DNA from: a bacterium
Lineage (GTDB): Bacteria; Bacteroidota; Ignavibacteria; Kapaibacteriales; UBA7675
Reading direction: 5' to 3'
NCBI GenBank assembly: GCA_030430495.1
Contig: JAUIKM010000008.1
Coordinates: 108,870-172,869 of the forward strand
DNA length: 64,000 bases
The translations under genes were made by a program, and so were the position numbers. This document shows positions 1 through 64,000 of this stretch, in pieces (within the stretch, counting starts at the first letter, position 1; every line of letters starts with the position of its first letter). A model generated the notes under the pieces. It made no database searches. It was not told the DNA's origin and was given only the letters and a program-made list of their open reading frames with translations.

Positions 1-1
1 C

Positions 2-1030
2 TCGCAAAATGGCCGCGTGGTCCTGGCCATGATCGACCGCCGCGGCAATACCGAGCTGCTGGAGTTAACCTATGCGCCGGAAGAGGAGACCAATCTGGAC
101 GTGACGCGTGAAATTGACTTCGGCAAGACGGTCGAGGGCGATGTAAAAGAAGCGAAGATAACAATTGTTAACACAAGCGACAGCGATCCCGTGGTGATCG
201 AGTCGATCGAGTTAACAGATGGCGCGCTCGGTTTTGAGCTTGTCGGTCGGCCGACTCTGCCTTACAGTCTGGCGGCCGGCGGCACGTTGGAGCTGACGGC
301 CCGTTGGACAGCCGGCGAAACCGGCAACTTCTCGGATATTCTGCTGATCGGTACGGCCGGCAAACCCGTTGCCGGTTACACGGTCCTGAAAGCCTACACG
401 GCTCCGACGGGGCTGACGTTTGTCGACCGCGACTTTTTCCGCATTGAGATTGGCGAGACCATTTACGGCACCGGCTGGATTAACAACGAAGGTGAAGTGG
501 ATGCGGACATCATTGCAATCGACGATCCGACCGATGATGCCTTCAGCATTATTCGTTACACCGGTGCTATTAACAGCGTTCCCGGCACGCTTGATGCCGG
601 TGCGACGGGCGGCGTCGACTTTGAATTCGCCCCCACGGAAGCGCGCGAATATACCGCAACCGTGGCGGTGCGTTACCGGTTCGGGCAGCAGCCGGAGCAG
701 CTCGGCACAATCAAGCTGATCGGCGAAGGCTTCGGCGAACCAAGCGACGTAGCTGAAACACCGAAGATCTTCGGCGCGTCCATCAGCGCGCAGCCCAACC
801 CGACTCCGCGCTTCACAACTTTGAACTTCGATCTGGCGACGCCGCAGCGCGTAGCGGTCCGTGTATTCGACCTGCGCGGTAATGTTGTGTTTAACATGCC
901 GTCGCAGGCATGTGCTTCCGGTGTTAACACGCTGGAGCTGGATCTTGCGGCATTGGCGAGCGGCACGTATTACTGTCGGTTGGAGGCGGGCGGCGCGCGG
1001 ACGACCCTGGCGATTCTCGTGCGACGTTAA
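2..1030 (+). CDS. Secreted protein with T9SS C-terminal sorting domain (5' partial)
   Basis: The reading frame is open to the left edge of the window, so the N-terminus is missing. The visible part has beta-rich, Ig-like segments of the kind found in surface proteins with ASPM/SPD-2/Hydin or choice-of-anchor type repeats (for example 'AKITIVNTSDSDPVVIESI' and a later 'GGVDFEFAPTEAREYTATV'). The last ~80 residues form a T9SS-type CTD: 'SAQPNPTPRFTTLNFDL', then 'VRVFDLRGNVV', then 'LASGTYYCRLEAG', ending in VRR. Family knowledge says such CTDs direct export across the outer membrane and are cleaved. The specific function is not recognisable. A strong intrinsic terminator follows 45 bases downstream of the stop. 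Confidence 0.85.
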   Translation, partial: SQNGRVVLAMIDRRGNTELLELTYAPEEETNLDVTREIDFGKTVEGDVKEAKITIVNTSDSDPVVIESIELTDGALGFELVGRPTLPYSLAAGGTLELTARWTAGETGNFSDILLIGTAGKPVAGYTVLKAYTAPTGLTFVDRDFFRIEIGETIYGTGWINNEGEVDADIIAIDDPTDDAFSIIRYTGAINSVPGTLDAGATGGVDFEFAPTEAREYTATVAVRYRFGQQPEQLGTIKLIGEGFGEPSDVAETPKIFGASISAQPNPTPRFTTLNFDLATPQRVAVRVFDLRGNVVFNMPSQACASGVNTLELDLAALASGTYYCRLEAGGARTTLAILVRR

Positions 1031-1116
1031 GTGCCGGTCTACAGATCAGATACAAGATGTGTGGTTTAACACACAGCGGCGGGCCGATGTTTTCGGTTCG
1101 CCGCTTTTTTGTTGTG
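1021..1116 (+). repeat. 96-bp direct repeat, left copy
   Basis: This block runs from the last codons of the preceding gene through its terminator. It recurs at 2354-2449 with only two mismatches (positions 1024 and 1041). The two copies frame the intron fragment and the broken transposase. Confidence 0.95.
1075..1110 (+). terminator. Rho-independent terminator of the first gene
   Basis: AGCGGCG pairs with CGCCGCT, with an inner CCGA/TCGG stem, followed directly by six T. The probable intron fragment starts 4 bases after the T-tract. Confidence 0.85.
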
Positions 1117-1270
1117 CGCCCGGCAGGGCGCACGTCTGGCGGGGCGCACGTCTGGCGGGTGGAAGTCCCGTGTTCGCCCGGCAAGGGGAAGAACGAGCCG
1201 GATGCCAGGGGTGTCCATCGCGAGGTGGAATCTGAAGGAAGGCGCAGGCGAATCACTGGCCCGATGAATT
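1114..1270 (+). other. Probable 5' fragment of a group II intron (domain I)
   Basis: The stretch starts with GTGCGCCCGGCAGGGCGCAC, which has the GUGYG-type 5' end of group II introns and folds as a small hairpin. It continues with 'GGGTGGAAGTCCCG' and 'GAGGTGGAATCTGAAGGAAG', phrases I recognise from domain I of bacterial group II introns. It begins immediately after a terminator hairpin, the preferred insertion site of group IIC introns. No reverse transcriptase/maturase ORF and no domain V/VI are present, so it is a truncated remnant, apparently cut by the insertion sequence. The recognition is from memory and needs an Rfam covariance search. The right border is approximate. Confidence 0.5.
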
Positions 1271-2353
1271 GTGACCAAACAATTAACATCCACAATTCAA
1301 AACGACGCTATGAGTTCTTTCAATGCTCTATTTCCAGTACTTCAGCGGTGTTTGCCGTACCGCAAGGCGCGCGTGAAGTTTATCACGCTCTTTGTTTTGG
1401 CGCTGATCAAAACCCCGACGGTTAATTTCGTAAAAATTGCATTGAGTCTCAACCCTGCCTGCAAACAAAGCTCAAATTATCGGCGCATTCAGCGGTTTAT
1501 GGCTGAGTTCCCCCTTGATTGTCGTGTGATCGGAGCAATTGTCTGGCATTTGATGCCGAATCAGGACAACCTGACGGTGTCGATTGATCGTACTGAATGG
1601 CAGTCCGGGTCTCGCTGGATCAATGTGTTGATGGCTGGAATTGTCGATGATGGCGTCGCGTATCCCCTCGTCTGGTTTACGGTGCCGGGAAAAGGTCACA
1701 GCACAACCGACGAGCGGATTCGCTTGATGAAACTCTTGCTGGACATCGTTCCAGCCAACAGTATCCAGGCGCTGGTTGCCGATCGCGAATTTATCGGACA
1801 GCGCTGATTTCAGTGGTTGGTGCAGGAACGCATTCCGTTCTATATCCGCTTCAAGAAAAACGCACAGGTCGCATCAAAGGGGCGTCTGGTACAGGTACGC
1901 CGTCTGTTTGTGCACCTCGATCTGGACACGGCCATGCGGCTTGGACATCAGCGCTCCATCCACGGCGTGAAACTCTGGGTGACGGGCATGCGCCTGAAAG
2001 ACGACTATCTGTTAATCGCATCAAATCAGGATAACCTTGAGGCCATCGAGTTTTACCGGCAACGCCGGGGAATTGAAACGCTCTTTGGGTGCCTTAATAC
2101 ACGAGGGGTCAACCTGGAGTCAACACATTTGCGAGATCCTGACCGGGTTGCCAAACTCGTCGGATTGCTGACGCCGGCGTTCAGTTGGGCGCACAAAGCA
2201 GGCCGCTGGATCGCAGCGCGTGAGCGGATCAAACTCAACAAACATGGTCGGCCGGCCAAGAGTCTGTTTCGAACTGGACTTGATCACTGTCCTGCCTCAG
2301 CCTGAAATGGAAAGTCCCCTTTGAAGTTTAAGGTGGAACACTATGTCCCCACT
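1271..2353 (+). mobile_element. Degenerate IS4-family insertion sequence (borders approximate)
   Basis: The element is defined by the transposase pseudogene inside it. The left end is placed where similarity to the intron-like sequence seems to stop, and the right end where the 96-bp repeat begins. I could not find matching terminal inverted repeats or a target-site duplication, so one or both ends may be lost. It carries no passenger gene. Confidence 0.5.
1310..2305 (+). pseudogene. IS4-family DDE transposase, broken by an in-frame stop
   Basis: The two open halves (to 1807 and from 1808) are in the same frame and join at 'DREFIGQR*FQWLVQERIPF', where TGA at 1805-1807 most likely replaces a TGG (Trp) codon. 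DDE landmarks are visible: first Asp in 'VSIDRTEW', second Asp in 'ALVADREFIG', Glu in 'YRQRRGIETLF'. The YREK motif is also damaged, since the expected Lys seven residues after the Glu is Asn ('ETLFGCLN'). The start is set at ATG 1310 ('MSSFNALFPVL'), which matches the usual N-terminus of this group. Two lesions suggest the copy is inactive; stop read-through or a sequencing error cannot be excluded for the TGA. Confidence 0.88.
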
Positions 2354-2449
2354 GCGGCGTTAAGTGCCGGTCTTCAGATCAGATACAAGATGTGTGGTTT
2401 AACACACAGCGGCGGGCCGATGTTTTCGGTTCGCCGCTTTTTTGTTGTG
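2354..2449 (+). repeat. 96-bp direct repeat, right copy with terminator
   Basis: Second copy of the 1021-1116 block, including the hairpin and T-tract (2408-2443). After this copy the sequence continues as ordinary intergenic DNA instead of the intron-like sequence, so this copy may represent the uninterrupted site. Confidence 0.95.
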
Positions 2450-2741
2450 GAGTTTTTGCCGGCGGCATGAGCGCTTTGAGCTGCCTGCGGCATCTCAGGC
2501 TCCCTGACTTTTTTGTTGGTTTTTGTGTGCTCATGTGCAGGCTGTTGAGCACGAGGTCTTTTGTGTTTAAGTCGCGGTGCAGGTGCCCGGCGTTTGTCAC
2601 AGGTGGCTATGTTATCCGGCGTTTTGTGAACCGGGAATACGACACTCTGAATTGAGCTGCAAAAGTCGGGAGATTGAGTTCCCGGAGAATGTGGATGTTT
2701 AAACCGAGTCGTCATAGCCTGTTGACTACTTCAGTTAAAGG
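2450..2741. other. Intergenic region with 'CTGACTTTTTTGTTGG' motif
   Basis: No convincing gene. A weak hairpin (GAGCTGCCTG...CAGGCTC) precedes a CTGACTTTTTTGTTGG motif at about 2508-2523, which recurs downstream of other genes in this window. The rest shows nothing recognisable. Confidence 0.4.
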
Positions 2742-3245
2742 ATGCATCCAGTGACAAGTCATGATCGCATAGAGCGGAATTCCCAGGACGGCGGGTTCTC
2801 TGTCACGTATCTGTCAAGTGGAGTGTCCAGATCACATGACGACATCATGTTGTGTTTTGATGCACAGTGCTATATACTCGACTCCTACTACTTTCTGCTT
2901 GCTTTCCGCGCGACCACCGATGAATTGGCAGGCCCCGAAGAATCAATATTGTATTTTCTGGCCAGGTGCCGCGAACAGGTATCGAAAATGAAGAGTGGTC
3001 ACACCTTGTTTCTTCCCTTTGACTTGAGCGACGAACATGTTGGAGGGATTGCTCTGGAAAGAATCGACGACAAATATCAAACAACATATGGATTATTCTG
3101 TCAGGTCGAAGGGTGGTCGGTCAATCCTGAAGAATTCAAGAGTCGTGCGGATTTTTCAACAACAGAGTTTACCGAAGCAAGTTCATGTGAACTGACAATT
3201 GATCAGCTCGTTAAAGGGCTGACACTGCGGACCAGAAGGATATAG
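2742..3245 (+). CDS. Hypothetical protein, 167 aa
   Basis: I do not recognise this protein. It has no signal peptide or membrane segment and is acidic, with a compact mix of predicted strands and helices ('ESILYFLARCREQVSKM', 'GHTLFLPFDLSDEHVGG'). Start ATG 2742 is preceded by 'TTAAAGG', a weak ribosome binding site. It converges with kdsB; only 11 bases separate the two stops. Its base composition is more AT-rich than kdsB and plsC, and it lies next to a mobile-element scar, so recent acquisition is possible. A small accessory or immunity-type protein would fit, but this is a guess. Confidence 0.6.
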   Translation: MHPVTSHDRIERNSQDGGFSVTYLSSGVSRSHDDIMLCFDAQCYILDSYYFLLAFRATTDELAGPEESILYFLARCREQVSKMKSGHTLFLPFDLSDEHVGGIALERIDDKYQTTYGLFCQVEGWSVNPEEFKSRADFSTTEFTEASSCELTIDQLVKGLTLRTRRI

Positions 3246-3256
3246 TGTCTTCAGTC

Positions 3257-4006
3257 TCAGTGCCGCGCGTTCAATATCCCCTCAACCCGCTTGACATCTT
3301 CCGGCAGGTCGACCGCATATAACTCGTCCCGGCATTCGATGCAGTGGTAGTGCGCGCCGTCTTCCATCAGGCGCAGCTGCTCCAGCTGTTCGGCGCGCTC
3401 CAGCGGCGAGGGCGCCAGGCTGCCGAAGCGCTCCAGCGCGCGGCGTCGGTAGGCGTACAATCCAATGTGCTGCCAATAAACAACTTCGCGTTCCGCGTCG
3501 CGGCGACAGGGAATGGGACTGCGCGAAAAATACAGCGCGCGTCCGTCGGCGGCGCGCGCCACCTTGACGATGGCCGGATTGTTAATGTCCGCCGCCGCGT
3601 CGATGCGGCGCACCGGCGTGCTGACGGACGCGGCCGGACGTTCGGCGAGCGCCTGCACCAACTCGTCCACCAGGCGGCCGCGCAGCAGCGGCTCGTCGCC
3701 CTGGATGTTAACCACGATGTCGGCCGCAGCGTCTACCAGCGCCAGAGCGCCGATAATCCGGTCCGTGCCGGAGGCAAATTCTCCGTGGGGTTCTAAAACC
3801 TGCGCGCCGAAGCCGGCGGCGCAGGCGCGGATGCGCTCGTCATCCGTGGCGATGTACACCGCCGACAGCGTGTCGGCTGCCATCGCCGCACGCCAGACGT
3901 ACTCAATCATTGTCTTGCCGTTGATCTGCGCCAGCGGCTTGCCCGGAAAGCGCGAGGAGTCGTAGCGTGCCGGGATGATCGCCACGGCGGAGAGAGTCGG
4001 ATTCAT
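3257..4006 (-). CDS. kdsB: 3-deoxy-manno-octulosonate cytidylyltransferase (CMP-KDO synthetase)
   Basis: 249 aa, normal length for KdsB. The N-terminus carries the nucleotidyltransferase signature 'IIPARYDSSRFPGKPL' (residues ~10-25), followed by 'GKTMIEYVWRAA', and later 'NIQGDEPLL' (the metal/CTP-binding Asp region). The enzyme activates KDO with CTP in the cytoplasm for transfer to lipid A, so it marks an LPS-bearing Gram-negative cell. It lies 18 bases downstream of plsC on the same strand, probably one operon of envelope lipid genes. No unusual residues were noticed. Confidence 0.96.
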   Translation of the reverse strand: MNPTLSAVAIIPARYDSSRFPGKPLAQINGKTMIEYVWRAAMAADTLSAVYIATDDERIRACAAGFGAQVLEPHGEFASGTDRIIGALALVDAAADIVVNIQGDEPLLRGRLVDELVQALAERPAASVSTPVRRIDAAADINNPAIVKVARAADGRALYFSRSPIPCRRDAEREVVYWQHIGLYAYRRRALERFGSLAPSPLERAEQLEQLRLMEDGAHYHCIECRDELYAVDLPEDVKRVEGILNARH

Positions 4007-4024
4007 GGGTTTCCCGTGGAGTCG

Positions 4025-4786
4025 TCAACTGTCCTGCTGTACGGAGGCGTCGTGTGCCGCCGCCGTGGAATGTGCGCGCACGCGCGCATCAATGAAAGCA
4101 TGGATTGCGCGCATCATGTCCTGTTCGGCGGCGCGGTCCGGGGCTTCCAGCGCCGGCAGCGCTTCGCCGATGTAGACGTGTACGTCGCCGCCGCGGATCG
4201 TCGACGCGCCGCGCGGCATGACGCTGTGATTGCCCGCTATCGCCACGGGCACCACGGCTTTGCCCGCGCGCGAGGCCAGCATAAACGCCCCTCGTTTGAA
4301 TTCGGCCGTCATGCCGTCTTCCGAGCGGCGCCCTTCCGGGAACACCAGCACCGAAGCGCCGGCGCGGATGACTTCCACGGCCTGCTGCATGCTCTGCATG
4401 CCGCGCCGTGGATCGGAGCGGTCCACGGCGATAAACGGCGATTTGCGCAACTGAAATCCGAACAGAGGAATCTTTTCGAGTTCCAGCTTGTAAATGATGC
4501 GCACGTCGTCGTCCAGCGCGGCCAGGATGACCGGGATGTCAAAGTAGGACGTGTGGTTCGCCGTGTAGACAAAACTCTGTCGGCGCTGCGCCGCCGCCTG
4601 TGGCACGCGGCCATGAACGTGCAGCCGGATGCCCGCGATGCGCAGCAGCGCACGCGACCAACTGCGCGCCAGGACAATATAACTGCGGCCGCGCCGGTCA
4701 AAAGGCATCGCCAGCAGCGCCGCCAGGCTGTAGCCGACGGTTACGAGCGCAATTCCGATTTTTCGAATGGCGTTGAGCATGTGCAA
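4025..4786 (-). CDS. plsC: 1-acyl-sn-glycerol-3-phosphate acyltransferase family protein
   Basis: 253 aa membrane-associated acyltransferase of the PlsC/LPLAT family. The catalytic NHx4D motif is 'NHTSYFD' at residues 77-83, and the glycerol-phosphate binding 'FPEGRRS' block is at ~150. A hydrophobic N-terminal segment ('IALVTVGYSLAALLAMPF') anchors it to the inner membrane. The family transfers an acyl chain to lysophosphatidic acid to form phosphatidic acid. It is the first gene of a pair with kdsB. The PlsC name follows the family; some members act on other lyso-lipids. An alternative start at the next Met (residue 3) is possible. Confidence 0.9.
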   Translation of the reverse strand: MHMLNAIRKIGIALVTVGYSLAALLAMPFDRRGRSYIVLARSWSRALLRIAGIRLHVHGRVPQAAAQRRQSFVYTANHTSYFDIPVILAALDDDVRIIYKLELEKIPLFGFQLRKSPFIAVDRSDPRRGMQSMQQAVEVIRAGASVLVFPEGRRSEDGMTAEFKRGAFMLASRAGKAVVPVAIAGNHSVMPRGASTIRGGDVHVYIGEALPALEAPDRAAEQDMMRAIHAFIDARVRAHSTAAAHDASVQQDS

Positions 4787-4980
4787 ATGTACGTAATTCG
4801 CCGCTTTGCGGCGCGGGCCGCGGAAGGCTTGTGACAGCTGCGACGGCCGACCACGGATAACTCCGTGACAAACAAAAGAAGGAAGCCCACCGAGAGGTGA
4901 GGCGGATTTGTGCGGCCGCCGCAGGCGAGGCGCTCCCGCGCGAACACAAGGCGCAATGGACGATAAAAAAGGAAGCCGGG

Positions 4981-5616
4981 ATGCAGGAAACAGAAGTCAG
5001 CAAAGCGGATTATTGGGCCGGTCGTTATCGCAAGGGTGAAACCGCGTGGGATCTGGGCGCACCCTGTGCCGTGTTCCAGGATGCGCTTGCGCGCGGACTG
5101 CTGCCGTTTCCCGGTGAGCCCAACCAGGCCCCGCACCTCCTGACGCCTGGCTGCGGCAACGGCCACGACCCCGAAATGTTTGCCCGCCACGGCTACCGCG
5201 TGACGGCGCTGGACTTTGCGCCCGAGCCGCTCGCCAACCTGCGGCAACGCATTGAAGGGGAGGAGTTGCGCCTGGCGACCCTGTGCCGCGACGTGTTTGC
5301 ACTGACGCCGGCCGATCTGGATCCGGTAGATATCGTCCTGGAATACACGATGTACTGCGCCATTGATCCGCGCCGCCGTGAAGAATACCTGGCCGTTCTG
5401 GCCGCCCTGCTGCGTCCCGGCGCCGTCGTGGCCGCCCTGCTTTTTCCGCTCGGAAAGCCGCAGGATGGACCGCCCTTTGCGATCGACCCGGACGAGTACG
5501 AACGACAATGGTCCGTCCACGGACTGCGGGCGATACATCGCGAGACGCCGCGTGCATCACATCCGGCCCGTGCCGGCAAAGAATTGTTGATGATTTTGCG
5601 CAAAACCGACGCCTGA
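4981..5616 (+). CDS. SAM-dependent methyltransferase, TPMT-like
   Basis: About 211 aa from ATG 4981, which I prefer over the upstream GTG frame because it is preceded by AAAGGAAG at good spacing. The N-terminus 'YWAGRYRKGETAWDLG' is the hallmark of the thiopurine S-methyltransferase-like family, followed by a SAM-binding motif I 'LTPGCGNGHD' and an acidic 'TALDFAPEPL' strand. Bacterial members methylate thiol, tellurite/selenite or halide substrates; the substrate here cannot be told. It is divergent from plsC with about 190 bases between them. Confidence 0.85.
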   Translation: MQETEVSKADYWAGRYRKGETAWDLGAPCAVFQDALARGLLPFPGEPNQAPHLLTPGCGNGHDPEMFARHGYRVTALDFAPEPLANLRQRIEGEELRLATLCRDVFALTPADLDPVDIVLEYTMYCAIDPRRREEYLAVLAALLRPGAVVAALLFPLGKPQDGPPFAIDPDEYERQWSVHGLRAIHRETPRASHPARAGKELLMILRKTDA

Positions 5617-5705
5617 AGGCCCGGCGGCCCGGGCATAATAGTTGAGCCGCTGATACGTTTTCCAGCAATATTTATCGGGCAGAAGTACGAAATACGGGAG
5701 TTGTC

Positions 5706-6017
5706 ATGTCAGTACCAACCATTAGTGCGGCGGAGCTGAGTCAAAAAATCCAGGCGGGTGAAAAACTGCAAATTCTGGACGTGCGCGAGCCGATGGAACG
5801 CGCCGAAAGCCACATCCCCGACACGGCTCACATTCCGCTGGGGTTCCTGCCCGGACGTTATTCCGAACTGCAGGTAGCCGATGGCGAAAAACTCTACATC
5901 TACTGTCGCAGCGGCGCGCGCAGCGCCAGCGCCTGCAACTTTCTGCGCGACAAAGGCATCGACGCGGTCAACGTTTCCGGCGGCATTCTGGCCTGGGGCA
6001 AACTGCCGAACAACTGA
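5706..6017 (+). CDS. Single-domain rhodanese-like protein
   Basis: 103 aa, one rhodanese domain. 'LQILDVREPMER' (residues ~21-32) and active loop 'CRSGAR' with Cys67 and its phosphate-binding-like loop are intact. Such proteins carry a persulfide sulfur on the loop cysteine. No signal peptide, so cytoplasmic. GGGAG lies 7 bases before the ATG. The thioredoxin gene follows 66 bases later on the same strand, so the two probably share sulfur or thiol redox chemistry. Confidence 0.92.
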   Translation: MSVPTISAAELSQKIQAGEKLQILDVREPMERAESHIPDTAHIPLGFLPGRYSELQVADGEKLYIYCRSGARSASACNFLRDKGIDAVNVSGGILAWGKLPNN

Positions 6018-6083
6018 CCTATTTGAATCACCATGGCCATGCCGGCGAACTGCGTCGCGGCCGTACATACTCCGGAGTTCAAT

Positions 6084-6407
6084 ATGTCTGCAACTCTTCC
6101 GGCTTCGTTTGACGAAATGCTGAAATCCGCCGGCAAACCGGTTCTGGTCGACTTCTGGGCCGAGTGGTGCCCGCCCTGCAAAGCGCTGGCCCCGACGCTG
6201 GAACAACTGGCGCGCGAGGCCGACGGCCGTTTTGTCGTGGCCAAAGTCAACGTCGATCAAAAACCCGACCTGGCCGCCCGTTATGGCGTCAGGTCGATTC
6301 CCACGCTCATCCTTTTTGACGGTGAACACATACTGTGGCAGGGCGTCGGCGCGATGCCGTTGGCACAACTTCGCAACGCGGTTACCGAGGCGATCGACGG
6401 CCGCTGA
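6084..6407 (+). CDS. Thioredoxin with WCPPC active site
   Basis: 107 aa, normal thioredoxin length when started at ATG 6084, which has CCGGAG upstream; the longer frame from 6033 adds a non-thioredoxin leader. 'VLVDFWAEWCPPCK' gives redox cysteines 29 and 32, and cis-Pro73 is in 'RSIPTLILF'. The usual WCGPC is WCPPC here, a variant found in thioredoxin-like reductases that tends to change redox potential. It lies downstream of the rhodanese gene, probably co-transcribed. Cytoplasmic (no signal peptide). Confidence 0.93.
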   Translation: MSATLPASFDEMLKSAGKPVLVDFWAEWCPPCKALAPTLEQLAREADGRFVVAKVNVDQKPDLAARYGVRSIPTLILFDGEHILWQGVGAMPLAQLRNAVTEAIDGR

Positions 6408-6912
6408 GGCGCTGTACGACTGGATTTGGCCCCTTTATGCTTCGCTCCCAAGGGCTCGCATAGGGGCTTGCTGACTTTTTTGTTTGTCATTGTGTGTCCG
6501 GTTCGACGTCGTCGAACCGGTCGCGTGTTACGAAAATAGAATTTGTTAACACCATGTTATCCCGCCTGTTTTTAAGGGTCGCGCTGCGCGTCTGACGCAA
6601 TTCCTGCCACTGCGGCGCAAAACCCGGCCAATTTGTTATCGATTTGTTTTTGTTTAATTGCCCACGTGTTGCCATTTGAATACCGCGCTGGTAACGACGG
6701 GATTTCAGCTTGTATTGCGCGTGTTTCAAATTCGCATAAACCCGCATCAGCAGGGCGCCGGGCACCATTTTGTTAAACAATATTTAACATGGCGCTAATA
6801 TCAGCCCCGGTAATTTTGTGACTGGAAATATAGCAACTCTCCTATTGCTTTTCTCCAGTATGCAAGCTGAAACATTGTTTATCTCCCAAAACACAATTAC
6901 TTGAGCTCTCTT
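6408..6912. other. Intergenic region with hairpin/terminator motif
   Basis: At 6429-6486 a hairpin (GCCCC..ATGC / GCAT..GGGGC) is followed by CTGACTTTTTTGTTTGT, probably the thioredoxin terminator and one copy of a recurrent motif. The rest, up to the TonB receptor start, is AT-rich. A 93-97 aa minus-strand frame (6487-6780) exists but lacks support. I see no clear promoter of the TAnnTTTG type. Confidence 0.45.
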
Positions 6913-9798
6913 ATGAATGTACGATTCAGTAGGATTGCCGCAACGGCAATTCTAGTGGTGGCATTTCTGTGTTCAGGAATCCCGGCCTTTGCGCAAGGCA
7001 CCGGCATCATTACAGGAACTGTTGTTAACAAGGCGGACGGCAAGCCGGTGATCGGCGCCACCGTTTTTATCGTCGGCACCAAACTGGGTGGATTCTCCAA
7101 CCAGGATGGTAAATACACCATCAAAAATGTGCCGATCGGAACTCATGCCCTGAAGATTTCGAGTGTCGGTCTGGCGCCCTACAACGTCACAGACATTGTC
7201 GTGACCGAGGGCAATGCCACCAGGGTCGACGTGGCGATGGAGACAAACGATGTGACGACGGAAGAAATCGTCGTTACCGCCCGCGTGCTGCGCAACAATG
7301 AGTCGGCTCTGCTGGGGCAGCGCTCCAAAGCGGTTGCCATGAGCGACGCCATCGGCGTGGACCGCATCGAAAAGACGGGCAGCGGCGACGCCGGCGAGGC
7401 CGTCAGCAATATCACCGGCGCTTCGCTGGTGGACGGCAAATACGTCTACATCCGCGGCCTGGGCGATCGCTATTCGAACGTGCAGCTCAACGGATCGGCG
7501 CTGCCGAGTTCGGACCCGAACCGCAAGGCGGTCCAGCTCGACGTTTTCCCGACCAACCTGCTCGACAACATTGTGACGATCAAAACATTCACGCCCGACA
7601 AACCCGGCGACTTCACCGGCGGCAGCGTGAACATCGGCACAAAATCTTTCCCGGAACAATTCACATTCAAACTGGGCGCGAGTACGACATTTGACTCGCA
7701 GGCCTCGCTGAACGACAACTTCCTGACCTACGGCACCGGCGACGGCGACTGGCTGGGCAGCGACGACGGCACGCGCGAGCTGCCCGGATCGGTGGCAAAC
7801 CTGGCCAAAGAAGATTTTCCCGAAGTCAACTCCGTGTTCAGCGACGAAGAAGGCGCGAATCGGCTCGACCAGATTACGCGCGAATTCAACCCTGAAATGG
7901 AAGTGAAAACCGGCAGCGCGCCTGTCAATCAAAGCTTTTCGCTGGCAATCGGCACCAACGCGGATCTGAACGGCCGCCAACTGGGTGTGCTCGGCAGCGT
8001 GACCTACAAACGCAGCTTCTCATTTTACGAAAACGGAGAAGCCGGTCGTTGGAAGCTGACCGGTCCGACGGCGCTGACGCTCAACCGCGAGGCCGAACTC
8101 TCGGATTCAAAAGGAACTTCCGAAGCGCTGATGAGCGGACTGGCGACGATCGCCTACATGCCCGCCGACAACCACGAAGTCAGCTCGACGGTGATGCTCA
8201 GTCAAAGCGGTACGTCGACGGCGCGTTTTCAGCAGGGTTTCTACTCGACGCTGCAGAATCCGGCGACGCAGACCTTCCAGACGCGCACGCTGCTCTACAA
8301 CGAGCGCAGCGTTCTGGCGATTCAGGGCGCGGGTAAACACTATTTTCCCGAGCTGGAGTCAACGCCCATCCGCCTGAACTGGAATATCTCCAAAACGACA
8401 TCGACGCAGGAAGAACCGGATCTGCGCTTCTTCTCGAATCACTTCTCGGTTGACGAAGACGACCCGACCGATACAAATTTCCGCATTGCAGCGACAAACT
8501 ACATCGCTCCTTCGCGCTACTTCCGCGATCTGGAAGACGACATTCTGGAAATGCGTTCCGACCTCGAAATGACGATCGACACGTGGACGAGCAAAACCGG
8601 TTCGGTGAAAATCGGCGGATTGTACAGCAGTACCACGCGCGATTTCAACGAGCGTCGCTTCCAGTACAACAGCGGTTCCCAGGGCGTGCCCTACAACGGT
8701 TCGCCGAACGACTTTGTCTCCGGAAAGAACATCGGCATCATCGACGCGTCGGGCACCTTCTTCACGATGGGCAACAACATTCAGGATGTGTCCGAGCCGA
8801 AGAACAGCTACAAGGGCGAACAAAACGTCAACGCGGCCTACGCCATGGTTGATCTGCCCGTGACGGAAGAACTGAGGTTCATCGGCGGCGCACGCCTGGA
8901 AACGACCGACATCAAGGTGTTCACGGCGGATGAAGACGCCGAGCGCGCCGACATCGACGAGACCGACATTCTGGGTTCGCTCAACATCGTGTATGCACTC
9001 GACGAGAGCATGAACATTCGCGCCGCGGCGACGCAGACGCTGGCGCGTCCGACCTTCCGCGAACTGGCGCCTTTTTCCTCGTTCAACTTCATCGGCGACT
9101 ACATCGAAACCGGCAATACCGAACTGGAACGCACGACGGTCGTCAACTACGACCTGCGCTGGGAGTGGTTTGTCCGCCCCGGTGAGATCCTGGCGGTCAG
9201 CGGCTTCTACAAAGACTTCACGAATCCGATCGAACGCGTCATCCTGAACGAAAACGGCGAAGTCCAATATCAGAACGTCGACAAAGCGACGGTCTACGGC
9301 GCCGAGCTTGAAGCGCGCAAGTCGCTGGACGAGATCAGCGAGATGCTGTCCAACTTCCAGATCGGCATGAACTTCACGCTGGTGCAGTCGCGGGTCGACA
9401 TCGAAGCCGACGAGTTGGAAGTGATCAAGGCCTCGGATCCCGAAGCATCCGATACGCGCCAGATGTACGGCCAGTCGCCCTACATTCTGAACATGGATCT
9501 TTCCTACAGCAACCTCGAATCCGGCACGAACGTCGCGTTGAGCTACAACATCTTCGGTGAGCGCCTTGCCGCTGTAACGCTCGGAGGCACGCCGGACGTG
9601 TTTGAACAGCCGCGCGGCATGTTGAACCTGACGTTTTCGCAGAACATTACGGACGAGCTTGTCCTGAAGGGCAGCGCCTCCAACCTGTTGGACGCCTCCT
9701 ACGAAGAGACGCAGGAGTACCGTGGCACGAGCTACAACTTCCAGCGCTACACCCTCGGCCAGGACTTCAACCTTGGAATCAGCTACTCGATCCAGTAA
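6913..9798 (+). CDS. TonB-dependent outer-membrane receptor with carboxypeptidase-regulatory-like domain
   Basis: 961 aa from ATG 6913 (preferred over TTG 6901). A signal peptide ends at 'GIPAFAQ'. Residues ~25-115 form a CarboxypepD_reg-like beta-sandwich ('GTVVNKADGKPVIGATVFI'), followed by a TonB-box-like 'EEIVVTA', a plug domain with 'YIRGLGDRYSNVQLNG', and a 22-strand-type barrel ending 'NLGISYSIQ' with a terminal aromatic-rich segment. It should import a ligand across the outer membrane with TonB energy. There is no SusD-like partner; the next gene encodes a T9SS-exported beta-helix protein, which may be its surface partner. Substrate unknown. Confidence 0.93.
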   Translation: MNVRFSRIAATAILVVAFLCSGIPAFAQGTGIITGTVVNKADGKPVIGATVFIVGTKLGGFSNQDGKYTIKNVPIGTHALKISSVGLAPYNVTDIVVTEGNATRVDVAMETNDVTTEEIVVTARVLRNNESALLGQRSKAVAMSDAIGVDRIEKTGSGDAGEAVSNITGASLVDGKYVYIRGLGDRYSNVQLNGSALPSSDPNRKAVQLDVFPTNLLDNIVTIKTFTPDKPGDFTGGSVNIGTKSFPEQFTFKLGASTTFDSQASLNDNFLTYGTGDGDWLGSDDGTRELPGSVANLAKEDFPEVNSVFSDEEGANRLDQITREFNPEMEVKTGSAPVNQSFSLAIGTNADLNGRQLGVLGSVTYKRSFSFYENGEAGRWKLTGPTALTLNREAELSDSKGTSEALMSGLATIAYMPADNHEVSSTVMLSQSGTSTARFQQGFYSTLQNPATQTFQTRTLLYNERSVLAIQGAGKHYFPELESTPIRLNWNISKTTSTQEEPDLRFFSNHFSVDEDDPTDTNFRIAATNYIAPSRYFRDLEDDILEMRSDLEMTIDTWTSKTGSVKIGGLYSSTTRDFNERRFQYNSGSQGVPYNGSPNDFVSGKNIGIIDASGTFFTMGNNIQDVSEPKNSYKGEQNVNAAYAMVDLPVTEELRFIGGARLETTDIKVFTADEDAERADIDETDILGSLNIVYALDESMNIRAAATQTLARPTFRELAPFSSFNFIGDYIETGNTELERTTVVNYDLRWEWFVRPGEILAVSGFYKDFTNPIERVILNENGEVQYQNVDKATVYGAELEARKSLDEISEMLSNFQIGMNFTLVQSRVDIEADELEVIKASDPEASDTRQMYGQSPYILNMDLSYSNLESGTNVALSYNIFGERLAAVTLGGTPDVFEQPRGMLNLTFSQNITDELVLKGSASNLLDASYEETQEYRGTSYNFQRYTLGQDFNLGISYSIQ

Positions 9799-10078
9799 GT
9801 CGATCGGGACTGCGGGAAATTCGACGGTGCGCACTCTTTCCGGAACAAGCCGCATCGTCGAAATTCCCGCCGCGGAGCGATGCCCTCCGAGGCCGGGACA
9901 AGCTTTAACGCATAGATTTTCGCTCCCGCTTTAACACAACACGGCGCTTGAAAAACAACACGTGAACTCACGCTTGCACAAACAAGCGCAGGGAGCCTCT
10001 GTGCCTGAAATTCAGAACTGACTGCAAAAGATGATAGATACTAACGCCTGTCTCGAACCCTTTCGGAGGTTTTCCTTT

Positions 10079-13036
10079 ATGCATCGCTTTCTACTGTTGG
10101 TTTTAGTCTGTCTGTTTGTGCCGGCTCTCAGTCTTGCACAAATTCAGGTAACGGATGCCGATATCAACGGCAACGTCACCTGGACGGCCGATAATGTTTA
10201 CGTCCTTAACGGTTTTGTTTTTGTTGAAAACGGCGAGTCGCTCACGATTGAGCCCGGTACGGTCATCCAGGCCAAACCCGGTCAGGGCGCCAACGCCAGT
10301 GCGCTGATCATTGCTCGCGGCGGCAAGATTTTTGCCGACGGCAACGCGTCCAATCCGATCATTTTCACGGCTGAAAACGACGACGTCACCAATCCCAACG
10401 ACATTCCCAAACTGGCCAAAGGCCTCTGGGGCGGTCTGCTGATTCTTGGCAACGCCGTTGTTAACACCGCTTCCGGTACAGGCAACGTGGAAGGTCTGCC
10501 CGAGTCCGAGCGCACGGAATACGGCGGTCCGGACGACGACGACAACTCCGGTATCCTGCGTTACATCTCCATCCGTCACGGCGGCAGCCTGATTGGCGGC
10601 AACAACGAGATCAACGGTCTGACGCTCGCCGGCGTAGGTCGCGGAACGACGATCGAGCACATCGAGATCTTCTCGAACTTCGACGACGGTATCGAGTGGT
10701 TCGGCGGCACGGCTCAGGTCAAATACGCCATCTCCGCTTTCTGCGGCGACGACGGTTTCGACTACGACGAAGGCTGGCGCGGCAAAGGCCAGTTCTGGCT
10801 GTCGATCCACGGCCCGAACGCCGGCGGTTCCGGCGGCGAGCACGACGGCGGCACCGAGCCGGAAGACGGCACACCCTATGCCGAGCCGCGCATCTACAAC
10901 GCGACTTACATCGGTTCCGGCGTCGACAGCGAAAATGACGACAATACACTGGCCGTCAACCTGCGTGACAACGCCGGCGGCCACTACTACAACAGCATCA
11001 TTACGGACTTCCCGGGTACGGGCGTCAATATCGAGGATCTGGCCGACGGTCAGGACAGCCGCCAGCGCTACGAAGACGGTCAACTGACGTTCATGAACAA
11101 CATCTGGTGGGACTTCGGTGCGGGCAACACGTTGAACGACATCATCCAGAATGACGGCGAATTCGGCGCTGCACTGGCAACGGCCTTTGCGGAAGGCGGC
11201 AACCTGGTTGAGAACCCGATGCTGACGAAGATCAGCCGCACAGACGACAGAACCTTCGACCCGCGTCCCGCGACCGGTAGCCCGGCGATCGACGCCGACA
11301 ATGCCGCTGCGGTTCCGGCCGACGGTTTCTTCGACAACGCCGGATTTGTCGGTGCGTTCAACGGCGTTCAAAACTGGACGCTCGGCTGGACGGCGCTGGA
11401 TCAATACGGCTATATCTCCAACACGGACGTCGAACCGGAAGTTGTCAACGTCTTTGACAGCGACATGAACGGCGATGTTCTGTGGTCCGCGACAAACACC
11501 TACGTGCTGAACGGTTTTGTCTTTGTGGAAGACGGTGAGTCGCTGACCATCGAACCGGGTACGGTCATCCAGGCCAAACCGGGTCAGGGCGCCAACGCCA
11601 GTGCGCTTATCATCGCGCGCGGCGGCCGCATCAACGCCAACGGTACGTCGGAGAAACCGATCATCTTCACGGCTGAGGGCGACGACGTCAACGATCCGGC
11701 CGACATTCCCACCATGGCTCGCTCGCTCTGGGGCGGTCTGATCGTTCTCGGTAACGCGCGCACCAACACGGCGTCCGGTACCGGCAACGTCGAAGGCGTG
11801 CCCGAGTCGGTTCGCACCGAGTACGGCGGCGACAATGACAATGACAACTCCGGTATCCTGCGCTACATCTCGATCCGTCACGGCGGCAGCCTGATCGGCG
11901 GTAACAACGAGATCAACGGTCTGACGCTCGGCGCCGTCGGCTCCGGTACGACGATCGAATACATCGAAATCTTCTCGAACTTCGACGACGGCATCGAATG
12001 GTTCGGCGGTACGGCTCAGGTCAAATACGCCGCCGCCATCTTCTGCGGCGACGACGGCTTCGACTACGACGAAGGCTGGCGCGGTAAAGGCCAATTCTGG
12101 CTGAACTACAACGAAGCCAATGCCGGTGGATCCGCAGGTGAACACGACGGCGGCACGGAGCCGGAAGACGGCCAGCCCTATGCCGAGCCCAACATCTACA
12201 ACGCCACGTACATCGGTTCCGGCGTAAACAGCACAAACGACGACAACACGATCGCGATCAACATGCGCGACAACGCCGGCGGTCACTACACCAACAGTAT
12301 CATCACGGACTTCCCCGGCAAAGCTCTGTCGGTCGAAGACCTGAATGACGGTGAAGACAGCCGCAAGCGTTTCGAAAACGGCCAACTGTCCTTCCGCAAC
12401 AACATCTGGTGGGGCTTCGGCGACGGCAATACGCCGGCCGATTTCGTTGCGGGCGAGGGCGAATGGCAGACGGCGCTGATCAACGGTCTGACGTCCAACA
12501 ACAACCTGGTTCAAGACCCGATGCTGGGCAATATCGATGCACGCGGCGCCATGTGGATGTTCGACCCGCGTCCGGTTGCGGGCAGCCCGGCTCTGGATGC
12601 CGCCAACGTGGCCGACGTTCCTGGCGGAGATCCCTTCTTTGTTCAAGCTCCGTACATCGGCGCATTTGGACAGGGCCAGAACTGGTTGACCTACAACAAC
12701 TGGTCGGCCGCTTCGCAGTACGGCGTCATTTCCGACGTGATTGACGAGTCCATCGTCGACGCTCAGTCCTCCTCCGACGTCACCGTTCGCGCATTCCCGA
12801 ACCCGACCGTCGACAATGTCTGGGTCCGTTACAACCTGCCCAAAACGCAGCTTGTCACGATCAAACTGGTTGACGCTCGCGGCAACACGGTGATCTCCAT
12901 CGTCGACGGCGAGCAGCGCATGGAAGGTGTGTACCAGTTTAACCTGGACGTGAGCGACCTGGCTGTCGGTGCGTACTTCTTCACTGTTGAAGCTGAAGGC
13001 GCCGCGGTAATGGAAACGATTAACATTGTGCGCTAA
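10079..13036 (+). CDS. Secreted protein of two tandem beta-helix-like halves with T9SS CTD
   Basis: 985 aa from ATG 10079, which has TTCGGAGG upstream and starts a clear signal peptide ending 'ALSLAQ'. The mature protein consists of two homologous halves of 434 residues: 'FVFVENGESLTIEPGTVIQ' in the first is matched by 'FVFVEDGESLTIEPGTVIQ' in the second, exactly 1302 bases apart. Sequence style (Gly/Asn/Asp-rich, repeated short strands) suggests parallel beta-helix folds. The last ~80 residues are a T9SS CTD ('AFPNPTVDNVWVRYNLPKT', 'VGAYFFTVEAEG'). It follows the TonB receptor on the same strand, so the two may act together at the cell surface. Confidence 0.9.
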   Translation: MHRFLLLVLVCLFVPALSLAQIQVTDADINGNVTWTADNVYVLNGFVFVENGESLTIEPGTVIQAKPGQGANASALIIARGGKIFADGNASNPIIFTAENDDVTNPNDIPKLAKGLWGGLLILGNAVVNTASGTGNVEGLPESERTEYGGPDDDDNSGILRYISIRHGGSLIGGNNEINGLTLAGVGRGTTIEHIEIFSNFDDGIEWFGGTAQVKYAISAFCGDDGFDYDEGWRGKGQFWLSIHGPNAGGSGGEHDGGTEPEDGTPYAEPRIYNATYIGSGVDSENDDNTLAVNLRDNAGGHYYNSIITDFPGTGVNIEDLADGQDSRQRYEDGQLTFMNNIWWDFGAGNTLNDIIQNDGEFGAALATAFAEGGNLVENPMLTKISRTDDRTFDPRPATGSPAIDADNAAAVPADGFFDNAGFVGAFNGVQNWTLGWTALDQYGYISNTDVEPEVVNVFDSDMNGDVLWSATNTYVLNGFVFVEDGESLTIEPGTVIQAKPGQGANASALIIARGGRINANGTSEKPIIFTAEGDDVNDPADIPTMARSLWGGLIVLGNARTNTASGTGNVEGVPESVRTEYGGDNDNDNSGILRYISIRHGGSLIGGNNEINGLTLGAVGSGTTIEYIEIFSNFDDGIEWFGGTAQVKYAAAIFCGDDGFDYDEGWRGKGQFWLNYNEANAGGSAGEHDGGTEPEDGQPYAEPNIYNATYIGSGVNSTNDDNTIAINMRDNAGGHYTNSIITDFPGKALSVEDLNDGEDSRKRFENGQLSFRNNIWWGFGDGNTPADFVAGEGEWQTALINGLTSNNNLVQDPMLGNIDARGAMWMFDPRPVAGSPALDAANVADVPGGDPFFVQAPYIGAFGQGQNWLTYNNWSAASQYGVISDVIDESIVDAQSSSDVTVRAFPNPTVDNVWVRYNLPKTQLVTIKLVDARGNTVISIVDGEQRMEGVYQFNLDVSDLAVGAYFFTVEAEGAAVMETINIVR

Positions 13037-13418
13037 GAGCAGTGTTTAAGCGGTCTGACCGCGTGTTAAACACGGTTCCGGGCGCCTCCTGAAAGTGGGA
13101 GAGCCTTGCACTGGAGAAAGGGAGTTTCGACCTCGGTCGGAGCTCCCTTGTTTATTTTAAAGCACTGCACCCGATGGATTAAACGGGCCTTTTTACCGCC
13201 ATCTGATTGCAGCGCCGTTCCGGCTCGCTTTCTGACCTTTTTGTTTGTTTTGCAGTTTTCAGCCTGACAATGAAATGTCGGTCATTTGGCAGCGCGAGAA
13301 AACTATACCCGATCCAATGAATGCTGTGAACTTTTTGCATTTTACTGCGTAGGGTCGCCAATCGTTGATGAGTCAACTGTTGTCATATCAAGCACTACTC
13401 CCGGGGGAATGGTCCGGC
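13037..13418. other. Intergenic region with terminator and recurrent motif
   Basis: Contains a hairpin terminator at 13118-13158 and a CTGACCTTTTTGTTTGT motif at about 13235-13251. No gene is convincing between them. Confidence 0.5.
13118..13158 (+). terminator. Rho-independent terminator after the beta-helix gene
   Basis: AAGGGAG pairs with CTCCCTT around an inner GACC/GGTC stem, followed by GTTTATTTT. Confidence 0.8.
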
Positions 13419-14234
13419 ATGAATCAGAGCGAGGAGACTGCGAACTTCAGGATTCGCAAGTTTTATATGGACTGTGTCGACGCAGCCGGGAACGGCCGCA
13501 TCATGTACCACGCGCATCTGAATTGGGGGCGCCTGGCGTTCAACTACGTCGGCGATCTGCGTTTTTCGCAGGATGTGAGTCTCGGCACGCGCGGCAGACT
13601 TGTGCGCACGCCGCCGCCGCACTTTGCGCCTCGGACTCCGCGCACATTGACCTGGGACTGCCCGTCGCTTGACACTTCCGGCACGTGGACAAGCAAAAGG
13701 GACCTTGTATCAAAGCGCCTGCTGCAAACAGCCGAGGGAGAAGTTAACTGGACCTGTTTACAGCCCGCGGCCCATGCCGAAGTTAACAGTGGCGGCGCAA
13801 GGCGTTTAAGCGGGGCGGGATACACGGAGTGTCTGGATCTGACGATAAAACCCTGGCGTCTGCCGATAGAACAACTGCGCTGGGGGCGTTTCCTGGCTGA
13901 AAATGAATCAATTGTCTGGATCGAGTGGCGCGGCCCACATCCGCTGAACCTGGTGTTCCGCAACGGACGGCAGGTTGACGGCGCTCAGATTGGCGATCGG
14001 TCTGTCCGCGCAGGGCTTGACGACTGGGAGCTGCACTTTACCGACTCTTTAACGCTGCGCGAGGGAACGCTGCTCACAACGGTCTTCGATAAAATCCCGC
14101 TGATTAAACAGAGCATTCCCATGAGAATGTTAAACGCCCATGAATGCAAGTGGCGCAGCCGCGGCACATTTAGCTGTAAATCGGCATCGCCGGTCGGCGG
14201 CTGGGCAATTCACGAAAAAGTACAATGGCGGTAA
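13419..14234 (+). CDS. Conserved-looking hypothetical protein, possibly CrtC/AttH lipocalin-like
   Basis: About 271 aa from ATG 13419 (GGGGGAA 8 bases upstream); the frame extends to 13365. No signal peptide. Trp/Tyr/Arg-rich beta strands such as 'RKFYMDCVDAAGNG', 'IMYHAHLNWGRLAFNYVG' and 'ECLDLTIKPWRLPIEQLRWG' resemble the beta-barrel style of carotenoid 1,2-hydratase (CrtC)/AttH-type proteins, but I am not sure of this family. Its last codons overlap the start of the following membrane lipid-enzyme gene by 10 bases, so the two are translationally coupled and probably act in one lipid-related pathway. Confidence 0.7.
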   Translation: MNQSEETANFRIRKFYMDCVDAAGNGRIMYHAHLNWGRLAFNYVGDLRFSQDVSLGTRGRLVRTPPPHFAPRTPRTLTWDCPSLDTSGTWTSKRDLVSKRLLQTAEGEVNWTCLQPAAHAEVNSGGARRLSGAGYTECLDLTIKPWRLPIEQLRWGRFLAENESIVWIEWRGPHPLNLVFRNGRQVDGAQIGDRSVRAGLDDWELHFTDSLTLREGTLLTTVFDKIPLIKQSIPMRMLNAHECKWRSRGTFSCKSASPVGGWAIHEKVQWR

Positions 14235-16174
14235 CAATGAAAAACAGCCTGAACGTTGGCGCTGTGTTGTACGGAGCGCTCTTTGTAATTGCTCTGCCTT
14301 TTCTGTTGATTTGCTGGTCTGTCGCTGCCGAATCGCTGGTGTCGCTGCCCCTGCCGTCTGTCCCGTTGTTGGGGCTTTGTTTAAGCGCGGTGGGCGCGTC
14401 GTTGATGCTGGTCGCCATGTGGCAGCTCATGCGCCGCGGTGAAGGGCTGCCGATGAATCTTTATCCGCCGCGCAAATTTGTCGACAGCGGACTCTATCGT
14501 TTGGTCGCGCATCCGATCTACGTCGGCGCGTGTTTAAGTGTCGTTGGAGCTTCATTGTACTTTGAATCCGCCGCGGCATTCTGGTTGATCACGCCGGTGT
14601 TTGTTCTGTCGTGTCTTGCACTTCTGTTGGGTTATGAGGTCGAAGCCATTGAACAACGTTTCGGTCCGCGGCAAACAGAAAAGCTGTTGAGTTTACCGCT
14701 GGCTTCATCTGCCCCGGCTTCTTTGCGCGATCGCATTAACGTCTATCTGCTTGTATTGATTCCCTGGTTGATTGTGTATGAGCTGGTGATATTTATCGGA
14801 GTGCCCGACGGAGCGATTTCGACATTGTTGCCGTTTGAAGCGCACTTCCCGGTTCTTGAATGGACTGAATTGTTTTACGCTTTTGCCTACGTGTTTGTAG
14901 CCGTATTCCCGGTCGTGGCGCGCCGGCGCGATCAATTGCGTTCATTTTCGACTGCGGTCTTGTTTGCATCGGCGGTTGGATTTTTCCTGATGTTTATTCT
15001 TCCGCTGATTGCAGCGCCCAAAGCATTTGAGCCGACCGGCCTGCTCGGCGACATGTTAATGTTCGAGCGCGCGTACGACGCACCGACGGCGGCTTTTCCC
15101 TCGTTTCACGTGACGCTTGCATTTATAGCGGCCTGGGCATACGCTTTGGTCTGGCCGCGTATGAAAGTGGTGTGGTATACGCTTGCCTGTGCAATTGGAC
15201 TGAGTTGTTTAACAACGGGAATGCACGGCCTGATAGATGTTGCGGGTGGGTTTATTCTGTTTGTTGCGACGGTTAAACGCAGCGTCATCTGGCGTCGGAC
15301 GTTGGACCTTTGTCAGCGCGTCGCAAATTCCTGGAGCAGCCGGCGGATCGGTCCAGTCCGGATCATCAACTATGCGAAATACGCCGGAGCCGGCACGATG
15401 CTGGGGGTGTTGTTGATTGCGTTTGTGTTGGGGCCGGACTACATACCGGCGGTTTTGATAACGGGAATTGCATCCATCCTTGGCGCGGGAATCTGGGCAC
15501 AGGTGGTGGAGGGAGCGAGCGGGCTTTCGCGACCTTTTGGTTATTACGGCAGCATGGTCGCCGGATTGTTTTGCACGCTGGTGTATTCAGTATGTACGGA
15601 TGTCGACTTCATGGTGTTGACCGGAGCGTTTGTTCTGGCGGCGCCCTGGATCCAGGCCGTTGGTCGTTTGCGCTGTTTTGTTCAGGGCTGCTGTCACGGC
15701 AAGGAGACGACGCCGGAGCTGGGAATCCGTCATTTTCATCCAAAATCGCGTGTTTGCACGATGTCGAATCTGCGCGGCCGCCCGCTGCATGCGACGCCTT
15801 TGTATTCCATTATAGCCAACGTGGTTACAGGCTTTTTACTGCTGCGATTGTACTGGTCATCCGTCGACGCGGCGCTGATTGTCGGTTTGTACCTGATTCT
15901 GGCGGGCATTTCGCGTTTTGTCGAAGAGGCGTACCGCGGCGAGCCGCAGACGCCGTGGTGGGGTGGTTTGCGACTGTATCAGTGGGCGGCGGTCGCGAGT
16001 GTGCTCATCGGCATAGTTGTGACGATGTTTGCTTCCGGAACGACCTTGCCGCCGATGAGTTTTTCGTGGGAAGCGGTGCTGATCGCACTTTTTTTCGGCC
16101 TGGTAGTTTTTGTGGCCATGGGCGTGGATTTTCCGAAATCCGGCCGGAAATTGTCGAGGTTGGGACCGGTGTGA
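14225..16174 (+). CDS. Triple-domain polytopic membrane protein: isoprenylcysteine methyltransferase-like, PAP2-like, Lgt-like
   Basis: 649 aa, very hydrophobic throughout. Residues ~1-150 look like an ICMT/phospholipid methyltransferase ('LYRLVAHPIYVGACLSVVG'). Residues ~160-380 contain a PAP2-type phosphatase core ('AAFPSFHVTLAFIAAWAYAL' and 'TTGMHGLIDVAGG', giving the two His of the family). Residues ~385-649 resemble prolipoprotein diacylglyceryl transferase ('GRLRCFVQGCCHGK', 'RPLHATPLYSIIAN', 'ILAGISRFVEEAYRG'). All parts are inner-membrane lipid enzymes. Start ATG 14225 overlaps the upstream gene. The fusion is most likely real, as the frame is continuous. It is not the housekeeping Lgt, whose gene would normally stand alone. 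Substrates are unknown. Confidence 0.85.
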   Translation: MAVTMKNSLNVGAVLYGALFVIALPFLLICWSVAAESLVSLPLPSVPLLGLCLSAVGASLMLVAMWQLMRRGEGLPMNLYPPRKFVDSGLYRLVAHPIYVGACLSVVGASLYFESAAAFWLITPVFVLSCLALLLGYEVEAIEQRFGPRQTEKLLSLPLASSAPASLRDRINVYLLVLIPWLIVYELVIFIGVPDGAISTLLPFEAHFPVLEWTELFYAFAYVFVAVFPVVARRRDQLRSFSTAVLFASAVGFFLMFILPLIAAPKAFEPTGLLGDMLMFERAYDAPTAAFPSFHVTLAFIAAWAYALVWPRMKVVWYTLACAIGLSCLTTGMHGLIDVAGGFILFVATVKRSVIWRRTLDLCQRVANSWSSRRIGPVRIINYAKYAGAGTMLGVLLIAFVLGPDYIPAVLITGIASILGAGIWAQVVEGASGLSRPFGYYGSMVAGLFCTLVYSVCTDVDFMVLTGAFVLAAPWIQAVGRLRCFVQGCCHGKETTPELGIRHFHPKSRVCTMSNLRGRPLHATPLYSIIANVVTGFLLLRLYWSSVDAALIVGLYLILAGISRFVEEAYRGEPQTPWWGGLRLYQWAAVASVLIGIVVTMFASGTTLPPMSFSWEAVLIALFFGLVVFVAMGVDFPKSGRKLSRLGPV

Positions 16175-16625
16175 GGATCAGTCCGTATTTTTGTGTGATT
16201 CAGCAATAAAATGAGCCTCAAAAATACGTATAACTGACTACGTAGTAGTTGCGCTGGCTACAAATAGCCAGAACTGCAATTCCATACCGGTAATCGCACT
16301 TTTAACCAGTATTGGTCAATCAATCACTACTGCATTAATTGATAGAAGTCTCGTCAGGTTGACATATTGTGCTAGTATATTCTTGAATAATATGTAGCAT
16401 GTTATATTCATGGTATTAACGGGTATATACGGTAGAGCATCAGTCTCATCCGTTCAGATCTTATTCCTGGCCTTTCATTACGTATTCTCCACATTGCTTG
16501 ATGGGCGAAGTGTTATTCGTTACATATATTTGTTTTTAATGTTATTTGCTTAAATTGGGCGCAATTAAAAAAACGATACGCCTGGACATGGTGCTCAATC
16601 CTCAAATTGAACAGGTATCAAAAAG
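16175..16625. other. AT-rich intergenic region at the left border of the array
   Basis: Composition becomes clearly AT-richer from about 16200. A short inverted repeat (CTGGCTA..TAGCCAG) lies at 16253-16271 and could be a weak terminator. No gene or clear promoter is visible. Confidence 0.4.
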
Positions 16626-17891
16626 ATGTATCTTCACTCGCAGCAATACCGGCTGTCGTTAGACGGAGAGCAAATTCAATCTGACTACTCACGGTCGGTT
16701 TGGTATTGGCGGGTAGTAAATTCCGAGAATTCTACCAAAGAGACTTTCCATCGGAACATATTATTATCAAAATGTAGAATCTCAATAAAAAAATCAGTCG
16801 CCCTTGCCCTGGCAGCGGCGACTGTCTGTTTTTGGGCCCTTTCACTCTTGTTTTCATTTTCAGTTCAGGCGCAGTGTGATCCACACAATTGTGATCCTGA
16901 AATCTGGACGTGGGAGACGCGAGTCGTCTATTTATCCGACTTTCCAAACTGCCCGATTGAGCTGGTCTACAAGTTGCGTGTTTGTGATCAAGCTATCACC
17001 GAGCTGCGGCTGGCTGGATTTACTCTGAAACAGGACGATGACCCCGATTGTCAGCAACTCTACGGATACCTCGTCAGTCCGGAGGGCGATGTCAGAATTG
17101 ACAGGTTGAAAACGACATTTGAGGACATGTTCAGTGAGCTGACAATTGACTTGTTCCTTGAATTCTACAATGATCTCCCGTCGGCTCTGCAGGAACAGTA
17201 CCACTGTCCGAACGGATATCGATTGTATCGCGGTTATTGGGATGCATGCCAGAAGTTTCAGGTGTGTTTCTGGTCTTCAGGACCATTTTCCGCCGATTTG
17301 ATAGAATGTGACAACGCAATCTGCTGTTCTGAAGCATTGGAGCTGTGTTACAACCCTGATTCAGGAGAGGTTGAACAAATTTCAACCTACACTCCCGCCG
17401 AAGGCGAAAGTTGCGGCGAGCCCGAAGTTCAGTATTTCGGACCATGCCTGACCTACGGCTGTTTCCCGTTCTGCAATTACGATCCTCAACTGGAACTGCG
17501 CGGTGTCCGGGAGCCGGTTGATCAATCGGGCGAAGAAATTGACCTGTGCGACAAGTCAATTGAGAATATTGAAATAACCGTCGTGGATGGAATTCAGGTT
17601 CTGGTCCAGATGGGACCAGGTTTGAACACTCTTGACAGATCGGTATTGCGCGCTGACTTGTTTGACCTGCTGGGGCGACTACTTGCCTCATCAGGTCCAA
17701 CTGCTGCGAAATTTGATGAACCCCAAATTCAGCTCGATAAACAACTAATTCACTTAAGTCCAGTCGCAGGGGGAGGGGTGCCGGCCATAGGGCAGCCCCT
17801 GTTGCTGGTGTTGCGCCTCACAGATTCGCCGGACGGCAGCATCTCTCGGGATTGCACCGCCGTTCGAAAGCTGATACTGATGCCGGAGTAG
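16626..17891 (+). CDS. Array family A, copy 1 (divergent): exported 16-cysteine protein
   Basis: The leftmost and most divergent A member. The signal-like segment 'FWALSLLFSFSVQAQ' precedes 'CDPHNCDPEIWTWETR', and all 16 cysteines shared by the family are present, plus two extra. The expected family start just before the signal peptide is missing: ATG 16771 is followed at once by TAG, so the frame can only begin far upstream (ATG 16626, no good ribosome binding site). The C-terminus does not carry the conserved CTD of A2-A5; a weak echo ('LRADLFDLLGRLLAS') remains. It may be a decaying or specialised copy. Function unknown. Confidence 0.7.
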   Translation: MYLHSQQYRLSLDGEQIQSDYSRSVWYWRVVNSENSTKETFHRNILLSKCRISIKKSVALALAAATVCFWALSLLFSFSVQAQCDPHNCDPEIWTWETRVVYLSDFPNCPIELVYKLRVCDQAITELRLAGFTLKQDDDPDCQQLYGYLVSPEGDVRIDRLKTTFEDMFSELTIDLFLEFYNDLPSALQEQYHCPNGYRLYRGYWDACQKFQVCFWSSGPFSADLIECDNAICCSEALELCYNPDSGEVEQISTYTPAEGESCGEPEVQYFGPCLTYGCFPFCNYDPQLELRGVREPVDQSGEEIDLCDKSIENIEITVVDGIQVLVQMGPGLNTLDRSVLRADLFDLLGRLLASSGPTAAKFDEPQIQLDKQLIHLSPVAGGGVPAIGQPLLLVLRLTDSPDGSISRDCTAVRKLILMPE

Positions 17892-18331
17892 TCGCTGTAG
17901 CGGTGATGCTCCCTGTTTGCCGAAGTGTCAGGAATCTGAATTGAGGCAAAGTCACAGTAGCGAAGCATCTTTACCGTCAGACACAATCTCCACTAATCTG
18001 GAAGTAATAGACTAAACCGGATATCTCAATTGCATCAGTTGTTGGCACGGATTTGTGGCGTGTGATTCTTAGTGCAATCAAGCCCAAAAAGGCAGGTAAC
18101 GCCATCGTTGAGAAGTATGAAGTGATTGCAATGAGTGATTGACTTTGAAGTCGATAATTTGTATCTACTCGGGCCAGCTCTTTCCTTAAAGAGCGACTGC
18201 CAACAACACAAGTCAATTAATGGTGATTGCACTGCCGCCAAACTTCCATTAATTGATGATCACTTCTCACTGACTTTCAGCGGACGCCCCGCCCAAGACG
18301 CCGGCTGCTTGCACGCATACGGAGATGGAAT
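17892..18331. other. Intergenic region A1-B1
   Basis: No gene. A GATCAC-containing inverted segment (AATTGATGATCACTTC, ~18250) resembles GATCAC sequences found in other gaps of the array. Nothing else is recognisable. Confidence 0.3.
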
Positions 18332-19837
18332 ATGAGTGGAGCAGAGCCACACCTGAATGCAACTTCTTGCATATCTCGGCATTTTAAACAGATTCTGATA
18401 TGTTTGGTGTTGGGACTGGTCGCGGTTCCGCTCTATTCGCAGGACGTGCGTTGGGAGCTCAACTACGAGTCGGAACTTGGCTTCAAGTCGGCCACGCATA
18501 TGGTGCGTACTTCCGACGGGGACATATTGACTACCGGCGGAAATGGCAGCGGTGGGATATATGCTCACCTGACAAAATTATCGCCAACGGGTGAAGTTCG
18601 TTGGGTCTACGAAGCGGGTGATGAAGACTACTACGTCATTCCTCGTTTCTGCCGTGAGATAGAACCTGGCGTTTACCGAATGGAGGCGTTCAGAAACATC
18701 TCGGTTGGGCCGTTTTCACCAAGAGTGCCGTTCATCGTTGATGTTAATGACAAAGGGGAGGAAATCAACTCCAACTTTGACGTTGCGATTGATAATATTC
18801 TTTACAACTCAATTGTTTTCCAGTACGACAAACCGGACGGGTATCGCATTGCCAGTCCGAAGCTCAACACAAATCCGGCGGAAATCACCCTCCGCTTGCT
18901 TGATCACGATGCTGCGTTTGCAGAGAAAAAAGAGGTTCTTAATATTGGCGGCGACTCCGCCATTGTCTTGCTGGAATCAGCGATTCAGGCCGACGATGCG
19001 ATGCTGGTGATGGGGCAAATTGAAGCGCCGGGCAAACGCGGAAATTTCAGTCTGATGAAAATCGACCCGGCAGGGGAACTCATTTGGGACATGCGCTTTT
19101 CACCAGGAGTCCGTTCATGGTCGCGAAAGATGCTTCTAGCCCGCAACGGCAATATTATTCTGGCGGGGAATGCGTACAAAGAAGGCGACAATACGCTCTA
19201 TATCGTACTTATTATGTTAACTTCCGACGGAGAACTCGTATGGGAAAAATACTACGCCGCCAAAGAAATTCAGAGTGTGCATGCTATTCTTGAGACTGAC
19301 GAAAACACCTTTGTAATTCTCGGTTCTGCTGGCATCTACGGTGAATCGGGGAAAATACTGAAAGAAGGCAGCAGCGATGCGTTAATCATCCACATTGGTA
19401 GCGACGGGGCAGTTCTGTGGCAAACAACGTATGGTGTACCTAATGTTTCGGATGTTTTAATGTCCGGTCTTCAATTGGAAGATGGCACATTTATACTTGG
19501 CGGCGTAGGAAAGGGTACACAAATGTTGGTATCTGAAGTGGACATTTTTACTTCCACCGGAGTCGGTGAAACAGATTTGGTGATTGAAAACCACAGCATT
19601 GCACCCAATCCCGTTCAACAGATTGCATCTGTTGACTTCAGTTTGAAACATTCTTCGCACGTCGAGATCGAAATTTACAATGCGACCGGCCAAAAAGTCC
19701 AGCACGAAATGTTTGGTAAGCTGGCAGCCGGATCGCAGCATGTGGACTTGCCTGTTGGCCAACTCGCGGCGGGCACATACTACTATGCAATAGTCGCCAA
19801 TAACAATGTGTTTTACGGCAGTTTTGTTCGATTGTAG
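18332..19837 (+). CDS. Array family B, copy 1: exported repeat (propeller-like) protein with T9SS CTD
   Basis: 501 aa. Signal peptide ends near 'AVPLYSQ'. The body is built of repeated units of the pattern 'DG-hydrophobic-G ... D-DG-hydrophobic-W' ('SDGDILTTGG', 'DPAGELIWDMRFSPG', 'TSDGELVWEKYYAA', 'GSDGAVLWQTTYG'), as in PQQ/delta-60-like beta-propellers. The C-terminus is a T9SS CTD ('SIAPNPVQQIASVDFSL', 'LAAGTYYYAIVANN', ending SFVRL). ATG 18332 has GGAGATGG upstream. Compared with B2-B4 it is the most divergent, parallel to A1. No enzymatic motif is seen; probably a surface or secreted binding/structural protein. Confidence 0.85.
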   Translation: MSGAEPHLNATSCISRHFKQILICLVLGLVAVPLYSQDVRWELNYESELGFKSATHMVRTSDGDILTTGGNGSGGIYAHLTKLSPTGEVRWVYEAGDEDYYVIPRFCREIEPGVYRMEAFRNISVGPFSPRVPFIVDVNDKGEEINSNFDVAIDNILYNSIVFQYDKPDGYRIASPKLNTNPAEITLRLLDHDAAFAEKKEVLNIGGDSAIVLLESAIQADDAMLVMGQIEAPGKRGNFSLMKIDPAGELIWDMRFSPGVRSWSRKMLLARNGNIILAGNAYKEGDNTLYIVLIMLTSDGELVWEKYYAAKEIQSVHAILETDENTFVILGSAGIYGESGKILKEGSSDALIIHIGSDGAVLWQTTYGVPNVSDVLMSGLQLEDGTFILGGVGKGTQMLVSEVDIFTSTGVGETDLVIENHSIAPNPVQQIASVDFSLKHSSHVEIEIYNATGQKVQHEMFGKLAAGSQHVDLPVGQLAAGTYYYAIVANNNVFYGSFVRL

Positions 19838-20179
19838 AATGCCTTGCAAAATCGGATGTCTCAGGTAGAATGCACACTCACCTGACACTTTTTGACTGAA
19901 ATGTCAGCCTGTTGTTGCTGTTTGCACAATGACGTCTGCCGGTAAGGGTTGCAGCTTTCCTATGCTGGGGGCCAATTGGGGCTGCATTGTGTTGAGTATT
20001 GTTGTGCTGTGCAGGGTCAATAGCACCTGGCAGTTCAAGACCGTTGATGGTTTACTTCACTGCTTTAACAATTGAATCTCTGGAATGGCTCCGGTGTGAC
20101 AATAAGCCTGTGGGCGACGGGGTGTGCCTTTACCTGTTTTGTTCTATATAACCCGATTGTATAAATAATGGAGTTTAAA
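19838..20179. other. Intergenic region B1-A2
   Basis: 342 bases without a gene. TTTACCTGTTTTG near 20130 is only a partial match to a TAnnTTTG promoter element. No terminator hairpin with a T-tract was found after B1. Confidence 0.3.
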
Positions 20180-21181
20180 ATGAAAGAAACCTTTAGACCT
20201 GTATTTCTCTTTGCCGGTATCTGCCTGTTTTTACTGTGCTTGAGCGAAATTCATGCAGAGTCATGTGATCCGTTAAATTGTGACCCGGAAAGCTGGACCT
20301 GGAAAACCAGAGTTGTTTACCTTTCTGAATACCCCGACTGTCCAATTGAGGTCGGCTATCGTGAGAGAGTATGCAATGGTCAGGTAGTAGAGATCCGCAT
20401 TTCGAGCTACAGTTTTCTGCCGAGTGATCATCCAGACTGTGAAGCATTCGACAGCGATCAACAGAATCCGGACGGTTCACCCGACTGGGCCACGGTCGGT
20501 CAAAATTTTCGCGATTTGTTTAAACAACTGTCGATTGACCTGTTCGTGGAACTTTATGAAGGCTTTGATCCAGCTGTGCAGGAGCTTTTCCACTGCGGCA
20601 ACGGGATGACCATGCAAGTGTCCGGTGTCTGGGGATCATGTGTTGAGTATGAGGTTTGTTTTAATTTTCCAGAGCCGATTACTTTTTCAATTTCTGAATG
20701 CTCTGATACCTTGTGCTGTTTGCAGCAGACAACTTTTTGCTGGGATCCAGAGAAGGGAGAGCCTGTTGTGGCCGAATCGTTCACCCCAGTGCCAAATGAT
20801 TGCGGTGAACCCACATCGACGCTTGTGTGGCCATGCTACACCTGGGGCTGCGTGCCATTTTGTGAATTCGAGGGCGGCAAGGGTTCCATTAACACGTCCC
20901 CCATCGAAGGTCAATACGGCACAACCTACAACCTGCAGGTCGCTCCAAATCCGGTAGAAGCCGAAGCCACAATTTCGTATTCGCTGAGCGAGCAGATCCA
21001 TGTCGAAATCGTGCTGTTTGACGCATTCGGACGTCAGGTCGCTACCGTGTTCTCCGGACGTCAGTCCAAAGGTGCGCACCGCGTTAACCTGCCGGCTGAA
21101 AACCTCATCAACGGCATGTACACCTTCCAGGTGCGCGCCAACGGTGAGTCGGCAACGGGTTCGGTGATTCTGTCGCGTTAA
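20180..21181 (+). CDS. Array family A, copy 2: exported 16-cysteine protein with T9SS CTD
   Basis: 333 aa from ATG 20180, preceded by GGAG at 6-base spacing (the ATG at 20168 lies before this site). Signal peptide ends near 'SEIHAE'. The mature N-terminal domain (~215 residues) contains 'CDPLNCDPESWTW', 'SCVEYEVC', 'ECSDTLCCLQQTTFC' and 'WPCYTWGCVPFC': 16 cysteines, enough for eight disulfides. The last ~95 residues are the T9SS CTD ('VAPNPVEAEATISYSLSEQ', 'LINGMYTFQVRANG', ending VILSR), very similar in DNA to A3-A5. Exported to the surface or medium. No known enzyme fold recognised. Confidence 0.88.
   Translation: MKETFRPVFLFAGICLFLLCLSEIHAESCDPLNCDPESWTWKTRVVYLSEYPDCPIEVGYRERVCNGQVVEIRISSYSFLPSDHPDCEAFDSDQQNPDGSPDWATVGQNFRDLFKQLSIDLFVELYEGFDPAVQELFHCGNGMTMQVSGVWGSCVEYEVCFNFPEPITFSISECSDTLCCLQQTTFCWDPEKGEPVVAESFTPVPNDCGEPTSTLVWPCYTWGCVPFCEFEGGKGSINTSPIEGQYGTTYNLQVAPNPVEAEATISYSLSEQIHVEIVLFDAFGRQVATVFSGRQSKGAHRVNLPAENLINGMYTFQVRANGESATGSVILSR
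20892..21181 (+). repeat. Conserved CTD-coding module, copy in A2
   Basis: GC-richer 290-base segment that is highly similar in DNA to segments ending A3, A4 and A5, while the upstream parts of these genes are much more diverged. Confidence 0.85.
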
Positions 21182-21581
21182 TGTAGTCCAACGAGTTTGA
21201 GGCGTTGTTAAAGTTGAGTTTCTTCGGATATAGTCGGTGGACAGATTGTGTCCATCGATCAGTTTTGTCGTGTTTGTTTGTGAAAGGGAGGCGAGCTCTC
21301 TGGTGTCGCGCAGAAAGACTTGCCGTTGCACAGTCTGGACCGATGTCGTTTCACTGTCCAGTTGAGAATATTTCGTAGGAGTGCGCTGCGTGGTTGCTTG
21401 AGCGTGAAATCCTACAAAAATATATTTGCAATTTGATTAGAACGCCGATATATTGACGCCGTTGCCGCTGACATATCCCACAAGTGGAGGGGAGTATTAT
21501 TTGGTGGCGGTTTTGAGTGCAGTAGTACTCAATCAGCTAACACCTGGCGTACATTCTGATCACATCAACTACATTACAAAT
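21182..21581. other. Intergenic region A2-B2 with promoter
   Basis: 400 bases before the likely B2 start. Holds the promoter at 21397-21428. No other gene is visible. Confidence 0.4.
21397..21428 (+). promoter_or_regulatory. Bacteroidota-type promoter of B2
   Basis: CTTG, 20 bases, then TATATTTG, which matches the TTTG-N19-21-TAnnTTTG consensus of Bacteroidota vegetative promoters and has the same layout as the rRNA promoter in this window. Confidence 0.65.
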
Positions 21582-23066
21582 ATGCTTTCGTTTACGACGT
21601 TGAAATCGACTATCATTGGCCTGTTTCTTGTTATTGCCGGGATTGTGACTACAGCCGCCGGACAGTCACCCGAAGTTGTGTGGCAGGAGACATACAGATA
21701 CAATGCAGGCAACATGGCGGCGAACTTCCTTGCGCACACCAATGACGGTGATTTCCTGGTTGCCGGAATCATAAATAACAGCGTTACCCACCTGAGCAAA
21801 GTAGCACGTGATGGTGAGTTCCAATGGAGATACACAATTGGGTCTGAAGAAACCTTGACCTATCCAATAGGTTGTTTTGAGAGAGTAGACGGCACATATC
21901 GGCTTGTTGCACTAAAGAATATTGGGATCGGAATTGGTGGAGGAGGCTACAAGTCGCCGTTCATCATAGATTTGAGCGTCGATGGCGACTCGGTATTTGC
22001 AAATTTTGATCCAAAATCAGGTAATCAGGTTAGCGGTTCCAAAGCAGTTTCAGTCGAAGAAGAATTCATCAAAGTAGTTGGCAGCAGACTTGGTGCCAAT
22101 CCGCCGATGCTGGCTGTTGGCACGATGGACAAAGATGCCAATATGCTGGGGTTCAAGGACTATAGTTCGATTGATTCAGACTCGTTACGAACTTTCTGGG
22201 CTGCGCGGTCTTTGAGAGACGGATCACTTGTGGTAGCTGGACAGGTGGAAATTTTGGGTGGAAAGACGCAACTACTCACTCTGTCCAAATTGAACGCGGA
22301 CGATCAGCTGGTATGGGATAAGAGATTTGCTCCAGGATTGCGAAACTGGATGCGGATGATGATCGTGACACAAAGTGGAGAAATTATTCTGGCTTTTAAT
22401 GTAAAAATTGAAGGTGATGATCGAATTCAAATGGCGTTGATGAAGCTCGATCAGAACGGTGAGCAATATTGGCAAGAGTTCTATCCGGTGAGAGATGTCT
22501 CAAATCTGGAATCCGTTTACGAAACGAGTCAGGAGACTCTGGTGCTTGTTGGGTCCGCAGGATTCTACAATAGCAGCAGACAGAGTTTGCAGGAAGGGAG
22601 TTACGATGCGGTTGTTTTGCATGTAGCTGCCGATGGAGAAGAACTCTGGCAAGGAAGCTTGGGCGCTGAAGGAAAAAACGATGCTGCCATGTCTGTGCTG
22701 GAATTGGAGAACAACAATTTCTTACTCGGCGGCTTCTGGAAAGAGACGGATATGTTTCTTGCTGAAATTGACTTGTTTAAGACTACGAACATTGAGTCAA
22801 TGAGAGATGGTTCTCCAACAAGTACGATTGTACCGCAGCCCGTAGCCGGTGCTGCAACGGTGGAAATTCAATTACATTCGGCCGGGATGGTTGAATTGCA
22901 AATCATTGATCATCTTGGGCGCGTATGCTCATATTCGTCTGTCGGGTATCTGCCGTCGGGATCGCACAAAATTGATTTGCCAACGACCAATCTTGCCAGA
23001 GGAACATATCACTATTTGGTGAGTGTCGATAATTTGAATATCTCGGGATCGTTTGTTCGATTGTAA
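21582..23066 (+). CDS. Array family B, copy 2: exported repeat protein with T9SS CTD
   Basis: 494 aa from ATG 21582, which directly starts the signal peptide ('LVIAGIVTTAAGQ'); the frame is open from 21453. Repeats read 'TNDGDFLVAGI', 'NADDQLVWDKRFAPG', 'DQNGEQYWQEFYPV', 'AADGEELWQGSLG' and 'ENNNFLLGGF'. The segment 'GANPPMLAVGTMD' is shared by B2-B4. The CTD ends 'LARGTYHYLVSVDN...SFVRL'. There are almost no cysteines, in contrast to family A. The recurring order A then B suggests the duplicated unit is an A+B pair. Confidence 0.88.
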   Translation: MLSFTTLKSTIIGLFLVIAGIVTTAAGQSPEVVWQETYRYNAGNMAANFLAHTNDGDFLVAGIINNSVTHLSKVARDGEFQWRYTIGSEETLTYPIGCFERVDGTYRLVALKNIGIGIGGGGYKSPFIIDLSVDGDSVFANFDPKSGNQVSGSKAVSVEEEFIKVVGSRLGANPPMLAVGTMDKDANMLGFKDYSSIDSDSLRTFWAARSLRDGSLVVAGQVEILGGKTQLLTLSKLNADDQLVWDKRFAPGLRNWMRMMIVTQSGEIILAFNVKIEGDDRIQMALMKLDQNGEQYWQEFYPVRDVSNLESVYETSQETLVLVGSAGFYNSSRQSLQEGSYDAVVLHVAADGEELWQGSLGAEGKNDAAMSVLELENNNFLLGGFWKETDMFLAEIDLFKTTNIESMRDGSPTSTIVPQPVAGAATVEIQLHSAGMVELQIIDHLGRVCSYSSVGYLPSGSHKIDLPTTNLARGTYHYLVSVDNLNISGSFVRL

Positions 23067-23337
23067 GAAGGATTTGCTCCTATTTGCCGAGAATTGCATT
23101 TGTTTAAGCTTAAACGAAGCCTTGATCACGCTTTGTTTAATTGTTGACGACGTCCTCTACCGTGACAACCCGGTAGAAAACAGCTCGCCTGCATGCAGTT
23201 GAATCCTCTTCTGATTCACATGTTGTTTCCCCAGAGTGGATAAACAGTTCACTCCAGCTCTTCAACAGGCCGTCCGGTGCCAAATTGCGGCACATGGATG
23301 CGCTACCATCTACCATTTCCTAAAAGGAGAATATGAA

Positions 23338-24348
23338 ATGAAGTTCGTCTTATGTCGCATGATTGCGATACTTGCCGTCGTTGTTGTAAGTCAGTGTTTC
23401 ACTGGCCCTGAGGCCGGTGCCGACTGTGATCCGCTCAACTGCAATCCAGCATCTTGGACATCTACGACCAGAACGGTGTACTTGCCTGATTATCCGAACT
23501 GTCCAATTGATGTAGGATATAGATATAGAACTTGTAGCGGTATTATTACAGAAATACGCGTCACAAACTATTCTTTTGATCCATCGGCGGATCCGGATTG
23601 CGCCGATTTGGACAGTGTTCATACCGGTCCAACCGGAGACCCAGCCTGGGGAGTGATCGGACAGACTTTCCAGGAGCTGTTGACACAGTTAACTGAAGAC
23701 CTTTTTGTCGCCCAATATAACCTACTGTCTCAAGCAGATAAGGACAAATTTGATTGTGACACAGGTTCAACAACCAAAACCTATACAGGTGTATGGGGCT
23801 CTTGTGTTGAGTATGAAGTGTGTTACTTGCCCGACGGTTCCTGGGTGGTCACAATATCGGATGAGTGCTCAGACCTTTTATGCTGTCTACAAACCACAAC
23901 GTACTGCTGGGATTCACAAACAAACAGTCCCAATCTGACGGAGACATTTACGCCTGCACAGGATAGTTGCGGCACTCCAACTCTCTCCGGCTCCTGGCCG
24001 TGTTTCACGTACGGCTGCGTCCCGTTCTGCGATTCCGAGTCGTCGAAAGGCTCCAGTCCCACGTCCCCGATCGAAGGCCAATTCGGCGCGATCTACAATC
24101 TTCGCGTCGCGCCGAATCCGGCTGAGGCAGAAGCGACGATCTCCTATTCGCTGAGCGAGCAGACCCAGGTCGAGATCGTGCTGTTTGATTCTTTCGGACG
24201 TGAAGTTGCCACCGTGTTCTCCGGTCGTCAGTCCAAAGGTGCGCACCGCGTCAACTTGCCGTCCGAAAACCTCATTAACGGCATGTACACCTTCCAGGTG
24301 CGCGCGAACGGTGAGTCGGCAGCTGGTTCGGTGATTCTTTCGCGTTAA
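23338..24348 (+). CDS. Array family A, copy 3: exported 16-cysteine protein with T9SS CTD
   Basis: 336 aa from ATG 23338, chosen because AAAAGGAG lies 8 bases before it and a signal peptide starts there ('ILAVVVVSQCFTG'). The cysteine framework is the same as in A2: 'CDPLNCNPASW', 'NCPIDVGYRYRTC', 'SCVEYEVC', 'ECSDLLCCLQTTTYC', 'WPCFTYGCVPFC'. The CTD shares 'DSFGREVATV' with A5, 'RQSKGAH' with A2, and 'ESAAGSVILSR' with A4, a mosaic pattern. A perfect intrinsic terminator follows, so transcription probably stops before B3. Confidence 0.88.
   Translation: MKFVLCRMIAILAVVVVSQCFTGPEAGADCDPLNCNPASWTSTTRTVYLPDYPNCPIDVGYRYRTCSGIITEIRVTNYSFDPSADPDCADLDSVHTGPTGDPAWGVIGQTFQELLTQLTEDLFVAQYNLLSQADKDKFDCDTGSTTKTYTGVWGSCVEYEVCYLPDGSWVVTISDECSDLLCCLQTTTYCWDSQTNSPNLTETFTPAQDSCGTPTLSGSWPCFTYGCVPFCDSESSKGSSPTSPIEGQFGAIYNLRVAPNPAEAEATISYSLSEQTQVEIVLFDSFGREVATVFSGRQSKGAHRVNLPSENLINGMYTFQVRANGESAAGSVILSR
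24060..24348 (+). repeat. Conserved CTD-coding module, copy in A3
   Basis: Same module as in A2, A4 and A5. Its final ~60 bases (the 'RANGESAAGSVILSR' part) are identical with A4. Confidence 0.85.
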
Positions 24349-25034
24349 AACAATTACATCAACCTGATTGTTTTTTTTGTAGTAGAGGCTGATGATTACG
24401 GGCGATCATCAGCCTTTTTGCAATTGTGCAAGGTCGGTTCAGGACGGGAGAGCGCATCCACAGCCGTGATGATCCAAACTGAACTAAACTACTTCATCGA
24501 TCACGTTCTTGCCGCTACTGGTCAAGTTCCTTTGATTTATGAGGGGACAACATAGAAATGTCAAGTAATGCCCGAATAAATCGACAATCAACTGAAAATA
24601 TGTGTACTCCAGGTTCTGTCAAGAAGTGAACGAGCGGACTGGTTTTACAGACGTCATTTGGTGATGAAGCGGGCCGGATGACTGCGCACAATCGTCCACA
24701 ACTGGGCTGCGACACTAGATGTGTCAGTCTTTTTCAAATGGAGAAGCATTCTTTTTATGTTCGGGAATTGGCCAAATTTCGCAAAAAGAGTCGAATTAAG
24801 TCGTACGCATTCATTTCTTCGATGCCGGCAGAAATTGTGGGATTTGTATTTTGCGCAATTCGTAATAAATTGCCGTCCGAATCGAAAAACAGACTTCGTG
24901 TTGCCGCCCATTTCATAAGCCGAAGTTCGCAACCGTATTCCCCCAGCTGATCTGTTCGAGATCGTCGATTCGCAGAACTACTCGGTTTTTTTTACAAATA
25001 ACCATTGATTTCGTGCATTTTCAACCATTGGATT
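24349..25034. other. Intergenic region A3-B3
   Basis: 686 bases. Apart from the terminator at 24386-24419, no supported gene is present; a 90-aa frame at 24678-24950 has no ribosome binding site or recognisable domain. B3's promoter should lie here but was not identified. Confidence 0.4.
24386..24419 (+). terminator. Rho-independent terminator after A3
   Basis: AGGCTGATGAT and ATCATCAGCCT form a perfect 11-bp stem, followed by TTTTT. Confidence 0.92.
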
Positions 25035-26513
25035 ATGAAGCCTAACACTACCTATATTAATAGCCTGGTTGTCATCGTCGGTTTTGTTTTTTCTTCCCTT
25101 CCACTCTTATGTCAGGATTTTGTGTGGAAACAATCCTACGCTGGAGATGCTGGTTACTTTAGTGCTGAATTTCTTGCACCGGCGTCGGACGGAGATTTTC
25201 TTGTTGCGGGTCTTAACGGAGTAGGTGGTACCCATATCAGTAAAGTATCCCCCTCTGGTGATATTCGATGGTCTTATACTGTTGGTGACGAGAAAATTCT
25301 TACCGTCCCGTTGAATTGTTTTGAAACTTCTTCCGGGAGTTACCGGTTGGTCTCGCTGAAGAATATCAGCGTCGGAATTGGTGGCGGTATGCCCAAAGCT
25401 CCATACGTACTGGATGTTAACGAACAGGGAGATTCAACATTTGGAAATTTTGATCCGCAATCCGGGAGCATAGTACAAGGTTCCCGAGCAGTCCAGATTT
25501 CAGACGATGGGATTAAAGTCGTAAGTATTAGATTTGGTTCAAATCCTCCAATGTTTGCAGTTGGAAGCCTTGACAACAACGCAAATCTAAAGGAGTTTGT
25601 TGACTTCCTGCCGGTAGATCAGGATTCAATGCAGACTTTTTGGGCTACTGCAGAACTGTCAGATGGTGGATTGGCAGTGGCGGGGCAAATTGAACTTCCA
25701 GGAGGAGCTACTCAGTTCCTGACTCTGACAAAAGTAGATGCTGACGGCTCACTTGTTTGGGACAAGCGATTTGCCCCTGGAAAGAGAAACTGGATGCGAA
25801 CGATGAGCCAAACTTCAAATGGCGACTTGTTGGTTGTTTCCAATGTTGTGACTGATGAAAACGACTTGATTCAGATTTCACTGATGCGCCTCGACGAGGA
25901 CGGCGAAATAATCTGGCAAAAGAATTATAGCCTGCGAGAACTGGACCGCGTTCAGAATGTTTTTGAAACGAGTGCCGGTACACTTGTGGTTCTCGGCGGG
26001 AGTGGGATGTACAATGATGGCCGCACCGCACTGAGCGAAGGCAGTATGAACGCTTTTGTACTGCATCTGGATGCCGATGGGACTTTGCTGTGGAAAACGG
26101 AATTTGGCGAAGATGGAGCTAATGAATCCACTATGACTTTGTTGGAGTTAAACAATGGCAACTTTCTAATTGGTGGTATCAGTAACGGCGACGATATGTT
26201 TCTCGCAGAGTTGGATATCTTTACACTTACCGGTGTTGAAGATGAGCCAGAAGAAGGTAGAGCGTTGTCGGTTGTGTGCCCTCATCCTGTTTCTGGTCAG
26301 GCCGTTGTTGAGTTCCAATTGGCAAAAGCCGGAAATGCTGAAATGAGATTGTACGATGCCGCAGGGCGTCAGATTGCCATGCAACAATTGGGGTATCTGG
26401 CGGCTGGAGAGCAACAAGTTGAATTACAAGTCGCAGAATTGTCCGCAGGATGTTATTACTACCAGGTCAAAGTTGACCTGGTTGAATTCTTGGGAAGTTT
26501 TGTTAAACAGTAA
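25035..26513 (+). CDS. Array family B, copy 3: exported repeat protein with T9SS CTD
   Basis: 492 aa from ATG 25035. Signal peptide ends near 'SLPLLCQ'. Repeats: 'ASDGDFLVAGLNG', 'DADGSLVWDKRFAPG', 'DEDGEIIWQKNYSL', 'DADGTLLWKTEFG', 'NNGNFLIGGI'. It is closest to B2 and B4 ('GSNPPMFAVGSLD'). The CTD starts near 'VVCPHPVSGQAVVEFQLA' and ends 'GSFVKQ'. No catalytic motif is seen. The ribosome binding site is weak. Confidence 0.87.
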   Translation: MKPNTTYINSLVVIVGFVFSSLPLLCQDFVWKQSYAGDAGYFSAEFLAPASDGDFLVAGLNGVGGTHISKVSPSGDIRWSYTVGDEKILTVPLNCFETSSGSYRLVSLKNISVGIGGGMPKAPYVLDVNEQGDSTFGNFDPQSGSIVQGSRAVQISDDGIKVVSIRFGSNPPMFAVGSLDNNANLKEFVDFLPVDQDSMQTFWATAELSDGGLAVAGQIELPGGATQFLTLTKVDADGSLVWDKRFAPGKRNWMRTMSQTSNGDLLVVSNVVTDENDLIQISLMRLDEDGEIIWQKNYSLRELDRVQNVFETSAGTLVVLGGSGMYNDGRTALSEGSMNAFVLHLDADGTLLWKTEFGEDGANESTMTLLELNNGNFLIGGISNGDDMFLAELDIFTLTGVEDEPEEGRALSVVCPHPVSGQAVVEFQLAKAGNAEMRLYDAAGRQIAMQQLGYLAAGEQQVELQVAELSAGCYYYQVKVDLVEFLGSFVKQ

Positions 26514-26756
26514 ATTTCAATCAATTATTAATCAGGACTACGACTGAGTATTGGCAAACAGGCACTGATCACGCCTAAAGCTGATGCGTAGTTAATGTTT
26601 TACGTGTATGTTCATTTAGCTTCGGACTCCACTGCCAATTTTGTCCGAGCTTGTTTGTCACTAATCGGATTTACTGGTCACTCGTTTCAGTCTGCATTGA
26701 GGCGGGGGCGATCACTGAATTCATTTACCTCTACTTTTTTTCAAGGAGATTATTGT

Positions 26757-27767
26757 ATGAAACGCAATTTCATGCATTTTACGGCTTTCCTGTTAACATG
26801 TTTCGTGATCCATGGGTGGAGCGCACCTACAGCACAAGCTGGTTGTGACCCGCTGGGCTGCGACCCGGGAACCTGGACCCATGCCAGCAGAACGATCTAT
26901 CTGCCAAACTATCCCAATTGTCCAGTAGATGTCGGTTACCAATATCGGACTTGTGCAGGTTTTATCGTTGAGATCCGAGTATACTCATACAGCTACAATC
27001 CCAGCGACGACCCAGACTGCCAGGACCTCGACGATGATACACAAAATCCTGACGGTTCAATTAACTGGGGACAAATAGGTCAAAACTTTCGTGATGTCCT
27101 GACTCAGTTGACAGAGGATTTGTTCATCGATTTCTACAATAACCTGCCTAACCAGACGGCAAAGGATGCGTACGACTGCGAAAATGGTACAACAAGTAAA
27201 ACATATACCGGCGTTTGGGGGTCCTGTGTTGAGTATGAGTTTTGCTTTAACTCACCAGGTCCTTTCACTGTCGAGATTTCCGAATGCTCTGATCTGCTTT
27301 GCTGCCTTCAGGAAACAGTCTACTGCTGGGATTCGCAAACGAATTCTCCCAAGGTGACCGAGAATTTCACCCCCGCTCCGGATGACTGCGGCACCCCTTC
27401 ACTGAGCATCAACTGGCCGTGCATTACCTACGGCTGTGTGCCGTTCTGCGAATACGAAGAGCAAAAAGGCTCCAACAACACGTCTCCGATCGAAGGCCAA
27501 TTCGGCGCAATCTACAATCTTCGCGTCGCGCCGAATCCGGCTGAGGCAGAAGCGACGATCTCCTATTCGCTGGGCGAGCAGACACAGGTCGAAATCGTGC
27601 TGTTTGACTCCTTCGGACGTCAGGTAGCTACCGTGTTCTCCGGTCGTCAGTCCCAGGGTGCACACCGCGTTAACCTGCCGGCTGAAAACCTCATTAACGG
27701 CATGTACACCTTCCAGGTGCGCGCGAACGGTGAGTCGGCAGCTGGTTCGGTGATTCTTTCGCGTTAA
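26757..27767 (+). CDS. Array family A, copy 4: exported 16-cysteine protein with T9SS CTD
   Basis: 336 aa from ATG 26757 with AAGGAG 9 bases upstream; the frame is open from 26595. Signal peptide 'FLLTCFVIHGWSAPTAQA'. Mature part: 'CDPLGCDPGTW', 'NCPVDVGYQYRTC', 'NWGQIGQNFRDVLTQLTEDL', 'SCVEYEFC', 'ECSDLLCCLQETVYC', 'WPCITYGCVPFC'. It is closest to A5 over its whole length. The CTD carries a private 'LGEQ' in place of LSEQ. Probably exported by T9SS together with its B neighbours. Confidence 0.88.
   Translation: MKRNFMHFTAFLLTCFVIHGWSAPTAQAGCDPLGCDPGTWTHASRTIYLPNYPNCPVDVGYQYRTCAGFIVEIRVYSYSYNPSDDPDCQDLDDDTQNPDGSINWGQIGQNFRDVLTQLTEDLFIDFYNNLPNQTAKDAYDCENGTTSKTYTGVWGSCVEYEFCFNSPGPFTVEISECSDLLCCLQETVYCWDSQTNSPKVTENFTPAPDDCGTPSLSINWPCITYGCVPFCEYEEQKGSNNTSPIEGQFGAIYNLRVAPNPAEAEATISYSLGEQTQVEIVLFDSFGRQVATVFSGRQSQGAHRVNLPAENLINGMYTFQVRANGESAAGSVILSR
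27479..27767 (+). repeat. Conserved CTD-coding module, copy in A4
   Basis: Same module as in A2, A3 and A5. The preceding 60 or so bases ('CEYEEQKGSNNTS') are also identical with A5. Confidence 0.85.
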
Positions 27768-28282
27768 AACTCAATACATACGTGAGTGAAACATCTGAGC
27801 GCCACGGCAGCAGTGTTAAAGTCGCAGAGTAAAACAGAACAGTCGACGGGTTTGAAATTCGTCGGCTTATTTTTGTTGAAACTCTTTTCAGAAGGCGTGA
27901 AAAACTGATTTTGCTTTGTACTCAGATTTCCGGATGAAATTTTAGCTGCTCGTGCCAATTGTGTCCGATCTTCCTGATTTTGCGCTGGTTGTGATTTCGC
28001 GAATAGAAAATTTGAGATAAATTTGAATGCCCGTTTCCAGAAAAACCTCGTTTTCAGGGTATATACGTAGGATGTGCGGTTTACTCGGGCAAACGTAAGA
28101 GTTGTGTTATTTGTATAGTTGTAAACTTTATAATATTTTCGATACCAGTTTGAAAAAATGCAGACACGTTTTGCCGCCAGTTTGAGGTCGATCGAGACGA
28201 CCCTGCAATGTTTACCGAGAGCAACTGTAATGGGCCGGGGCCAATGCCGGTCTGTGCAGATTGTCTACAATTGGAAATAGAT
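27768..28282. other. Intergenic region A4-B4
   Basis: 515 bases with a probable terminator at 27842-27875. 'GCCAATTGTGTCCGATCTT' (~27954) resembles 'GCCAATTTTGTCCGAGCTT' (~26634) in the gap before A4. No gene is supported. Confidence 0.35.
27842..27875 (+). terminator. Probable terminator after A4
   Basis: GTCGACG pairs with CGTCGGC (one G-T pair), followed by TTATTTTT. Confidence 0.6.
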
Positions 28283-29803
28283 ATGTGTGTCACATTTGGG
28301 TTGAAACCACTCGCTATTCGCCATCCTGAATTCCAAATTGCTGTTGTTGCCCGCATTTGTACTGCTTTAGCCATTTTGTTGATGCCGGTAGTCGCGTCTT
28401 CTCAGATAGTTGTCTGGGAAAAAACTTATGCCGGCGATCACGGTTACATGTCTGCCGAGTTTATTTCATCAGCGTCGGACGGGGACTTTCTCGTCGCCGG
28501 AGTAGCCAGTGCGGGCGGCAGCATGAGCCACATGAGTAAAGTTTCAGCAACCGGAGAGCTGCGTTGGACACATGAGATTGGTACTGATCAGATTTATACA
28601 ACGCCGCTTGATTGTTTTGAAATTGAGCAGGACAAATACAGGCTCGTCGCGTTGCAGGGAATCAGCGTTGGAGCAGGAACGCCCAAAGGAACATATATCG
28701 TAGATGTCGGAGAATCGGGTGAGGTGGAGTCCGATAATTTTGATCCCGAATTCGGCAATATCCTGTCGAACTCCAAGGCTGTAGCTATTGAAAACGAGGG
28801 GTATCGCGTCGTCAGCTCACGCTTTGGTTCAAATCCACCGATGCTGGCTGTCGGCTATCTGGATGTTAACGCCAACTTTGAGCGCTATGAAGAATTTCTG
28901 GCTCCCAGTCCTGATTCGGCCTGGGTACTTTGGAAAGCCGTTGGAATGCCGGATGGATCGCTTGTTTTCTGCGGACAAATTGGGCAGTTGGGCGGCGCTC
29001 AAATAATGAGTCTTACCAAGCTTGATGCCGATGGGAGTTTGGTCTGGGATAAACGCTACAGCTTGGGAACGAATCACTACGTGCGCAACATGATCCTGCT
29101 GCAGAACGGAGACCTACTTTTGGCGTCCAATATTTCAAGCCAGGAAGATGATTTGATTCGCATTTCTTTACTTCGCGTAGATGCAGATGGAGAGGTTGTA
29201 TGGCACAAAATGCATGCTGTCAGGGAGGTTGCCGGTGTCCGCAATCTTTATGAAACAAGTGAATCGACAATCGTTGCTTTTGGGTCTGCAGGAGTCTATA
29301 ATTCCTCACGCGACGTGATTGAACCTGGAAGTTCGGACGGATTTATTCTGCATGTCGACTCCGGAGGGGAATATCTTTGGAATGGTTTTATCGGTGTCGA
29401 AGGTGAAAGCGACGCAGTGATGAGCATGTACCAATTGGACAACAACAACTTTTTGATCGGCGGCCTCAAAGGCGGCGCTAAAATGTTCCTGGCAGAGTTG
29501 GATTTGTTTACTTCAACAGGAGTAGACAGGGCAACACCAAGAAGCAGGAAAGGCAAATTTTTCCCCAACCCGGTGTCGGATCATGGACGCCTGGAATTCA
29601 TGATGGAAACTGCGCAACCGGCTACGCTGGAAGTCCTCGACCTCATAGGGCGTACAGTCAGCAAGATTGACCTTGGCCACCTTGAAGCGGGAAGGCAGAA
29701 TATTCCGATTGAACTGTCAGATCTGAATGTCAGCCATGGAACATATTACTACCTGGTTTCGACCAAAGATATGGAAGTGACAGGAAGCTTCGTTTACCGG
29801 TAA
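28283..29803 (+). CDS. Array family B, copy 4: exported repeat protein with T9SS CTD
   Basis: 506 aa from ATG 28283 (GGAAATAG upstream); the frame is open from 28208. A hydrophobic signal segment 'ICTALAILLMPVVASSQ' precedes 'VVWEKTYAGDHGYMSAEF'. Repeats: 'ASDGDFLVAGVAS', 'DADGSLVWDKRYSLG', 'DADGEVVWHKMHAV', 'DSGGEYLWNGFIG', 'DNNNFLIGGLKGG'. CTD: 'KFFPNPVSDHGRLEFMM', 'SHGTYYYLVSTKD', ending GSFVYR. It lies between A4 and A5. Function unknown; probable cell-surface or secreted propeller-like protein. Confidence 0.87.
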   Translation: MCVTFGLKPLAIRHPEFQIAVVARICTALAILLMPVVASSQIVVWEKTYAGDHGYMSAEFISSASDGDFLVAGVASAGGSMSHMSKVSATGELRWTHEIGTDQIYTTPLDCFEIEQDKYRLVALQGISVGAGTPKGTYIVDVGESGEVESDNFDPEFGNILSNSKAVAIENEGYRVVSSRFGSNPPMLAVGYLDVNANFERYEEFLAPSPDSAWVLWKAVGMPDGSLVFCGQIGQLGGAQIMSLTKLDADGSLVWDKRYSLGTNHYVRNMILLQNGDLLLASNISSQEDDLIRISLLRVDADGEVVWHKMHAVREVAGVRNLYETSESTIVAFGSAGVYNSSRDVIEPGSSDGFILHVDSGGEYLWNGFIGVEGESDAVMSMYQLDNNNFLIGGLKGGAKMFLAELDLFTSTGVDRATPRSRKGKFFPNPVSDHGRLEFMMETAQPATLEVLDLIGRTVSKIDLGHLEAGRQNIPIELSDLNVSHGTYYYLVSTKDMEVTGSFVYR

Positions 29804-30032
29804 GCTGGGCTGAGCCGCACAGGCTCTTGTATCGTTTTTAAGCGCCGATCACAGCCGGTGAAATAACGTAGTTAACTGAGGACGCGTTCTTCGAGTATAA
29901 TCAGGCGCCACTGCCAAATCAGCCTGATTATGTTAAGCAATGCGGTACTCCATGATCACTCGCAACCGCAAGTTAAGTGCGGCGGCGACGGGGACGTCTT
30001 TTCCCATTTACATTTTATCAGGAGATTATACT

Positions 30033-31040
30033 ATGAAAAGTAACATCTTACGATCACTTGTCATGATTTGCTGTTGTGCCATGATTTATAGTTTTAACAC
30101 AGAAACGGCACGAGCCTGCGACCCGAACAACTGCGATCCGGAAGCGTGGAGTTGGGACACAAGAATTGTGTACCTGCCGAACTATCCCAACTGTCCTGTC
30201 ACTGTCGACTATCAGGTGCGTGAATGCTTTGGTGTTTTGGTTGAAGTCAGAGTGCGCGGCTACAGCGTTTCGCCCAGCGCTGACCCGGATTGCCAGGACT
30301 TGATTGATGACACGCAGAATCCAGACGGCTCCACCAATTGGGGGCAAATAGGTCAAAACTTTCGCGACCTGCAGACGCAGCTTTCAGAAGACCTGTTCGA
30401 GGAGTTTTACAATAACCTGCCAACGCAGGCCGCAAAAGACGTCTATGACTGTGAAACTGGTTCCGGCACTAAAACTTATGCCGGTATCTGGGGTTCGTGC
30501 GTTGAGTATGAATTGTGTTTAAACGACCCCGGTCCGTGGACATTCGAAATAACAGAATGCTCAGATCTGCTCTGCTGTCTGCAGGAAACAGTCGTTTGCT
30601 GGGACTCACAGACCGGTCAACCCAAATCAATTGAAACCTTTACGCCCGCGCCGGACGACTGCGGTACGCCTTCGCTGAGCATCAATTGGCCGTGTCTTAC
30701 CTACGGTTGTGTGCCGTTCTGCGAATACGAAGAGCAAAAAGGCTCCAACAACACGTCCCCGATCGAAGGCCAATTCGGCACGATTTACAATCTGCGCGTC
30801 GCGCCGAATCCGGTTGAGGCAGAAGCGACGATCTCCTATTCGCTGAGCGAGCAGACACAGGTCGAAATCGTGCTGTTTGATTCTTTCGGACGTGAAGTTG
30901 CCACCGTGTTCTCCGGTCGTCAGTCCCAGGGTGCGCACCGCGTCAACCTGCCGGCTGAAAACCTCATCAACGGCATGTACACCTTCCAGGTGCGCGCCAA
31001 CGGTGAGTCGGCAACGGGTTCGGTGATTCTTTCGCGTTAA
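30033..31040 (+). CDS. Array family A, copy 5: exported 16-cysteine protein with T9SS CTD
   Basis: 335 aa from ATG 30033, preceded by AGGAG; the frame is open from 29940. Signal peptide ends near 'NTETARA'. All 16 cysteines are conserved ('CDPNNCDPEAWSW', 'SCVEYELC', 'ECSDLLCCLQETVVC', 'WPCLTYGCVPFC'). The CTD shares 'NPVEAEA' and 'ESATGSVILSR' with A2, 'FGREVATV' with A3, and 'RQSQGAH' with A4. It is the last array gene, closed by a strong terminator. No B partner follows, so the array has one more A than B. Confidence 0.88.
   Translation: MKSNILRSLVMICCCAMIYSFNTETARACDPNNCDPEAWSWDTRIVYLPNYPNCPVTVDYQVRECFGVLVEVRVRGYSVSPSADPDCQDLIDDTQNPDGSTNWGQIGQNFRDLQTQLSEDLFEEFYNNLPTQAAKDVYDCETGSGTKTYAGIWGSCVEYELCLNDPGPWTFEITECSDLLCCLQETVVCWDSQTGQPKSIETFTPAPDDCGTPSLSINWPCLTYGCVPFCEYEEQKGSNNTSPIEGQFGTIYNLRVAPNPVEAEATISYSLSEQTQVEIVLFDSFGREVATVFSGRQSQGAHRVNLPAENLINGMYTFQVRANGESATGSVILSR
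30752..31040 (+). repeat. Conserved CTD-coding module, copy in A5
   Basis: Same module as in A2-A4; amino-acid variants are shared with each of the other three copies in turn. Confidence 0.85.
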
Positions 31041-31465
31041 GTTTAAAGTTGGTTCCAGGTTGTAAATGCCGGCGCGCCGCCGTCGCTGTTTAACTCGGTG
31101 ATAAACACAAAAGCCGGTGAGATTCAAACCCGCCGGCTTTTGTGTTTTAAGTCAGTTTCAGGTTGTCATCCGGCCGCTCAGGCGGCAGGGCCAGGGAACT
31201 TGCGGCACTGTTAACAAGCTTGGCATTTGATGTCTGTTGGCAGGTCACCTGGCCGCTGCGCGGCAAGCTCCCGTCACTCATGCATTATTGACAAATTGAG
31301 CGCTCAAAGTCTCGTGGTCTGAAACGCGGCCCGCACACCCGCGGCGTTAAATTCATTGACGAGCAAAAAGAAAAAGCAAGCCGCCGAAGTGTCAGCGAGG
31401 AGGCGAAGCGCTCAGGCTGTCGGAAACTTGTGCTCAGTCGCAAGAGTGTTTAATGTCATCCAGCG
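31041..31465. other. Intergenic region at the right border of the array
   Basis: Holds the A5 terminator. From about 31150 the composition returns to the GC-richer level of the flanks. No gene is supported. Confidence 0.4.
31103..31148 (+). terminator. Rho-independent terminator after A5
   Basis: AAACACAAAAGCCGG and its complement CCGGCTTTTGTGTTT form a 15-bp stem. The symmetrical A- and T-rich arms mean it could act in both directions. Confidence 0.85.
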
Positions 31466-31708
31466 CTATTGCGCCTGCTCAACCCGCACAATCTCGCTGA
31501 TCGAGTGTTTTAACATGCGTTCGATGCCGCCGCGTAAAGTCATGAGCGACATGGGGCAGGTGCGGCAGGCGCCGGTTAAACGGACGTGGGCGATGCCCGT
31601 GACGCTGTTGAAACTCACGAATTCCACGTCGCCGCCGTCGGCCTGCAGATATTCCCGCAGGGAGTCCAGGACGTGTTCGATGCGCGTTTCGACAGGCGTC
31701 TCGTTCAT
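31466..31708 (-). CDS. NifU-like C-terminal domain protein (Nfu-type Fe-S carrier)
   Basis: 80 aa from ATG 31708, which has a perfect AGGAGG just upstream; the longer frame would overlap mrp. The fold is a single NifU C-terminal domain with 'LQADGGDVEFV' and the cluster-binding 'GACRTCPMSLMTL' (Cys48 and Cys51). Two such proteins share a [4Fe-4S] cluster and hand it to client apoproteins. It lies 34 bases downstream of the Mrp-type ATPase gene on the same strand, a functional Fe-S biogenesis pair. Confidence 0.93.
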   Translation of the reverse strand: MNETPVETRIEHVLDSLREYLQADGGDVEFVSFNSVTGIAHVRLTGACRTCPMSLMTLRGGIERMLKHSISEIVRVEQAQ

Positions 31709-31742
31709 ATCGCCTCCTGATGTATGCACATGTGCAAGTAGT

Positions 31743-32861
31743 TTAAAGTGAAATCTGTACCGTCGGCGTCTGCATCGCCGCCAGGTTGGCGCGCCGCGTG
31801 CCCGCCGTGACCGCCGCCGCCAGCTTTTCAATCGCCTCAGCTTCGGCCTTGGCATTTTTGTTTAACACCACCGGTTTGCCGTTGTCGCCGCCCTCGCGCA
31901 CCGGCGTCGATAGCGGCAGCTCGCCCAGGAACGGCACCCCAAGCTCGCGCGCGATATGATCGCCGCCGCCGTGCGAGAAAATGTCCTCGCGGTGGCCGCA
32001 CTTGGGGCAATTGAAATAGCTCATATTTTCGATCACGCCGAGGATGCCCACGTTAACTTTTTTGAACATGGCGATGCCGCGGCGTACGTCCGCCAGTGAA
32101 ATGTCCTGCGGCGTTGTGACAATCACCGCGCCGGTCAGCGGAATTTTCTGCGAAAGTGTTAACTGGATGTCGCCCGTGCCGGGAGGCAGGTCGAAAATTA
32201 AATAGTCGAGCGGTCCCCATTCGATCTGTTCAAACAGCGTCGAAAAGTACCCGGCCTGCATCGGTCCGCGCATGACGGCGGCCTGGTCGCGACCCATGAC
32301 AAAACCTATCGACGCGAGTTTAACGCCGTGGCGCTCGTGCGGGTAGCCGATCATTGTGCCGTCTTCGCGTTTGCCGGCCTTGAGCGGTTCGTCCTGCAAA
32401 CCGAACATCGTCGGAGCGCTGGGGCCGTGGACGTCCGCGTCGAGCAGTCCCACCGAAGCTCCCTGTTTGGCAAGCGCTGCCGCCAGGTTGGACGCCAGCG
32501 TCGATTTGCCGACGCCGCCCTTGCCGGACGCCACCGCAATCAGGTTCTTGACCTCGCGCAGGTGCGGATTTGTGAGTTTCTGTTCCGGCGCGTGTTCCTG
32601 CACAAATACCTGTACCGCCGCTTCCGGGGCGACCTGCCGAACCGCCTCGCGGACCTGATCGTCGAGCGTACGCGCCACCAGATGCAGCGGCTGCACCAGC
32701 TTGAGGTAGACCTTGACCTTGCGTCCCTCGATTTCCAATGAATGTATCGCCTCAAGGTCGTTTAAGCTGGCGCCCAGGTCGGGATCGACGATTTTACCGA
32801 TTTTCTTGCGCAGTTCCACTTCGGGGATGCTTCCATTCGCAGTCGAGGAAAACAAAGCCAT
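31743..32861 (-). CDS. mrp: Mrp/ApbC-type P-loop ATPase, Fe-S cluster carrier
   Basis: 372 aa from ATG 32861; the longer frame from 33002 has no support. An N-terminal MIP18/DUF59-like domain (~10-90, 'IGKIVDPDLGASLNDLEAIH') is followed by the ParA/MinD-type ATPase with deviant Walker A 'SGKGGVGKST' (residues ~112-121), 'LLDADVHGPSAPTMFG', Walker B-like 'LIFDLPPGTGD', and the cluster-binding 'CPKC' near residue 285. It assembles and transfers Fe-S clusters in the cytoplasm. The Nfu-like gene follows in the same operon. Confidence 0.96.
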   Translation of the reverse strand: MALFSSTANGSIPEVELRKKIGKIVDPDLGASLNDLEAIHSLEIEGRKVKVYLKLVQPLHLVARTLDDQVREAVRQVAPEAAVQVFVQEHAPEQKLTNPHLREVKNLIAVASGKGGVGKSTLASNLAAALAKQGASVGLLDADVHGPSAPTMFGLQDEPLKAGKREDGTMIGYPHERHGVKLASIGFVMGRDQAAVMRGPMQAGYFSTLFEQIEWGPLDYLIFDLPPGTGDIQLTLSQKIPLTGAVIVTTPQDISLADVRRGIAMFKKVNVGILGVIENMSYFNCPKCGHREDIFSHGGGDHIARELGVPFLGELPLSTPVREGGDNGKPVVLNKNAKAEAEAIEKLAAAVTAGTRRANLAAMQTPTVQISL

Positions 32862-33078
32862 ACGGTCACCGGGGATGTTTCGGGTGCGCAGCGCCGCCGG
32901 CGCGCACCGGTACGTGTTGTTTGGCCGCCCTGGGCGGCAGATTACTGTGCGGGGACGTAAGACGGGAGCCGAGATTTTCCGCCGCGCCCGCACCGCCTGC
33001 ATTAAACATTTGCTCGGTCGCGCTCGGCTGCGTAGCTTTGGCGCTTTGCATTTCCGCCTGCCTGCCCGGAGACCGAAA

Positions 33079-33591
33079 GTGACGATTCTAGAAACCGAAC
33101 GACTGCAACTGCTGCCCGCGGGGCCCGATCACATCCGTGCCATGCTTTCAGGCAGCGCCGCTTTCAGTCAGGTTTTTGACATGACGCTCGTCGACGGTTA
33201 TCTGGCCTTTCCCGAAGCGCTGTACCCCACGCTGGAAGCTCTCGAAAGCGATCCGGATATTGCGCCATGGTGGATGTACCTGATTGTGCACAAACGCGAT
33301 CGCGCCGTGGTGGGAACCGCCGGATACAAGGGACGCCCGCGCAACTACCGGGTAGAGCTGGGCTACAGCGTTGCGCCTTCCTATCAAAACCGTGGTATTG
33401 CCACGGAAGCGGTCAAGGCACTGACCTTCAACGCCAAAACACATGAAGATGTCGGGCTGGTGATTGCCCACACGCTGCCGCAAGACAGCGCCTCCACGCG
33501 CGTGCTGACCAAATGCAGCTTTGTCCACACAACGGACATTGACGATCCCGACGATGGACTGGTCTGGCGCTGGGAACACCAGAGCAAATGA
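33079..33591 (+). CDS. GNAT-family N-acetyltransferase
   Basis: 170 aa from GTG 33079 (CCCGGAG upstream). The N-terminus 'ILETERLQLLP' and the acetyl-CoA loop 'VAPSYQNRGIATEAVKAL' are typical of RimJ/RimL-like GNAT proteins. 'VVGTAGYKGRP' precedes the binding loop. The acceptor is unknown; members acetylate ribosomal protein N-termini, antibiotics or metabolites. Divergent from mrp. Confidence 0.9.
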   Translation: MTILETERLQLLPAGPDHIRAMLSGSAAFSQVFDMTLVDGYLAFPEALYPTLEALESDPDIAPWWMYLIVHKRDRAVVGTAGYKGRPRNYRVELGYSVAPSYQNRGIATEAVKALTFNAKTHEDVGLVIAHTLPQDSASTRVLTKCSFVHTTDIDDPDDGLVWRWEHQSK

Positions 33592-33791
33592 TTTTCCTCC
33601 TTTCTGCCCCTTTTTGCTGACCTTCCTGTTCATCGGCGTCCCGCCGGCCGGAGGGCAAAATGCCCGTCTTGGAATCCTCATTTTTGCTTTAAATGCTCTT
33701 CGCGGCGCATTGCGCCGGCCGTAAGTTTACCCTCGGGGCTGCCGGACACTCCTCTTCCGGCTTTAACTATCATTGTCATGAGGGTACAACC

Positions 33792-35081
33792 ATGAAATCA
33801 TTTCTACGACTGCTGCGCAGTGTGAATTTGCTGTGTGCGGCTGCATTGCTGCTGTTGTGCGGCGCGCCGCACGCACAGGCGCAGTGGACCAACGTCGGAA
33901 TCTCCGGCTTTGAATCACCCGTCTACTACGCGGCCGGCACGGCCGACGGCCAGCTGCACGTTCTCGGCTGGAACGGCGCGACGTCCTACCTGGCGTACAG
34001 CCCGGACCGCGGCGAGTCCTGGGACGTCATAACAATCGAAAACACATTCATGTTCGGTCTTGAACAACTGGATAACGGACTGCTGCTGGTGTGCGGACAC
34101 ACGCTCACCGAATCCGCCGGTTTGCTCATGGTCGGCACCGGGCTGGATGACCTCGAAGGCGACGTGTTTGACGGTGCGGGGACCGGCTCTTTTGGTTTTT
34201 ACCGCGTGGAGTTTCTGAACGACGACTTCGGCTACATGTGCGGCTACGACGGCGCCATTCTGAACACGACGGACGGCGGCGGCAGCTGGACGCGCGGCGA
34301 GACCAACAGCGAGACGACGGTCTTCCGCAACATTACGATCGGCAGCGATCAGGTGGCTCTGGCTGCCGGCGGCGCGTCCTTTTTCCAGATGACGGAACTG
34401 TGGCGCACGACGGACGGCGGTGCGACCTGGTCGATCCTGCACGACTACGGCTCGGCCAACTCCATCACCGAAATTCAGATGCTCAACGAAAACACGGCGC
34501 TGATGACCGGCAGCGAGGACGGCGTGCAGTACATCCGCGTTTCACAGGATGCCGGCCAGACCTGGACGCAGGTGTTTGAAGATACGGACAACGCCAATCC
34601 CGTTTTCTACGATCTGGAAATTGCGCCCAACGGCGTGGGTATTGCCGCCGGCGACGCCGGTGAGTGTGCCGTGACGAACGACTTCGGCATGACCTGGCGG
34701 AAGCTGCCGCGTCAGACGGCCGTGTCGCTCGGCGGATGCGCCGTCGACGGCAACTACTCCGTTTACATGTTCGGCTCCGGCGGGGTAGGCTGGCGTTATG
34801 ACGCATCCGTCACCGGCGTGGACGAAACCACGGCGCAGACCGGCGCGACGAAGATCATACCGAATCCGCTGACGGAAAACGGTCGTCTGCAGACCACGGT
34901 TGCGGCCGATGGTCCGGTGCAGTTGCGCATTTACGACGTCCGCGGTCGGCTGGTGCGGGAACTCGGGAACACAGCTCGCGACTTCGCGCTTGATCACGCG
35001 CAGTTCACTCCCGGCATGTATGTTTTTCACATGCTGCGGGACGGCAAGATCATCGACTCGGGGTCGTTTGCGGTGCGTTGA
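33792..35081 (+). CDS. Secreted BNR/Ycf48-type beta-propeller protein with T9SS CTD, copy 1
   Basis: 429 aa from ATG 33792, which begins the signal peptide ending 'APHAQAQ'. BNR/Asp-box-like repeats are visible ('AYSPDRGESWDV', 'LNTTDGGGSWTRG', 'LWRTTDGGATWSIL', 'RVSQDAGQTWTQV', 'AVTNDFGMTWRKL'). The CTD starts near 'KIIPNPLTENGRLQTTV' and ends 'GSFAVR'. It is a paralogue of the next gene with nearly the same length. No sialidase catalytic residues are evident, so a structural or binding role outside the cell is more likely. Confidence 0.88.
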   Translation: MKSFLRLLRSVNLLCAAALLLLCGAPHAQAQWTNVGISGFESPVYYAAGTADGQLHVLGWNGATSYLAYSPDRGESWDVITIENTFMFGLEQLDNGLLLVCGHTLTESAGLLMVGTGLDDLEGDVFDGAGTGSFGFYRVEFLNDDFGYMCGYDGAILNTTDGGGSWTRGETNSETTVFRNITIGSDQVALAAGGASFFQMTELWRTTDGGATWSILHDYGSANSITEIQMLNENTALMTGSEDGVQYIRVSQDAGQTWTQVFEDTDNANPVFYDLEIAPNGVGIAAGDAGECAVTNDFGMTWRKLPRQTAVSLGGCAVDGNYSVYMFGSGGVGWRYDASVTGVDETTAQTGATKIIPNPLTENGRLQTTVAADGPVQLRIYDVRGRLVRELGNTARDFALDHAQFTPGMYVFHMLRDGKIIDSGSFAVR

Positions 35082-35123
35082 CTTTTTGGCTTCGCGCCTG
35101 ACGAATCAGCGATTTCCATCGAC

Positions 35124-35151
35124 GGGGCCGGACCGTGACGCATCCGGTCCC
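35124..35151 (+). terminator. Hairpin between the two BNR genes
   Basis: GGGGCCGGA pairs with TCCGGTCCC around a 10-base loop. There is no T-tract directly after it, so terminator activity is uncertain. Confidence 0.35.
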
Positions 35152-35299
35152 GTTGTTAACAAAAAAGCCTGAACGCAGTTGGAACCTTCACCTCATTTTG
35201 AGCTGCTGTCGCCCGCGGTACAACTCTGTGGGCAACTGCCGCTGCACTCCTGCGCCACAACCGGCAGCCGGGGTTCGGAACTCAACTGTAAGGATTCCC

Positions 35300-36592
35300 A
35301 TGCGTAGCATGACGTTGTGTACGCCCGGACGGGCTTTGCTGATTTCCTTAACAGCCTTCTTGTTTGTACCGGCTTCGCCTGTGCGGGCTCAGTGGAAAGC
35401 TGTTAACATTCCGTCATTCGACGAATCAATCCAGGCGGCGGCGCTTGACGCGGCGGGCGGGATATACCTGGCCTGCTGGACGCCCGGCCCGGATTCGTGG
35501 TTGGTCTACAGTCCCGACGGCGGTCAAAACTGGCAGACAAATTATGTCGCTTCGCGTTTTCTGCATTCGATCGACGTTCTGGAGAACGGTGAAATATTGG
35601 TCTCCGGACGCGACCCCGTCAACGAGGCGGCAGTGCTGCTGCGCGGATCGGCGATTAACAACTACGACGAATTTTTGTTTGACGAGGGGCCAAACGCGGC
35701 CTACCTGTATTATCAGGTTAACTTCAGAAACGACCAGGAGGGATTGCTCGCCGGATATGACGGCCGCATCCTGCGCAGCGTCGACGGCGGGGCGACCTGG
35801 GACCGGATGAACACCGGCTCGGACGAGATTGTCTTTCGCGATATTAAACACTCCGGCGAATCGGTGGTGCATGCCGCGGCCGGATTTAACTTTCTGCGCA
35901 TGACGCGCCTGTGGCGCAGTACGGACAGCGGTGCGAACTGGTTCGAAATGTTTGATCTGGGGGACACGACGGCAATCCGCAAAATAGCGCCGAGCGGTCC
36001 GCGGCAGTTAACAGTCTGCTGTTCAGTGCCCGTCACCGCCTACCAGTTTATCCTGTTTTCAGACGACGACGGCGAGTCCTGGAACACCGCCTGGGAGACC
36101 GACGACGGCGAATTTTTCTACGACATGACGTTTGGAGCCGACGGTCACGGACTTGCCGTTGCAGGGGGAGGGCAGCTCCTGGTCAGCGATGACTTCGGCC
36201 GCTCCTGGCGGCAGGAGAGCAGCCCGATCAGCGGCGATATTACCGCCTGTCTCATTGATGATGGCCGCCAGGTGGAATACGTGTTCGGCGACTTTGGTCT
36301 GGTCTACCGTCGGCCGCTGCGTGCCACGTCGGTCGACGAAGTGGAAACGCCGTACAGCGCCCCGGTACGCCCCAACCCGGTCGGGGAGGAGGGCCGCCTG
36401 CACTTCGGTCCGCGTGCGGCCGCCGGCGGCGAATTGATCATCGTCGACATGACGGGCCGTGAGGCGTCGCGCATTGAGGCGCGCGGGCCGGACTTTGAAC
36501 TGGCGGCCGCGGCGCTCAGCCCCGGCGTCTACTGCTTTCAGTTGCAGCGGAAGGGAGAAGTCCTCCAGCGCGGCAGTTTTGTCGTTGAGTGA
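35300..36592 (+). CDS. Secreted BNR/Ycf48-type beta-propeller protein with T9SS CTD, copy 2
   Basis: 430 aa from ATG 35300 (TAAGGA upstream; signal peptide ends 'ASPVRAQ'). Asp-box-like repeats: 'VYSPDGGQNWQTN', 'LRSVDGGATWDRM', 'LWRSTDSGANWFEM', 'LVSDDFGRSWRQE'. The CTD runs from 'VRPNPVGEEGRLHFG' to 'GSFVVE'. It aligns along its whole length with the preceding gene, so it is a tandem duplicate that has diverged strongly. The flagellin gene follows about 200 bases later under its own promoter. Confidence 0.88.
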   Translation: MRSMTLCTPGRALLISLTAFLFVPASPVRAQWKAVNIPSFDESIQAAALDAAGGIYLACWTPGPDSWLVYSPDGGQNWQTNYVASRFLHSIDVLENGEILVSGRDPVNEAAVLLRGSAINNYDEFLFDEGPNAAYLYYQVNFRNDQEGLLAGYDGRILRSVDGGATWDRMNTGSDEIVFRDIKHSGESVVHAAAGFNFLRMTRLWRSTDSGANWFEMFDLGDTTAIRKIAPSGPRQLTVCCSVPVTAYQFILFSDDDGESWNTAWETDDGEFFYDMTFGADGHGLAVAGGGQLLVSDDFGRSWRQESSPISGDITACLIDDGRQVEYVFGDFGLVYRRPLRATSVDEVETPYSAPVRPNPVGEEGRLHFGPRAAAGGELIIVDMTGREASRIEARGPDFELAAAALSPGVYCFQLQRKGEVLQRGSFVVE

Positions 36593-36678
36593 TGAATCTG
36601 TCTCACGTAGTCGGGCGGCGCATCGGTTTCAGCTGGTGCGCCGTCCGGCATTTTCGGCGCGGCGGTGGAAACTTTTTT

Positions 36679-36705
36679 CTAAAGATTCGGTGCAGAATTC
36701 CGATC
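36679..36705 (+). promoter_or_regulatory. Sigma-28-like promoter of the first flagellin gene
   Basis: TAAA, 15 bases, TCCGATCA; the FliA consensus is TAAA-N15-GCCGATAA. It lies about 90 bases before the start codon. Confidence 0.75.
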
Positions 36706-36794
36706 ACTGCTGTAGACGGAACACGACGGTGCAGGGAAGCACGGAAGTTCCGCCATTTCAGATATCGCAAACTTGAGGTACATGGAGGTACGTC

Positions 36795-37712
36795 ATGCCT
36801 AGCGCATTGAGCGGTGGTGCACGCATTCGCACCAATACTCCCGCCGAAAACGCCTTTAACGCTCTGTCAGGCGCCAACAACAGCATCGCCCTTCGCCAGC
36901 TTCGCTTGTCGACTGGTAAACGCATCAACGCCGCATCCGATGACGTGGCCGGGTACATTACGTCCCGCGCTCTGTCTTCGCGCGTCGGCTCGCTGCGTTC
37001 GGCGCTGAACGCCGTGGGCGACGCCAAAAACGTGGCGGCTATCGCTCAGGACGGTCTGGACAACATCAACGCTCTGCTGACGCAGATCAAGGACGCCGCT
37101 TCCACGGCGGCTTCGGGCGCGCTTGGAACCGACGAAAAGGTTTCGCTGGCGCAGGCTGCGTCCCGCCTGGTCGATCAGATCCAGACGGTTGTTGACTCGA
37201 CGGTCTTCGGCGGCGAAGAGCTGATCAACGGTACGTTCAGCAGCAGCTTCGTTATTGGTTTCTCGGCCACCAACTCGCTGTTGTCGGTCGAGATCGACCT
37301 GACCACATCGGGCAACAGTTTCTACTTCGACGTCAACTCGGAAAGCAACACGACCTTCGCCGGTATTACCGGACTGGACCTGTCGTCGTTCAACTCCGTT
37401 TCGTCGACCGATCTGGGCATCTTCGGAACGTCGCAGATTTCGGCCACGCTGACGAGCCTGTCGAACGCGTTGAACAACGTGAACCGCACGGCATCGTACA
37501 TCGGTGGTGTGGTAAACCGCCTGGATTCGCAGGAAACGGCGCTGCAATCGCAGATTACGAACTACAACGCGGCCATTTCCCGTATCGAAGATGCGGATGT
37601 GGCGCTTGAGCAGCTTGAACTGATCAAGTCTCAGTTCCTGCAGCAGACGTCGATCATCTCGCTGGCACAGGCCAACGCCAACCCGCAAACCTTCCTGCAG
37701 CTGCTGCAGTAA
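36795..37712 (+). CDS. fliC: Flagellin, copy 1
   Basis: 305 aa, a short flagellin. The D0/D1 N-terminal part is clear ('LRQLRLSTGKRINAASDDVA', 'QDGLDNINALLTQIKDAAS'), as is the C-terminal helix ('AISRIEDADVALEQLELIK', 'QQTSIISLAQANANPQTFL'). The central variable region is small. It polymerises to form the filament and is exported by the flagellar type III apparatus. GGAGG precedes ATG 36795. A second, very similar copy follows, each with its own sigma-28-like promoter. Confidence 0.97.
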   Translation: MPSALSGGARIRTNTPAENAFNALSGANNSIALRQLRLSTGKRINAASDDVAGYITSRALSSRVGSLRSALNAVGDAKNVAAIAQDGLDNINALLTQIKDAASTAASGALGTDEKVSLAQAASRLVDQIQTVVDSTVFGGEELINGTFSSSFVIGFSATNSLLSVEIDLTTSGNSFYFDVNSESNTTFAGITGLDLSSFNSVSSTDLGIFGTSQISATLTSLSNALNNVNRTASYIGGVVNRLDSQETALQSQITNYNAAISRIEDADVALEQLELIKSQFLQQTSIISLAQANANPQTFLQLLQ

Positions 37713-37744
37713 GCGACGAGGGCTTTCGGGACCGACTGAATACA

Positions 37745-37778
37745 AAGGCTGTTTCCCGAGGGGGACAGCCTTTTTTTG
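37745..37778 (+). terminator. Rho-independent terminator after flagellin 1
   Basis: AAGGCTGT pairs with ACAGCCTT, followed by seven or more T. Confidence 0.9.
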
Positions 37779-37894
37779 TTCGTCGGCGCGTGAGAAACGC
37801 GGAGTTTTGCAGCGGTTCGGGGGCGCTGAACTTCAATTTCGCAGCCGGAACGGCGGGCCAAACAAGAAAATTCAAGGGGGAAGGAAAAAAAATC

Positions 37895-37921
37895 TCAAGA
37901 AATTGCGGCGGCGTCCGATAC
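37895..37921 (+). promoter_or_regulatory. Sigma-28-like promoter of the second flagellin gene
   Basis: TCAA, 15 bases, TCCGATAC. Same spacing and the same TCCGAT core as the promoter of flagellin 1. Confidence 0.7.
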
Positions 37922-37987
37922 CACTATCGGATTCATACCAGGCAGGATGCCCTTCGTTGAATTTATGGATGAATCGCGGAGGATAAT

Positions 37988-38902
37988 ATGCCCACTGCAA
38001 TATCCGGCGGTGGTCGTATTGGAACCAATACGCCTGCCGAAAATGCTTTTAATGCGCTCTCCCGCGCCAATGACGGCCTTGCCCTGCGCCAGTTGCGCCT
38101 CTCGACGGGCAAGCGCATCAACTCAGCCTCAGATGATGTAGCCGGATACATCACCTCGCGTTCGCTGGCCTCGCGCGTCGGGTCGCTGCGAAGCGCACTC
38201 AACGCCGTCGGCGACGCCAAAAACGTGGCGGCGATCGCCCAGGATGGTCTCGACAACGTCAACGATCTGTTGACGCAAATCAAGGACGCAATTTCCTCGG
38301 CGGCATCGGGCGCTCTGGGAACGGACGAAAAAGTATCGCTGGCACAGGCGGCGGCGCGTTTGACGGACCAGATTCAGACGGTGGTCGACTCGACGGTGTT
38401 CGGCGGCCAGGAGTTGATCAACGGAACGTTCAGCGAAGATTTTGTGATCGGTTTCAGCGCCGACAACTCGCTGATTTCGCTGTCCTTCGACCTGTCGTCC
38501 AGCAACTCGTTCTACGCCGACGTAAGCACGTCCAGCAACACGAGTTTTGCCGGCGTGTCAGGTCTTGACCTTTCGGCGCTCAGCTCGGTTGCGAGTTCGG
38601 ACCTGGGCATTTTCTCGACGTCGCAGATCAGCGCGACGCTGACGAGCATATCCAACGCGCTGGACAACGTGAACAACTTTGCGTCGTTTATCGGCGGTGT
38701 GACGAACCGTCTGACGTCGCAGGAAACGGCGCTTCAGTCGCAGATAACGAACTTCAACGCTGCAATTTCGCGGATTGAAGATGCGGACGTGGCGCTGGAG
38801 CAACTCGAACTGATCAAGGCGCAGTTTCTGCAACAGACCTCGATCATCTCACTGGCGCAGGCCAACCAGAATCCGAACACCTTCCTGCAGTTGCTCGGTT
38901 AA
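37988..38902 (+). CDS. fliC: Flagellin, copy 2
   Basis: 304 aa, very similar to the preceding flagellin in the terminal regions and more divergent in the middle ('SFDLSSSNSFYADVSTSSN'). ATG 37988 has GGAGG at good spacing. Two flagellins with separate promoters and a terminator between them may be used in different proportions or positions of the filament. A 12-bp stem terminator follows. Confidence 0.97.
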   Translation: MPTAISGGGRIGTNTPAENAFNALSRANDGLALRQLRLSTGKRINSASDDVAGYITSRSLASRVGSLRSALNAVGDAKNVAAIAQDGLDNVNDLLTQIKDAISSAASGALGTDEKVSLAQAAARLTDQIQTVVDSTVFGGQELINGTFSEDFVIGFSADNSLISLSFDLSSSNSFYADVSTSSNTSFAGVSGLDLSALSSVASSDLGIFSTSQISATLTSISNALDNVNNFASFIGGVTNRLTSQETALQSQITNFNAAISRIEDADVALEQLELIKAQFLQQTSIISLAQANQNPNTFLQLLG

Positions 38903-38974
38903 TAGCCGGATGACGACGGGGCGCGCCGGATTCGCAGGATCGACCGCGCGTGCCGCCAGGCAGTACTAAGATAC

Positions 38975-39015
38975 TGACGAGGGCGGCGGAGTGATCTGTC
39001 CGCCTTCGTCATTTT
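38975..39015 (+). terminator. Rho-independent terminator after flagellin 2
   Basis: TGACGAGGGCGG pairs with CCGCCTTCGTCA (one G-T pair), followed by TTTTC. Confidence 0.8.
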
Positions 39016-39068
39016 CAGGGAAACCCGCTTCCTTGGCTCATTCTCACGAAAACATAGGTACAGGACGT

Positions 39069-39422
39069 ATGACCTCAGCGCAGCAGGCCGCAGCGCGGCG
39101 TGTATACGGAGACGGCGCCTCCGGCAAGGCCGTTTCCGGTTACATGGAACAGGAAGTTCAGCAGTGGAGTGCGGAAAAGATCATTCTTAAGATGTACGAT
39201 CTTTTCATCGTTGCCGCGCGTCAGCGCGACATAGCCAAGATGAACAGGGTATTGACTGAGTTGATGTCCGCGCTCGATTTTGAGTACAAAGACCAGGCGA
39301 CGCGATTGTACCGCATGTACGAATACTGCCAGAGTTGCATCATGGCCAGGCGCTACGATGAAGCCCTGGGCATTATTCGCGATCTGCGCGACACCTGGGC
39401 CGACGCATTTAAACTGAAGTGA
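39069..39422 (+). CDS. fliS: Flagellar export chaperone FliS-like protein
   Basis: 117 aa from ATG 39069. All-helical, with the FliS core 'WSAEKIILKMYDLFIVAARQ' corresponding to the 'SPEKLLLMLYDGAI' region of the family, and following helices 'KMNRVLTELMSALDFEY' and 'DEALGIIRDLRDTWADAF'. FliS keeps flagellin unfolded in the cytoplasm. Position between fliC and fliD supports the assignment. It is 7 bases from fliD, so they are co-transcribed. Confidence 0.88.
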   Translation: MTSAQQAAARRVYGDGASGKAVSGYMEQEVQQWSAEKIILKMYDLFIVAARQRDIAKMNRVLTELMSALDFEYKDQATRLYRMYEYCQSCIMARRYDEALGIIRDLRDTWADAFKLK

Positions 39423-39429
39423 GGCTGCC

Positions 39430-40860
39430 ATGTCCGATTTGCTTGGAGCCGCCCTCGGCATCACAAATGGTCTGACCGACTCGGCTGAACCGCCGGTCAA
39501 TGCGCTGCTGGACGCGTACCGGCGGACGCAGGCAAAGCCCATTGATGATTTGAATGCGCGCAAGTCGACGCTGGAAAAGAACCAGGTGTATTTCAACTCC
39601 CTGCGTTCCAGCCTGGAAAGTCTGACGGACGTCCTGGCCGATTTCAGCAGCAGCAACATCTCGCTGGACAGCTTCGGCAGCAAAAAAGCAAGCTCGTCCG
39701 ACACGTCGGTCGTAACGGCTTCCGCGGAGGCCGGCGCCTTTTCGGGTCTGACGACGATAAAAGTCAACCGTCTGGCGACGAACGACATTCTGGTGAGCGA
39801 CCGCCTGAACGCGACGGATGCGTCCGGTTATGCGGCGGGCACGTTTTCCTTCGACCTGACGATCGGCGCAACGACGCGCACGATAGACGTGACGTTCGAC
39901 GGGACGGAGGACTTCCAGACGGCGCTGGCGGCAATCGCGGACGCGGTGAATGCGGAGGACGATCTGGACGTTTCGGCGGGCGTGGTGTTCGACACTTCGT
40001 CGACCGTGCGTCTCTCACTTGCGACCAGTACGGAAGGCGCGGAAAACCGCATCGAATTTACGGATACGGACAGCGTGCTTTCACCTCTGGGGCTGGATGC
40101 GGCGCTGTTTGCGGATGCGAACAACCGCACGGCGTTCGACGACACATCGGCAGGATACCGCACGTCGGACTCGGACGAACTGGACGCCAGTTTTCAGCTC
40201 AACGGCATCAACATTGCGCGTTCGACCAATGTGATCGACGACGTGGTGGAAGGATTGACTTTCACGCTGCGCAAGGCGCAGGATGCCGGCGACGCGGCGA
40301 TAACGATCACGAGCGAGACGGATCCGGACGGCGTTCGCAACAACCTGAATCCGCTGCTCGAAAAGTACAACAATCTGCTGGAAGTGCTGAACAATCCCGA
40401 AGGCGATACGGGACGCGACGTGGCTTTGCGTTCGCTGCGTTCCTCCATCCGCCAGGCGGCCAGCAGCGAGTTGACGAGCGGGACGTTCAAGTATCTGTCC
40501 GACATCGGCATCACGTTTGATACCGACGGCAAACTGCGTCTTTCTGATCTCTCGGCACTGGAAGACGCGGTGGAGCAGGACGCTCAGGCCGTCGCCGACC
40601 TGGTCTCGGCCTTTTCCGACAACATAAACAGTCGGCTGGGCAGTTTGCTGGGAGAAGACGGGCTGATCACTGCGCGCAAGGATTCAATCAGCGTGCAGAT
40701 ACGCAATATCGATCGTCGTGTCGATACGCTGGAAAAGCGGGTCGACATACAGGCCGAGGCGCTGCGCAAGCAGTACGAGTCATATCAACTGATTTACTCG
40801 CAGGCCCAGGCGCAATTTTCATTGATTTCATCATTCAGTGCCAACAGCACCCTCGCGTAA
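39430..40860 (+). CDS. fliD: Flagellar filament cap protein FliD (HAP2)
   Basis: 476 aa. N-terminal coil 'PPVNALLDAYRRTQAKPIDD' and 'YFNSLRSSLESLTDVLADFS', central FliD domains with 'TIKVNRLATNDILVSDRL' and 'LDASFQLNGINIARSTNVID', and the C-terminal coiled coil 'IDRRVDTLEKRVDIQAEALR' followed by a final 'YQLIYSQAQAQFSLISSF'. It caps the growing filament and guides flagellin folding outside the cell. The length is typical. Confidence 0.95.
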   Translation: MSDLLGAALGITNGLTDSAEPPVNALLDAYRRTQAKPIDDLNARKSTLEKNQVYFNSLRSSLESLTDVLADFSSSNISLDSFGSKKASSSDTSVVTASAEAGAFSGLTTIKVNRLATNDILVSDRLNATDASGYAAGTFSFDLTIGATTRTIDVTFDGTEDFQTALAAIADAVNAEDDLDVSAGVVFDTSSTVRLSLATSTEGAENRIEFTDTDSVLSPLGLDAALFADANNRTAFDDTSAGYRTSDSDELDASFQLNGINIARSTNVIDDVVEGLTFTLRKAQDAGDAAITITSETDPDGVRNNLNPLLEKYNNLLEVLNNPEGDTGRDVALRSLRSSIRQAASSELTSGTFKYLSDIGITFDTDGKLRLSDLSALEDAVEQDAQAVADLVSAFSDNINSRLGSLLGEDGLITARKDSISVQIRNIDRRVDTLEKRVDIQAEALRKQYESYQLIYSQAQAQFSLISSFSANSTLA

Positions 40861-40975
40861 CATCAATCGGTAATTGAGAAACAAACTGCGTTGGAACAGG
40901 AAAAACGAAACGTTGGATTGATTCGCCAGTAAACGAGTGCTCGGCTCTATTTTATTTAAAAGACGGGAGCGTCTT

Positions 40976-41392
40976 ATGATAGACAACATCCAGGGAATCT
41001 CGCCGCTCGTCGTAACAGCGCTTGATTCCACGCGCAACACCGTCGGCGACGAGAGCGAAGCCGGCAAGCTTAAAACAGCGCAGAACGACTCCGGGTCGGT
41101 TAATGCGCAGGTGCAGAAAGACAATCGGACCGAATCGCAGCAGAAATCCGTTGAACCGCAGGCGGCCACGACGGATTACAGCCAGATCACCGAACGGCTT
41201 CAGGAGCTGCTCAGCAACGACACAACCGTACAGTTTCGCTTCGATGAAACGACGCGCCGAATTGTGATGACGGTGGTCGATGTCAATACGCAGGAAGTGA
41301 TCCGGCAAATTCCGGCGGAAGAGTCGCTGCGCATCGCAAAATTTATCACGGAAAGTTTTGAGCAGGGCCAGGTGACCGATGCCAAAGTCTGA
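40976..41392 (+). CDS. flaG: FlaG family protein
   Basis: 138 aa from ATG 40976 (GGGAG upstream). The C-terminal half holds the FlaG signature 'VQFRFDETTRRIVMTVVDV' and 'EVIRQIPAEESLRIAKF'; the N-terminal half is a polar, probably disordered linker. FlaG proteins affect filament length in other bacteria. It follows fliD after 115 bases and overlaps the next gene by 14 bases. Confidence 0.93.
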   Translation: MIDNIQGISPLVVTALDSTRNTVGDESEAGKLKTAQNDSGSVNAQVQKDNRTESQQKSVEPQAATTDYSQITERLQELLSNDTTVQFRFDETTRRIVMTVVDVNTQEVIRQIPAEESLRIAKFITESFEQGQVTDAKV

Positions 41393-41741
41393 TGCGCAGC
41401 ATCGCGTTCTGGCCATGTTTGACGCCGCTCAGGTCGTCAGCGAAGAACTTTTTTGTCTGATTGGCAAAAAAAATCCTCAATTTGTTGAGGAAATTGCCGA
41501 TAGATACTCCAGGAGGGGTGACATCCTCCAGGAAATTGACAATTGGCGACGAGCGCACGCGGACGAATTTGCCGATCAGGCCTTTCAGGCCCGGTGGCAG
41601 GAACGCGCGCGCAAACTGGAAGAATGCGATGCACAGTTGCTGCGGGATCTGCCCGCAATGCGCAAACAGGTGCACGACCAGCTCGTCGATCTTAACAAAC
41701 GCAAATACCTTCTGCTCTATTCAAGGGGGCAATCGACATGA
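41379..41741 (+). CDS. Small helical protein, FliT-like by position
   Basis: 120 aa, fully helical and highly charged ('FVEEIADRYSRRGDILQEID', 'ARKLEECDAQLLRDLPAMRK', 'QLVDLNKRKYLLLYSRG'). The helical-hairpin style and the location after fliD/flaG suggest a FliT-type chaperone, but sequence similarity alone does not prove it. Start ATG 41379 lies inside flaG; the stop overlaps the next start (ATGA). This implies tight translational coupling with its neighbours. Confidence 0.75.
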   Translation: MPKSDAQHRVLAMFDAAQVVSEELFCLIGKKNPQFVEEIADRYSRRGDILQEIDNWRRAHADEFADQAFQARWQERARKLEECDAQLLRDLPAMRKQVHDQLVDLNKRKYLLLYSRGQST

Positions 41742-42028
41742 ATGTCAATCCCGTAAATCCCCTTCAGGCGCCTAAAATCGGCTCGCAGTCCGCGCCGCGC
41801 GTGGACGACCAGCAACCGGCCAACGAAGTACAGGCGCGCGAACGCCGCGATACGCTCGAACTGTCCAACGAGGCACAGGACATTCGCGAAAACCAGCGCA
41901 ATGAGTCGCTGGCGCAAATCCAATCGCAGATCAATGCCGGATATTTCAATCGCCCGGAAGTGATTCGCGAGACGGCGGTCCAGATCAACAAGGAACTCAA
42001 CTCGGAAATCCGCCGCGCCACCTCCTGA
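41738..42028 (+). CDS. FlgM-like anti-sigma-28 factor (putative)
   Basis: 96 aa. The N-terminal half is polar and disordered. The C-terminal half has 'DTLELSNEAQDIRENQ' and 'IQSQINAGYFNRPEVIRETA', the pattern of FlgM, where an Ile-rich helix and 'G-Y' segment bind sigma-28. Starts within the stop codon of the preceding gene (ATGA). An anti-sigma factor in the same cluster as the sigma-28-like flagellin promoters makes sense. A strong terminator follows. Confidence 0.75.
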   Translation: MNVNPVNPLQAPKIGSQSAPRVDDQQPANEVQARERRDTLELSNEAQDIRENQRNESLAQIQSQINAGYFNRPEVIRETAVQINKELNSEIRRATS

Positions 42029-42081
42029 TCGTTCGTCGGCGCTTATCGGGTCGACGTGTAATCCTGAGTAAAAACGTTGCG

Positions 42082-42110
42082 AACAGCCGGACCTCTGTCC
42101 GGCTGTTTTG
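42082..42110 (+). terminator. Rho-independent terminator of the flagellar cluster
   Basis: AACAGCCGGAC and GTCCGGCTGTT form a perfect 11-bp stem with a CTCT loop, followed by TTG. Confidence 0.88.
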
Positions 42111-42276
42111 CTTTAAATAGTACGGCAAGTGCGCCTTTGGCATTTGTGTGAAAAAATCACTATACTTGCCCGGATTGAACGAAAGAGCCGATCGCACTGC
42201 ATTTCTCCTGATCTGCTTCTGGGTCGATGGACAATGATGAAAGTTTAATGGCGGATAATTTCTGGTAGGATGGGCT

Positions 42277-42717
42277 ATGTCCAGGAGTCTCAACAAAGTA
42301 TTCTTGATTGGAAATGTCGGTAAAGATCCCAACGTTCGTTATACATCCAAGGGCGACCCCGTAGCGACCTTTCCGCTGGCGACTTCCGAAGTGTGGCGCG
42401 ACAAGGACGGACAGATCCAGGAGCGCACGGACTGGCACAACATCGTGGCCTGGCGCAAGCTGGCTGAAATCATCCAGGAACTGGTCAACAAAGGCTCGCG
42501 TGTCTTTGTTGAAGGGCGCATTCAGACGCGCTCATTTGAAGATCGCAGCGGCGAACGACGCTACATCACCGAGGTCGTGGCTGAAAACCTGCTGCTGCTT
42601 GGGCCGCGGACGGGTATGAGCGGCGACGACGCCCTGAACGACCGTCATCCGCTGGCCGGATACACCGCCGGTTCATCGTCCCACGGCAAAAACCTCGACG
42701 ACGATTTGCCGTTTTAA
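42277..42717 (+). CDS. ssb: Single-stranded DNA-binding protein
   Basis: 146 aa with a classic OB fold: 'LNKVFLIGNVGKDPNVRYT', 'VATFPLATSEVWRDKDG', 'DWHNIVAWRKLAEI', 'KGSRVFVEGRIQTRSF'. The C-terminal acidic tip 'DDDLPF' is the docking peptide for replication and repair proteins. TAGGATGG precedes ATG 42277. It has a dedicated terminator. Confidence 0.97.
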   Translation: MSRSLNKVFLIGNVGKDPNVRYTSKGDPVATFPLATSEVWRDKDGQIQERTDWHNIVAWRKLAEIIQELVNKGSRVFVEGRIQTRSFEDRSGERRYITEVVAENLLLLGPRTGMSGDDALNDRHPLAGYTAGSSSHGKNLDDDLPF

Positions 42718-42763
42718 TTCCCACTGAAATTCGTATTTTTGTCAGCTAATCCGGCATCGTGGC

Positions 42764-42785
42764 AAGCCCGCAACGGGCTTTTTCT
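42764..42785 (+). terminator. Rho-independent terminator of ssb
   Basis: AAGCCCG-CAA-CGGGCTT followed by TTTCT. This lies before the ATG of the next gene, which argues against that gene starting at GTG 42759. Confidence 0.8.
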
Positions 42786-42809
42786 GTTATTGGACGAACC
42801 TCATCCCGA

Positions 42810-43757
42810 ATGCGAACATCCCGCTCGACTGAAATCAAAGTCGGAGTCGTGAGTATTGTGGCGATTCTCCTTGCCGTCGTCGGCATTGGTCTGGCTAAAG
42901 GCTGGGCCGTGACGGGCAGTGCGCCGCCAATCTCGATTGTCTTCCCACGCAGCAACGGACTGAATGCATCCGACCCGGTGACGGTGAACGGCGTGCGCCG
43001 CGGTCAGGTAGTCTCGGTTAAAAATATCGACGAAGGCGTGCTGGTGAAGGCCGTCCTCGATCGCATCGATGACCTGAACGCCGATGCCGCAGCGAGCATC
43101 ACCATGCTGGAAATTACCGGCGGCAAAAAACTCGAAATCGATCCAGGCGGTGCGGCTGAACCGCTCAATCCGTCGCAGCGCCTTGTGGGCGAAACAGCGC
43201 TCGACATCTCGCAGTTAATCGCCGTAGCCGGCGAACTGAGCCAGGTGGTCGTGCGCGTGGTCGACAACCTCGACACGCTCACGAGTGCGGCCAAGGAAAT
43301 TGTTACTGATTCGGTGTTTGTCGGCGACATTAAACAGGCGGCCTCGCGCGCCAACTCGCTGCTGGCGGATATGGAAGACTTTGTGGCTGAAACTCGTCCG
43401 GAAGTCGAGAATCTGCTCAATGATGCGCGCGTTCTCGTGTCGGAGCTGCACACGGCGGTTGAAGACAATTCACCCAAGGTCGACACGCTGCTGACAAATC
43501 TGAACACGCTGGCGGCCAATGCGGACAAGACTCTGGGCAGCGTGGAACGGACGCTGGGCGGTGCGGACTCCCTTATGGCCGACATCTCCGGACTGATTGA
43601 CGACATTAAAAACACCGAGGGCCTGGCCAACAAGCTCGTCTACGATGAAGAGATGGCCAAACGCATCGAGAAAACCATGCAGGCGCTCGAAAAATTCGTC
43701 GACCACGTTCGCAAATACGGCCTCAATACCAACGTCCGTCTGGGCTCGCGACCCTGA
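42810..43757 (+). CDS. MlaD/Mce-family lipid transport substrate-binding protein
   Basis: 315 aa from ATG 42810, chosen because the ssb terminator lies across the upstream GTG start. One N-terminal membrane segment ('VGVVSIVAILLAVVGIGLAK') is followed by an MCE domain with 'NGLNASDPVTVNGVRRGQV' (residues ~45-65), and a long helical C-terminal part ('VDNLDTLTSAAKEIV', 'DTLLTNLNTLAANADKTLG'). Proteins of this type form hexameric periplasmic rings that move lipids between the membranes. No MlaE/MlaF-type genes are adjacent in this window, which is unusual. Confidence 0.92.
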   Translation: MRTSRSTEIKVGVVSIVAILLAVVGIGLAKGWAVTGSAPPISIVFPRSNGLNASDPVTVNGVRRGQVVSVKNIDEGVLVKAVLDRIDDLNADAAASITMLEITGGKKLEIDPGGAAEPLNPSQRLVGETALDISQLIAVAGELSQVVVRVVDNLDTLTSAAKEIVTDSVFVGDIKQAASRANSLLADMEDFVAETRPEVENLLNDARVLVSELHTAVEDNSPKVDTLLTNLNTLAANADKTLGSVERTLGGADSLMADISGLIDDIKNTEGLANKLVYDEEMAKRIEKTMQALEKFVDHVRKYGLNTNVRLGSRP

Positions 43758-43794
43758 CCACTAATATTATTCCATAATAAGGGCAGAAGGCAGA

Positions 43795-44442
43795 ATGAAA
43801 GGCACTCCGTTAACGGAAGATACGTATGACTACATCTGCCGTCTGTTTCCGGCGGAAGACGATTTTTTGCGGAATCTGAACCGCGATGCGGAGGCAGCCG
43901 AGATACCGCCGATTCATATCTCGCCGGAACAGCTGGCATTTTTGCAGGTGTTTCTGCGCAGCATTGGCGCCAGGCGCGTGCTGGAAATCGGGTCGCTGGC
44001 GGGATACTCGGCCATCGGTATGGCGCGTGCGCTGCCCGAAGACGGTATGGTGATTTGCCTTGAACTCGAACCGCAATCGGTGCAATTTATCCGCCGCAAA
44101 GCCGAAGAGGCCGGCCTGAGCCACAAGATTCGCGTCATCCAGGGCGATGCCGCCGAGTCGTTGCGCAACCTCGGCGCCGAAGCGCCCTTCGACTTTGTCT
44201 TTATCGACGCGGACAAACCACAATACAAGGTCTATATGGAGCTTAGTTACCCCCTGGTGCGCCAAGGTGGCGTCATTGCCGGAGATAATGCCCTTGCATG
44301 GGGAAAGATCAGTCAGGAATCGATTGAGGAACCCGACGTGCGCGGCATGCAGGTTTTCAATCGCGCTCTGGCCGAGCACCCTGGAATGCAGGCTTGTCTT
44401 GTGCCCGTCGGCGACGGAATGGCAATGGGGGTAAAGTTGTAA
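43795..44442 (+). CDS. O-methyltransferase, CCoAOMT-like
   Basis: 215 aa. The SAM-binding region 'VLEIGSLAGYSAIGMARALP' and the metal-binding 'FVFIDADKPQY' and 'GGVIAGDNALAWG' are typical of cation-dependent class I O-methyltransferases (caffeoyl-CoA OMT family). The substrate is unknown; bacterial members methylate catechols or tRNA hydroxyuridine (TrmR). Start ATG 43795 has AGAAGG upstream. Confidence 0.92.
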   Translation: MKGTPLTEDTYDYICRLFPAEDDFLRNLNRDAEAAEIPPIHISPEQLAFLQVFLRSIGARRVLEIGSLAGYSAIGMARALPEDGMVICLELEPQSVQFIRRKAEEAGLSHKIRVIQGDAAESLRNLGAEAPFDFVFIDADKPQYKVYMELSYPLVRQGGVIAGDNALAWGKISQESIEEPDVRGMQVFNRALAEHPGMQACLVPVGDGMAMGVKL

Positions 44443-44461
44443 TATTGCCGGTCATCGAACA

Positions 44462-46243
44462 ATGAAGGTTTCTCTCAGCTCCATTCTCCGAATCGTGCTT
44501 CCCGCCATAGTTGCTGCCTGCGCCGCGGCCTGCTCTTCAGGGCGCAGCAGTGAATTTGAACTGAGCCGCGAGGACTACGCGGTCAATCCCGACACCGAAC
44601 AGCAGACGGAGACTGTTTACCTGGAAGGCACGCTGCCAATCGATCAGGTCGACAGCAAAACGCTGCGCGCCGACGTCTGGAAAATCGACGACACACATTA
44701 TCCCGATTCCGTGCATGCTTTTGTGCGTGTGCTCGACAGCCAGAATAACTTCGTGACGCGCATGGGGCCGCCGCACTTCCGCGGCGCAGACGCCTACCAG
44801 ACGCACTGGCGCGAGGTGCGCGAAGAACTCTCCTATTTTGACGCCTACCGCAACATCCACAACGTCGACGACTTTGTGGTGCGCGAATACTCCGACGGCG
44901 ACTCCATTCCCTTTGCAATCTCACTGGTACTCGACCACGGCGGGTCCATGGGCGGCGCTATCGATGCGCTTATTGACGGTTCGAAGATTTTTGTTTCCAT
45001 GAAGCGATCCTACGATCGCATGGCGATCCTGACCTTCAGCAATACGCCCGACGTCATCGCCGAAATCACGAACAACAAACGGGTGCTCAACGACGCGCTG
45101 GAAGAAAAGGGTGGACTGGACGAGCAGGGACGCTACACGGCGCTCTACGATGCCGCACTGGCGGGCATTAAACAGATCGACGACGAGCCGGCCGGCAGCC
45201 CGCGCGTGCTGGTGATCTTTACCGACGGGGAAGACAATTACTCGCGCGAGGACGCTCTGGCTGTCTACGACCTGGCCGTCAAAAATGAGGTCAGCGTTTA
45301 TCCGATTGGTTTTGGTTATACCAACGACGACGTTCTCGGAGAACTGGCGCGTCGCACCGGCGGCAAGTTCTACAAAGCGTACTCGCGCGATGAACTGCTG
45401 GCCATTTTCCGCGATCTCTACCTTAGTCTGCGCAATTACTACCGCGTTTCCTGGGCGCCGCCCGACAAACCGCTGCTGCACGAAGTGACGGTAACGATTG
45501 ACGCACCGGGACGCGACATTCCCATGCTGGCAGTTGGAGAGTACGATCGAACCATTGGCGACGAGATCGCCAGAGTGTTCATTCGCGAAGAAGAAAATCA
45601 GGATCAGGAAGCGGAAATCCGTAGCAAATTTGAGGACATCGCCGCCAATCAGGACGGCAAATTTGCCGACAACCGCAAGCATAGCGACGACGGCGATACG
45701 CGCAATGGCGATGACAGCAACGGCGACAACAGCAGCGGTGACAACAAGGACAGCGACAAGCGCGGCGACGATGGCGACGGTGACAACAGCACTGTAGCGC
45801 CCAAACACGATCAGGCTCAGTTTGAGGAGGTGCTGGCAAACAAATTCGACCAGACGACGCGATCCGGTCGCCAGGAGACCTTCGACCTGCCGGATAACCT
45901 GTTTTTTGATGTGGGTGAGGATAAGCTGCGCCCGGAAGCATTTGTCGTGCTGCGCTCCATTGCCAACAGTCTGAAAGGGAGCACCGGAGTGCGGCTGCGC
46001 ATTGTCGGCCATACGGACAATACCTGGGTCGCGGCCGGTTCAAAGAAGGAAATTGAGCGTCTAAACCTGCTGCTCTCGCGCCGTCGCGCCAAAGCGGTGG
46101 AGGGATTTCTGGTCAAGGAAGGCATCGACCGCGAACGCTTGCAGTCGCTTGGTCGCGGCATGAGCCAACCTGTTGCAAGCAACGATACCGAAGAAGGCCG
46201 CGCGCGCAACCGCCGCGTGGAATTTGTCATCATACGCCAATAA
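44462..46243 (+). CDS. Lipoprotein with von Willebrand A and OmpA-like domains
   Basis: 593 aa. A lipobox around 'CAAACSSG' follows the signal peptide, so the protein is probably lipidated. A vWA domain (~150-350) has a MIDAS-like 'LVLDHGGSMGG' at ~155-165, where the first Ser of DxSxS is Gly, plus 'IFTDGEDNYSRED'. A low-complexity Asp/Gly/Asn/Ser linker (~400-445) precedes a C-terminal OmpA peptidoglycan-binding domain ('FFDVGEDKLRPEAF', 'LRIVGHTDNTW', 'RARNRRVEFVI'). It is probably an outer-membrane lipoprotein that binds peptidoglycan and carries a protein-binding vWA module in the periplasm. Confidence 0.93.
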   Translation: MKVSLSSILRIVLPAIVAACAAACSSGRSSEFELSREDYAVNPDTEQQTETVYLEGTLPIDQVDSKTLRADVWKIDDTHYPDSVHAFVRVLDSQNNFVTRMGPPHFRGADAYQTHWREVREELSYFDAYRNIHNVDDFVVREYSDGDSIPFAISLVLDHGGSMGGAIDALIDGSKIFVSMKRSYDRMAILTFSNTPDVIAEITNNKRVLNDALEEKGGLDEQGRYTALYDAALAGIKQIDDEPAGSPRVLVIFTDGEDNYSREDALAVYDLAVKNEVSVYPIGFGYTNDDVLGELARRTGGKFYKAYSRDELLAIFRDLYLSLRNYYRVSWAPPDKPLLHEVTVTIDAPGRDIPMLAVGEYDRTIGDEIARVFIREEENQDQEAEIRSKFEDIAANQDGKFADNRKHSDDGDTRNGDDSNGDNSSGDNKDSDKRGDDGDGDNSTVAPKHDQAQFEEVLANKFDQTTRSGRQETFDLPDNLFFDVGEDKLRPEAFVVLRSIANSLKGSTGVRLRIVGHTDNTWVAAGSKKEIERLNLLLSRRRAKAVEGFLVKEGIDRERLQSLGRGMSQPVASNDTEEGRARNRRVEFVIIRQ

Positions 46244-46266
46244 AAGGCGGAGCACGAAACACAGCT

Positions 46267-47166
46267 ATGAACGTAGTGCTGGCAACCAACCTCCCGGGGA
46301 CCGTCGGGAAGCGCACAGGAAAAGTTCGCGATGTGTACACATTGGCGGACGGACGCCTGTTGCTGGTGACCTCCGACAGGATTTCCGCTTTCGACGTTGT
46401 GATGAACGAAGGCATTCCCGGAAAAGGCGCAATTCTGACGAGCGTCAGTGCGTATTGGTTCAGGCAAACGCGTCACATCATCGCAAATCACCTGATTTCG
46501 ACGGCGCTGGAAGATTTTCCGGCCGAACTTCAGGCTTCAGCCGAGGTGATTAAAGGGCGTTCCATGCTGGTGCGGCGGACCAATCCCTTTCCCGTCGAAT
46601 GTGTGGTGCGTGCGTACCTGGCCGGTTCCGGCTGGAAGGAATATCTCAAAACCGGCAAAATCTGCGGCGTGGCGTTACCGCCGGGATTGCAAAATGGCTC
46701 GCGTTTGCCCGAGCCGATTTTTACGCCCGCAACCAAGGCGGCCGACGGCGACCACGACGAGAACATTTCCTTTGAGCAGGCGGCGGAAGCCGTCGGCTCG
46801 ACCGAGACGATGGCGTATCTGCGCGACACCACGCTGAAATTGTTTAACTTCGTCAGCCATGAGCTGGCGCGCAGAGGGCTGATCCTGGCCGACACAAAAC
46901 TGGAGTTTGGTCGCAGGGACGACGGCGAGATTTTGCTGATCGACGAAGCCTTCACGCCGGATTCCTCGCGCATGTGGCTGGCCGACGACTACAAGCCCGG
47001 CGCCGAACAAACAAACTTCGACAAGCAGGTCCTGCGCGACTACCTCGAAACGCTCGACTGGAATAAAAAAGCGCCTGCTCCAGCGCTTCCGACCGAAGTC
47101 ATCGACCGCACGGTGGAGCGCTACCGCCACGTCGAACAACTGATTCTGGGCGGTAGTCCCGACTAA
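46267..47166 (+). CDS. purC: Phosphoribosylaminoimidazole-succinocarboxamide synthase
   Basis: 299 aa, the longer form of SAICAR synthetase. 'GKVRDVYTLADGRLLLVTSD' and 'RISAFDVVMNEGIPGKG' at the N-terminus, 'PVECVVRAYLAGSGWKEY' in the middle and 'DTKLEFGRRDDGEILLIDEA' near residue 210 are family signatures. It condenses CAIR with aspartate in purine synthesis (cytoplasm). Followed after 29 bases by rodA. Confidence 0.97.
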   Translation: MNVVLATNLPGTVGKRTGKVRDVYTLADGRLLLVTSDRISAFDVVMNEGIPGKGAILTSVSAYWFRQTRHIIANHLISTALEDFPAELQASAEVIKGRSMLVRRTNPFPVECVVRAYLAGSGWKEYLKTGKICGVALPPGLQNGSRLPEPIFTPATKAADGDHDENISFEQAAEAVGSTETMAYLRDTTLKLFNFVSHELARRGLILADTKLEFGRRDDGEILLIDEAFTPDSSRMWLADDYKPGAEQTNFDKQVLRDYLETLDWNKKAPAPALPTEVIDRTVERYRHVEQLILGGSPD

Positions 47167-47195
47167 CACTCTTTGTTCCGCGGATTCAACTTTTA

Positions 47196-48443
47196 ATGTC
47201 AACCCGAATTGAAACGGTGGAAATCAAGCGCGGCTTCGTCGACGCCTTCGACGTTGCCACTTTTCTCATGGCTGTCTCCCTGATCGCCGTGGGGCTTGTT
47301 TCCATTTACAGCGCCACCTTCGACGCCGATTCCAGTGCGTACTTTACGCGCCAGGCGGTCTACGCGGGCGTCGGGCTCGCCGGAATGATTCTGATGATGT
47401 TCGTTTCCGAGCGGATGCTGTTTAACATGGCTTACGTGCTGTATGGCGTCAGCATAGTTTTACTGCTGATGTTAAAAGTTCTGGGCGTCAGCGGCGGCGG
47501 GGCTAAAAGTTGGCTGTATATCGGTTCGTTTGGATTCCAGCCGTCGGAGGTCGCCAAGCTCGGCACATTGCTTGCTCTGGCGCGATTCATATCGATGTCG
47601 CACGTCAACCTGCGCACGATACGCGACCTGGGAATCTCCGCGGGCATTGTGGCGCTGCCTCTTTTGTTTGTTTTGCTTGAACCCGATCCGGGTTCCGGCT
47701 CGGTCTTTATGATGATGTTCATCGGTGTTGTGCTCTGGGCCGGCGCCGATCTGTTTGTCATTTTCAGCGTGGTGGCGCCGGTCGTTGTGCTGCTTTCCGC
47801 GTTTTTCGGCGATACGGCCTATTACGTCACGGCGTCCGTCGCGGTGCTTGCCGCTTTGCTCTTTCGGCGCAGGATTGTCTTTACGGCGCTTGTCATTGCA
47901 CTTTGCGTCGGTGCGGGGCTCGCAAAAGATGTGATCTTTGAAGCGCTGCCGCCGCACCAACAGCGCCGTATTGAGGTGCTGCTCAATCCCGACGCCGACC
48001 CGCTCGGAGCGGGGTATCACGTGATCCAGTCCAAAATTGCCGTCGGCAGCGGCGGGCTGACGGGCAAGGGGTTCCTGCAGGGCACCCAGACGCAGCTGCG
48101 CTATATTCCCGAGCAGCGTACGGACTTCATCTACTGCGTGCCCACGGAGGAATTCGGTTTCATCGGCGGTTCGTTGGTACTCGGTCTGCTGGCGGCGCTC
48201 ATATTGCGCGCCATATCTGTCGCTCAGTTTGTACGCGAGCGTTTTCAGTCGGTGATTGTCATCGGAATTGCAGTTATCTGGCTGTATCACACGACGGTTA
48301 ACATAGGAATGGCCCTGGGATTGATGCCGGTAATGGGGATTCCCTTGCCTTTCCTCAGCGCGGGAGGGACCGCTCTGATCATGAACATGCTCATGGTCGG
48401 TATTATCCTGAATTTTTATCGGCGGCGCGTTCTTCGGCCCTGA
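47196..48443 (+). CDS. rodA: Rod shape-determining protein RodA (SEDS glycosyltransferase)
   Basis: 415 aa polytopic membrane protein. The SEDS signatures are 'GGGAKSWLYIGSFGFQPSEV' (residues ~100-120), 'LLEPDPGSGSVFMMMF', 'KGFLQGTQTQLRYIPEQRTD' and the C-terminal 'LMPVMGIPLPFLSAGGTA'. It polymerises lipid II into peptidoglycan during elongation, usually with a PBP2 partner; no mrdA gene is next to it here. The final motif matches RodA better than FtsW. Confidence 0.95.
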   Translation: MSTRIETVEIKRGFVDAFDVATFLMAVSLIAVGLVSIYSATFDADSSAYFTRQAVYAGVGLAGMILMMFVSERMLFNMAYVLYGVSIVLLLMLKVLGVSGGGAKSWLYIGSFGFQPSEVAKLGTLLALARFISMSHVNLRTIRDLGISAGIVALPLLFVLLEPDPGSGSVFMMMFIGVVLWAGADLFVIFSVVAPVVVLLSAFFGDTAYYVTASVAVLAALLFRRRIVFTALVIALCVGAGLAKDVIFEALPPHQQRRIEVLLNPDADPLGAGYHVIQSKIAVGSGGLTGKGFLQGTQTQLRYIPEQRTDFIYCVPTEEFGFIGGSLVLGLLAALILRAISVAQFVRERFQSVIVIGIAVIWLYHTTVNIGMALGLMPVMGIPLPFLSAGGTALIMNMLMVGIILNFYRRRVLRP

Positions 48444-48485
48444 CGGCCATGTCGCCGCTTTGCACAGCTTCTTCTCGACAGAACT

Positions 48486-49022
48486 ATGATATTATCCGAC
48501 TCTGAGATTCTCGCGGGCATAGCCTCCGGTTCTATCGTAATTGATCCCTTTGATCGCGATTGCCTGGGTTCCAACAGTTACGATGTGCATCTGGGCAAGA
48601 CGCTTGGCATGTACGTGGATGACGAACTGGACGCGCGCAAACACTGCCGCATCCGTCATTTTGACATCCCGCCCGAGGGCATGGTGCTGCAGCCGAATGA
48701 GTTTTATCTGGGCGTCACGCAGGAGTACACCGAGTCTCACGAGCACGTGCCCTTTCTCGAAGGCAAGTCCAGTACGGGGCGCCTGGGCATCGATATCCAC
48801 GCCACGGCCGGAAAAGGCGACGTCGGTTTCTGCAACACATGGACGCTCGAAATTTCGGTCAAGCTGCCCGTGCGCGTCTACGAAGGCATGCCCGTCGGAC
48901 AGCTCATTTACTTCAGGGTCGATGGTGAAATCCTGACGCCCTACAACAAAAAAAGCTCGGCCAAGTACAATCAATCGACCAACAAGCCGGTCGAATCCAT
49001 GATGTGGAAAAACTTCCTATGA
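48486..49022 (+). CDS. dcd: dCTP deaminase
   Basis: 178 aa with 'GSNSYDVHLGKTL' near the N-terminus, 'EGKSSTGRLGIDIHATAG' with the catalytic region, and 'GMPVGQLIYFRVDG' near the C-terminus. It deaminates dCTP to dUTP for thymidylate synthesis. Its stop overlaps the probable start of the next lipoprotein gene. Confidence 0.96.
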   Translation: MILSDSEILAGIASGSIVIDPFDRDCLGSNSYDVHLGKTLGMYVDDELDARKHCRIRHFDIPPEGMVLQPNEFYLGVTQEYTESHEHVPFLEGKSSTGRLGIDIHATAGKGDVGFCNTWTLEISVKLPVRVYEGMPVGQLIYFRVDGEILTPYNKKSSAKYNQSTNKPVESMMWKNFL

Positions 49023-49681
49023 TTTTTTTGCTTGTCATGCAGAGTTCAGCCTCGCGTCTGGTTGTGAGTCTTCTATGCCTGCTGTGTCTGGCCGGTGTCG
49101 CGGCCTGTTCGTCGGGCGGCAATTCCGACGGCGCGTTTGACGCCGCCGCGATTGAAACCATGCGCAGCGAAAAAGACGAAGCATTCGCGTCGGAAGAATT
49201 TTCGCCCATTCCCGAGGCGCAACGCGCGAAGTTCAAAGGCCTGAGTTACTACAAACCCTCTGCCGACTACTGTGTGGAGGCGACCTTTAAAGCGGCGGCG
49301 CAGCCGCCCCTCCTGGAACTGCAAACCTCAAAAAGCAACGACGTGCGCAAATACGAACGCGCGGGCGAGTTTCACTTCACCGTGAACAATACGGCCTGTT
49401 CCCTGGCGGCCTATCAGCGTCCGGACGGCCCGCACCGCAGCCTGTTTTTTGTGCCTTTTCTGGATAAGACCAGCGGCGCGGAGACGTATGCCGCCGGTCG
49501 TTATCTGGATATCGAACAGCAGGTGGATTCCGACGTGTACACTCTGGATTTTAATCTGGCGTACAATCCCTATTGCGCGTACAATGAGCGCTACAGCTGT
49601 CCGCTCGTGCCGGAAGAAAATACCCTGGCCGTGGCTGTCGAGGCGGGGGAAAAGTATGTTGATGACGGAAAGACGCACTGA
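49019..49681 (+). CDS. DUF1684 lipoprotein
   Basis: About 220 aa from ATG 49019, which overlaps the dcd stop (ATGA); ATG 49037 is also possible. The lipobox is 'LAGVAAC'. The conserved block 'SLFFVPFLDKTSGAETYAAG', then 'LDFNLAYNPYCAYN', is the signature of the DUF1684 family. Its biochemical function is unknown. Lipidation suggests an envelope location. Confidence 0.88.
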   Translation: MIFLLVMQSSASRLVVSLLCLLCLAGVAACSSGGNSDGAFDAAAIETMRSEKDEAFASEEFSPIPEAQRAKFKGLSYYKPSADYCVEATFKAAAQPPLLELQTSKSNDVRKYERAGEFHFTVNNTACSLAAYQRPDGPHRSLFFVPFLDKTSGAETYAAGRYLDIEQQVDSDVYTLDFNLAYNPYCAYNERYSCPLVPEENTLAVAVEAGEKYVDDGKTH

Positions 49682-49701
49682 CAGGAGTGCATTAAACACA
49701 G

Positions 49702-50379
49702 ATGCGGATAAGTATGCTGTTGCAGTTTACCAGACTTTGGCGCAAGAATCAGCGACTGGCTGTCAGAACGGCGGCGCATCTCTGCGCGCTCAGTATGATT
49801 CTGGCTCTGCCGTCCTGTTTGGTTGTTAAACGCGAAGTGGCCCCATTACCGGAACGCAGCAGCGATGTCAGCCCGCGTGCCGGTGTTGCCATGTCCGATG
49901 AAATCGTGTATTCAGAGCAGGGCGACATGGTCGTGCGCCTGCCGCAGGACTGGTTTTTTGTCGACATCGGCAAGGAAGTTTCGTCCAACGTCATTGCGGC
50001 CGCATCGAATTCGGACTATACTTTGAGCCTGGTGTTTTCCGAGCTGCGCGCCAACGAAAACCTGATCGACCTGCACCAGAATGAGGGGCTGCTGGGCGTC
50101 GCACGCGCCGGATTCCGGGCGCGCGAGCGCAAAACGGCTGGAGCAGTTAAACAATTGGGTGAGATCGAATTGCGCGAACTGGGTGCGCGCCGTTTCGGCA
50201 TCTATGAGTTCAGCGACAACAACGGCGCCACCTTCAACCTCGCTTCGGTCTTTAAGACCTCATTAAACAATTTTTACGAGGTAGCGCTGGTGCAAATGGC
50301 CGATTTCAACCGGCCGGTGCCGCCGCGAGATTCAGTCGAGTCGATTTTTTCCGCCGTGTTGACAACTGTCGTCTACTGA
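49702..50379 (+). CDS. Hypothetical lipoprotein
   Basis: 225 aa. Signal peptide with lipobox-like 'LALPSC' (Cys ~39). The mature part has a PsbP/DUF-like small alpha-beta look ('VRLPQDWFFVDIGKEV', 'ARRFGIYEFSDNNGATFNLA') but I cannot name the family. ACAGGAG lies 19 bases before the ATG. It follows the DUF1684 gene after 20 bases, so the two lipoproteins are probably co-expressed. Confidence 0.75.
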   Translation: MRISMLLQFTRLWRKNQRLAVRTAAHLCALSMILALPSCLVVKREVAPLPERSSDVSPRAGVAMSDEIVYSEQGDMVVRLPQDWFFVDIGKEVSSNVIAAASNSDYTLSLVFSELRANENLIDLHQNEGLLGVARAGFRARERKTAGAVKQLGEIELRELGARRFGIYEFSDNNGATFNLASVFKTSLNNFYEVALVQMADFNRPVPPRDSVESIFSAVLTTVVY

Positions 50380-50410
50380 ACGGCTGCATCCATAATCACC
50401 GGAGGGCGCC

Positions 50411-50842
50411 ATGCAAATTTCAGCCGAATCGGAAGCCGTGTTATGTCATCTGGACAAAGTCACCGACGGGGCCCTGCGCAAACGCGACGATCTGGGCGCT
50501 CTGTTGGAAATCGGCGCCATCACCGCTGCTGCCGACGAGTTTAACACATTGGTGTTCAATGGTAAAGCCTGCTGGAATGTTTACGGCGTTCTGCGCAAAA
50601 CCCCGCCTGCGGACGAAAAATTTCATGTTGTCGAGAAAGAATTCGGTGAGCGCTTGCAGGCTCTGCGTGAGGCGCTGCTGTTTTTTGCGGCCAATGCCGA
50701 AGTTAAACTCAACGAGCGATGGCAACAGGTCTATCTCGGAATGGGACAGGGAACGGCGCGCAATCTGATTGACCTGGCGCAGGACCTGGCGCGGCTGAAA
50801 GATCTCCAGAACGAACACAAACACGGCAGCGCCGGTTCGTAG
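50411..50842 (+). CDS. Hypothetical helical protein
   Basis: 143 aa, without signal peptide, predicted mostly helical ('ERLQALREALLFFAANAEVK', 'ARNLIDLAQDLARLKDL'). A strong GGAGGG precedes the ATG. The family is not recognised. Probably the last gene of the run from dcd onward. Confidence 0.75.
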   Translation: MQISAESEAVLCHLDKVTDGALRKRDDLGALLEIGAITAAADEFNTLVFNGKACWNVYGVLRKTPPADEKFHVVEKEFGERLQALREALLFFAANAEVKLNERWQQVYLGMGQGTARNLIDLAQDLARLKDLQNEHKHGSAGS

Positions 50843-50897
50843 CTGTCATGAGTTCCAAAACTGAATTTCCACGTGAACGCCGTCCTGTGGTCGGCAT

Positions 50898-51374
50898 TTA
50901 AACAAAAGCATCACCGCTTCTGCTCTCGCCCGTCTGCTCAAACGCTGCCAGCGACTCCGCGTCGACAATTCCCGCCAACACGTGCTCACGACCCGGACGC
51001 ACGGCAATGCCGTAAAGCTGCGTCAGATGATCTATGAGTTCGTAGGCGTCGCTGAGCACCCGGACGAGTTCGAACTTGCCGGACACGTCAACCTCCGCGT
51101 CTTCCATCACCGTGCGGATGATTGTCATTCGCGCCGTGCGGAATTGGGCATTGTTTGAATGCATATGAAAGTCATCCCGGAGACTGAAAAGCTCGGCAAA
51201 GAAGTCTACCTGTCTGCGGTACTTGTCGGTAAATCGGCCGCGGTATACCCGCAGAGCGCCGAATAACAGGAAGGCCAGTTCGTAGGGATGGTGATCGCGC
51301 AGATAGAGCTCGCTCGCTTTGGCGCTCATACGCCGCAGCAGATTCTCATCGAATACAGTGTTGGTTGGCATCAC
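50898..51374 (-). CDS. Hypothetical protein, 158 aa
   Basis: No known family recognised. Soluble, helical, with 'ELYLRDHHPYELAFLLFGAL' and 'VRVLSDAYELIDHLTQLYG'. It lies on the minus strand, convergent with the 50411 gene. Start may be ATG 51374 or the adjacent ATG 51371. An upstream gap of about 280 bases holds a bidirectional hairpin and then the 3' end of the 519-aa gene. Confidence 0.65.
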   Translation of the reverse strand: MMPTNTVFDENLLRRMSAKASELYLRDHHPYELAFLLFGALRVYRGRFTDKYRRQVDFFAELFSLRDDFHMHSNNAQFRTARMTIIRTVMEDAEVDVSGKFELVRVLSDAYELIDHLTQLYGIAVRPGREHVLAGIVDAESLAAFEQTGESRSGDAFV

Positions 51375-51581
51375 AGTACACCATGTCGATATATCAGGCC
51401 ACGTCTGGCGAAACAGGGGCGCCGTTCCCTGGGTCGTTGACGTTAATCCTGATGGAATGTTAATCCAGATTCAGGTAAAATATGGAATTAAGCTGCAATT
51501 ATAAAATTGGATTATTCGCCACCGGCGGCAGCGGAGTCCGTCGGCAAATCCGATAGCCATGAATCGCGCTTAAAACCAGAA

Positions 51582-51613
51582 CACCCCGATCCGCGCAGGG
51601 GCGAATCGGGGTG
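51582..51613 (-). terminator. Hairpin terminator downstream of the 519-aa gene
   Basis: CACCCCGAT pairs with ATCGGGGTG. A T-rich run follows on both strands (TTCTGGTTTT on minus, GAGTTTTT on plus), so it may act in both directions. Confidence 0.65.
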
Positions 51614-51651
51614 CTGAGTTTTTACCGGTCAGGCGCGATGCGAACGCCGTT

Positions 51652-53211
51652 TCAGGTCGTTTCTTCGCCCTCGGGAGCCAGTGCGACCGACTCGATATTC
51701 TGAAGGTTTTCGAGTACCCGTTTCCACAACGTCTGGTAGGGGATAACTTCAAGCGTGTTGAAGCTGCCGTCGTACACCAGCGGCGTGGCATTCAGTTTGC
51801 GGATGTACTTGCGTCCTAGTTGTTCTATGCGCGTATAGTCGAATTCTTTGTCGACAGTCACGCGAATCATGCGCAGGAAGCAGTTGCTGCGGTAATTGTC
51901 TTCTTTGCGCAGATGTTTGCTGGCGTAGCGGTCCAGTTCCGCGGCGCGCGTGCGCAGGATGTCCAGATCCTCGCGTTCCAGCAGGAACAGGATCTGAATA
52001 CTCAGGATTGCCGTGTTGCGTCCGCGCTGTTTCTCGTCGAATTCCGGTGTGTCGTTCAGGTATTTGTAGAGGCTGAATTTGCGCGCCATGAGACTCGATT
52101 TGGGATCGAGGGCGTCTTCCTGGCCTGAGATTTCCAGCGCGTAGCGCAGGTAGGCCTCAAAGATGCGCCACTTCTCGATGCGATGCAGCGCCTGCGACTG
52201 AAAACTCTGGTGGTAGACTACTTCGCGGAAGATGTCCGCCGCCTTGACGTAGTTGGCCGTGTGCATGGCCAGCAGGAAGTAGTATTCAACAAAGATGTAC
52301 CAGTTGTACGTGCCTTTCTTGAAGAAAGCAATCGACGCTTCCGCATTGGCGCTGCCGGCCTCGAAATCGCGCAGATAAAAGTAGCTGGTCATCTTCAGCA
52401 GCAGGAACTCGGCCAGACGCGTTTTGCTGGCAAAGCGCGGGTTCTCTTCAAAGTACTGCTCAACCTCTCCGCAGACCTCAATCGTATCGGCATAGTTGCC
52501 TTCGATCTGCGCCTGAATGGACCGCAGTCTGAAGTAGTTCAGCGCGATTGTACGCGTCGTGCGCTGGCGGTAGATCTCTCCGGCTTCCTTGACATACGCG
52601 GCCGCCAGCTTGCGAATCTCGCTGTCCACTTCGGAGGATCGCGAAAAATGCAGGTAGATGCGATACAGGTATTCATCTGTCCGCATTTCTTTCATTAGTG
52701 TATCGGCGGCTTCGTGCATTTCCGCGCAGTAGCCTTCAAAGTCTTTTTCACTGCCCGTGAGCGAGGCGTGTTCGCGCAACAATTCGAGCGCCTGAACGCG
52801 ATAGGAGGTCAGGTCGTAGCGCTGTGAACGCGTCAGCACGCGCCGTGCAAACCAGGAAGAACTGGAACGCGCACCAAAACTTGCCAGCGTTTTGGCAAGG
52901 AAAATGCGGCGGTTGCACTGGTACAGGGCTTCCTGAAACGGAGTGAATTCAGGCTGCTTGATGTGCAGGTGGAACAGTGTATTGACCATCCACTCGGAGA
53001 AGCGGGCGCGCAACGTCGTATAGCGTTTGTCGGAAGCATCTGTACCGAACAAAGCCCGCGCGGCATCGTCGTCCGTTTCAAACTGATCTTCTTTAATGCC
53101 GTGGAACAGATAGTGGTTCAGGGCGTTCTGCTCGACGTTGGGGTCCATTATCCTGACCGACGACGAAGCGTGGGATGTTGCTACGCGGATAATTTCGCGA
53201 ATGATTTCCAT
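51652..53211 (-). CDS. Hypothetical helical-repeat protein, 519 aa
   Basis: Almost entirely alpha-helical with TPR-like spacing of helix pairs ('IALNYFRLRSIQAQIEGNYA', 'TYNWYIFVEYYFLLAMHTAN', 'AADIFREVVYHQSF'). No signal peptide and no enzymatic motif. GAGG precedes ATG 53211. The length and style resemble uncharacterised Bacteroidota proteins that I cannot name. A scaffold or regulatory role is a guess. Confidence 0.8.
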   Translation of the reverse strand: MEIIREIIRVATSHASSSVRIMDPNVEQNALNHYLFHGIKEDQFETDDDAARALFGTDASDKRYTTLRARFSEWMVNTLFHLHIKQPEFTPFQEALYQCNRRIFLAKTLASFGARSSSSWFARRVLTRSQRYDLTSYRVQALELLREHASLTGSEKDFEGYCAEMHEAADTLMKEMRTDEYLYRIYLHFSRSSEVDSEIRKLAAAYVKEAGEIYRQRTTRTIALNYFRLRSIQAQIEGNYADTIEVCGEVEQYFEENPRFASKTRLAEFLLLKMTSYFYLRDFEAGSANAEASIAFFKKGTYNWYIFVEYYFLLAMHTANYVKAADIFREVVYHQSFQSQALHRIEKWRIFEAYLRYALEISGQEDALDPKSSLMARKFSLYKYLNDTPEFDEKQRGRNTAILSIQILFLLEREDLDILRTRAAELDRYASKHLRKEDNYRSNCFLRMIRVTVDKEFDYTRIEQLGRKYIRKLNATPLVYDGSFNTLEVIPYQTLWKRVLENLQNIESVALAPEGEETT

Positions 53212-53417
53212 GCTTTTACCTCAAGAGATTCGACCGAAATCGCCCGAAACGTTGAAAAATCGAAGGTTGCCCGTTTTTTGCCGTTTGTGACCGAGGCGTC
53301 CCACTGTGTTTTCGCATGTTACCGGAAGCGGAAAACTGCCTCTTTTCCGGCTTTTGCCGCGCCTATATTGCTCGTATCGCTCCTTTAGTCTTCTCTTTCT
53401 CAAACCCAGGAGGAATC

Positions 53418-53612
53418 GTGCAAAATCTTCAGTCTAACAGTCGTGTGGACGCGTCGTCCGATGTTGCTCAGGGACATGTTGACGGAATCCTGAAGTTGAA
53501 GTCAGTGTCGAAATCCAGCTATGTGAGCCTTCGTCGAAACAGGAATCAACTTCGCTTGAAATCCAGAACGTCGGAGCGCATCGTAATTATCGACCCCCGC
53601 CAGGAATTCTGA
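53418..53612 (+). CDS. Small basic protein, 64 aa
   Basis: Starts at GTG 53418 directly after a perfect AGGAGG (5-base spacing); the frame upstream of this has no other good start. The C-terminal half is strongly basic ('SYVSLRRNRNQLRLKSR'). No domain recognised. The strong ribosome binding site is the main evidence that it is real. It could bind nucleic acid, by charge only. Confidence 0.55.
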   Translation: MQNLQSNSRVDASSDVAQGHVDGILKLKSVSKSSYVSLRRNRNQLRLKSRTSERIVIIDPRQEF

Positions 53613-54225
53613 TTTCATCCTCTCTTCCGAGAGACTCCCAGTTTGAGCGCGATCAAGTCGTAACAGCACGTGTGGCTTTGGGACAACGGCACTTCGTCGA
53701 GAACAGATCCCGTGGTTGGCAGATTGTCAGGATCTGTTTTTACCAACACAATGCAAAGATAACGAAAGTGGCCGATTGCATCAAGAGAGAAATTTGCATA
53801 AGAAGTCGTATTTCAATATATCCTCTCTCTGGATGCATCGGCCACCATCAGTCCGGTTCTCTCCACCCGTGTAGCTGAATATCCGACGTCGGCTGTTTGA
53901 TTACTTCGCAAAAGCTGTGCCGAATACTCGCAAATTCCCCGCTTGTGTAATGTGGCCCGATCGCAAAATCCGCAAGTAACTCCCTCTTTTCCTTCTCCTG
54001 ATCACACCCAGCAGATTTTCTTGTTTGTCACGCTGTTGGCAGCCGATCGTTGTGAGTGCTGATTAAACAAAAATGCATCATTCGGCGTTTGTAACCGCAT
54101 GGGGCTGTGACTTTTCCTTGTTTTAATCGTTCCTGATTTATATGATTTGTTCAACAGCGCAAAACGCTGGGAATTGCAGGTAGTAATCATGGAGTTTTTC
54201 GTGAAACGATCGGGAGGATGGAACA
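53613..54225. other. Intergenic region
   Basis: 613 bases. Short frames (for example 53672-53878) lack ribosome binding sites. Repeated GATCGxGxxT-like bits are visible but form no clear element. I see no gene, RNA or terminator I can support. Confidence 0.4.
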
Positions 54226-54939
54226 ATGGCTGCTTTAAACCTGGAGGCTTTCTGCGCCGCAGCGCGCGATGCCGAAGCGACGCGTTATCGCATTATGCAT
54301 GAATTCAAGCGGATCGACGAGCAATTTGCGCGCTCGCGGCTCTATCCGCACCTCGCCGTTCTGATAGATCTTTACGGCAACTTAAACGCAATCGTCAGCT
54401 CGGAGAACGCCGTGCGCGATATGATGTCAAAAACAATGAAAGGCGTTGATCTTGAAACGCGGCGCTTGCTCTACGAGTTTGACGAACCCGAAAATTCACA
54501 CATTGCCAACGTACGTTCTTTGATTCATTGGGCGATGCCCATACTTAAACAGAAAATCGACGAAGGTAGAACGATATACGAATTTGTTGAACGCAATCTT
54601 ACGCTGAACGTCGTTGGATTGCTTCCGCGCTACCAGGCTGAAGGCTATGTTTTTGTGCCGGACGCCCGCGAACAGCGCTGCCATTTGCTGCGCTATGAGC
54701 TCTCCCTCTATACTTCCTCGGACGAACACTATCGGCAATTGAAAACAGTTTTTATCCGAACGGTACAGACGTCAAGGGTCCTGCGCTCGCCCGGAGCGCT
54801 CAAATTGGAGTTGCTACGCGAATATCCGGATCTGCCGAACCCCGCGACCTACTCCTTTGCGACCGAATTGGACTTTCCTTTTGTAGAAACAATCTATCCC
54901 GTGGCCAAACGCAAACTGTTGCAAAACCTGGCTGCGTGA
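54226..54939 (+). CDS. Hypothetical protein, 237 aa
   Basis: GGGAGGA precedes ATG 54226. Soluble, mixed alpha/beta: N-terminal helices ('EAFCAAARDAEATRYRIMHE'), a basic middle part, and a C-terminal 'YSFATELDFPFVETIYPVAK'. No family recognised; it may be related to uncharacterised Bacteroidota proteins. A hairpin terminator follows. Confidence 0.75.
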   Translation: MAALNLEAFCAAARDAEATRYRIMHEFKRIDEQFARSRLYPHLAVLIDLYGNLNAIVSSENAVRDMMSKTMKGVDLETRRLLYEFDEPENSHIANVRSLIHWAMPILKQKIDEGRTIYEFVERNLTLNVVGLLPRYQAEGYVFVPDAREQRCHLLRYELSLYTSSDEHYRQLKTVFIRTVQTSRVLRSPGALKLELLREYPDLPNPATYSFATELDFPFVETIYPVAKRKLLQNLAA

Positions 54940-55338
54940 GGATGTCGGCGCTTCAATGCCGTTGCAGTAACAACAATAGTGGCGCGAACCTGCGCGAGAA
55001 TTGCCATGCCCGTTTACACGGGCATTTTTATTGTCAGGCGCGAATTCGGCAATTGTGCGGAGTATTCTGTTGCTTGTGCTATATCCTTCCGCTCCAATTG
55101 TATGTGTTTTTTCCTACACATTCCGCATCCCTTTTATTCCGATGTTCGTGGATTTTCTCTTGTAAATCTCACGTTCCTTCCCGGTGACGACCATGAAAAT
55201 GGCTTTTTCAGGCAAACAAACCGCCGTTTTGACATGGTGAGCGAGCGTCAGGTCATGCTGTCCAAACAACTATGGGTAGATTGCGGCGCATGGTGTTCAC
55301 AGAATCAATAATCGGCCAATACGGGCGAATACTCCGGC
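54940..55338. other. Intergenic region with terminator
   Basis: 399 bases. Terminator at 55006-55030, then AT-rich DNA that should hold the promoter of the macroglobulin gene; no consensus element was recognised. Overlapping short frames are not supported. Confidence 0.4.
55006..55030 (+). terminator. Rho-independent terminator after the 237-aa gene
   Basis: ATGCCCGT-TTAC-ACGGGCAT followed by TTTTA. Confidence 0.85.
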
Positions 55339-58300
55339 ATGAAAACACAAAAAGTCTCCCTCCTGATCGCAGTTCCCGGCCTGCTCTGCCTTCTTTTTTT
55401 GACCGCAATGTGGTCTGCTCCCAGTCGAACAGAACCGGTTGATCGGTCCGATGTGAGCTATTACGACAGTCTTATGCACCTCAGCGATTCGCTGCTCGTG
55501 CAGGCGGGCCAACCGCGATCGGCAGCGACATATCTGGAGCGGATGCTTCGGTATGCCCAGCGCACAAAGGACATCGACTGGCAGATACGGCTACGGGTGC
55601 AACTCGCCATGTTGGAAGGGAGCTTCAGTGAAGTGCCCGACGCGGCCATCCTCGACACTGTTCGGGCCATGCAGGGCGACGCCGTTCAACCCGCCTCCGC
55701 TATCCTGCACGCCGTTTACGCCTCGGCGCTTTGGGGATTGTACCAGGATCAGCATTGGCGCATCCGGCAAAGGACGGACATTCCGGGCGACACCTCCAGC
55801 GATACCGAAACCTGGTCGGCCGCCAGATTTTACCGCGAAACGCTTGCGAGTTATGAGCGGTCGTTGCAGGAGCCCGACGTCTTGTTTGGGTACCGCGCGC
55901 GCGACTATATGGCTGTGCTGGACACTGCGGAGTACGGTGACCTGCGCCGCCCGACGCTTCACGATATTCTGGCCGATCGCAAGATTGAGTTCCTGCGTTC
56001 CTGCCTGGAGCGTTGGAATCGCCCGATTGAATTTGGTGAGTTTGTCGGACTTGCAGCCCTCGCTCCGCGCGAAGAATTCATGAATTCAGGTTTTGATTCA
56101 AGTCACCCGGTCGGCGTCATATTAAATGAGTATCGCAGCCTCATGCGCCGCCACGCAGCCGACGGTTGCAGCAACTGCGTCGAGGCATATGATCTGGACA
56201 GAATAAAGCTTGCCGGCCAAAATCTTGTCGCACCGAACAAAGATTCCCTCTATCTCACGCGGTTGACCGAATTGGGCGCGGCGGCCGAGGCTGAAGTTGC
56301 CTCGCTGGCCTTGTCCGCAAAGGCGGTGCATCTGCACGACGTGATGGACGACCGGGTCGCCGCGGTAGAGGAGTGTCGGCGCGTATTGCGCTTTTTGCCG
56401 GAAACGCGTGGGGCTGCCGAGTGCCGCCACCTGATGGAGCGGATCACGGCTCGCAGCGTCAGCGTCGAAATTCCTACCCGAATCGAACCCGATATAGCTT
56501 TCCCGATAAATATCACATCGACAAACGTGGACACGCTGTATCTGCGCGTGCATCGCATTGACATGGAAAGTCAGTGGGAAGTCGAGTTCAACTACCGGAA
56601 CAGGAAACTCTTCACACGCGGCAAGCCGCTCCGCGAGGTGCAGGTCGATATTGTCAACAAGGGAGACTTTCGGCCTCAGTCTGCTGAAACCGCCGTTGAG
56701 GGATTGCCTGTCGGGATGTACGTGGTGCACGCCTCTCACAGATCCGACTTCAACATCGATTCGGCTGCCGTTTCTCAGTCGGTGGTGTTTTCCAGCAAGC
56801 TTGCAGCCGTTCAGGTTCGTGAGCAGTCAGATGCGGGTACACTGCGCGTCGTAGATGCAAAGGATGGTAAAGCGTTGTCGAATGTTGAGGCTCTGGTTTA
56901 TGTACGAGACTATGATCGCCTGTACAATGACTACCAGGAGCCGCCGCTGCGCAAAATATTAAACCGACGCAGTAACGCTAAAGGGGAAGTGGAGCTTGGC
57001 GAGCTGGCCGGCAATCATTCCTGCATTCTGGTGCTGATAAAGGACAATGACACGCTGAGTTTCGGCAATCAATCGCTCTACGGTATGCTGAACTGGCGCG
57101 CGACGCCGGAGAGAATAGAAACCTCGCTGTTTACCGATCGATCCATCTACCGGCCGGGACAGCCGATTTATTTCAAAGGGATTTCCTTTGTCAACAGTCA
57201 GGACGAAAAAGAACGCCGCGCTGCGGTCGGCCATAAAGAATGGGTGTATTTCAACGATGTTAACGGACGCGAAGTCGCCAAACTCCAGGTTGAAACCAAT
57301 GAGTTTGGATCCTTCCACGGCAGTTTCATTGCGCCGGGCGCGTTATCGGGAAGACATACAATTCGCGTTGAAAACGGCTCGGTGTCGTTTAACATCGAAG
57401 AGTACAAACGTCCGCGCTTTGAAGTGAAAGTACTGCCGAACGATTCAACCTGGCGACTTGACGAAAACGTTACACTGCGCGGCCACGTGCGGGGCCTCGC
57501 CGGTTTCGACATTGCCGATGCGCAGATAAGTTACACAGTGCAACGGATGCCGCTGTGGCGGCCCTGGTGGAGGTATGCATCCGGTCGCCGGCGCATTGCA
57601 CCTTCGTATGAACCGGAATTGATCGCTTCCGGTACGGCCGTCAGCGACTCGGCCGGCGGATTTGACATTCTGTTTAACGCCGCAGCGCCCTACGAAGAGA
57701 CCGCCGGAGTCGAACGCGCCTTCAACTACCTGGTTGAAGTACAGGCCACCGATCCGGCCGGGGAGACGCGAACCACCGACTACAGCGTGAAGATAGGCGC
57801 ACGCGCCCTCGAACTTGATCCCTCTTTCAGCGGCGACATCGACCTGCGATTTTTGAAAGACATAGAAATTCGGTCGACAAATCTGGACGGTCGTCCTGTG
57901 GCCGCCGCAGGGACCTTGGTGCTGGAAAAGCTGAGAAGCCCGGATCGCATTTTGCGCGATCGCCTCTGGAATGCCCCTGATACCAGTGTGTTAAGTTTTG
58001 ACGAACATCTCGAGGTTCTGCCGAACGATCCCTGGATCAACGAAGACGACAGGTCAACCTGGCCCGTTCAGAATCGGGTCCTGGAGGCACAATTCAACAA
58101 CGAGGCGGACGGCAGTTCGCGCGTGGCGCCGGGGAAGCTTGAGCCGGGCGTGTACCGCATTACGGTGCGCAGCCGCGACGTCTACGGCCGCGAAGTTGAA
58201 GTGCAAAAAACGGCAACCTTGTACGATCCTTCGGAGTCGCGTCCGCCGCTGAATGAACCTTTTGCCTTGCGTGTTGAAAAGACCACCGTTGAAGTCGGCG

Positions 58301-61300
58301 ATACCCTGCGTTTAACACTTTCTTCGGCGTATCCGGGTATGCGTGTTTTCCTGCGCATCTCGTCGGATCGCAACGAACTGATGATGCGGGATATCACGCT
58401 CGACAACGAACAAAAAGTGATTGAGTTGCCCGTCGGGGCGGAGCATCGCGGCGGTATCGAAATTCAGGCTTACGCCGTACGCGATTACCGCACCTATGGC
58501 GGCAGCAAGCATGTTAACGTGCCCTGGAGCAACAAACGACTTAAACTGCATCTGGCGACCTATAGAGACAAAACCAGACCCGGCGCGGCCGAAGAGTGGA
58601 AGCTGACGGTCTCCGGTCATCGCGGTGAAGCGGTCGTGGCGGAATTGCTCGCCGCAATGTATGATGCATCCCTCGATGAATTTGCCGATCACTCCTGGGC
58701 GTCCGACGACGCTGCGCTTGCCGGTGAGTCGATTTTCGGCTGGAATCAACAGCGCCGATTTGCGGGCTTTGACTTAAACGCATTTCACTTTCCGACGGCC
58801 GAAGCCAGGGTGTTTTCCAATTTCCGGCTGCCTTACGCTTTTCAGGCGGGCGAGTTGCCCATTGACCGACTGTTAAATATGCCGCGCGTATTTACATACT
58901 TCCGCAATTCTATTGGCTACGGGAAAGCTGCCGGAAATTTGACGTTGCTGGAACGCAATCCAATTGCGCCCGCCGAGGCTAAGTCAGCTCTTGCCGACGA
59001 TGGCAGGATGTCGGCAGATAAAGTAGTGACAGGCGGGCTTGGAGCTGAATATGGCGATGTGGAAGGCGGTATAGTTGAAGAAATCGAGAGAAAGGTCGAG
59101 GTTGGCAATGTGCAGGTGAGTGCCCGTGCTGTTAAACCTCCCGCTCGTGTCCGCAGCGACTTCCGGGAGACGGCCTTTTTTGCGCCGCAGGTGCGCACGA
59201 ATGACAAGGGCGAGTTTGTTTTAACGTTCACGATGCCCGACGCGCTCACGCGCTGGCGTTTTATGGCTCTGGCGCACACCGCCGAATTGCAGGGCGCCTA
59301 TCTGGAAACCGAAGTCGTCACCCAGAAAGAGCTCATGTTGCTGCCCAACATGCCGCGTTTTCTGCGCGCAGGCGATGAAATTGAGTTGCCCGTCCAGGTG
59401 CGCAACATGCTCGACAAAAGTGTCGAGGGCCGCGCCGTCCTGCGTTTGACAAATGCCCTGACGGGCGAGCCGATCAGTATCGCGCCTTCCGGCGCTGCGC
59501 AGCAGGAGTTTAAAGTCGCGTCCAAAGCCGCACAGACCCTGCGCTGGAAAGTCAACGTGCCGCAAGGCGTCGAGATGATCGCCTATAAACTCGAAGCTTC
59601 GACGGCCGACTTCACCGATGCCGAAGAAAATGTGCTGCCCGTCCTGCCCGACCGCCGTCTGGTGACCGAAGCGCTGGCCATGTTTGTACGTCCGGGTCAA
59701 AACAAGACGTTTAAGATGCCGCACCTGCTCAAAGCCGGGGAGTCGTCGACGCTTAAACATCGCAAGCTGAGTTTTGAGCTGACGCAGAATCCGACCTGGT
59801 ACGTCGTCCAGTCCTTGCCGTACATGATCGAATATCCCCGCGAATGCTCCGAACAAATCTACAGCCGTCTCTTTGCCAATGCGCTGGCCGGCAAAATCCT
59901 GCGCGACAACCCGCGCATTAAAACTGTGCTGGACGAATGGCGCCGCAAGGGACACGTTAAGTCGCCGCTGGAGCGCAATGAAGACCTCAAGTCCCTTTTG
60001 CTCGAAGCTACGCCCTGGTTGTTTGAAGGCCAAAGCCAGAGCGAACAGATGCGGCGGATTGCGCTGTTGTTCGACATGCAGAAGCTGAATGACGGCCTGC
60101 TGCACGCGGTTAACACTTTGTCCGAGCGGCAGCTCTCCAGCGGCGCCTGGCCCTGGTTTGACGGCGGTCGCCCGGATGTTTACATTACGGCGCATATCGC
60201 TTCCGGCCTAGGCCATCTGATGAAAGCCGACGCTCTGCAGGACAATCAGACCTTGAGCAAAGTCAACTCGATGTACAGTTCAGCGCTCCGTTTTCTCGAT
60301 CAGGAGTTTAATCGCAGTTATCGTCAATTGCGCGCCATGCAGGACTTTGATTCGGCGGCCAACTACCTGAATCCGACGGCCGCGCTCTATCTCTACACGC
60401 GTTCCTTCAAACCGCAGGACAAGGTGCGCCGGGATTTCAGCGAGTCGTGGGACTTCTGGTTGCAACAGTCGCAATTGCACTGGCTTAAACAAAGCAACCT
60501 GACGCAGTCGCTGATCGGTCTGGCCCTGAACCGCCTTGACAATGCCGGTACGGCGCAAGCCATTGTTAAGTCCTTGCGCGAACGCGCCGTGCAGTCGGAT
60601 GAGTTCGGCATGTACTGGAAAGTCGACGGCGGCTGGTATTGGTATAACTCCGGCATTGAGTCGCAAGCCGCCGCGATTGAGCTGTTCAGTGAGGTGGCGC
60701 AGGATGAGGCGGCCGTCGCCGAGCTGCAAATGTGGCTGCTGCAGCGCAAACGCACGACGCATTGGGGCAATACGCGCGCCACCGCTTTGGCCTGTTTTGC
60801 CATGCTGGAGCGCGGAGGCGCCATGCTCGTGGAACGCGGCGACGTTCGCGTGCAGATCGGCGGCGAGGAGTTTAAACCCGAAGCGCACGACGATGCCGAA
60901 TATATTGCCGGCCTCGAATACACGCGCGTCGACTGGAGCGGAGCAGAAATCAGCCCGCGTCAGGGCGAACTTGAAATCGACAACCGCGGTACGACGCCCG
61001 GCTGGGCCGGATTGTACTGGCAGTATTTTGAGGACCTCGACAAAATTCCTGCCGCGGACGACGGACCGCTGTCCATCCGCAAACGGCTTTTTATCCGTGA
61101 CAAGTCCATCGACGGTGAATCTCTGCGTGAAGTCGACAGCTCAACGCCGCTCCAGGTCGGGCAAACGCTCGTCGTGCGCGTTGAAATCCGGGTAGACCGT
61201 CAGATGGAATACGTCCACGTGCAGGATATGCGCGGCGCCGGTTTTGAGCCGCGCGACGTCGTGTCGGGCCACCAATGGCAGGACGGCGCTTCGTATTATC

Positions 61301-61485
61301 TGAGCGTGCGCGACGCTTCGGTTAACATGTTTTTCAGCCTCCTGCGCCCGGGCGCTTATGTGCTGGAATACGATCTGTTTGTGGCGCATCGCGGCCGTTT
61401 TTCCAACGGTATCAGCACCATCCAGTCCATGTATGCGCCGGAATTCGCCGGGCATACCGCCGGGGTGGAGCTAAGCGTTCGTTAA
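55339..61485 (+). CDS. Alpha-2-macroglobulin family protein
   Basis: 2048 aa. Signal/anchor segment 'VSLLIAVPGLLCLLFLTAMW' at the N-terminus. Residues ~40-370 are helical and not recognised. MG-type domains follow, with 'TDRSIYRPGQPIYFKG' at ~599. The A2M domain starts near 1275 ('FRETAFFAPQVRTNDKGEF', 'MPDALTRWRFMALAHT'). The thioester region is 'YPRECSEQ', Cys1503-Ser-Glu-Gln1506, so the CxEQ pair is intact, followed by the helical thioester-domain barrel. These proteins trap proteases or other attackers in the periplasm or at the cell surface. Bacterial relatives often pair with PBP1c, which is absent here. A Gly/Val-rich insert lies at ~1225-1270. Confidence 0.93.
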   Translation: MKTQKVSLLIAVPGLLCLLFLTAMWSAPSRTEPVDRSDVSYYDSLMHLSDSLLVQAGQPRSAATYLERMLRYAQRTKDIDWQIRLRVQLAMLEGSFSEVPDAAILDTVRAMQGDAVQPASAILHAVYASALWGLYQDQHWRIRQRTDIPGDTSSDTETWSAARFYRETLASYERSLQEPDVLFGYRARDYMAVLDTAEYGDLRRPTLHDILADRKIEFLRSCLERWNRPIEFGEFVGLAALAPREEFMNSGFDSSHPVGVILNEYRSLMRRHAADGCSNCVEAYDLDRIKLAGQNLVAPNKDSLYLTRLTELGAAAEAEVASLALSAKAVHLHDVMDDRVAAVEECRRVLRFLPETRGAAECRHLMERITARSVSVEIPTRIEPDIAFPINITSTNVDTLYLRVHRIDMESQWEVEFNYRNRKLFTRGKPLREVQVDIVNKGDFRPQSAETAVEGLPVGMYVVHASHRSDFNIDSAAVSQSVVFSSKLAAVQVREQSDAGTLRVVDAKDGKALSNVEALVYVRDYDRLYNDYQEPPLRKILNRRSNAKGEVELGELAGNHSCILVLIKDNDTLSFGNQSLYGMLNWRATPERIETSLFTDRSIYRPGQPIYFKGISFVNSQDEKERRAAVGHKEWVYFNDVNGREVAKLQVETNEFGSFHGSFIAPGALSGRHTIRVENGSVSFNIEEYKRPRFEVKVLPNDSTWRLDENVTLRGHVRGLAGFDIADAQISYTVQRMPLWRPWWRYASGRRRIAPSYEPELIASGTAVSDSAGGFDILFNAAAPYEETAGVERAFNYLVEVQATDPAGETRTTDYSVKIGARALELDPSFSGDIDLRFLKDIEIRSTNLDGRPVAAAGTLVLEKLRSPDRILRDRLWNAPDTSVLSFDEHLEVLPNDPWINEDDRSTWPVQNRVLEAQFNNEADGSSRVAPGKLEPGVYRITVRSRDVYGREVEVQKTATLYDPSESRPPLNEPFALRVEKTTVEVGDTLRLTLSSAYPGMRVFLRISSDRNELMMRDITLDNEQKVIELPVGAEHRGGIEIQAYAVRDYRTYGGSKHVNVPWSNKRLKLHLATYRDKTRPGAAEEWKLTVSGHRGEAVVAELLAAMYDASLDEFADHSWASDDAALAGESIFGWNQQRRFAGFDLNAFHFPTAEARVFSNFRLPYAFQAGELPIDRLLNMPRVFTYFRNSIGYGKAAGNLTLLERNPIAPAEAKSALADDGRMSADKVVTGGLGAEYGDVEGGIVEEIERKVEVGNVQVSARAVKPPARVRSDFRETAFFAPQVRTNDKGEFVLTFTMPDALTRWRFMALAHTAELQGAYLETEVVTQKELMLLPNMPRFLRAGDEIELPVQVRNMLDKSVEGRAVLRLTNALTGEPISIAPSGAAQQEFKVASKAAQTLRWKVNVPQGVEMIAYKLEASTADFTDAEENVLPVLPDRRLVTEALAMFVRPGQNKTFKMPHLLKAGESSTLKHRKLSFELTQNPTWYVVQSLPYMIEYPRECSEQIYSRLFANALAGKILRDNPRIKTVLDEWRRKGHVKSPLERNEDLKSLLLEATPWLFEGQSQSEQMRRIALLFDMQKLNDGLLHAVNTLSERQLSSGAWPWFDGGRPDVYITAHIASGLGHLMKADALQDNQTLSKVNSMYSSALRFLDQEFNRSYRQLRAMQDFDSAANYLNPTAALYLYTRSFKPQDKVRRDFSESWDFWLQQSQLHWLKQSNLTQSLIGLALNRLDNAGTAQAIVKSLRERAVQSDEFGMYWKVDGGWYWYNSGIESQAAAIELFSEVAQDEAAVAELQMWLLQRKRTTHWGNTRATALACFAMLERGGAMLVERGDVRVQIGGEEFKPEAHDDAEYIAGLEYTRVDWSGAEISPRQGELEIDNRGTTPGWAGLYWQYFEDLDKIPAADDGPLSIRKRLFIRDKSIDGESLREVDSSTPLQVGQTLVVRVEIRVDRQMEYVHVQDMRGAGFEPRDVVSGHQWQDGASYYLSVRDASVNMFFSLLRPGAYVLEYDLFVAHRGRFSNGISTIQSMYAPEFAGHTAGVELSVR

Positions 61486-61642
61486 GCGATTCTTCACGCT
61501 GATTTAATACTGTCAGGTGTGGCGTATTCCGTAAGTTAGTCTGTCGATGTCCCGCTGGCCTCCACAGCGGTGAGCGCCCGTGCGGCAACCCTCGGCCGCG
61601 CGGGCGCGTCTAACGCAGTCCTGACAATTCCGGAACTCAAAA

Positions 61643-63370
61643 ATGAAGATGCCGCACGTGATTGACTCCTGGATCAAAGCCTCATCGTGGAAGTCCCGCT
61701 TCCTGCCGTTCGCTGCTTTTCTGTCTGTTGCCCTTTCCGCCGCGTTCCTCGGCTCCTGTGATTCCGGCGACGGCCCCGCCGCTGAGGTGCCCGACAAACC
61801 CGCGCTTCTGGTTGTATTGTCTTTTGACCAGATGCGCAACGACTACCTGGACCGCTGGTCCGAACACTGGAGCGATCGCGGTTTTGCTCGCCTGATGCGC
61901 GACGGCCGCCGCTACACGGAGTCGGCCTACAAACACGCCACGACGGAGACCGGCCCGGGGCACGCCATTATCGGCACCGGCTCGTATCCGCGGCGCCACG
62001 GCATCGTCCAGAACAACTTTTTCGACAGACGCCGCAACCGCTCTTTTTATGCCGTGGAGGATGCCTCCGCACCCGTCTTCGGCATCGAAGCCTACGAACC
62101 CGGTCGCGCCGCTCTGAAAGGCCGCTCGCCGCGCAATCTTCAGATGCCCACGCTCGGCGACTGGATCAAACGCCGCTTGCCCGGCAGTAAAAGTGTGTCA
62201 ATTTCGAGCAAGGATCGCGCCGCCATCTGCATGGGCGGTCACCTGGCCGACGCGGTGGTTTGGCTCAATGAAGAGGCCCCCGGTTTTACCACTTCTATAT
62301 ATTACGACTCGCTCGCGCCGACCTGGCTCAAGTCACTCGATGTTCCGGCCTGGATGGCCAAATACTCGGGACGCACCTGGAACGGCTTTTTGCCCGAGGC
62401 TTCCTATAAAACGGCCGACTCCATGCCGGGCGAGGGTGTGTTTGCCGGTGGCGGGTCAACCTTTCCGCACGTTTTGCCGCAGTTTGATCCTGCTTCTCCC
62501 AAAAGTTTTGTGCGTGCCGTCAATGTGACGCCTTTTGCGGCGGAGCTGACATTTGAGGCCGCCAAAACCGCCGTACGTGAACTTCAGCTCGGCAAAGACA
62601 CAATCCCCGACATTCTTACCGTCAGCATTTCCAGCACCGATTACGCCGGTCACCTCTTTGGTCCGGACAGCCGCGAACTGCTCGACATCTATCTTAAGTG
62701 CGATACGCTTCTGGGCGACTACATTGACTTTCTCGATGAGACGGTCGGTCAAGGCGCCTGGGTCCTGGCCCTCAGCGCCGATCATGGTGTGGGGACGGTT
62801 CCCGAGACGGCCGCGGCTGAAGGCAAGCGCGCCGGACGCGTTGAGGAAATCGACCTGGCCGAGCGCATTGACACGTACCTTACGGAGACTTTTCCCACGC
62901 GCGAATCCGTTGCCTGGCTCGACGCCGCTGAATTTCCTAATGTCTTCATCAATCAGGCGAGCCTCGATTCCGCTCGCGTCAACCGCGAGGCTGTCGTCGA
63001 TTCACTCTCGAAATTCCTCATGAGTCAGGAAGATGTCGCACTCGCCTTCTCCGGTAAAAAACTCATAAACGGATCGCTTGATATTCAGAGCGACATTGTT
63101 GATCTCGCTGCTATGAGCGCCTATCCCGACCGCACGGGTGATGTGATGGTCTTCCTTCCGCCCAATTATCTCTATGGATCCACACCGGCCGGCCACGGCT
63201 CGCCTTACGAGTACGACCGCCGGGTTCCTTTGCTCTTTTACGGCTGGAGGGTCGCTTCCGGCAATTCGTCCGACGCTGCATCTCCGGCTGATATCGCTCC
63301 GACATTTGCCTCATTCATAGGTCTTGAACTGCCTGGTGTCGACGGAAATGTACTTTCCACGTCCAAATAG
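61643..63370 (+). CDS. PafA-like alkaline phosphatase superfamily lipoprotein
   Basis: 575 aa. Lipobox 'LGSC' (Cys ~39). Metal ligands are in 'LSFDQMRNDYLDR', the Thr nucleophile lies in 'TTETGPGHAIIGTG' (about residue 103), and further ligands are in 'SSTDYAGHLFGPD', 'LSADHGVGTVPE' and 'GHGSPYEYDRR'. The family includes phosphate-irrepressible alkaline phosphatase PafA and nucleotide pyrophosphatase-like enzymes. The lipoprotein form suggests attachment to the outer membrane or periplasm, for phosphate release from organic esters. Confidence 0.92.
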   Translation: MKMPHVIDSWIKASSWKSRFLPFAAFLSVALSAAFLGSCDSGDGPAAEVPDKPALLVVLSFDQMRNDYLDRWSEHWSDRGFARLMRDGRRYTESAYKHATTETGPGHAIIGTGSYPRRHGIVQNNFFDRRRNRSFYAVEDASAPVFGIEAYEPGRAALKGRSPRNLQMPTLGDWIKRRLPGSKSVSISSKDRAAICMGGHLADAVVWLNEEAPGFTTSIYYDSLAPTWLKSLDVPAWMAKYSGRTWNGFLPEASYKTADSMPGEGVFAGGGSTFPHVLPQFDPASPKSFVRAVNVTPFAAELTFEAAKTAVRELQLGKDTIPDILTVSISSTDYAGHLFGPDSRELLDIYLKCDTLLGDYIDFLDETVGQGAWVLALSADHGVGTVPETAAAEGKRAGRVEEIDLAERIDTYLTETFPTRESVAWLDAAEFPNVFINQASLDSARVNREAVVDSLSKFLMSQEDVALAFSGKKLINGSLDIQSDIVDLAAMSAYPDRTGDVMVFLPPNYLYGSTPAGHGSPYEYDRRVPLLFYGWRVASGNSSDAASPADIAPTFASFIGLELPGVDGNVLSTSK

Positions 63371-63676
63371 ACATTCTCCGGGCTTTATGGCGCTTCCTGC
63401 GGGCGCGCCGTTTTGCAGTACGCCTGCATTGGGTTGGTAGTTTTTTTCGCTTCCTGCCGGTCGCGAATTCCTTGCTTGACCTTTTTGTTTGTCTCCAAAT
63501 GAGCCGCGTCGGGGCGTTCAGTGAGGGCAAAACTACCTGAAATCGTGCATCGTCCCGTCTGCCGTTGAGTTTTCCACAAAGAATTATCGCCGATTCTGAG
63601 CTGGAAACGGCGATTTTCTGAAAAATGTCGGTCAGTGCACTTTTTCCCGTGTTGTTTCCGGAAATTTTCGCATCTT

Positions 63677-63710
63677 GCGCCCCGCTTCGGAAAAGACCGG
63701 GGCGCTTTTA
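63677..63710 (+). terminator. Rho-independent terminator upstream of the rRNA operon
   Basis: GCGCCCCG pairs with CGGGGCGC, followed by TTTTA. It isolates the rRNA operon from upstream transcription. Confidence 0.85.
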
Positions 63711-63811
63711 CGTTCTTTTTCACCCTTCCATCGATCCATTTCAGTATGGCACGGCGTAGTAAAGTTTTTGAGCTGCGAGTGAATGGGTGGTTAAAAAAAT
63801 GTGAAAAAGTT

Positions 63812-63843
63812 CTTGCTTTCTGAATTGAGAAGCAGTAGTTTTG
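63812..63843 (+). promoter_or_regulatory. rRNA operon promoter (Bacteroidota type)
   Basis: CTTG, 20 bases, TAGTTTTG, matching TTTG-N19-21-TAnnTTTG. It lies about 130 bases before mature 16S. Confidence 0.75.
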
Positions 63844-63970
63844 CAGGCTCTTTCGCGAATGGCGAGAGACGGTGTTCTTTGGAAACGTGAAGCGCGTGAA
63901 GAGAGATAAAGTGAACGTCAATTCACGAGAGTGATAGACAGCCGGAGAGGAACTCACGTTGGAAAAAAAG

Positions 63971-64000
63971 ACAACGGAGAGTTTGATCCTGGCTCAGGAC
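63971..64000 (+). rRNA. rrs: 16S ribosomal RNA, first ~30 bases (3' cut by the window edge)
   Basis: AGAGTTTGATCCTGGCTCAG at 63978-63997 is the universal 16S 5' sequence (positions 8-27 in E. coli), so the mature 5' end is near 63971. Everything downstream lies outside the window. Confidence 0.97.

What the first reader, a model, noticed from the sequence alone, without database searches (positions are those of the whole stretch)
16626..31040. Alternating A-B array of two undescribed exported protein families
Nine genes on one strand alternate strictly as A1-B1-A2-B2-A3-B3-A4-B4-A5, with unit lengths of about 3.2-3.4 kb. Family A has 16 invariant cysteines in the same spacing ('CDPxNCDP', 'SCVEYE', 'CCLQ', 'GCVPFC'); family B is a cysteine-poor repeat protein of propeller-like pattern. 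B1-B4 and A2-A5 all end in T9SS CTDs. Strict alternation over several duplications suggests the pair is the unit of selection, so A and B products probably interact or act together at the cell surface. I know no described system with this layout.
Basis: partly seen in the sequence, partly recalled or inferred. Interest (0 to 1): 0.87.

Follow-up and report, generated by a model that had tools for sequence, protein, structure and literature searches.

The report
Cysteine-rich partners of secreted beta-propellers
Nine alternating genes encode a cysteine-rich family whose head domain matches nothing in the family libraries searched and a predicted propeller-shaped protein, and because relatives of the cysteine-rich gene mostly sit directly in front of propeller genes in dozens of related bacterial genomes, the two products likely act together as one complex on the cell surface.

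Summary
In detail: A1-B1-A2-B2-A3-B3-A4-B4-A5 lie on one strand, with 16 cysteines invariant in all five A proteins. B is not an undescribed kind of protein: it is predicted to be a seven-bladed propeller of the delta-60/PQQ type. A is undescribed: 0 of 46 A domains match Pfam, and a confident AlphaFold2 model (pLDDT 93) found no convincing solved relative. The A superfamily was matched in 62 genomes of this order and 11 others of the class (391 searched), and in no other class among 395 genomes of the phylum. Outside this bacterial family, the next gene downstream of A is a propeller by a motif/profile rule in 58 of 71 loci, against 2 of 65 upstream genes and 5 of 127 other genes. Within genomes, similar A paralogues have similar propellers, deep divergences included, while their upstream neighbours are unalike: the two genes duplicate as one unit. 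In four proteins an A domain is fused behind a DUF7948 region. A is the constant, propeller type the variable. Contact, surface display and function are inferred; linkage without contact is not excluded. The array is old; only the A sorting domains have stayed alike, most simply by gene conversion.

The parts
16626..17891 (+). A1: Cys-rich A domain, 133-residue tail without a detectable T9SS CTD
18332..19837 (+). B1: predicted delta-60/PQQ-type propeller with T9SS type A CTD (Pfam 34.0 bits)
20180..21181 (+). A2: A domain plus CTD (CTD about 20936-21178)
   Evidence: start taken at MK, longest ORF from 20168
21453..23066 (+). B2: predicted propeller; CTD below Pfam cut-off (15.7 bits)
23338..24348 (+). 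A3: A domain plus CTD (CTD about 24103-24345)
   Evidence: longest ORF from 23236
25005..26513 (+). B3: propeller (PQQ_2 27.9 bits) plus CTD (27.4 bits); AlphaFold2 model of the stretch 25113-26255 has 28 strands, read as seven blades of four
26757..27767 (+). A4: A domain plus CTD (CTD about 27522-27764); mature core 26838-27464 modelled
   Evidence: longest ORF from 26595
28208..29803 (+). B4: predicted propeller; CTD below Pfam cut-off (24.2 bits)
30033..31040 (+). A5: A domain plus CTD (CTD about 30795-31037)
   Evidence: longest ORF from 29940
30747..31040 (+). Homogenised tract of A5, mirrored at the 3' ends of A2, A3 and A4: pairs among A3-A5 87-100% nucleotide identity per 60-column step, pairs with A2 75-100%, dropping to 28-63% at and past the stop
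21233..21259 (+). Terminator-like stem (11 pairs) after A2
   Evidence: consensus match only, 20 found in the region against 15.8 (sd 3.6) in shuffles
27841..27867 (+). Terminator-like stem (12 pairs) after A4
   Evidence: consensus match only

Best explanation
The A gene encodes a predicted disulphide-rich exported domain that likely docks onto a beta-propeller, predicted to be secreted by the type IX system, made from the neighbouring gene, so that the two would form one cell-surface complex, and the array is likely a set of diverged versions of that pair. Shown: the recurrent A-then-propeller gene order, duplication of these two genes as a unit within genomes, fusion of A domains behind DUF7948 regions, T9SS sorting domains on a quarter of A proteins and about half of downstream partners, and T9SS genes in this genome. 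Inferred: both are exported, they touch, the propeller supplies the variable binding face, and A supplies a constant disulphide-locked partner. Outside this family 19 of 75 A proteins have a recognisable CTD against 34 of 71 downstream proteins, so A may often be carried or retained through its propeller.
For: 75 A loci in 39 genomes outside family f1 were scored; 71 had a downstream gene. Pfam matches (E 1e-3) in those 71: PSII_BNR 45, Sortilin-Vps10 43, BNR 37, Por_Secre_tail 34. In the 65 upstream genes: BNR 2, Sortilin-Vps10 2, Por_Secre_tail 9; PSII_BNR is not among the 25 of 80 families shown. Same strand 69 of 71 against 39 of 65. By a local motif/profile rule 58 of 71 downstream genes are propellers on the same strand, 2 of 65 upstream, 5 of 127 other genes. 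Median A-propeller gap 60 bases, 56 of 59 at most 150. Within-genome similarity of A paralogues tracks that of their propellers: 52 pairs, 46 comparisons, 15 genomes, rho 0.85, shuffle mean 0.52, 1 of 2000 and 2 of 2000 shuffles as high; for the 34 comparisons with A similarity under 0.35, rho 0.66, 2 of 2000; under 0.25 (30 comparisons), rho 0.51, 26 of 2000. In the 7 of the 14 closest comparisons where both upstream neighbours were at hand, these were unalike (0.02-0.04). Fusions: A behind DUF7948 in L143, L158, L177 and L129, with SBBP over its cut-off in L158 only. Own genome: A beside YCF48/BNR propellers at L021 and L023 (Pfam) and L059 and L060 (own profile). PorU and SprA_N genes present. 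The same-family genome G104 has a B-A pair (L063).
Against: No contact was modelled or measured. Co-duplication of two adjacent genes follows from linkage alone, so searches show a stable unit, not an interface. Propellers exist without A. Some A genes have no propeller neighbour: three similar A genes in L065, one in L069, a tandem-A protein in L062, and 11 of 71 loci by my rule, of which two are FG-GAP proteins and one has a sub-threshold propeller match. In the array the gaps are 229 to 342 bases from B to A and 271 to 656 from A to B (longest B ORFs), wider than elsewhere, and terminator-like and promoter-like sites hint that B comes before A in a transcription unit, while outside this family A comes first. 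Loci from related genomes are not independent. Partner class changes between lineages, which a tight interface would resist.
Confidence: 0.55

Rival explanations
1. A is a dedicated folding or export helper for its propeller and is not part of the final surface complex.
For: Most A proteins outside this family lack a recognisable CTD (19 of 75 have Por_Secre_tail), while downstream partners more often have one (34 of 71); A comes first in the gene order outside this family.
Against: A2-A5 carry their own CTDs over the cut-off, as do the A paralogues of L021 and L023, which would send them to the surface; A is also fused behind DUF7948 regions, in three of four cases in frames with a CTD match (the fourth is cut by its contig).
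Confidence: 0.17
2. The two are unrelated surface cargoes that share a promoter; co-regulation and linkage, not contact, keep them together.
For: Linkage alone would give the co-duplication; intergenic gaps in the array are wide; partner classes vary.
Against: The strong asymmetry between downstream and upstream neighbours over 39 genomes, retention of the pair at deep divergence while upstream genes differ, and the DUF7948/SBBP fusions ask for more than a shared promoter.
Confidence: 0.2
3. The pair is a split enzyme with its active site at the interface, as in CylK, whose catalytic residues come from two domains.
Against: B has no counterpart of CylK's N-terminal domain, which supplies Arg105, and CylK is not among the 50 rows shown for A. 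The sequence match lies in repeated blade motifs. No halogenase or other pathway gene was looked for.
Confidence: 0.04
4. The wide superfamily is an artefact of cysteine-rich profiles and only the array members are related.
For: The weakest rows are partial, cysteine-driven matches, several in 240-250 aa frames, and may be unrelated.
Against: The rows used for the counts (about 1e-19 or better) share non-cysteine motifs (W, NxMxF, WRV...CW); an alignment of 93 rows folds array member A4 at pLDDT 93; gene context is conserved.
Confidence: 0.02

Closest known systems
T9SS type A cargo proteins (Por_Secre_tail, TIGR04183/PF18962)
   Same: A2-A5, B1 and B3 carry the C-terminal sorting domain over Pfam's cut-off; the genome has PorU and SprA_N
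   Different: The A head matches no family in the libraries searched, and pairing a constant Cys-rich domain with interchangeable propellers was not found in the literature searches listed under Tried and rejected
BNR/Asp-box and YCF48-like propellers (PF14870, PF02012)
   Same: The usual downstream partner of A belongs here by sequence
   Different: The window's B proteins are delta-60/PQQ-type; YCF48 acts in photosystem II assembly (recalled), which is irrelevant here
CylK propeller domain (7ron, 7fh6)
   Same: Nearest solved fold to B and a significant sequence match
   Different: B has no Ca-binding N-terminal domain; the catalytic Arg105 of CylK lies in that domain
SusC-SusD pairs of Bacteroidota (recalled)
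   Same: Genomic logic only: a gene pair that recurs many times per genome as one unit at the outer membrane
   Different: Different proteins; no such Pfam match in A or B
Sortilin Vps10p propeller with its 10CC cysteine module (recalled)
   Same: A propeller packed with a disulphide-rich module; many partners hit the Sortilin-Vps10 profile
   Different: That hit probably reflects Asp-box repeats; the 10CC module was not compared with A and lies on the same chain

Membership tests
T9SS type A cargo | C-terminal sorting domain over Pfam cut-off | tested here: met
   A2-A5, B1, B3 over 27 bits; B2 15.7 and B4 24.2 below; A1 none
T9SS type A cargo | T9SS machinery in the same genome | tested here: met
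   PorU NF033707 872.5 bits over cut-off 420; SprA_N 138.7 bits over cut-off 27
T9SS type A cargo | exported and surface-attached | not testable with these tools
   needs proteomics
Any described family for A | match of the A domain to a curated family | tested here: not met
   0 of 46 A domains match Pfam at 1e-3; NCBIfam matches of A2-A5 lie in the CTD, A1 has none; PADLOC none for A1 and A4. PHROGs not searched
Any solved fold for A | structural match of the A core | tested here: inconclusive
Beta-propeller (B) | circular array of four-stranded blades | tested here: met
CylK-like alkylating enzyme | N-terminal Ca-binding domain with the Arg105 equivalent | tested here: not met
   CylK matches B only through its propeller, residues about 247-656; after signal, propeller and CTD the B ORFs have no room for that domain
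Anti-phage defence protein | match to PADLOC models | tested here: not met
   no match for A1, A4, B3, B4, the four proteins scanned
SusC-SusD pair | TonB-dependent barrel plus SusD lipoprotein | tested here: not met
   no such Pfam match in A1-A5 or B1-B4

The most novel reading that the evidence does not exclude
A is the founding member of a new protein fold and of a clade-wide two-part surface system: one disulphide-locked module, spread through an order of Bacteroidota-type bacteria, serves as the common partner for at least four sequence classes of secreted beta-propeller (BNR/YCF48, delta-60/PQQ, FG-GAP, Reg_prop) and for SBBP/DUF7948 proteins in fused form, so that each genome displays a repertoire of A-propeller receptors of differing specificity.
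Probability: 0.4. Interest if true: 0.87.

Novelty: categorically new. Interest (0 to 1): 0.73.

Why it matters
A roughly 200-residue cysteine-rich domain with no match in the curated libraries searched and no detected solved relative is a recurrent surface-gene theme in this bacterial order, with 19 matches in this genome alone. Its coupling to propeller genes turns a list of hypothetical proteins into a testable two-component system, gives a handle on what many T9SS propellers do, and offers a case where one presumably exported partner has kept company with several sequence classes of propeller.

Tried and rejected
CylK-like chemistry was considered because of the structural match and set aside. 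Defence: no PADLOC match for the four proteins scanned. A CTD in A1: only 2.7 bits and hhalign probability 1.3%. Which pair was duplicated in the array (A-B or B-A): the two trees have 1 starred inner branch of 10 and do not decide. Promoters: TANNTTTG (a Bacteroidetes -7 motif, recalled) lies upstream of A1, B2 and B4 (two there) and in none of the four B-to-A gaps, but it occurs 26 times on the two strands of the window, so it is only suggestive. Sigma-70-like sites (23 against 17.2) and terminator-like sites (20 against 15.8) are near shuffle counts. No fold for A was found in PDB or BFVD, which does not prove a new fold. A sequence profile of A against PDB gave only E 0.41. Scanning GTDB 220 contigs with the array A alignment gave no relative (the own genome may be left out there); an order-level alignment gave four loci.

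Literature: full-text searches combining T9SS or type IX secretion with beta-propeller, cysteine-rich, gene pair, disulfide, YCF48, Kapabacteria, Ignavibacteria or sorting domain; Ignavibacteria with beta-propeller; CylK; and DUF7948 alone. Some listings were capped (15 of 31, 12 of 16, 8 of 166). Titles and abstract starts shown describe no such pair; they do include PorE/PG1058, a T9SS machinery component with propeller mentions (listing only). I saw the abstract and section list of PMC12635249 (SprF and PorG disulphide-bonded to GldK) and passages of PMC8916777.

Rows dropped: of 79 fetched regions, L136, L149, L171 and L172 were left out of the counts: L172 was cut by my own region choice, L149 and L171 gave no A frame above 35 bits, L136 had an A frame but no downstream gene before the contig end. 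Of the 75 left, 4 had no downstream and 10 no upstream gene. One search listed more matches than I fetched; I took 79 of the strongest listed outside family f1, and its per-genome counts are lower bounds (8 candidates scored per genome). The pair test used only pairs with at least three Asp-box motifs or a 20-bit own-profile match and a partner of 300 residues or more. One search covered eight proteins: seven downstream genes of exceptions and, for L108, the upstream gene. After re-checking, I lowered the best explanation from 0.58 to 0.55 and raised the bystander rival from 0.17 to 0.20, because linkage alone explains co-duplication.

Full report
What is there. Nine genes on the + strand of the window, 16626-31040, alternate A-B-A-B-A-B-A-B-A. 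The A proteins share 16 invariant cysteines; the B proteins share a repeat pattern and few cysteines. A2-A5, B1 and B3 carry a T9SS sorting domain over Pfam's cut-off, B2 and B4 a weaker one, A1 none detectable. The genome (5.6 Mb in 80 contigs) has the T9SS genes PorU and SprA_N. Full-length matches to the array profiles of A and B occur only in this array in this genome (in one search, 150 of 237 candidates were scored).

A is not a known kind. No A domain of 46 matched Pfam. The AlphaFold2 model of the A4 core is confident (pLDDT 93.1, pTM 0.89; mostly strands with helices in the middle), yet no PDB or viral match stood out. In 5.8 billion proteins the first A profile found 17 and the broader one 22, both limited by shared words. 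Genome searches show the superfamily is larger: 19 matches in the own genome and 57 of 123 genomes of the order at 1e-3, some weak rows probably chance. The broader profile matched 73 of 391 genomes of the class at 1e-5: 62 of the own order, own genome included, and 11 others. In 395 genomes drawn from the phylum, 25 matched at 1e-7, all in the order or class. The four named relatives found in GTDB contigs are Bacteroidetes or Ignavibacteria metagenome bins.

The pair recurs. In the own genome four A paralogues, each with a CTD by Pfam or own profile, adjoin a YCF48/BNR propeller gene: L021, L023, L059, L060. In L022, L056 and L057 two A genes without CTD flank a small Asp-box-like protein (Sortilin-Vps10 matches below the cut-off in L022 and L056) and are followed by a long protein, with PKD and Ig_7 domains in L022 and L056 and no Pfam match in the cut L057 frame. 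L061 and the G104 loci L067 and L068 have a Reg_prop protein directly downstream of A. G104, of the same family, has one B-type pair (L063). Exceptions in these two genomes are L062, L065 and L069; L058 has only a weak propeller match in its long neighbour; L064 and L066 were not resolved.

Count outside this family. From 79 regions in 39 genomes, 75 loci were scored. The gene downstream of A is on the same strand in 69 of 71 cases, the upstream gene in 39 of 65. Pfam finds PSII_BNR in 45 and Sortilin-Vps10 in 43 of 71 downstream proteins; Sortilin-Vps10 and BNR each in 2 of 65 upstream ones. My own rule (profile or Asp-box motifs) gives 58 of 71 (60 if the second gene is allowed), 2 of 65, and 5 of 127 other genes in the same regions. 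Of the 11 loci left, two have FG-GAP proteins, one a sub-threshold propeller match, one an FGE-sulfatase-like and one an RHS-repeat protein; the rest showed no propeller or were not scanned one by one. Genes lie close: median gap 60 bases in 59 pairs. These loci include related genomes, so the counts are not independent events.

The pair is duplicated as a unit. For 52 A-propeller pairs I compared paralogues within the same genome, which removes the species tree. Over 46 comparisons in 15 genomes, similarity of A and similarity of propeller correlate at rho 0.85; shuffling partners within each genome gave a mean of 0.52 and reached the observed value once in 2000, twice on a repeat. The link holds for the 34 comparisons with A similarity under 0.35 (rho 0.66, 2 of 2000) and weakens under 0.25 (30 comparisons, rho 0.51, 26 of 2000). 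In 7 of the 14 closest comparisons both upstream neighbours could be compared, and all 7 were unalike. So the two genes, without that neighbour, travel together; linkage alone can explain this, so it shows a unit, not contact. In four proteins an A domain follows a DUF7948 domain, in one of them with an SBBP repeat over the cut-off; one more long A protein, L134, has only the CTD by Pfam.

History of the array. Synonymous sites in the A heads and in B are saturated or nearly so (A head pS 0.69 to 0.85, B core pS 0.77 to 0.81), but in the CTDs of A2-A5 dS is only 0.16 to 0.57. The alike tract begins near the end of the A head and stops at the stop codon. The simplest reading is gene conversion limited to the A sorting domain. 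The B CTDs show no such thing. A B3 relative 84% identical exists elsewhere (P0035) while B1-B4 are about 32-51% identical, so the array is probably older than that split. An A relative (P0004, 73%) and a B relative (P0037) report the same longest contig length, 106538, and probably share a contig.

Mechanism. I commit to a two-protein surface complex: A, predicted to be locked by disulphides, docks on a propeller that supplies the variable face. Gene order, co-duplication and fusions are shown; export, contact and surface display are inferred. The helper and bystander rivals remain possible at about one in six and one in five. Whether the A fold is new is open, because predicted cellular structures could not be searched.

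Noticed in passing
window 33693-35081 and 35135-36592: Two BNR/YCF48-type propeller genes just past the array without an A gene directly beside them; the first has a CTD match below Pfam's cut-off (24.2 bits), the second none by Pfam.
   Followed up: partly
window 36795-37712 and 37988-38902: Two flagellin genes side by side (Flagellin_N and Flagellin_C).
   Followed up: no
window 10031-13036: 1001-residue protein with a CTD-like end (88 bits to a profile that it helped to seed) whose sequence repeats itself over two halves of about 480 residues.
   Followed up: no
L021 1557-13785: Two similar cassettes: a 1660-1692 residue YD/RHS-like protein (by eye), each followed by a nearly identical 226-residue protein with a CTD by own profile.
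   Followed up: no
L062 6663-9044: 793-residue protein with two tandem A domains, a Peptidase_S74 domain and a CTD below the cut-off; no propeller neighbour seen.
   Followed up: partly
L065 7653-11363: Three similar A genes in a row with CTDs by own profile and no propeller beside them, in the same-family genome G104.
   Followed up: partly
L023 1905-12743: The A-propeller pair sits near two similar large membrane-type proteins on the other strand (1905-5051 and 9672-12743), by eye.
   Followed up: no
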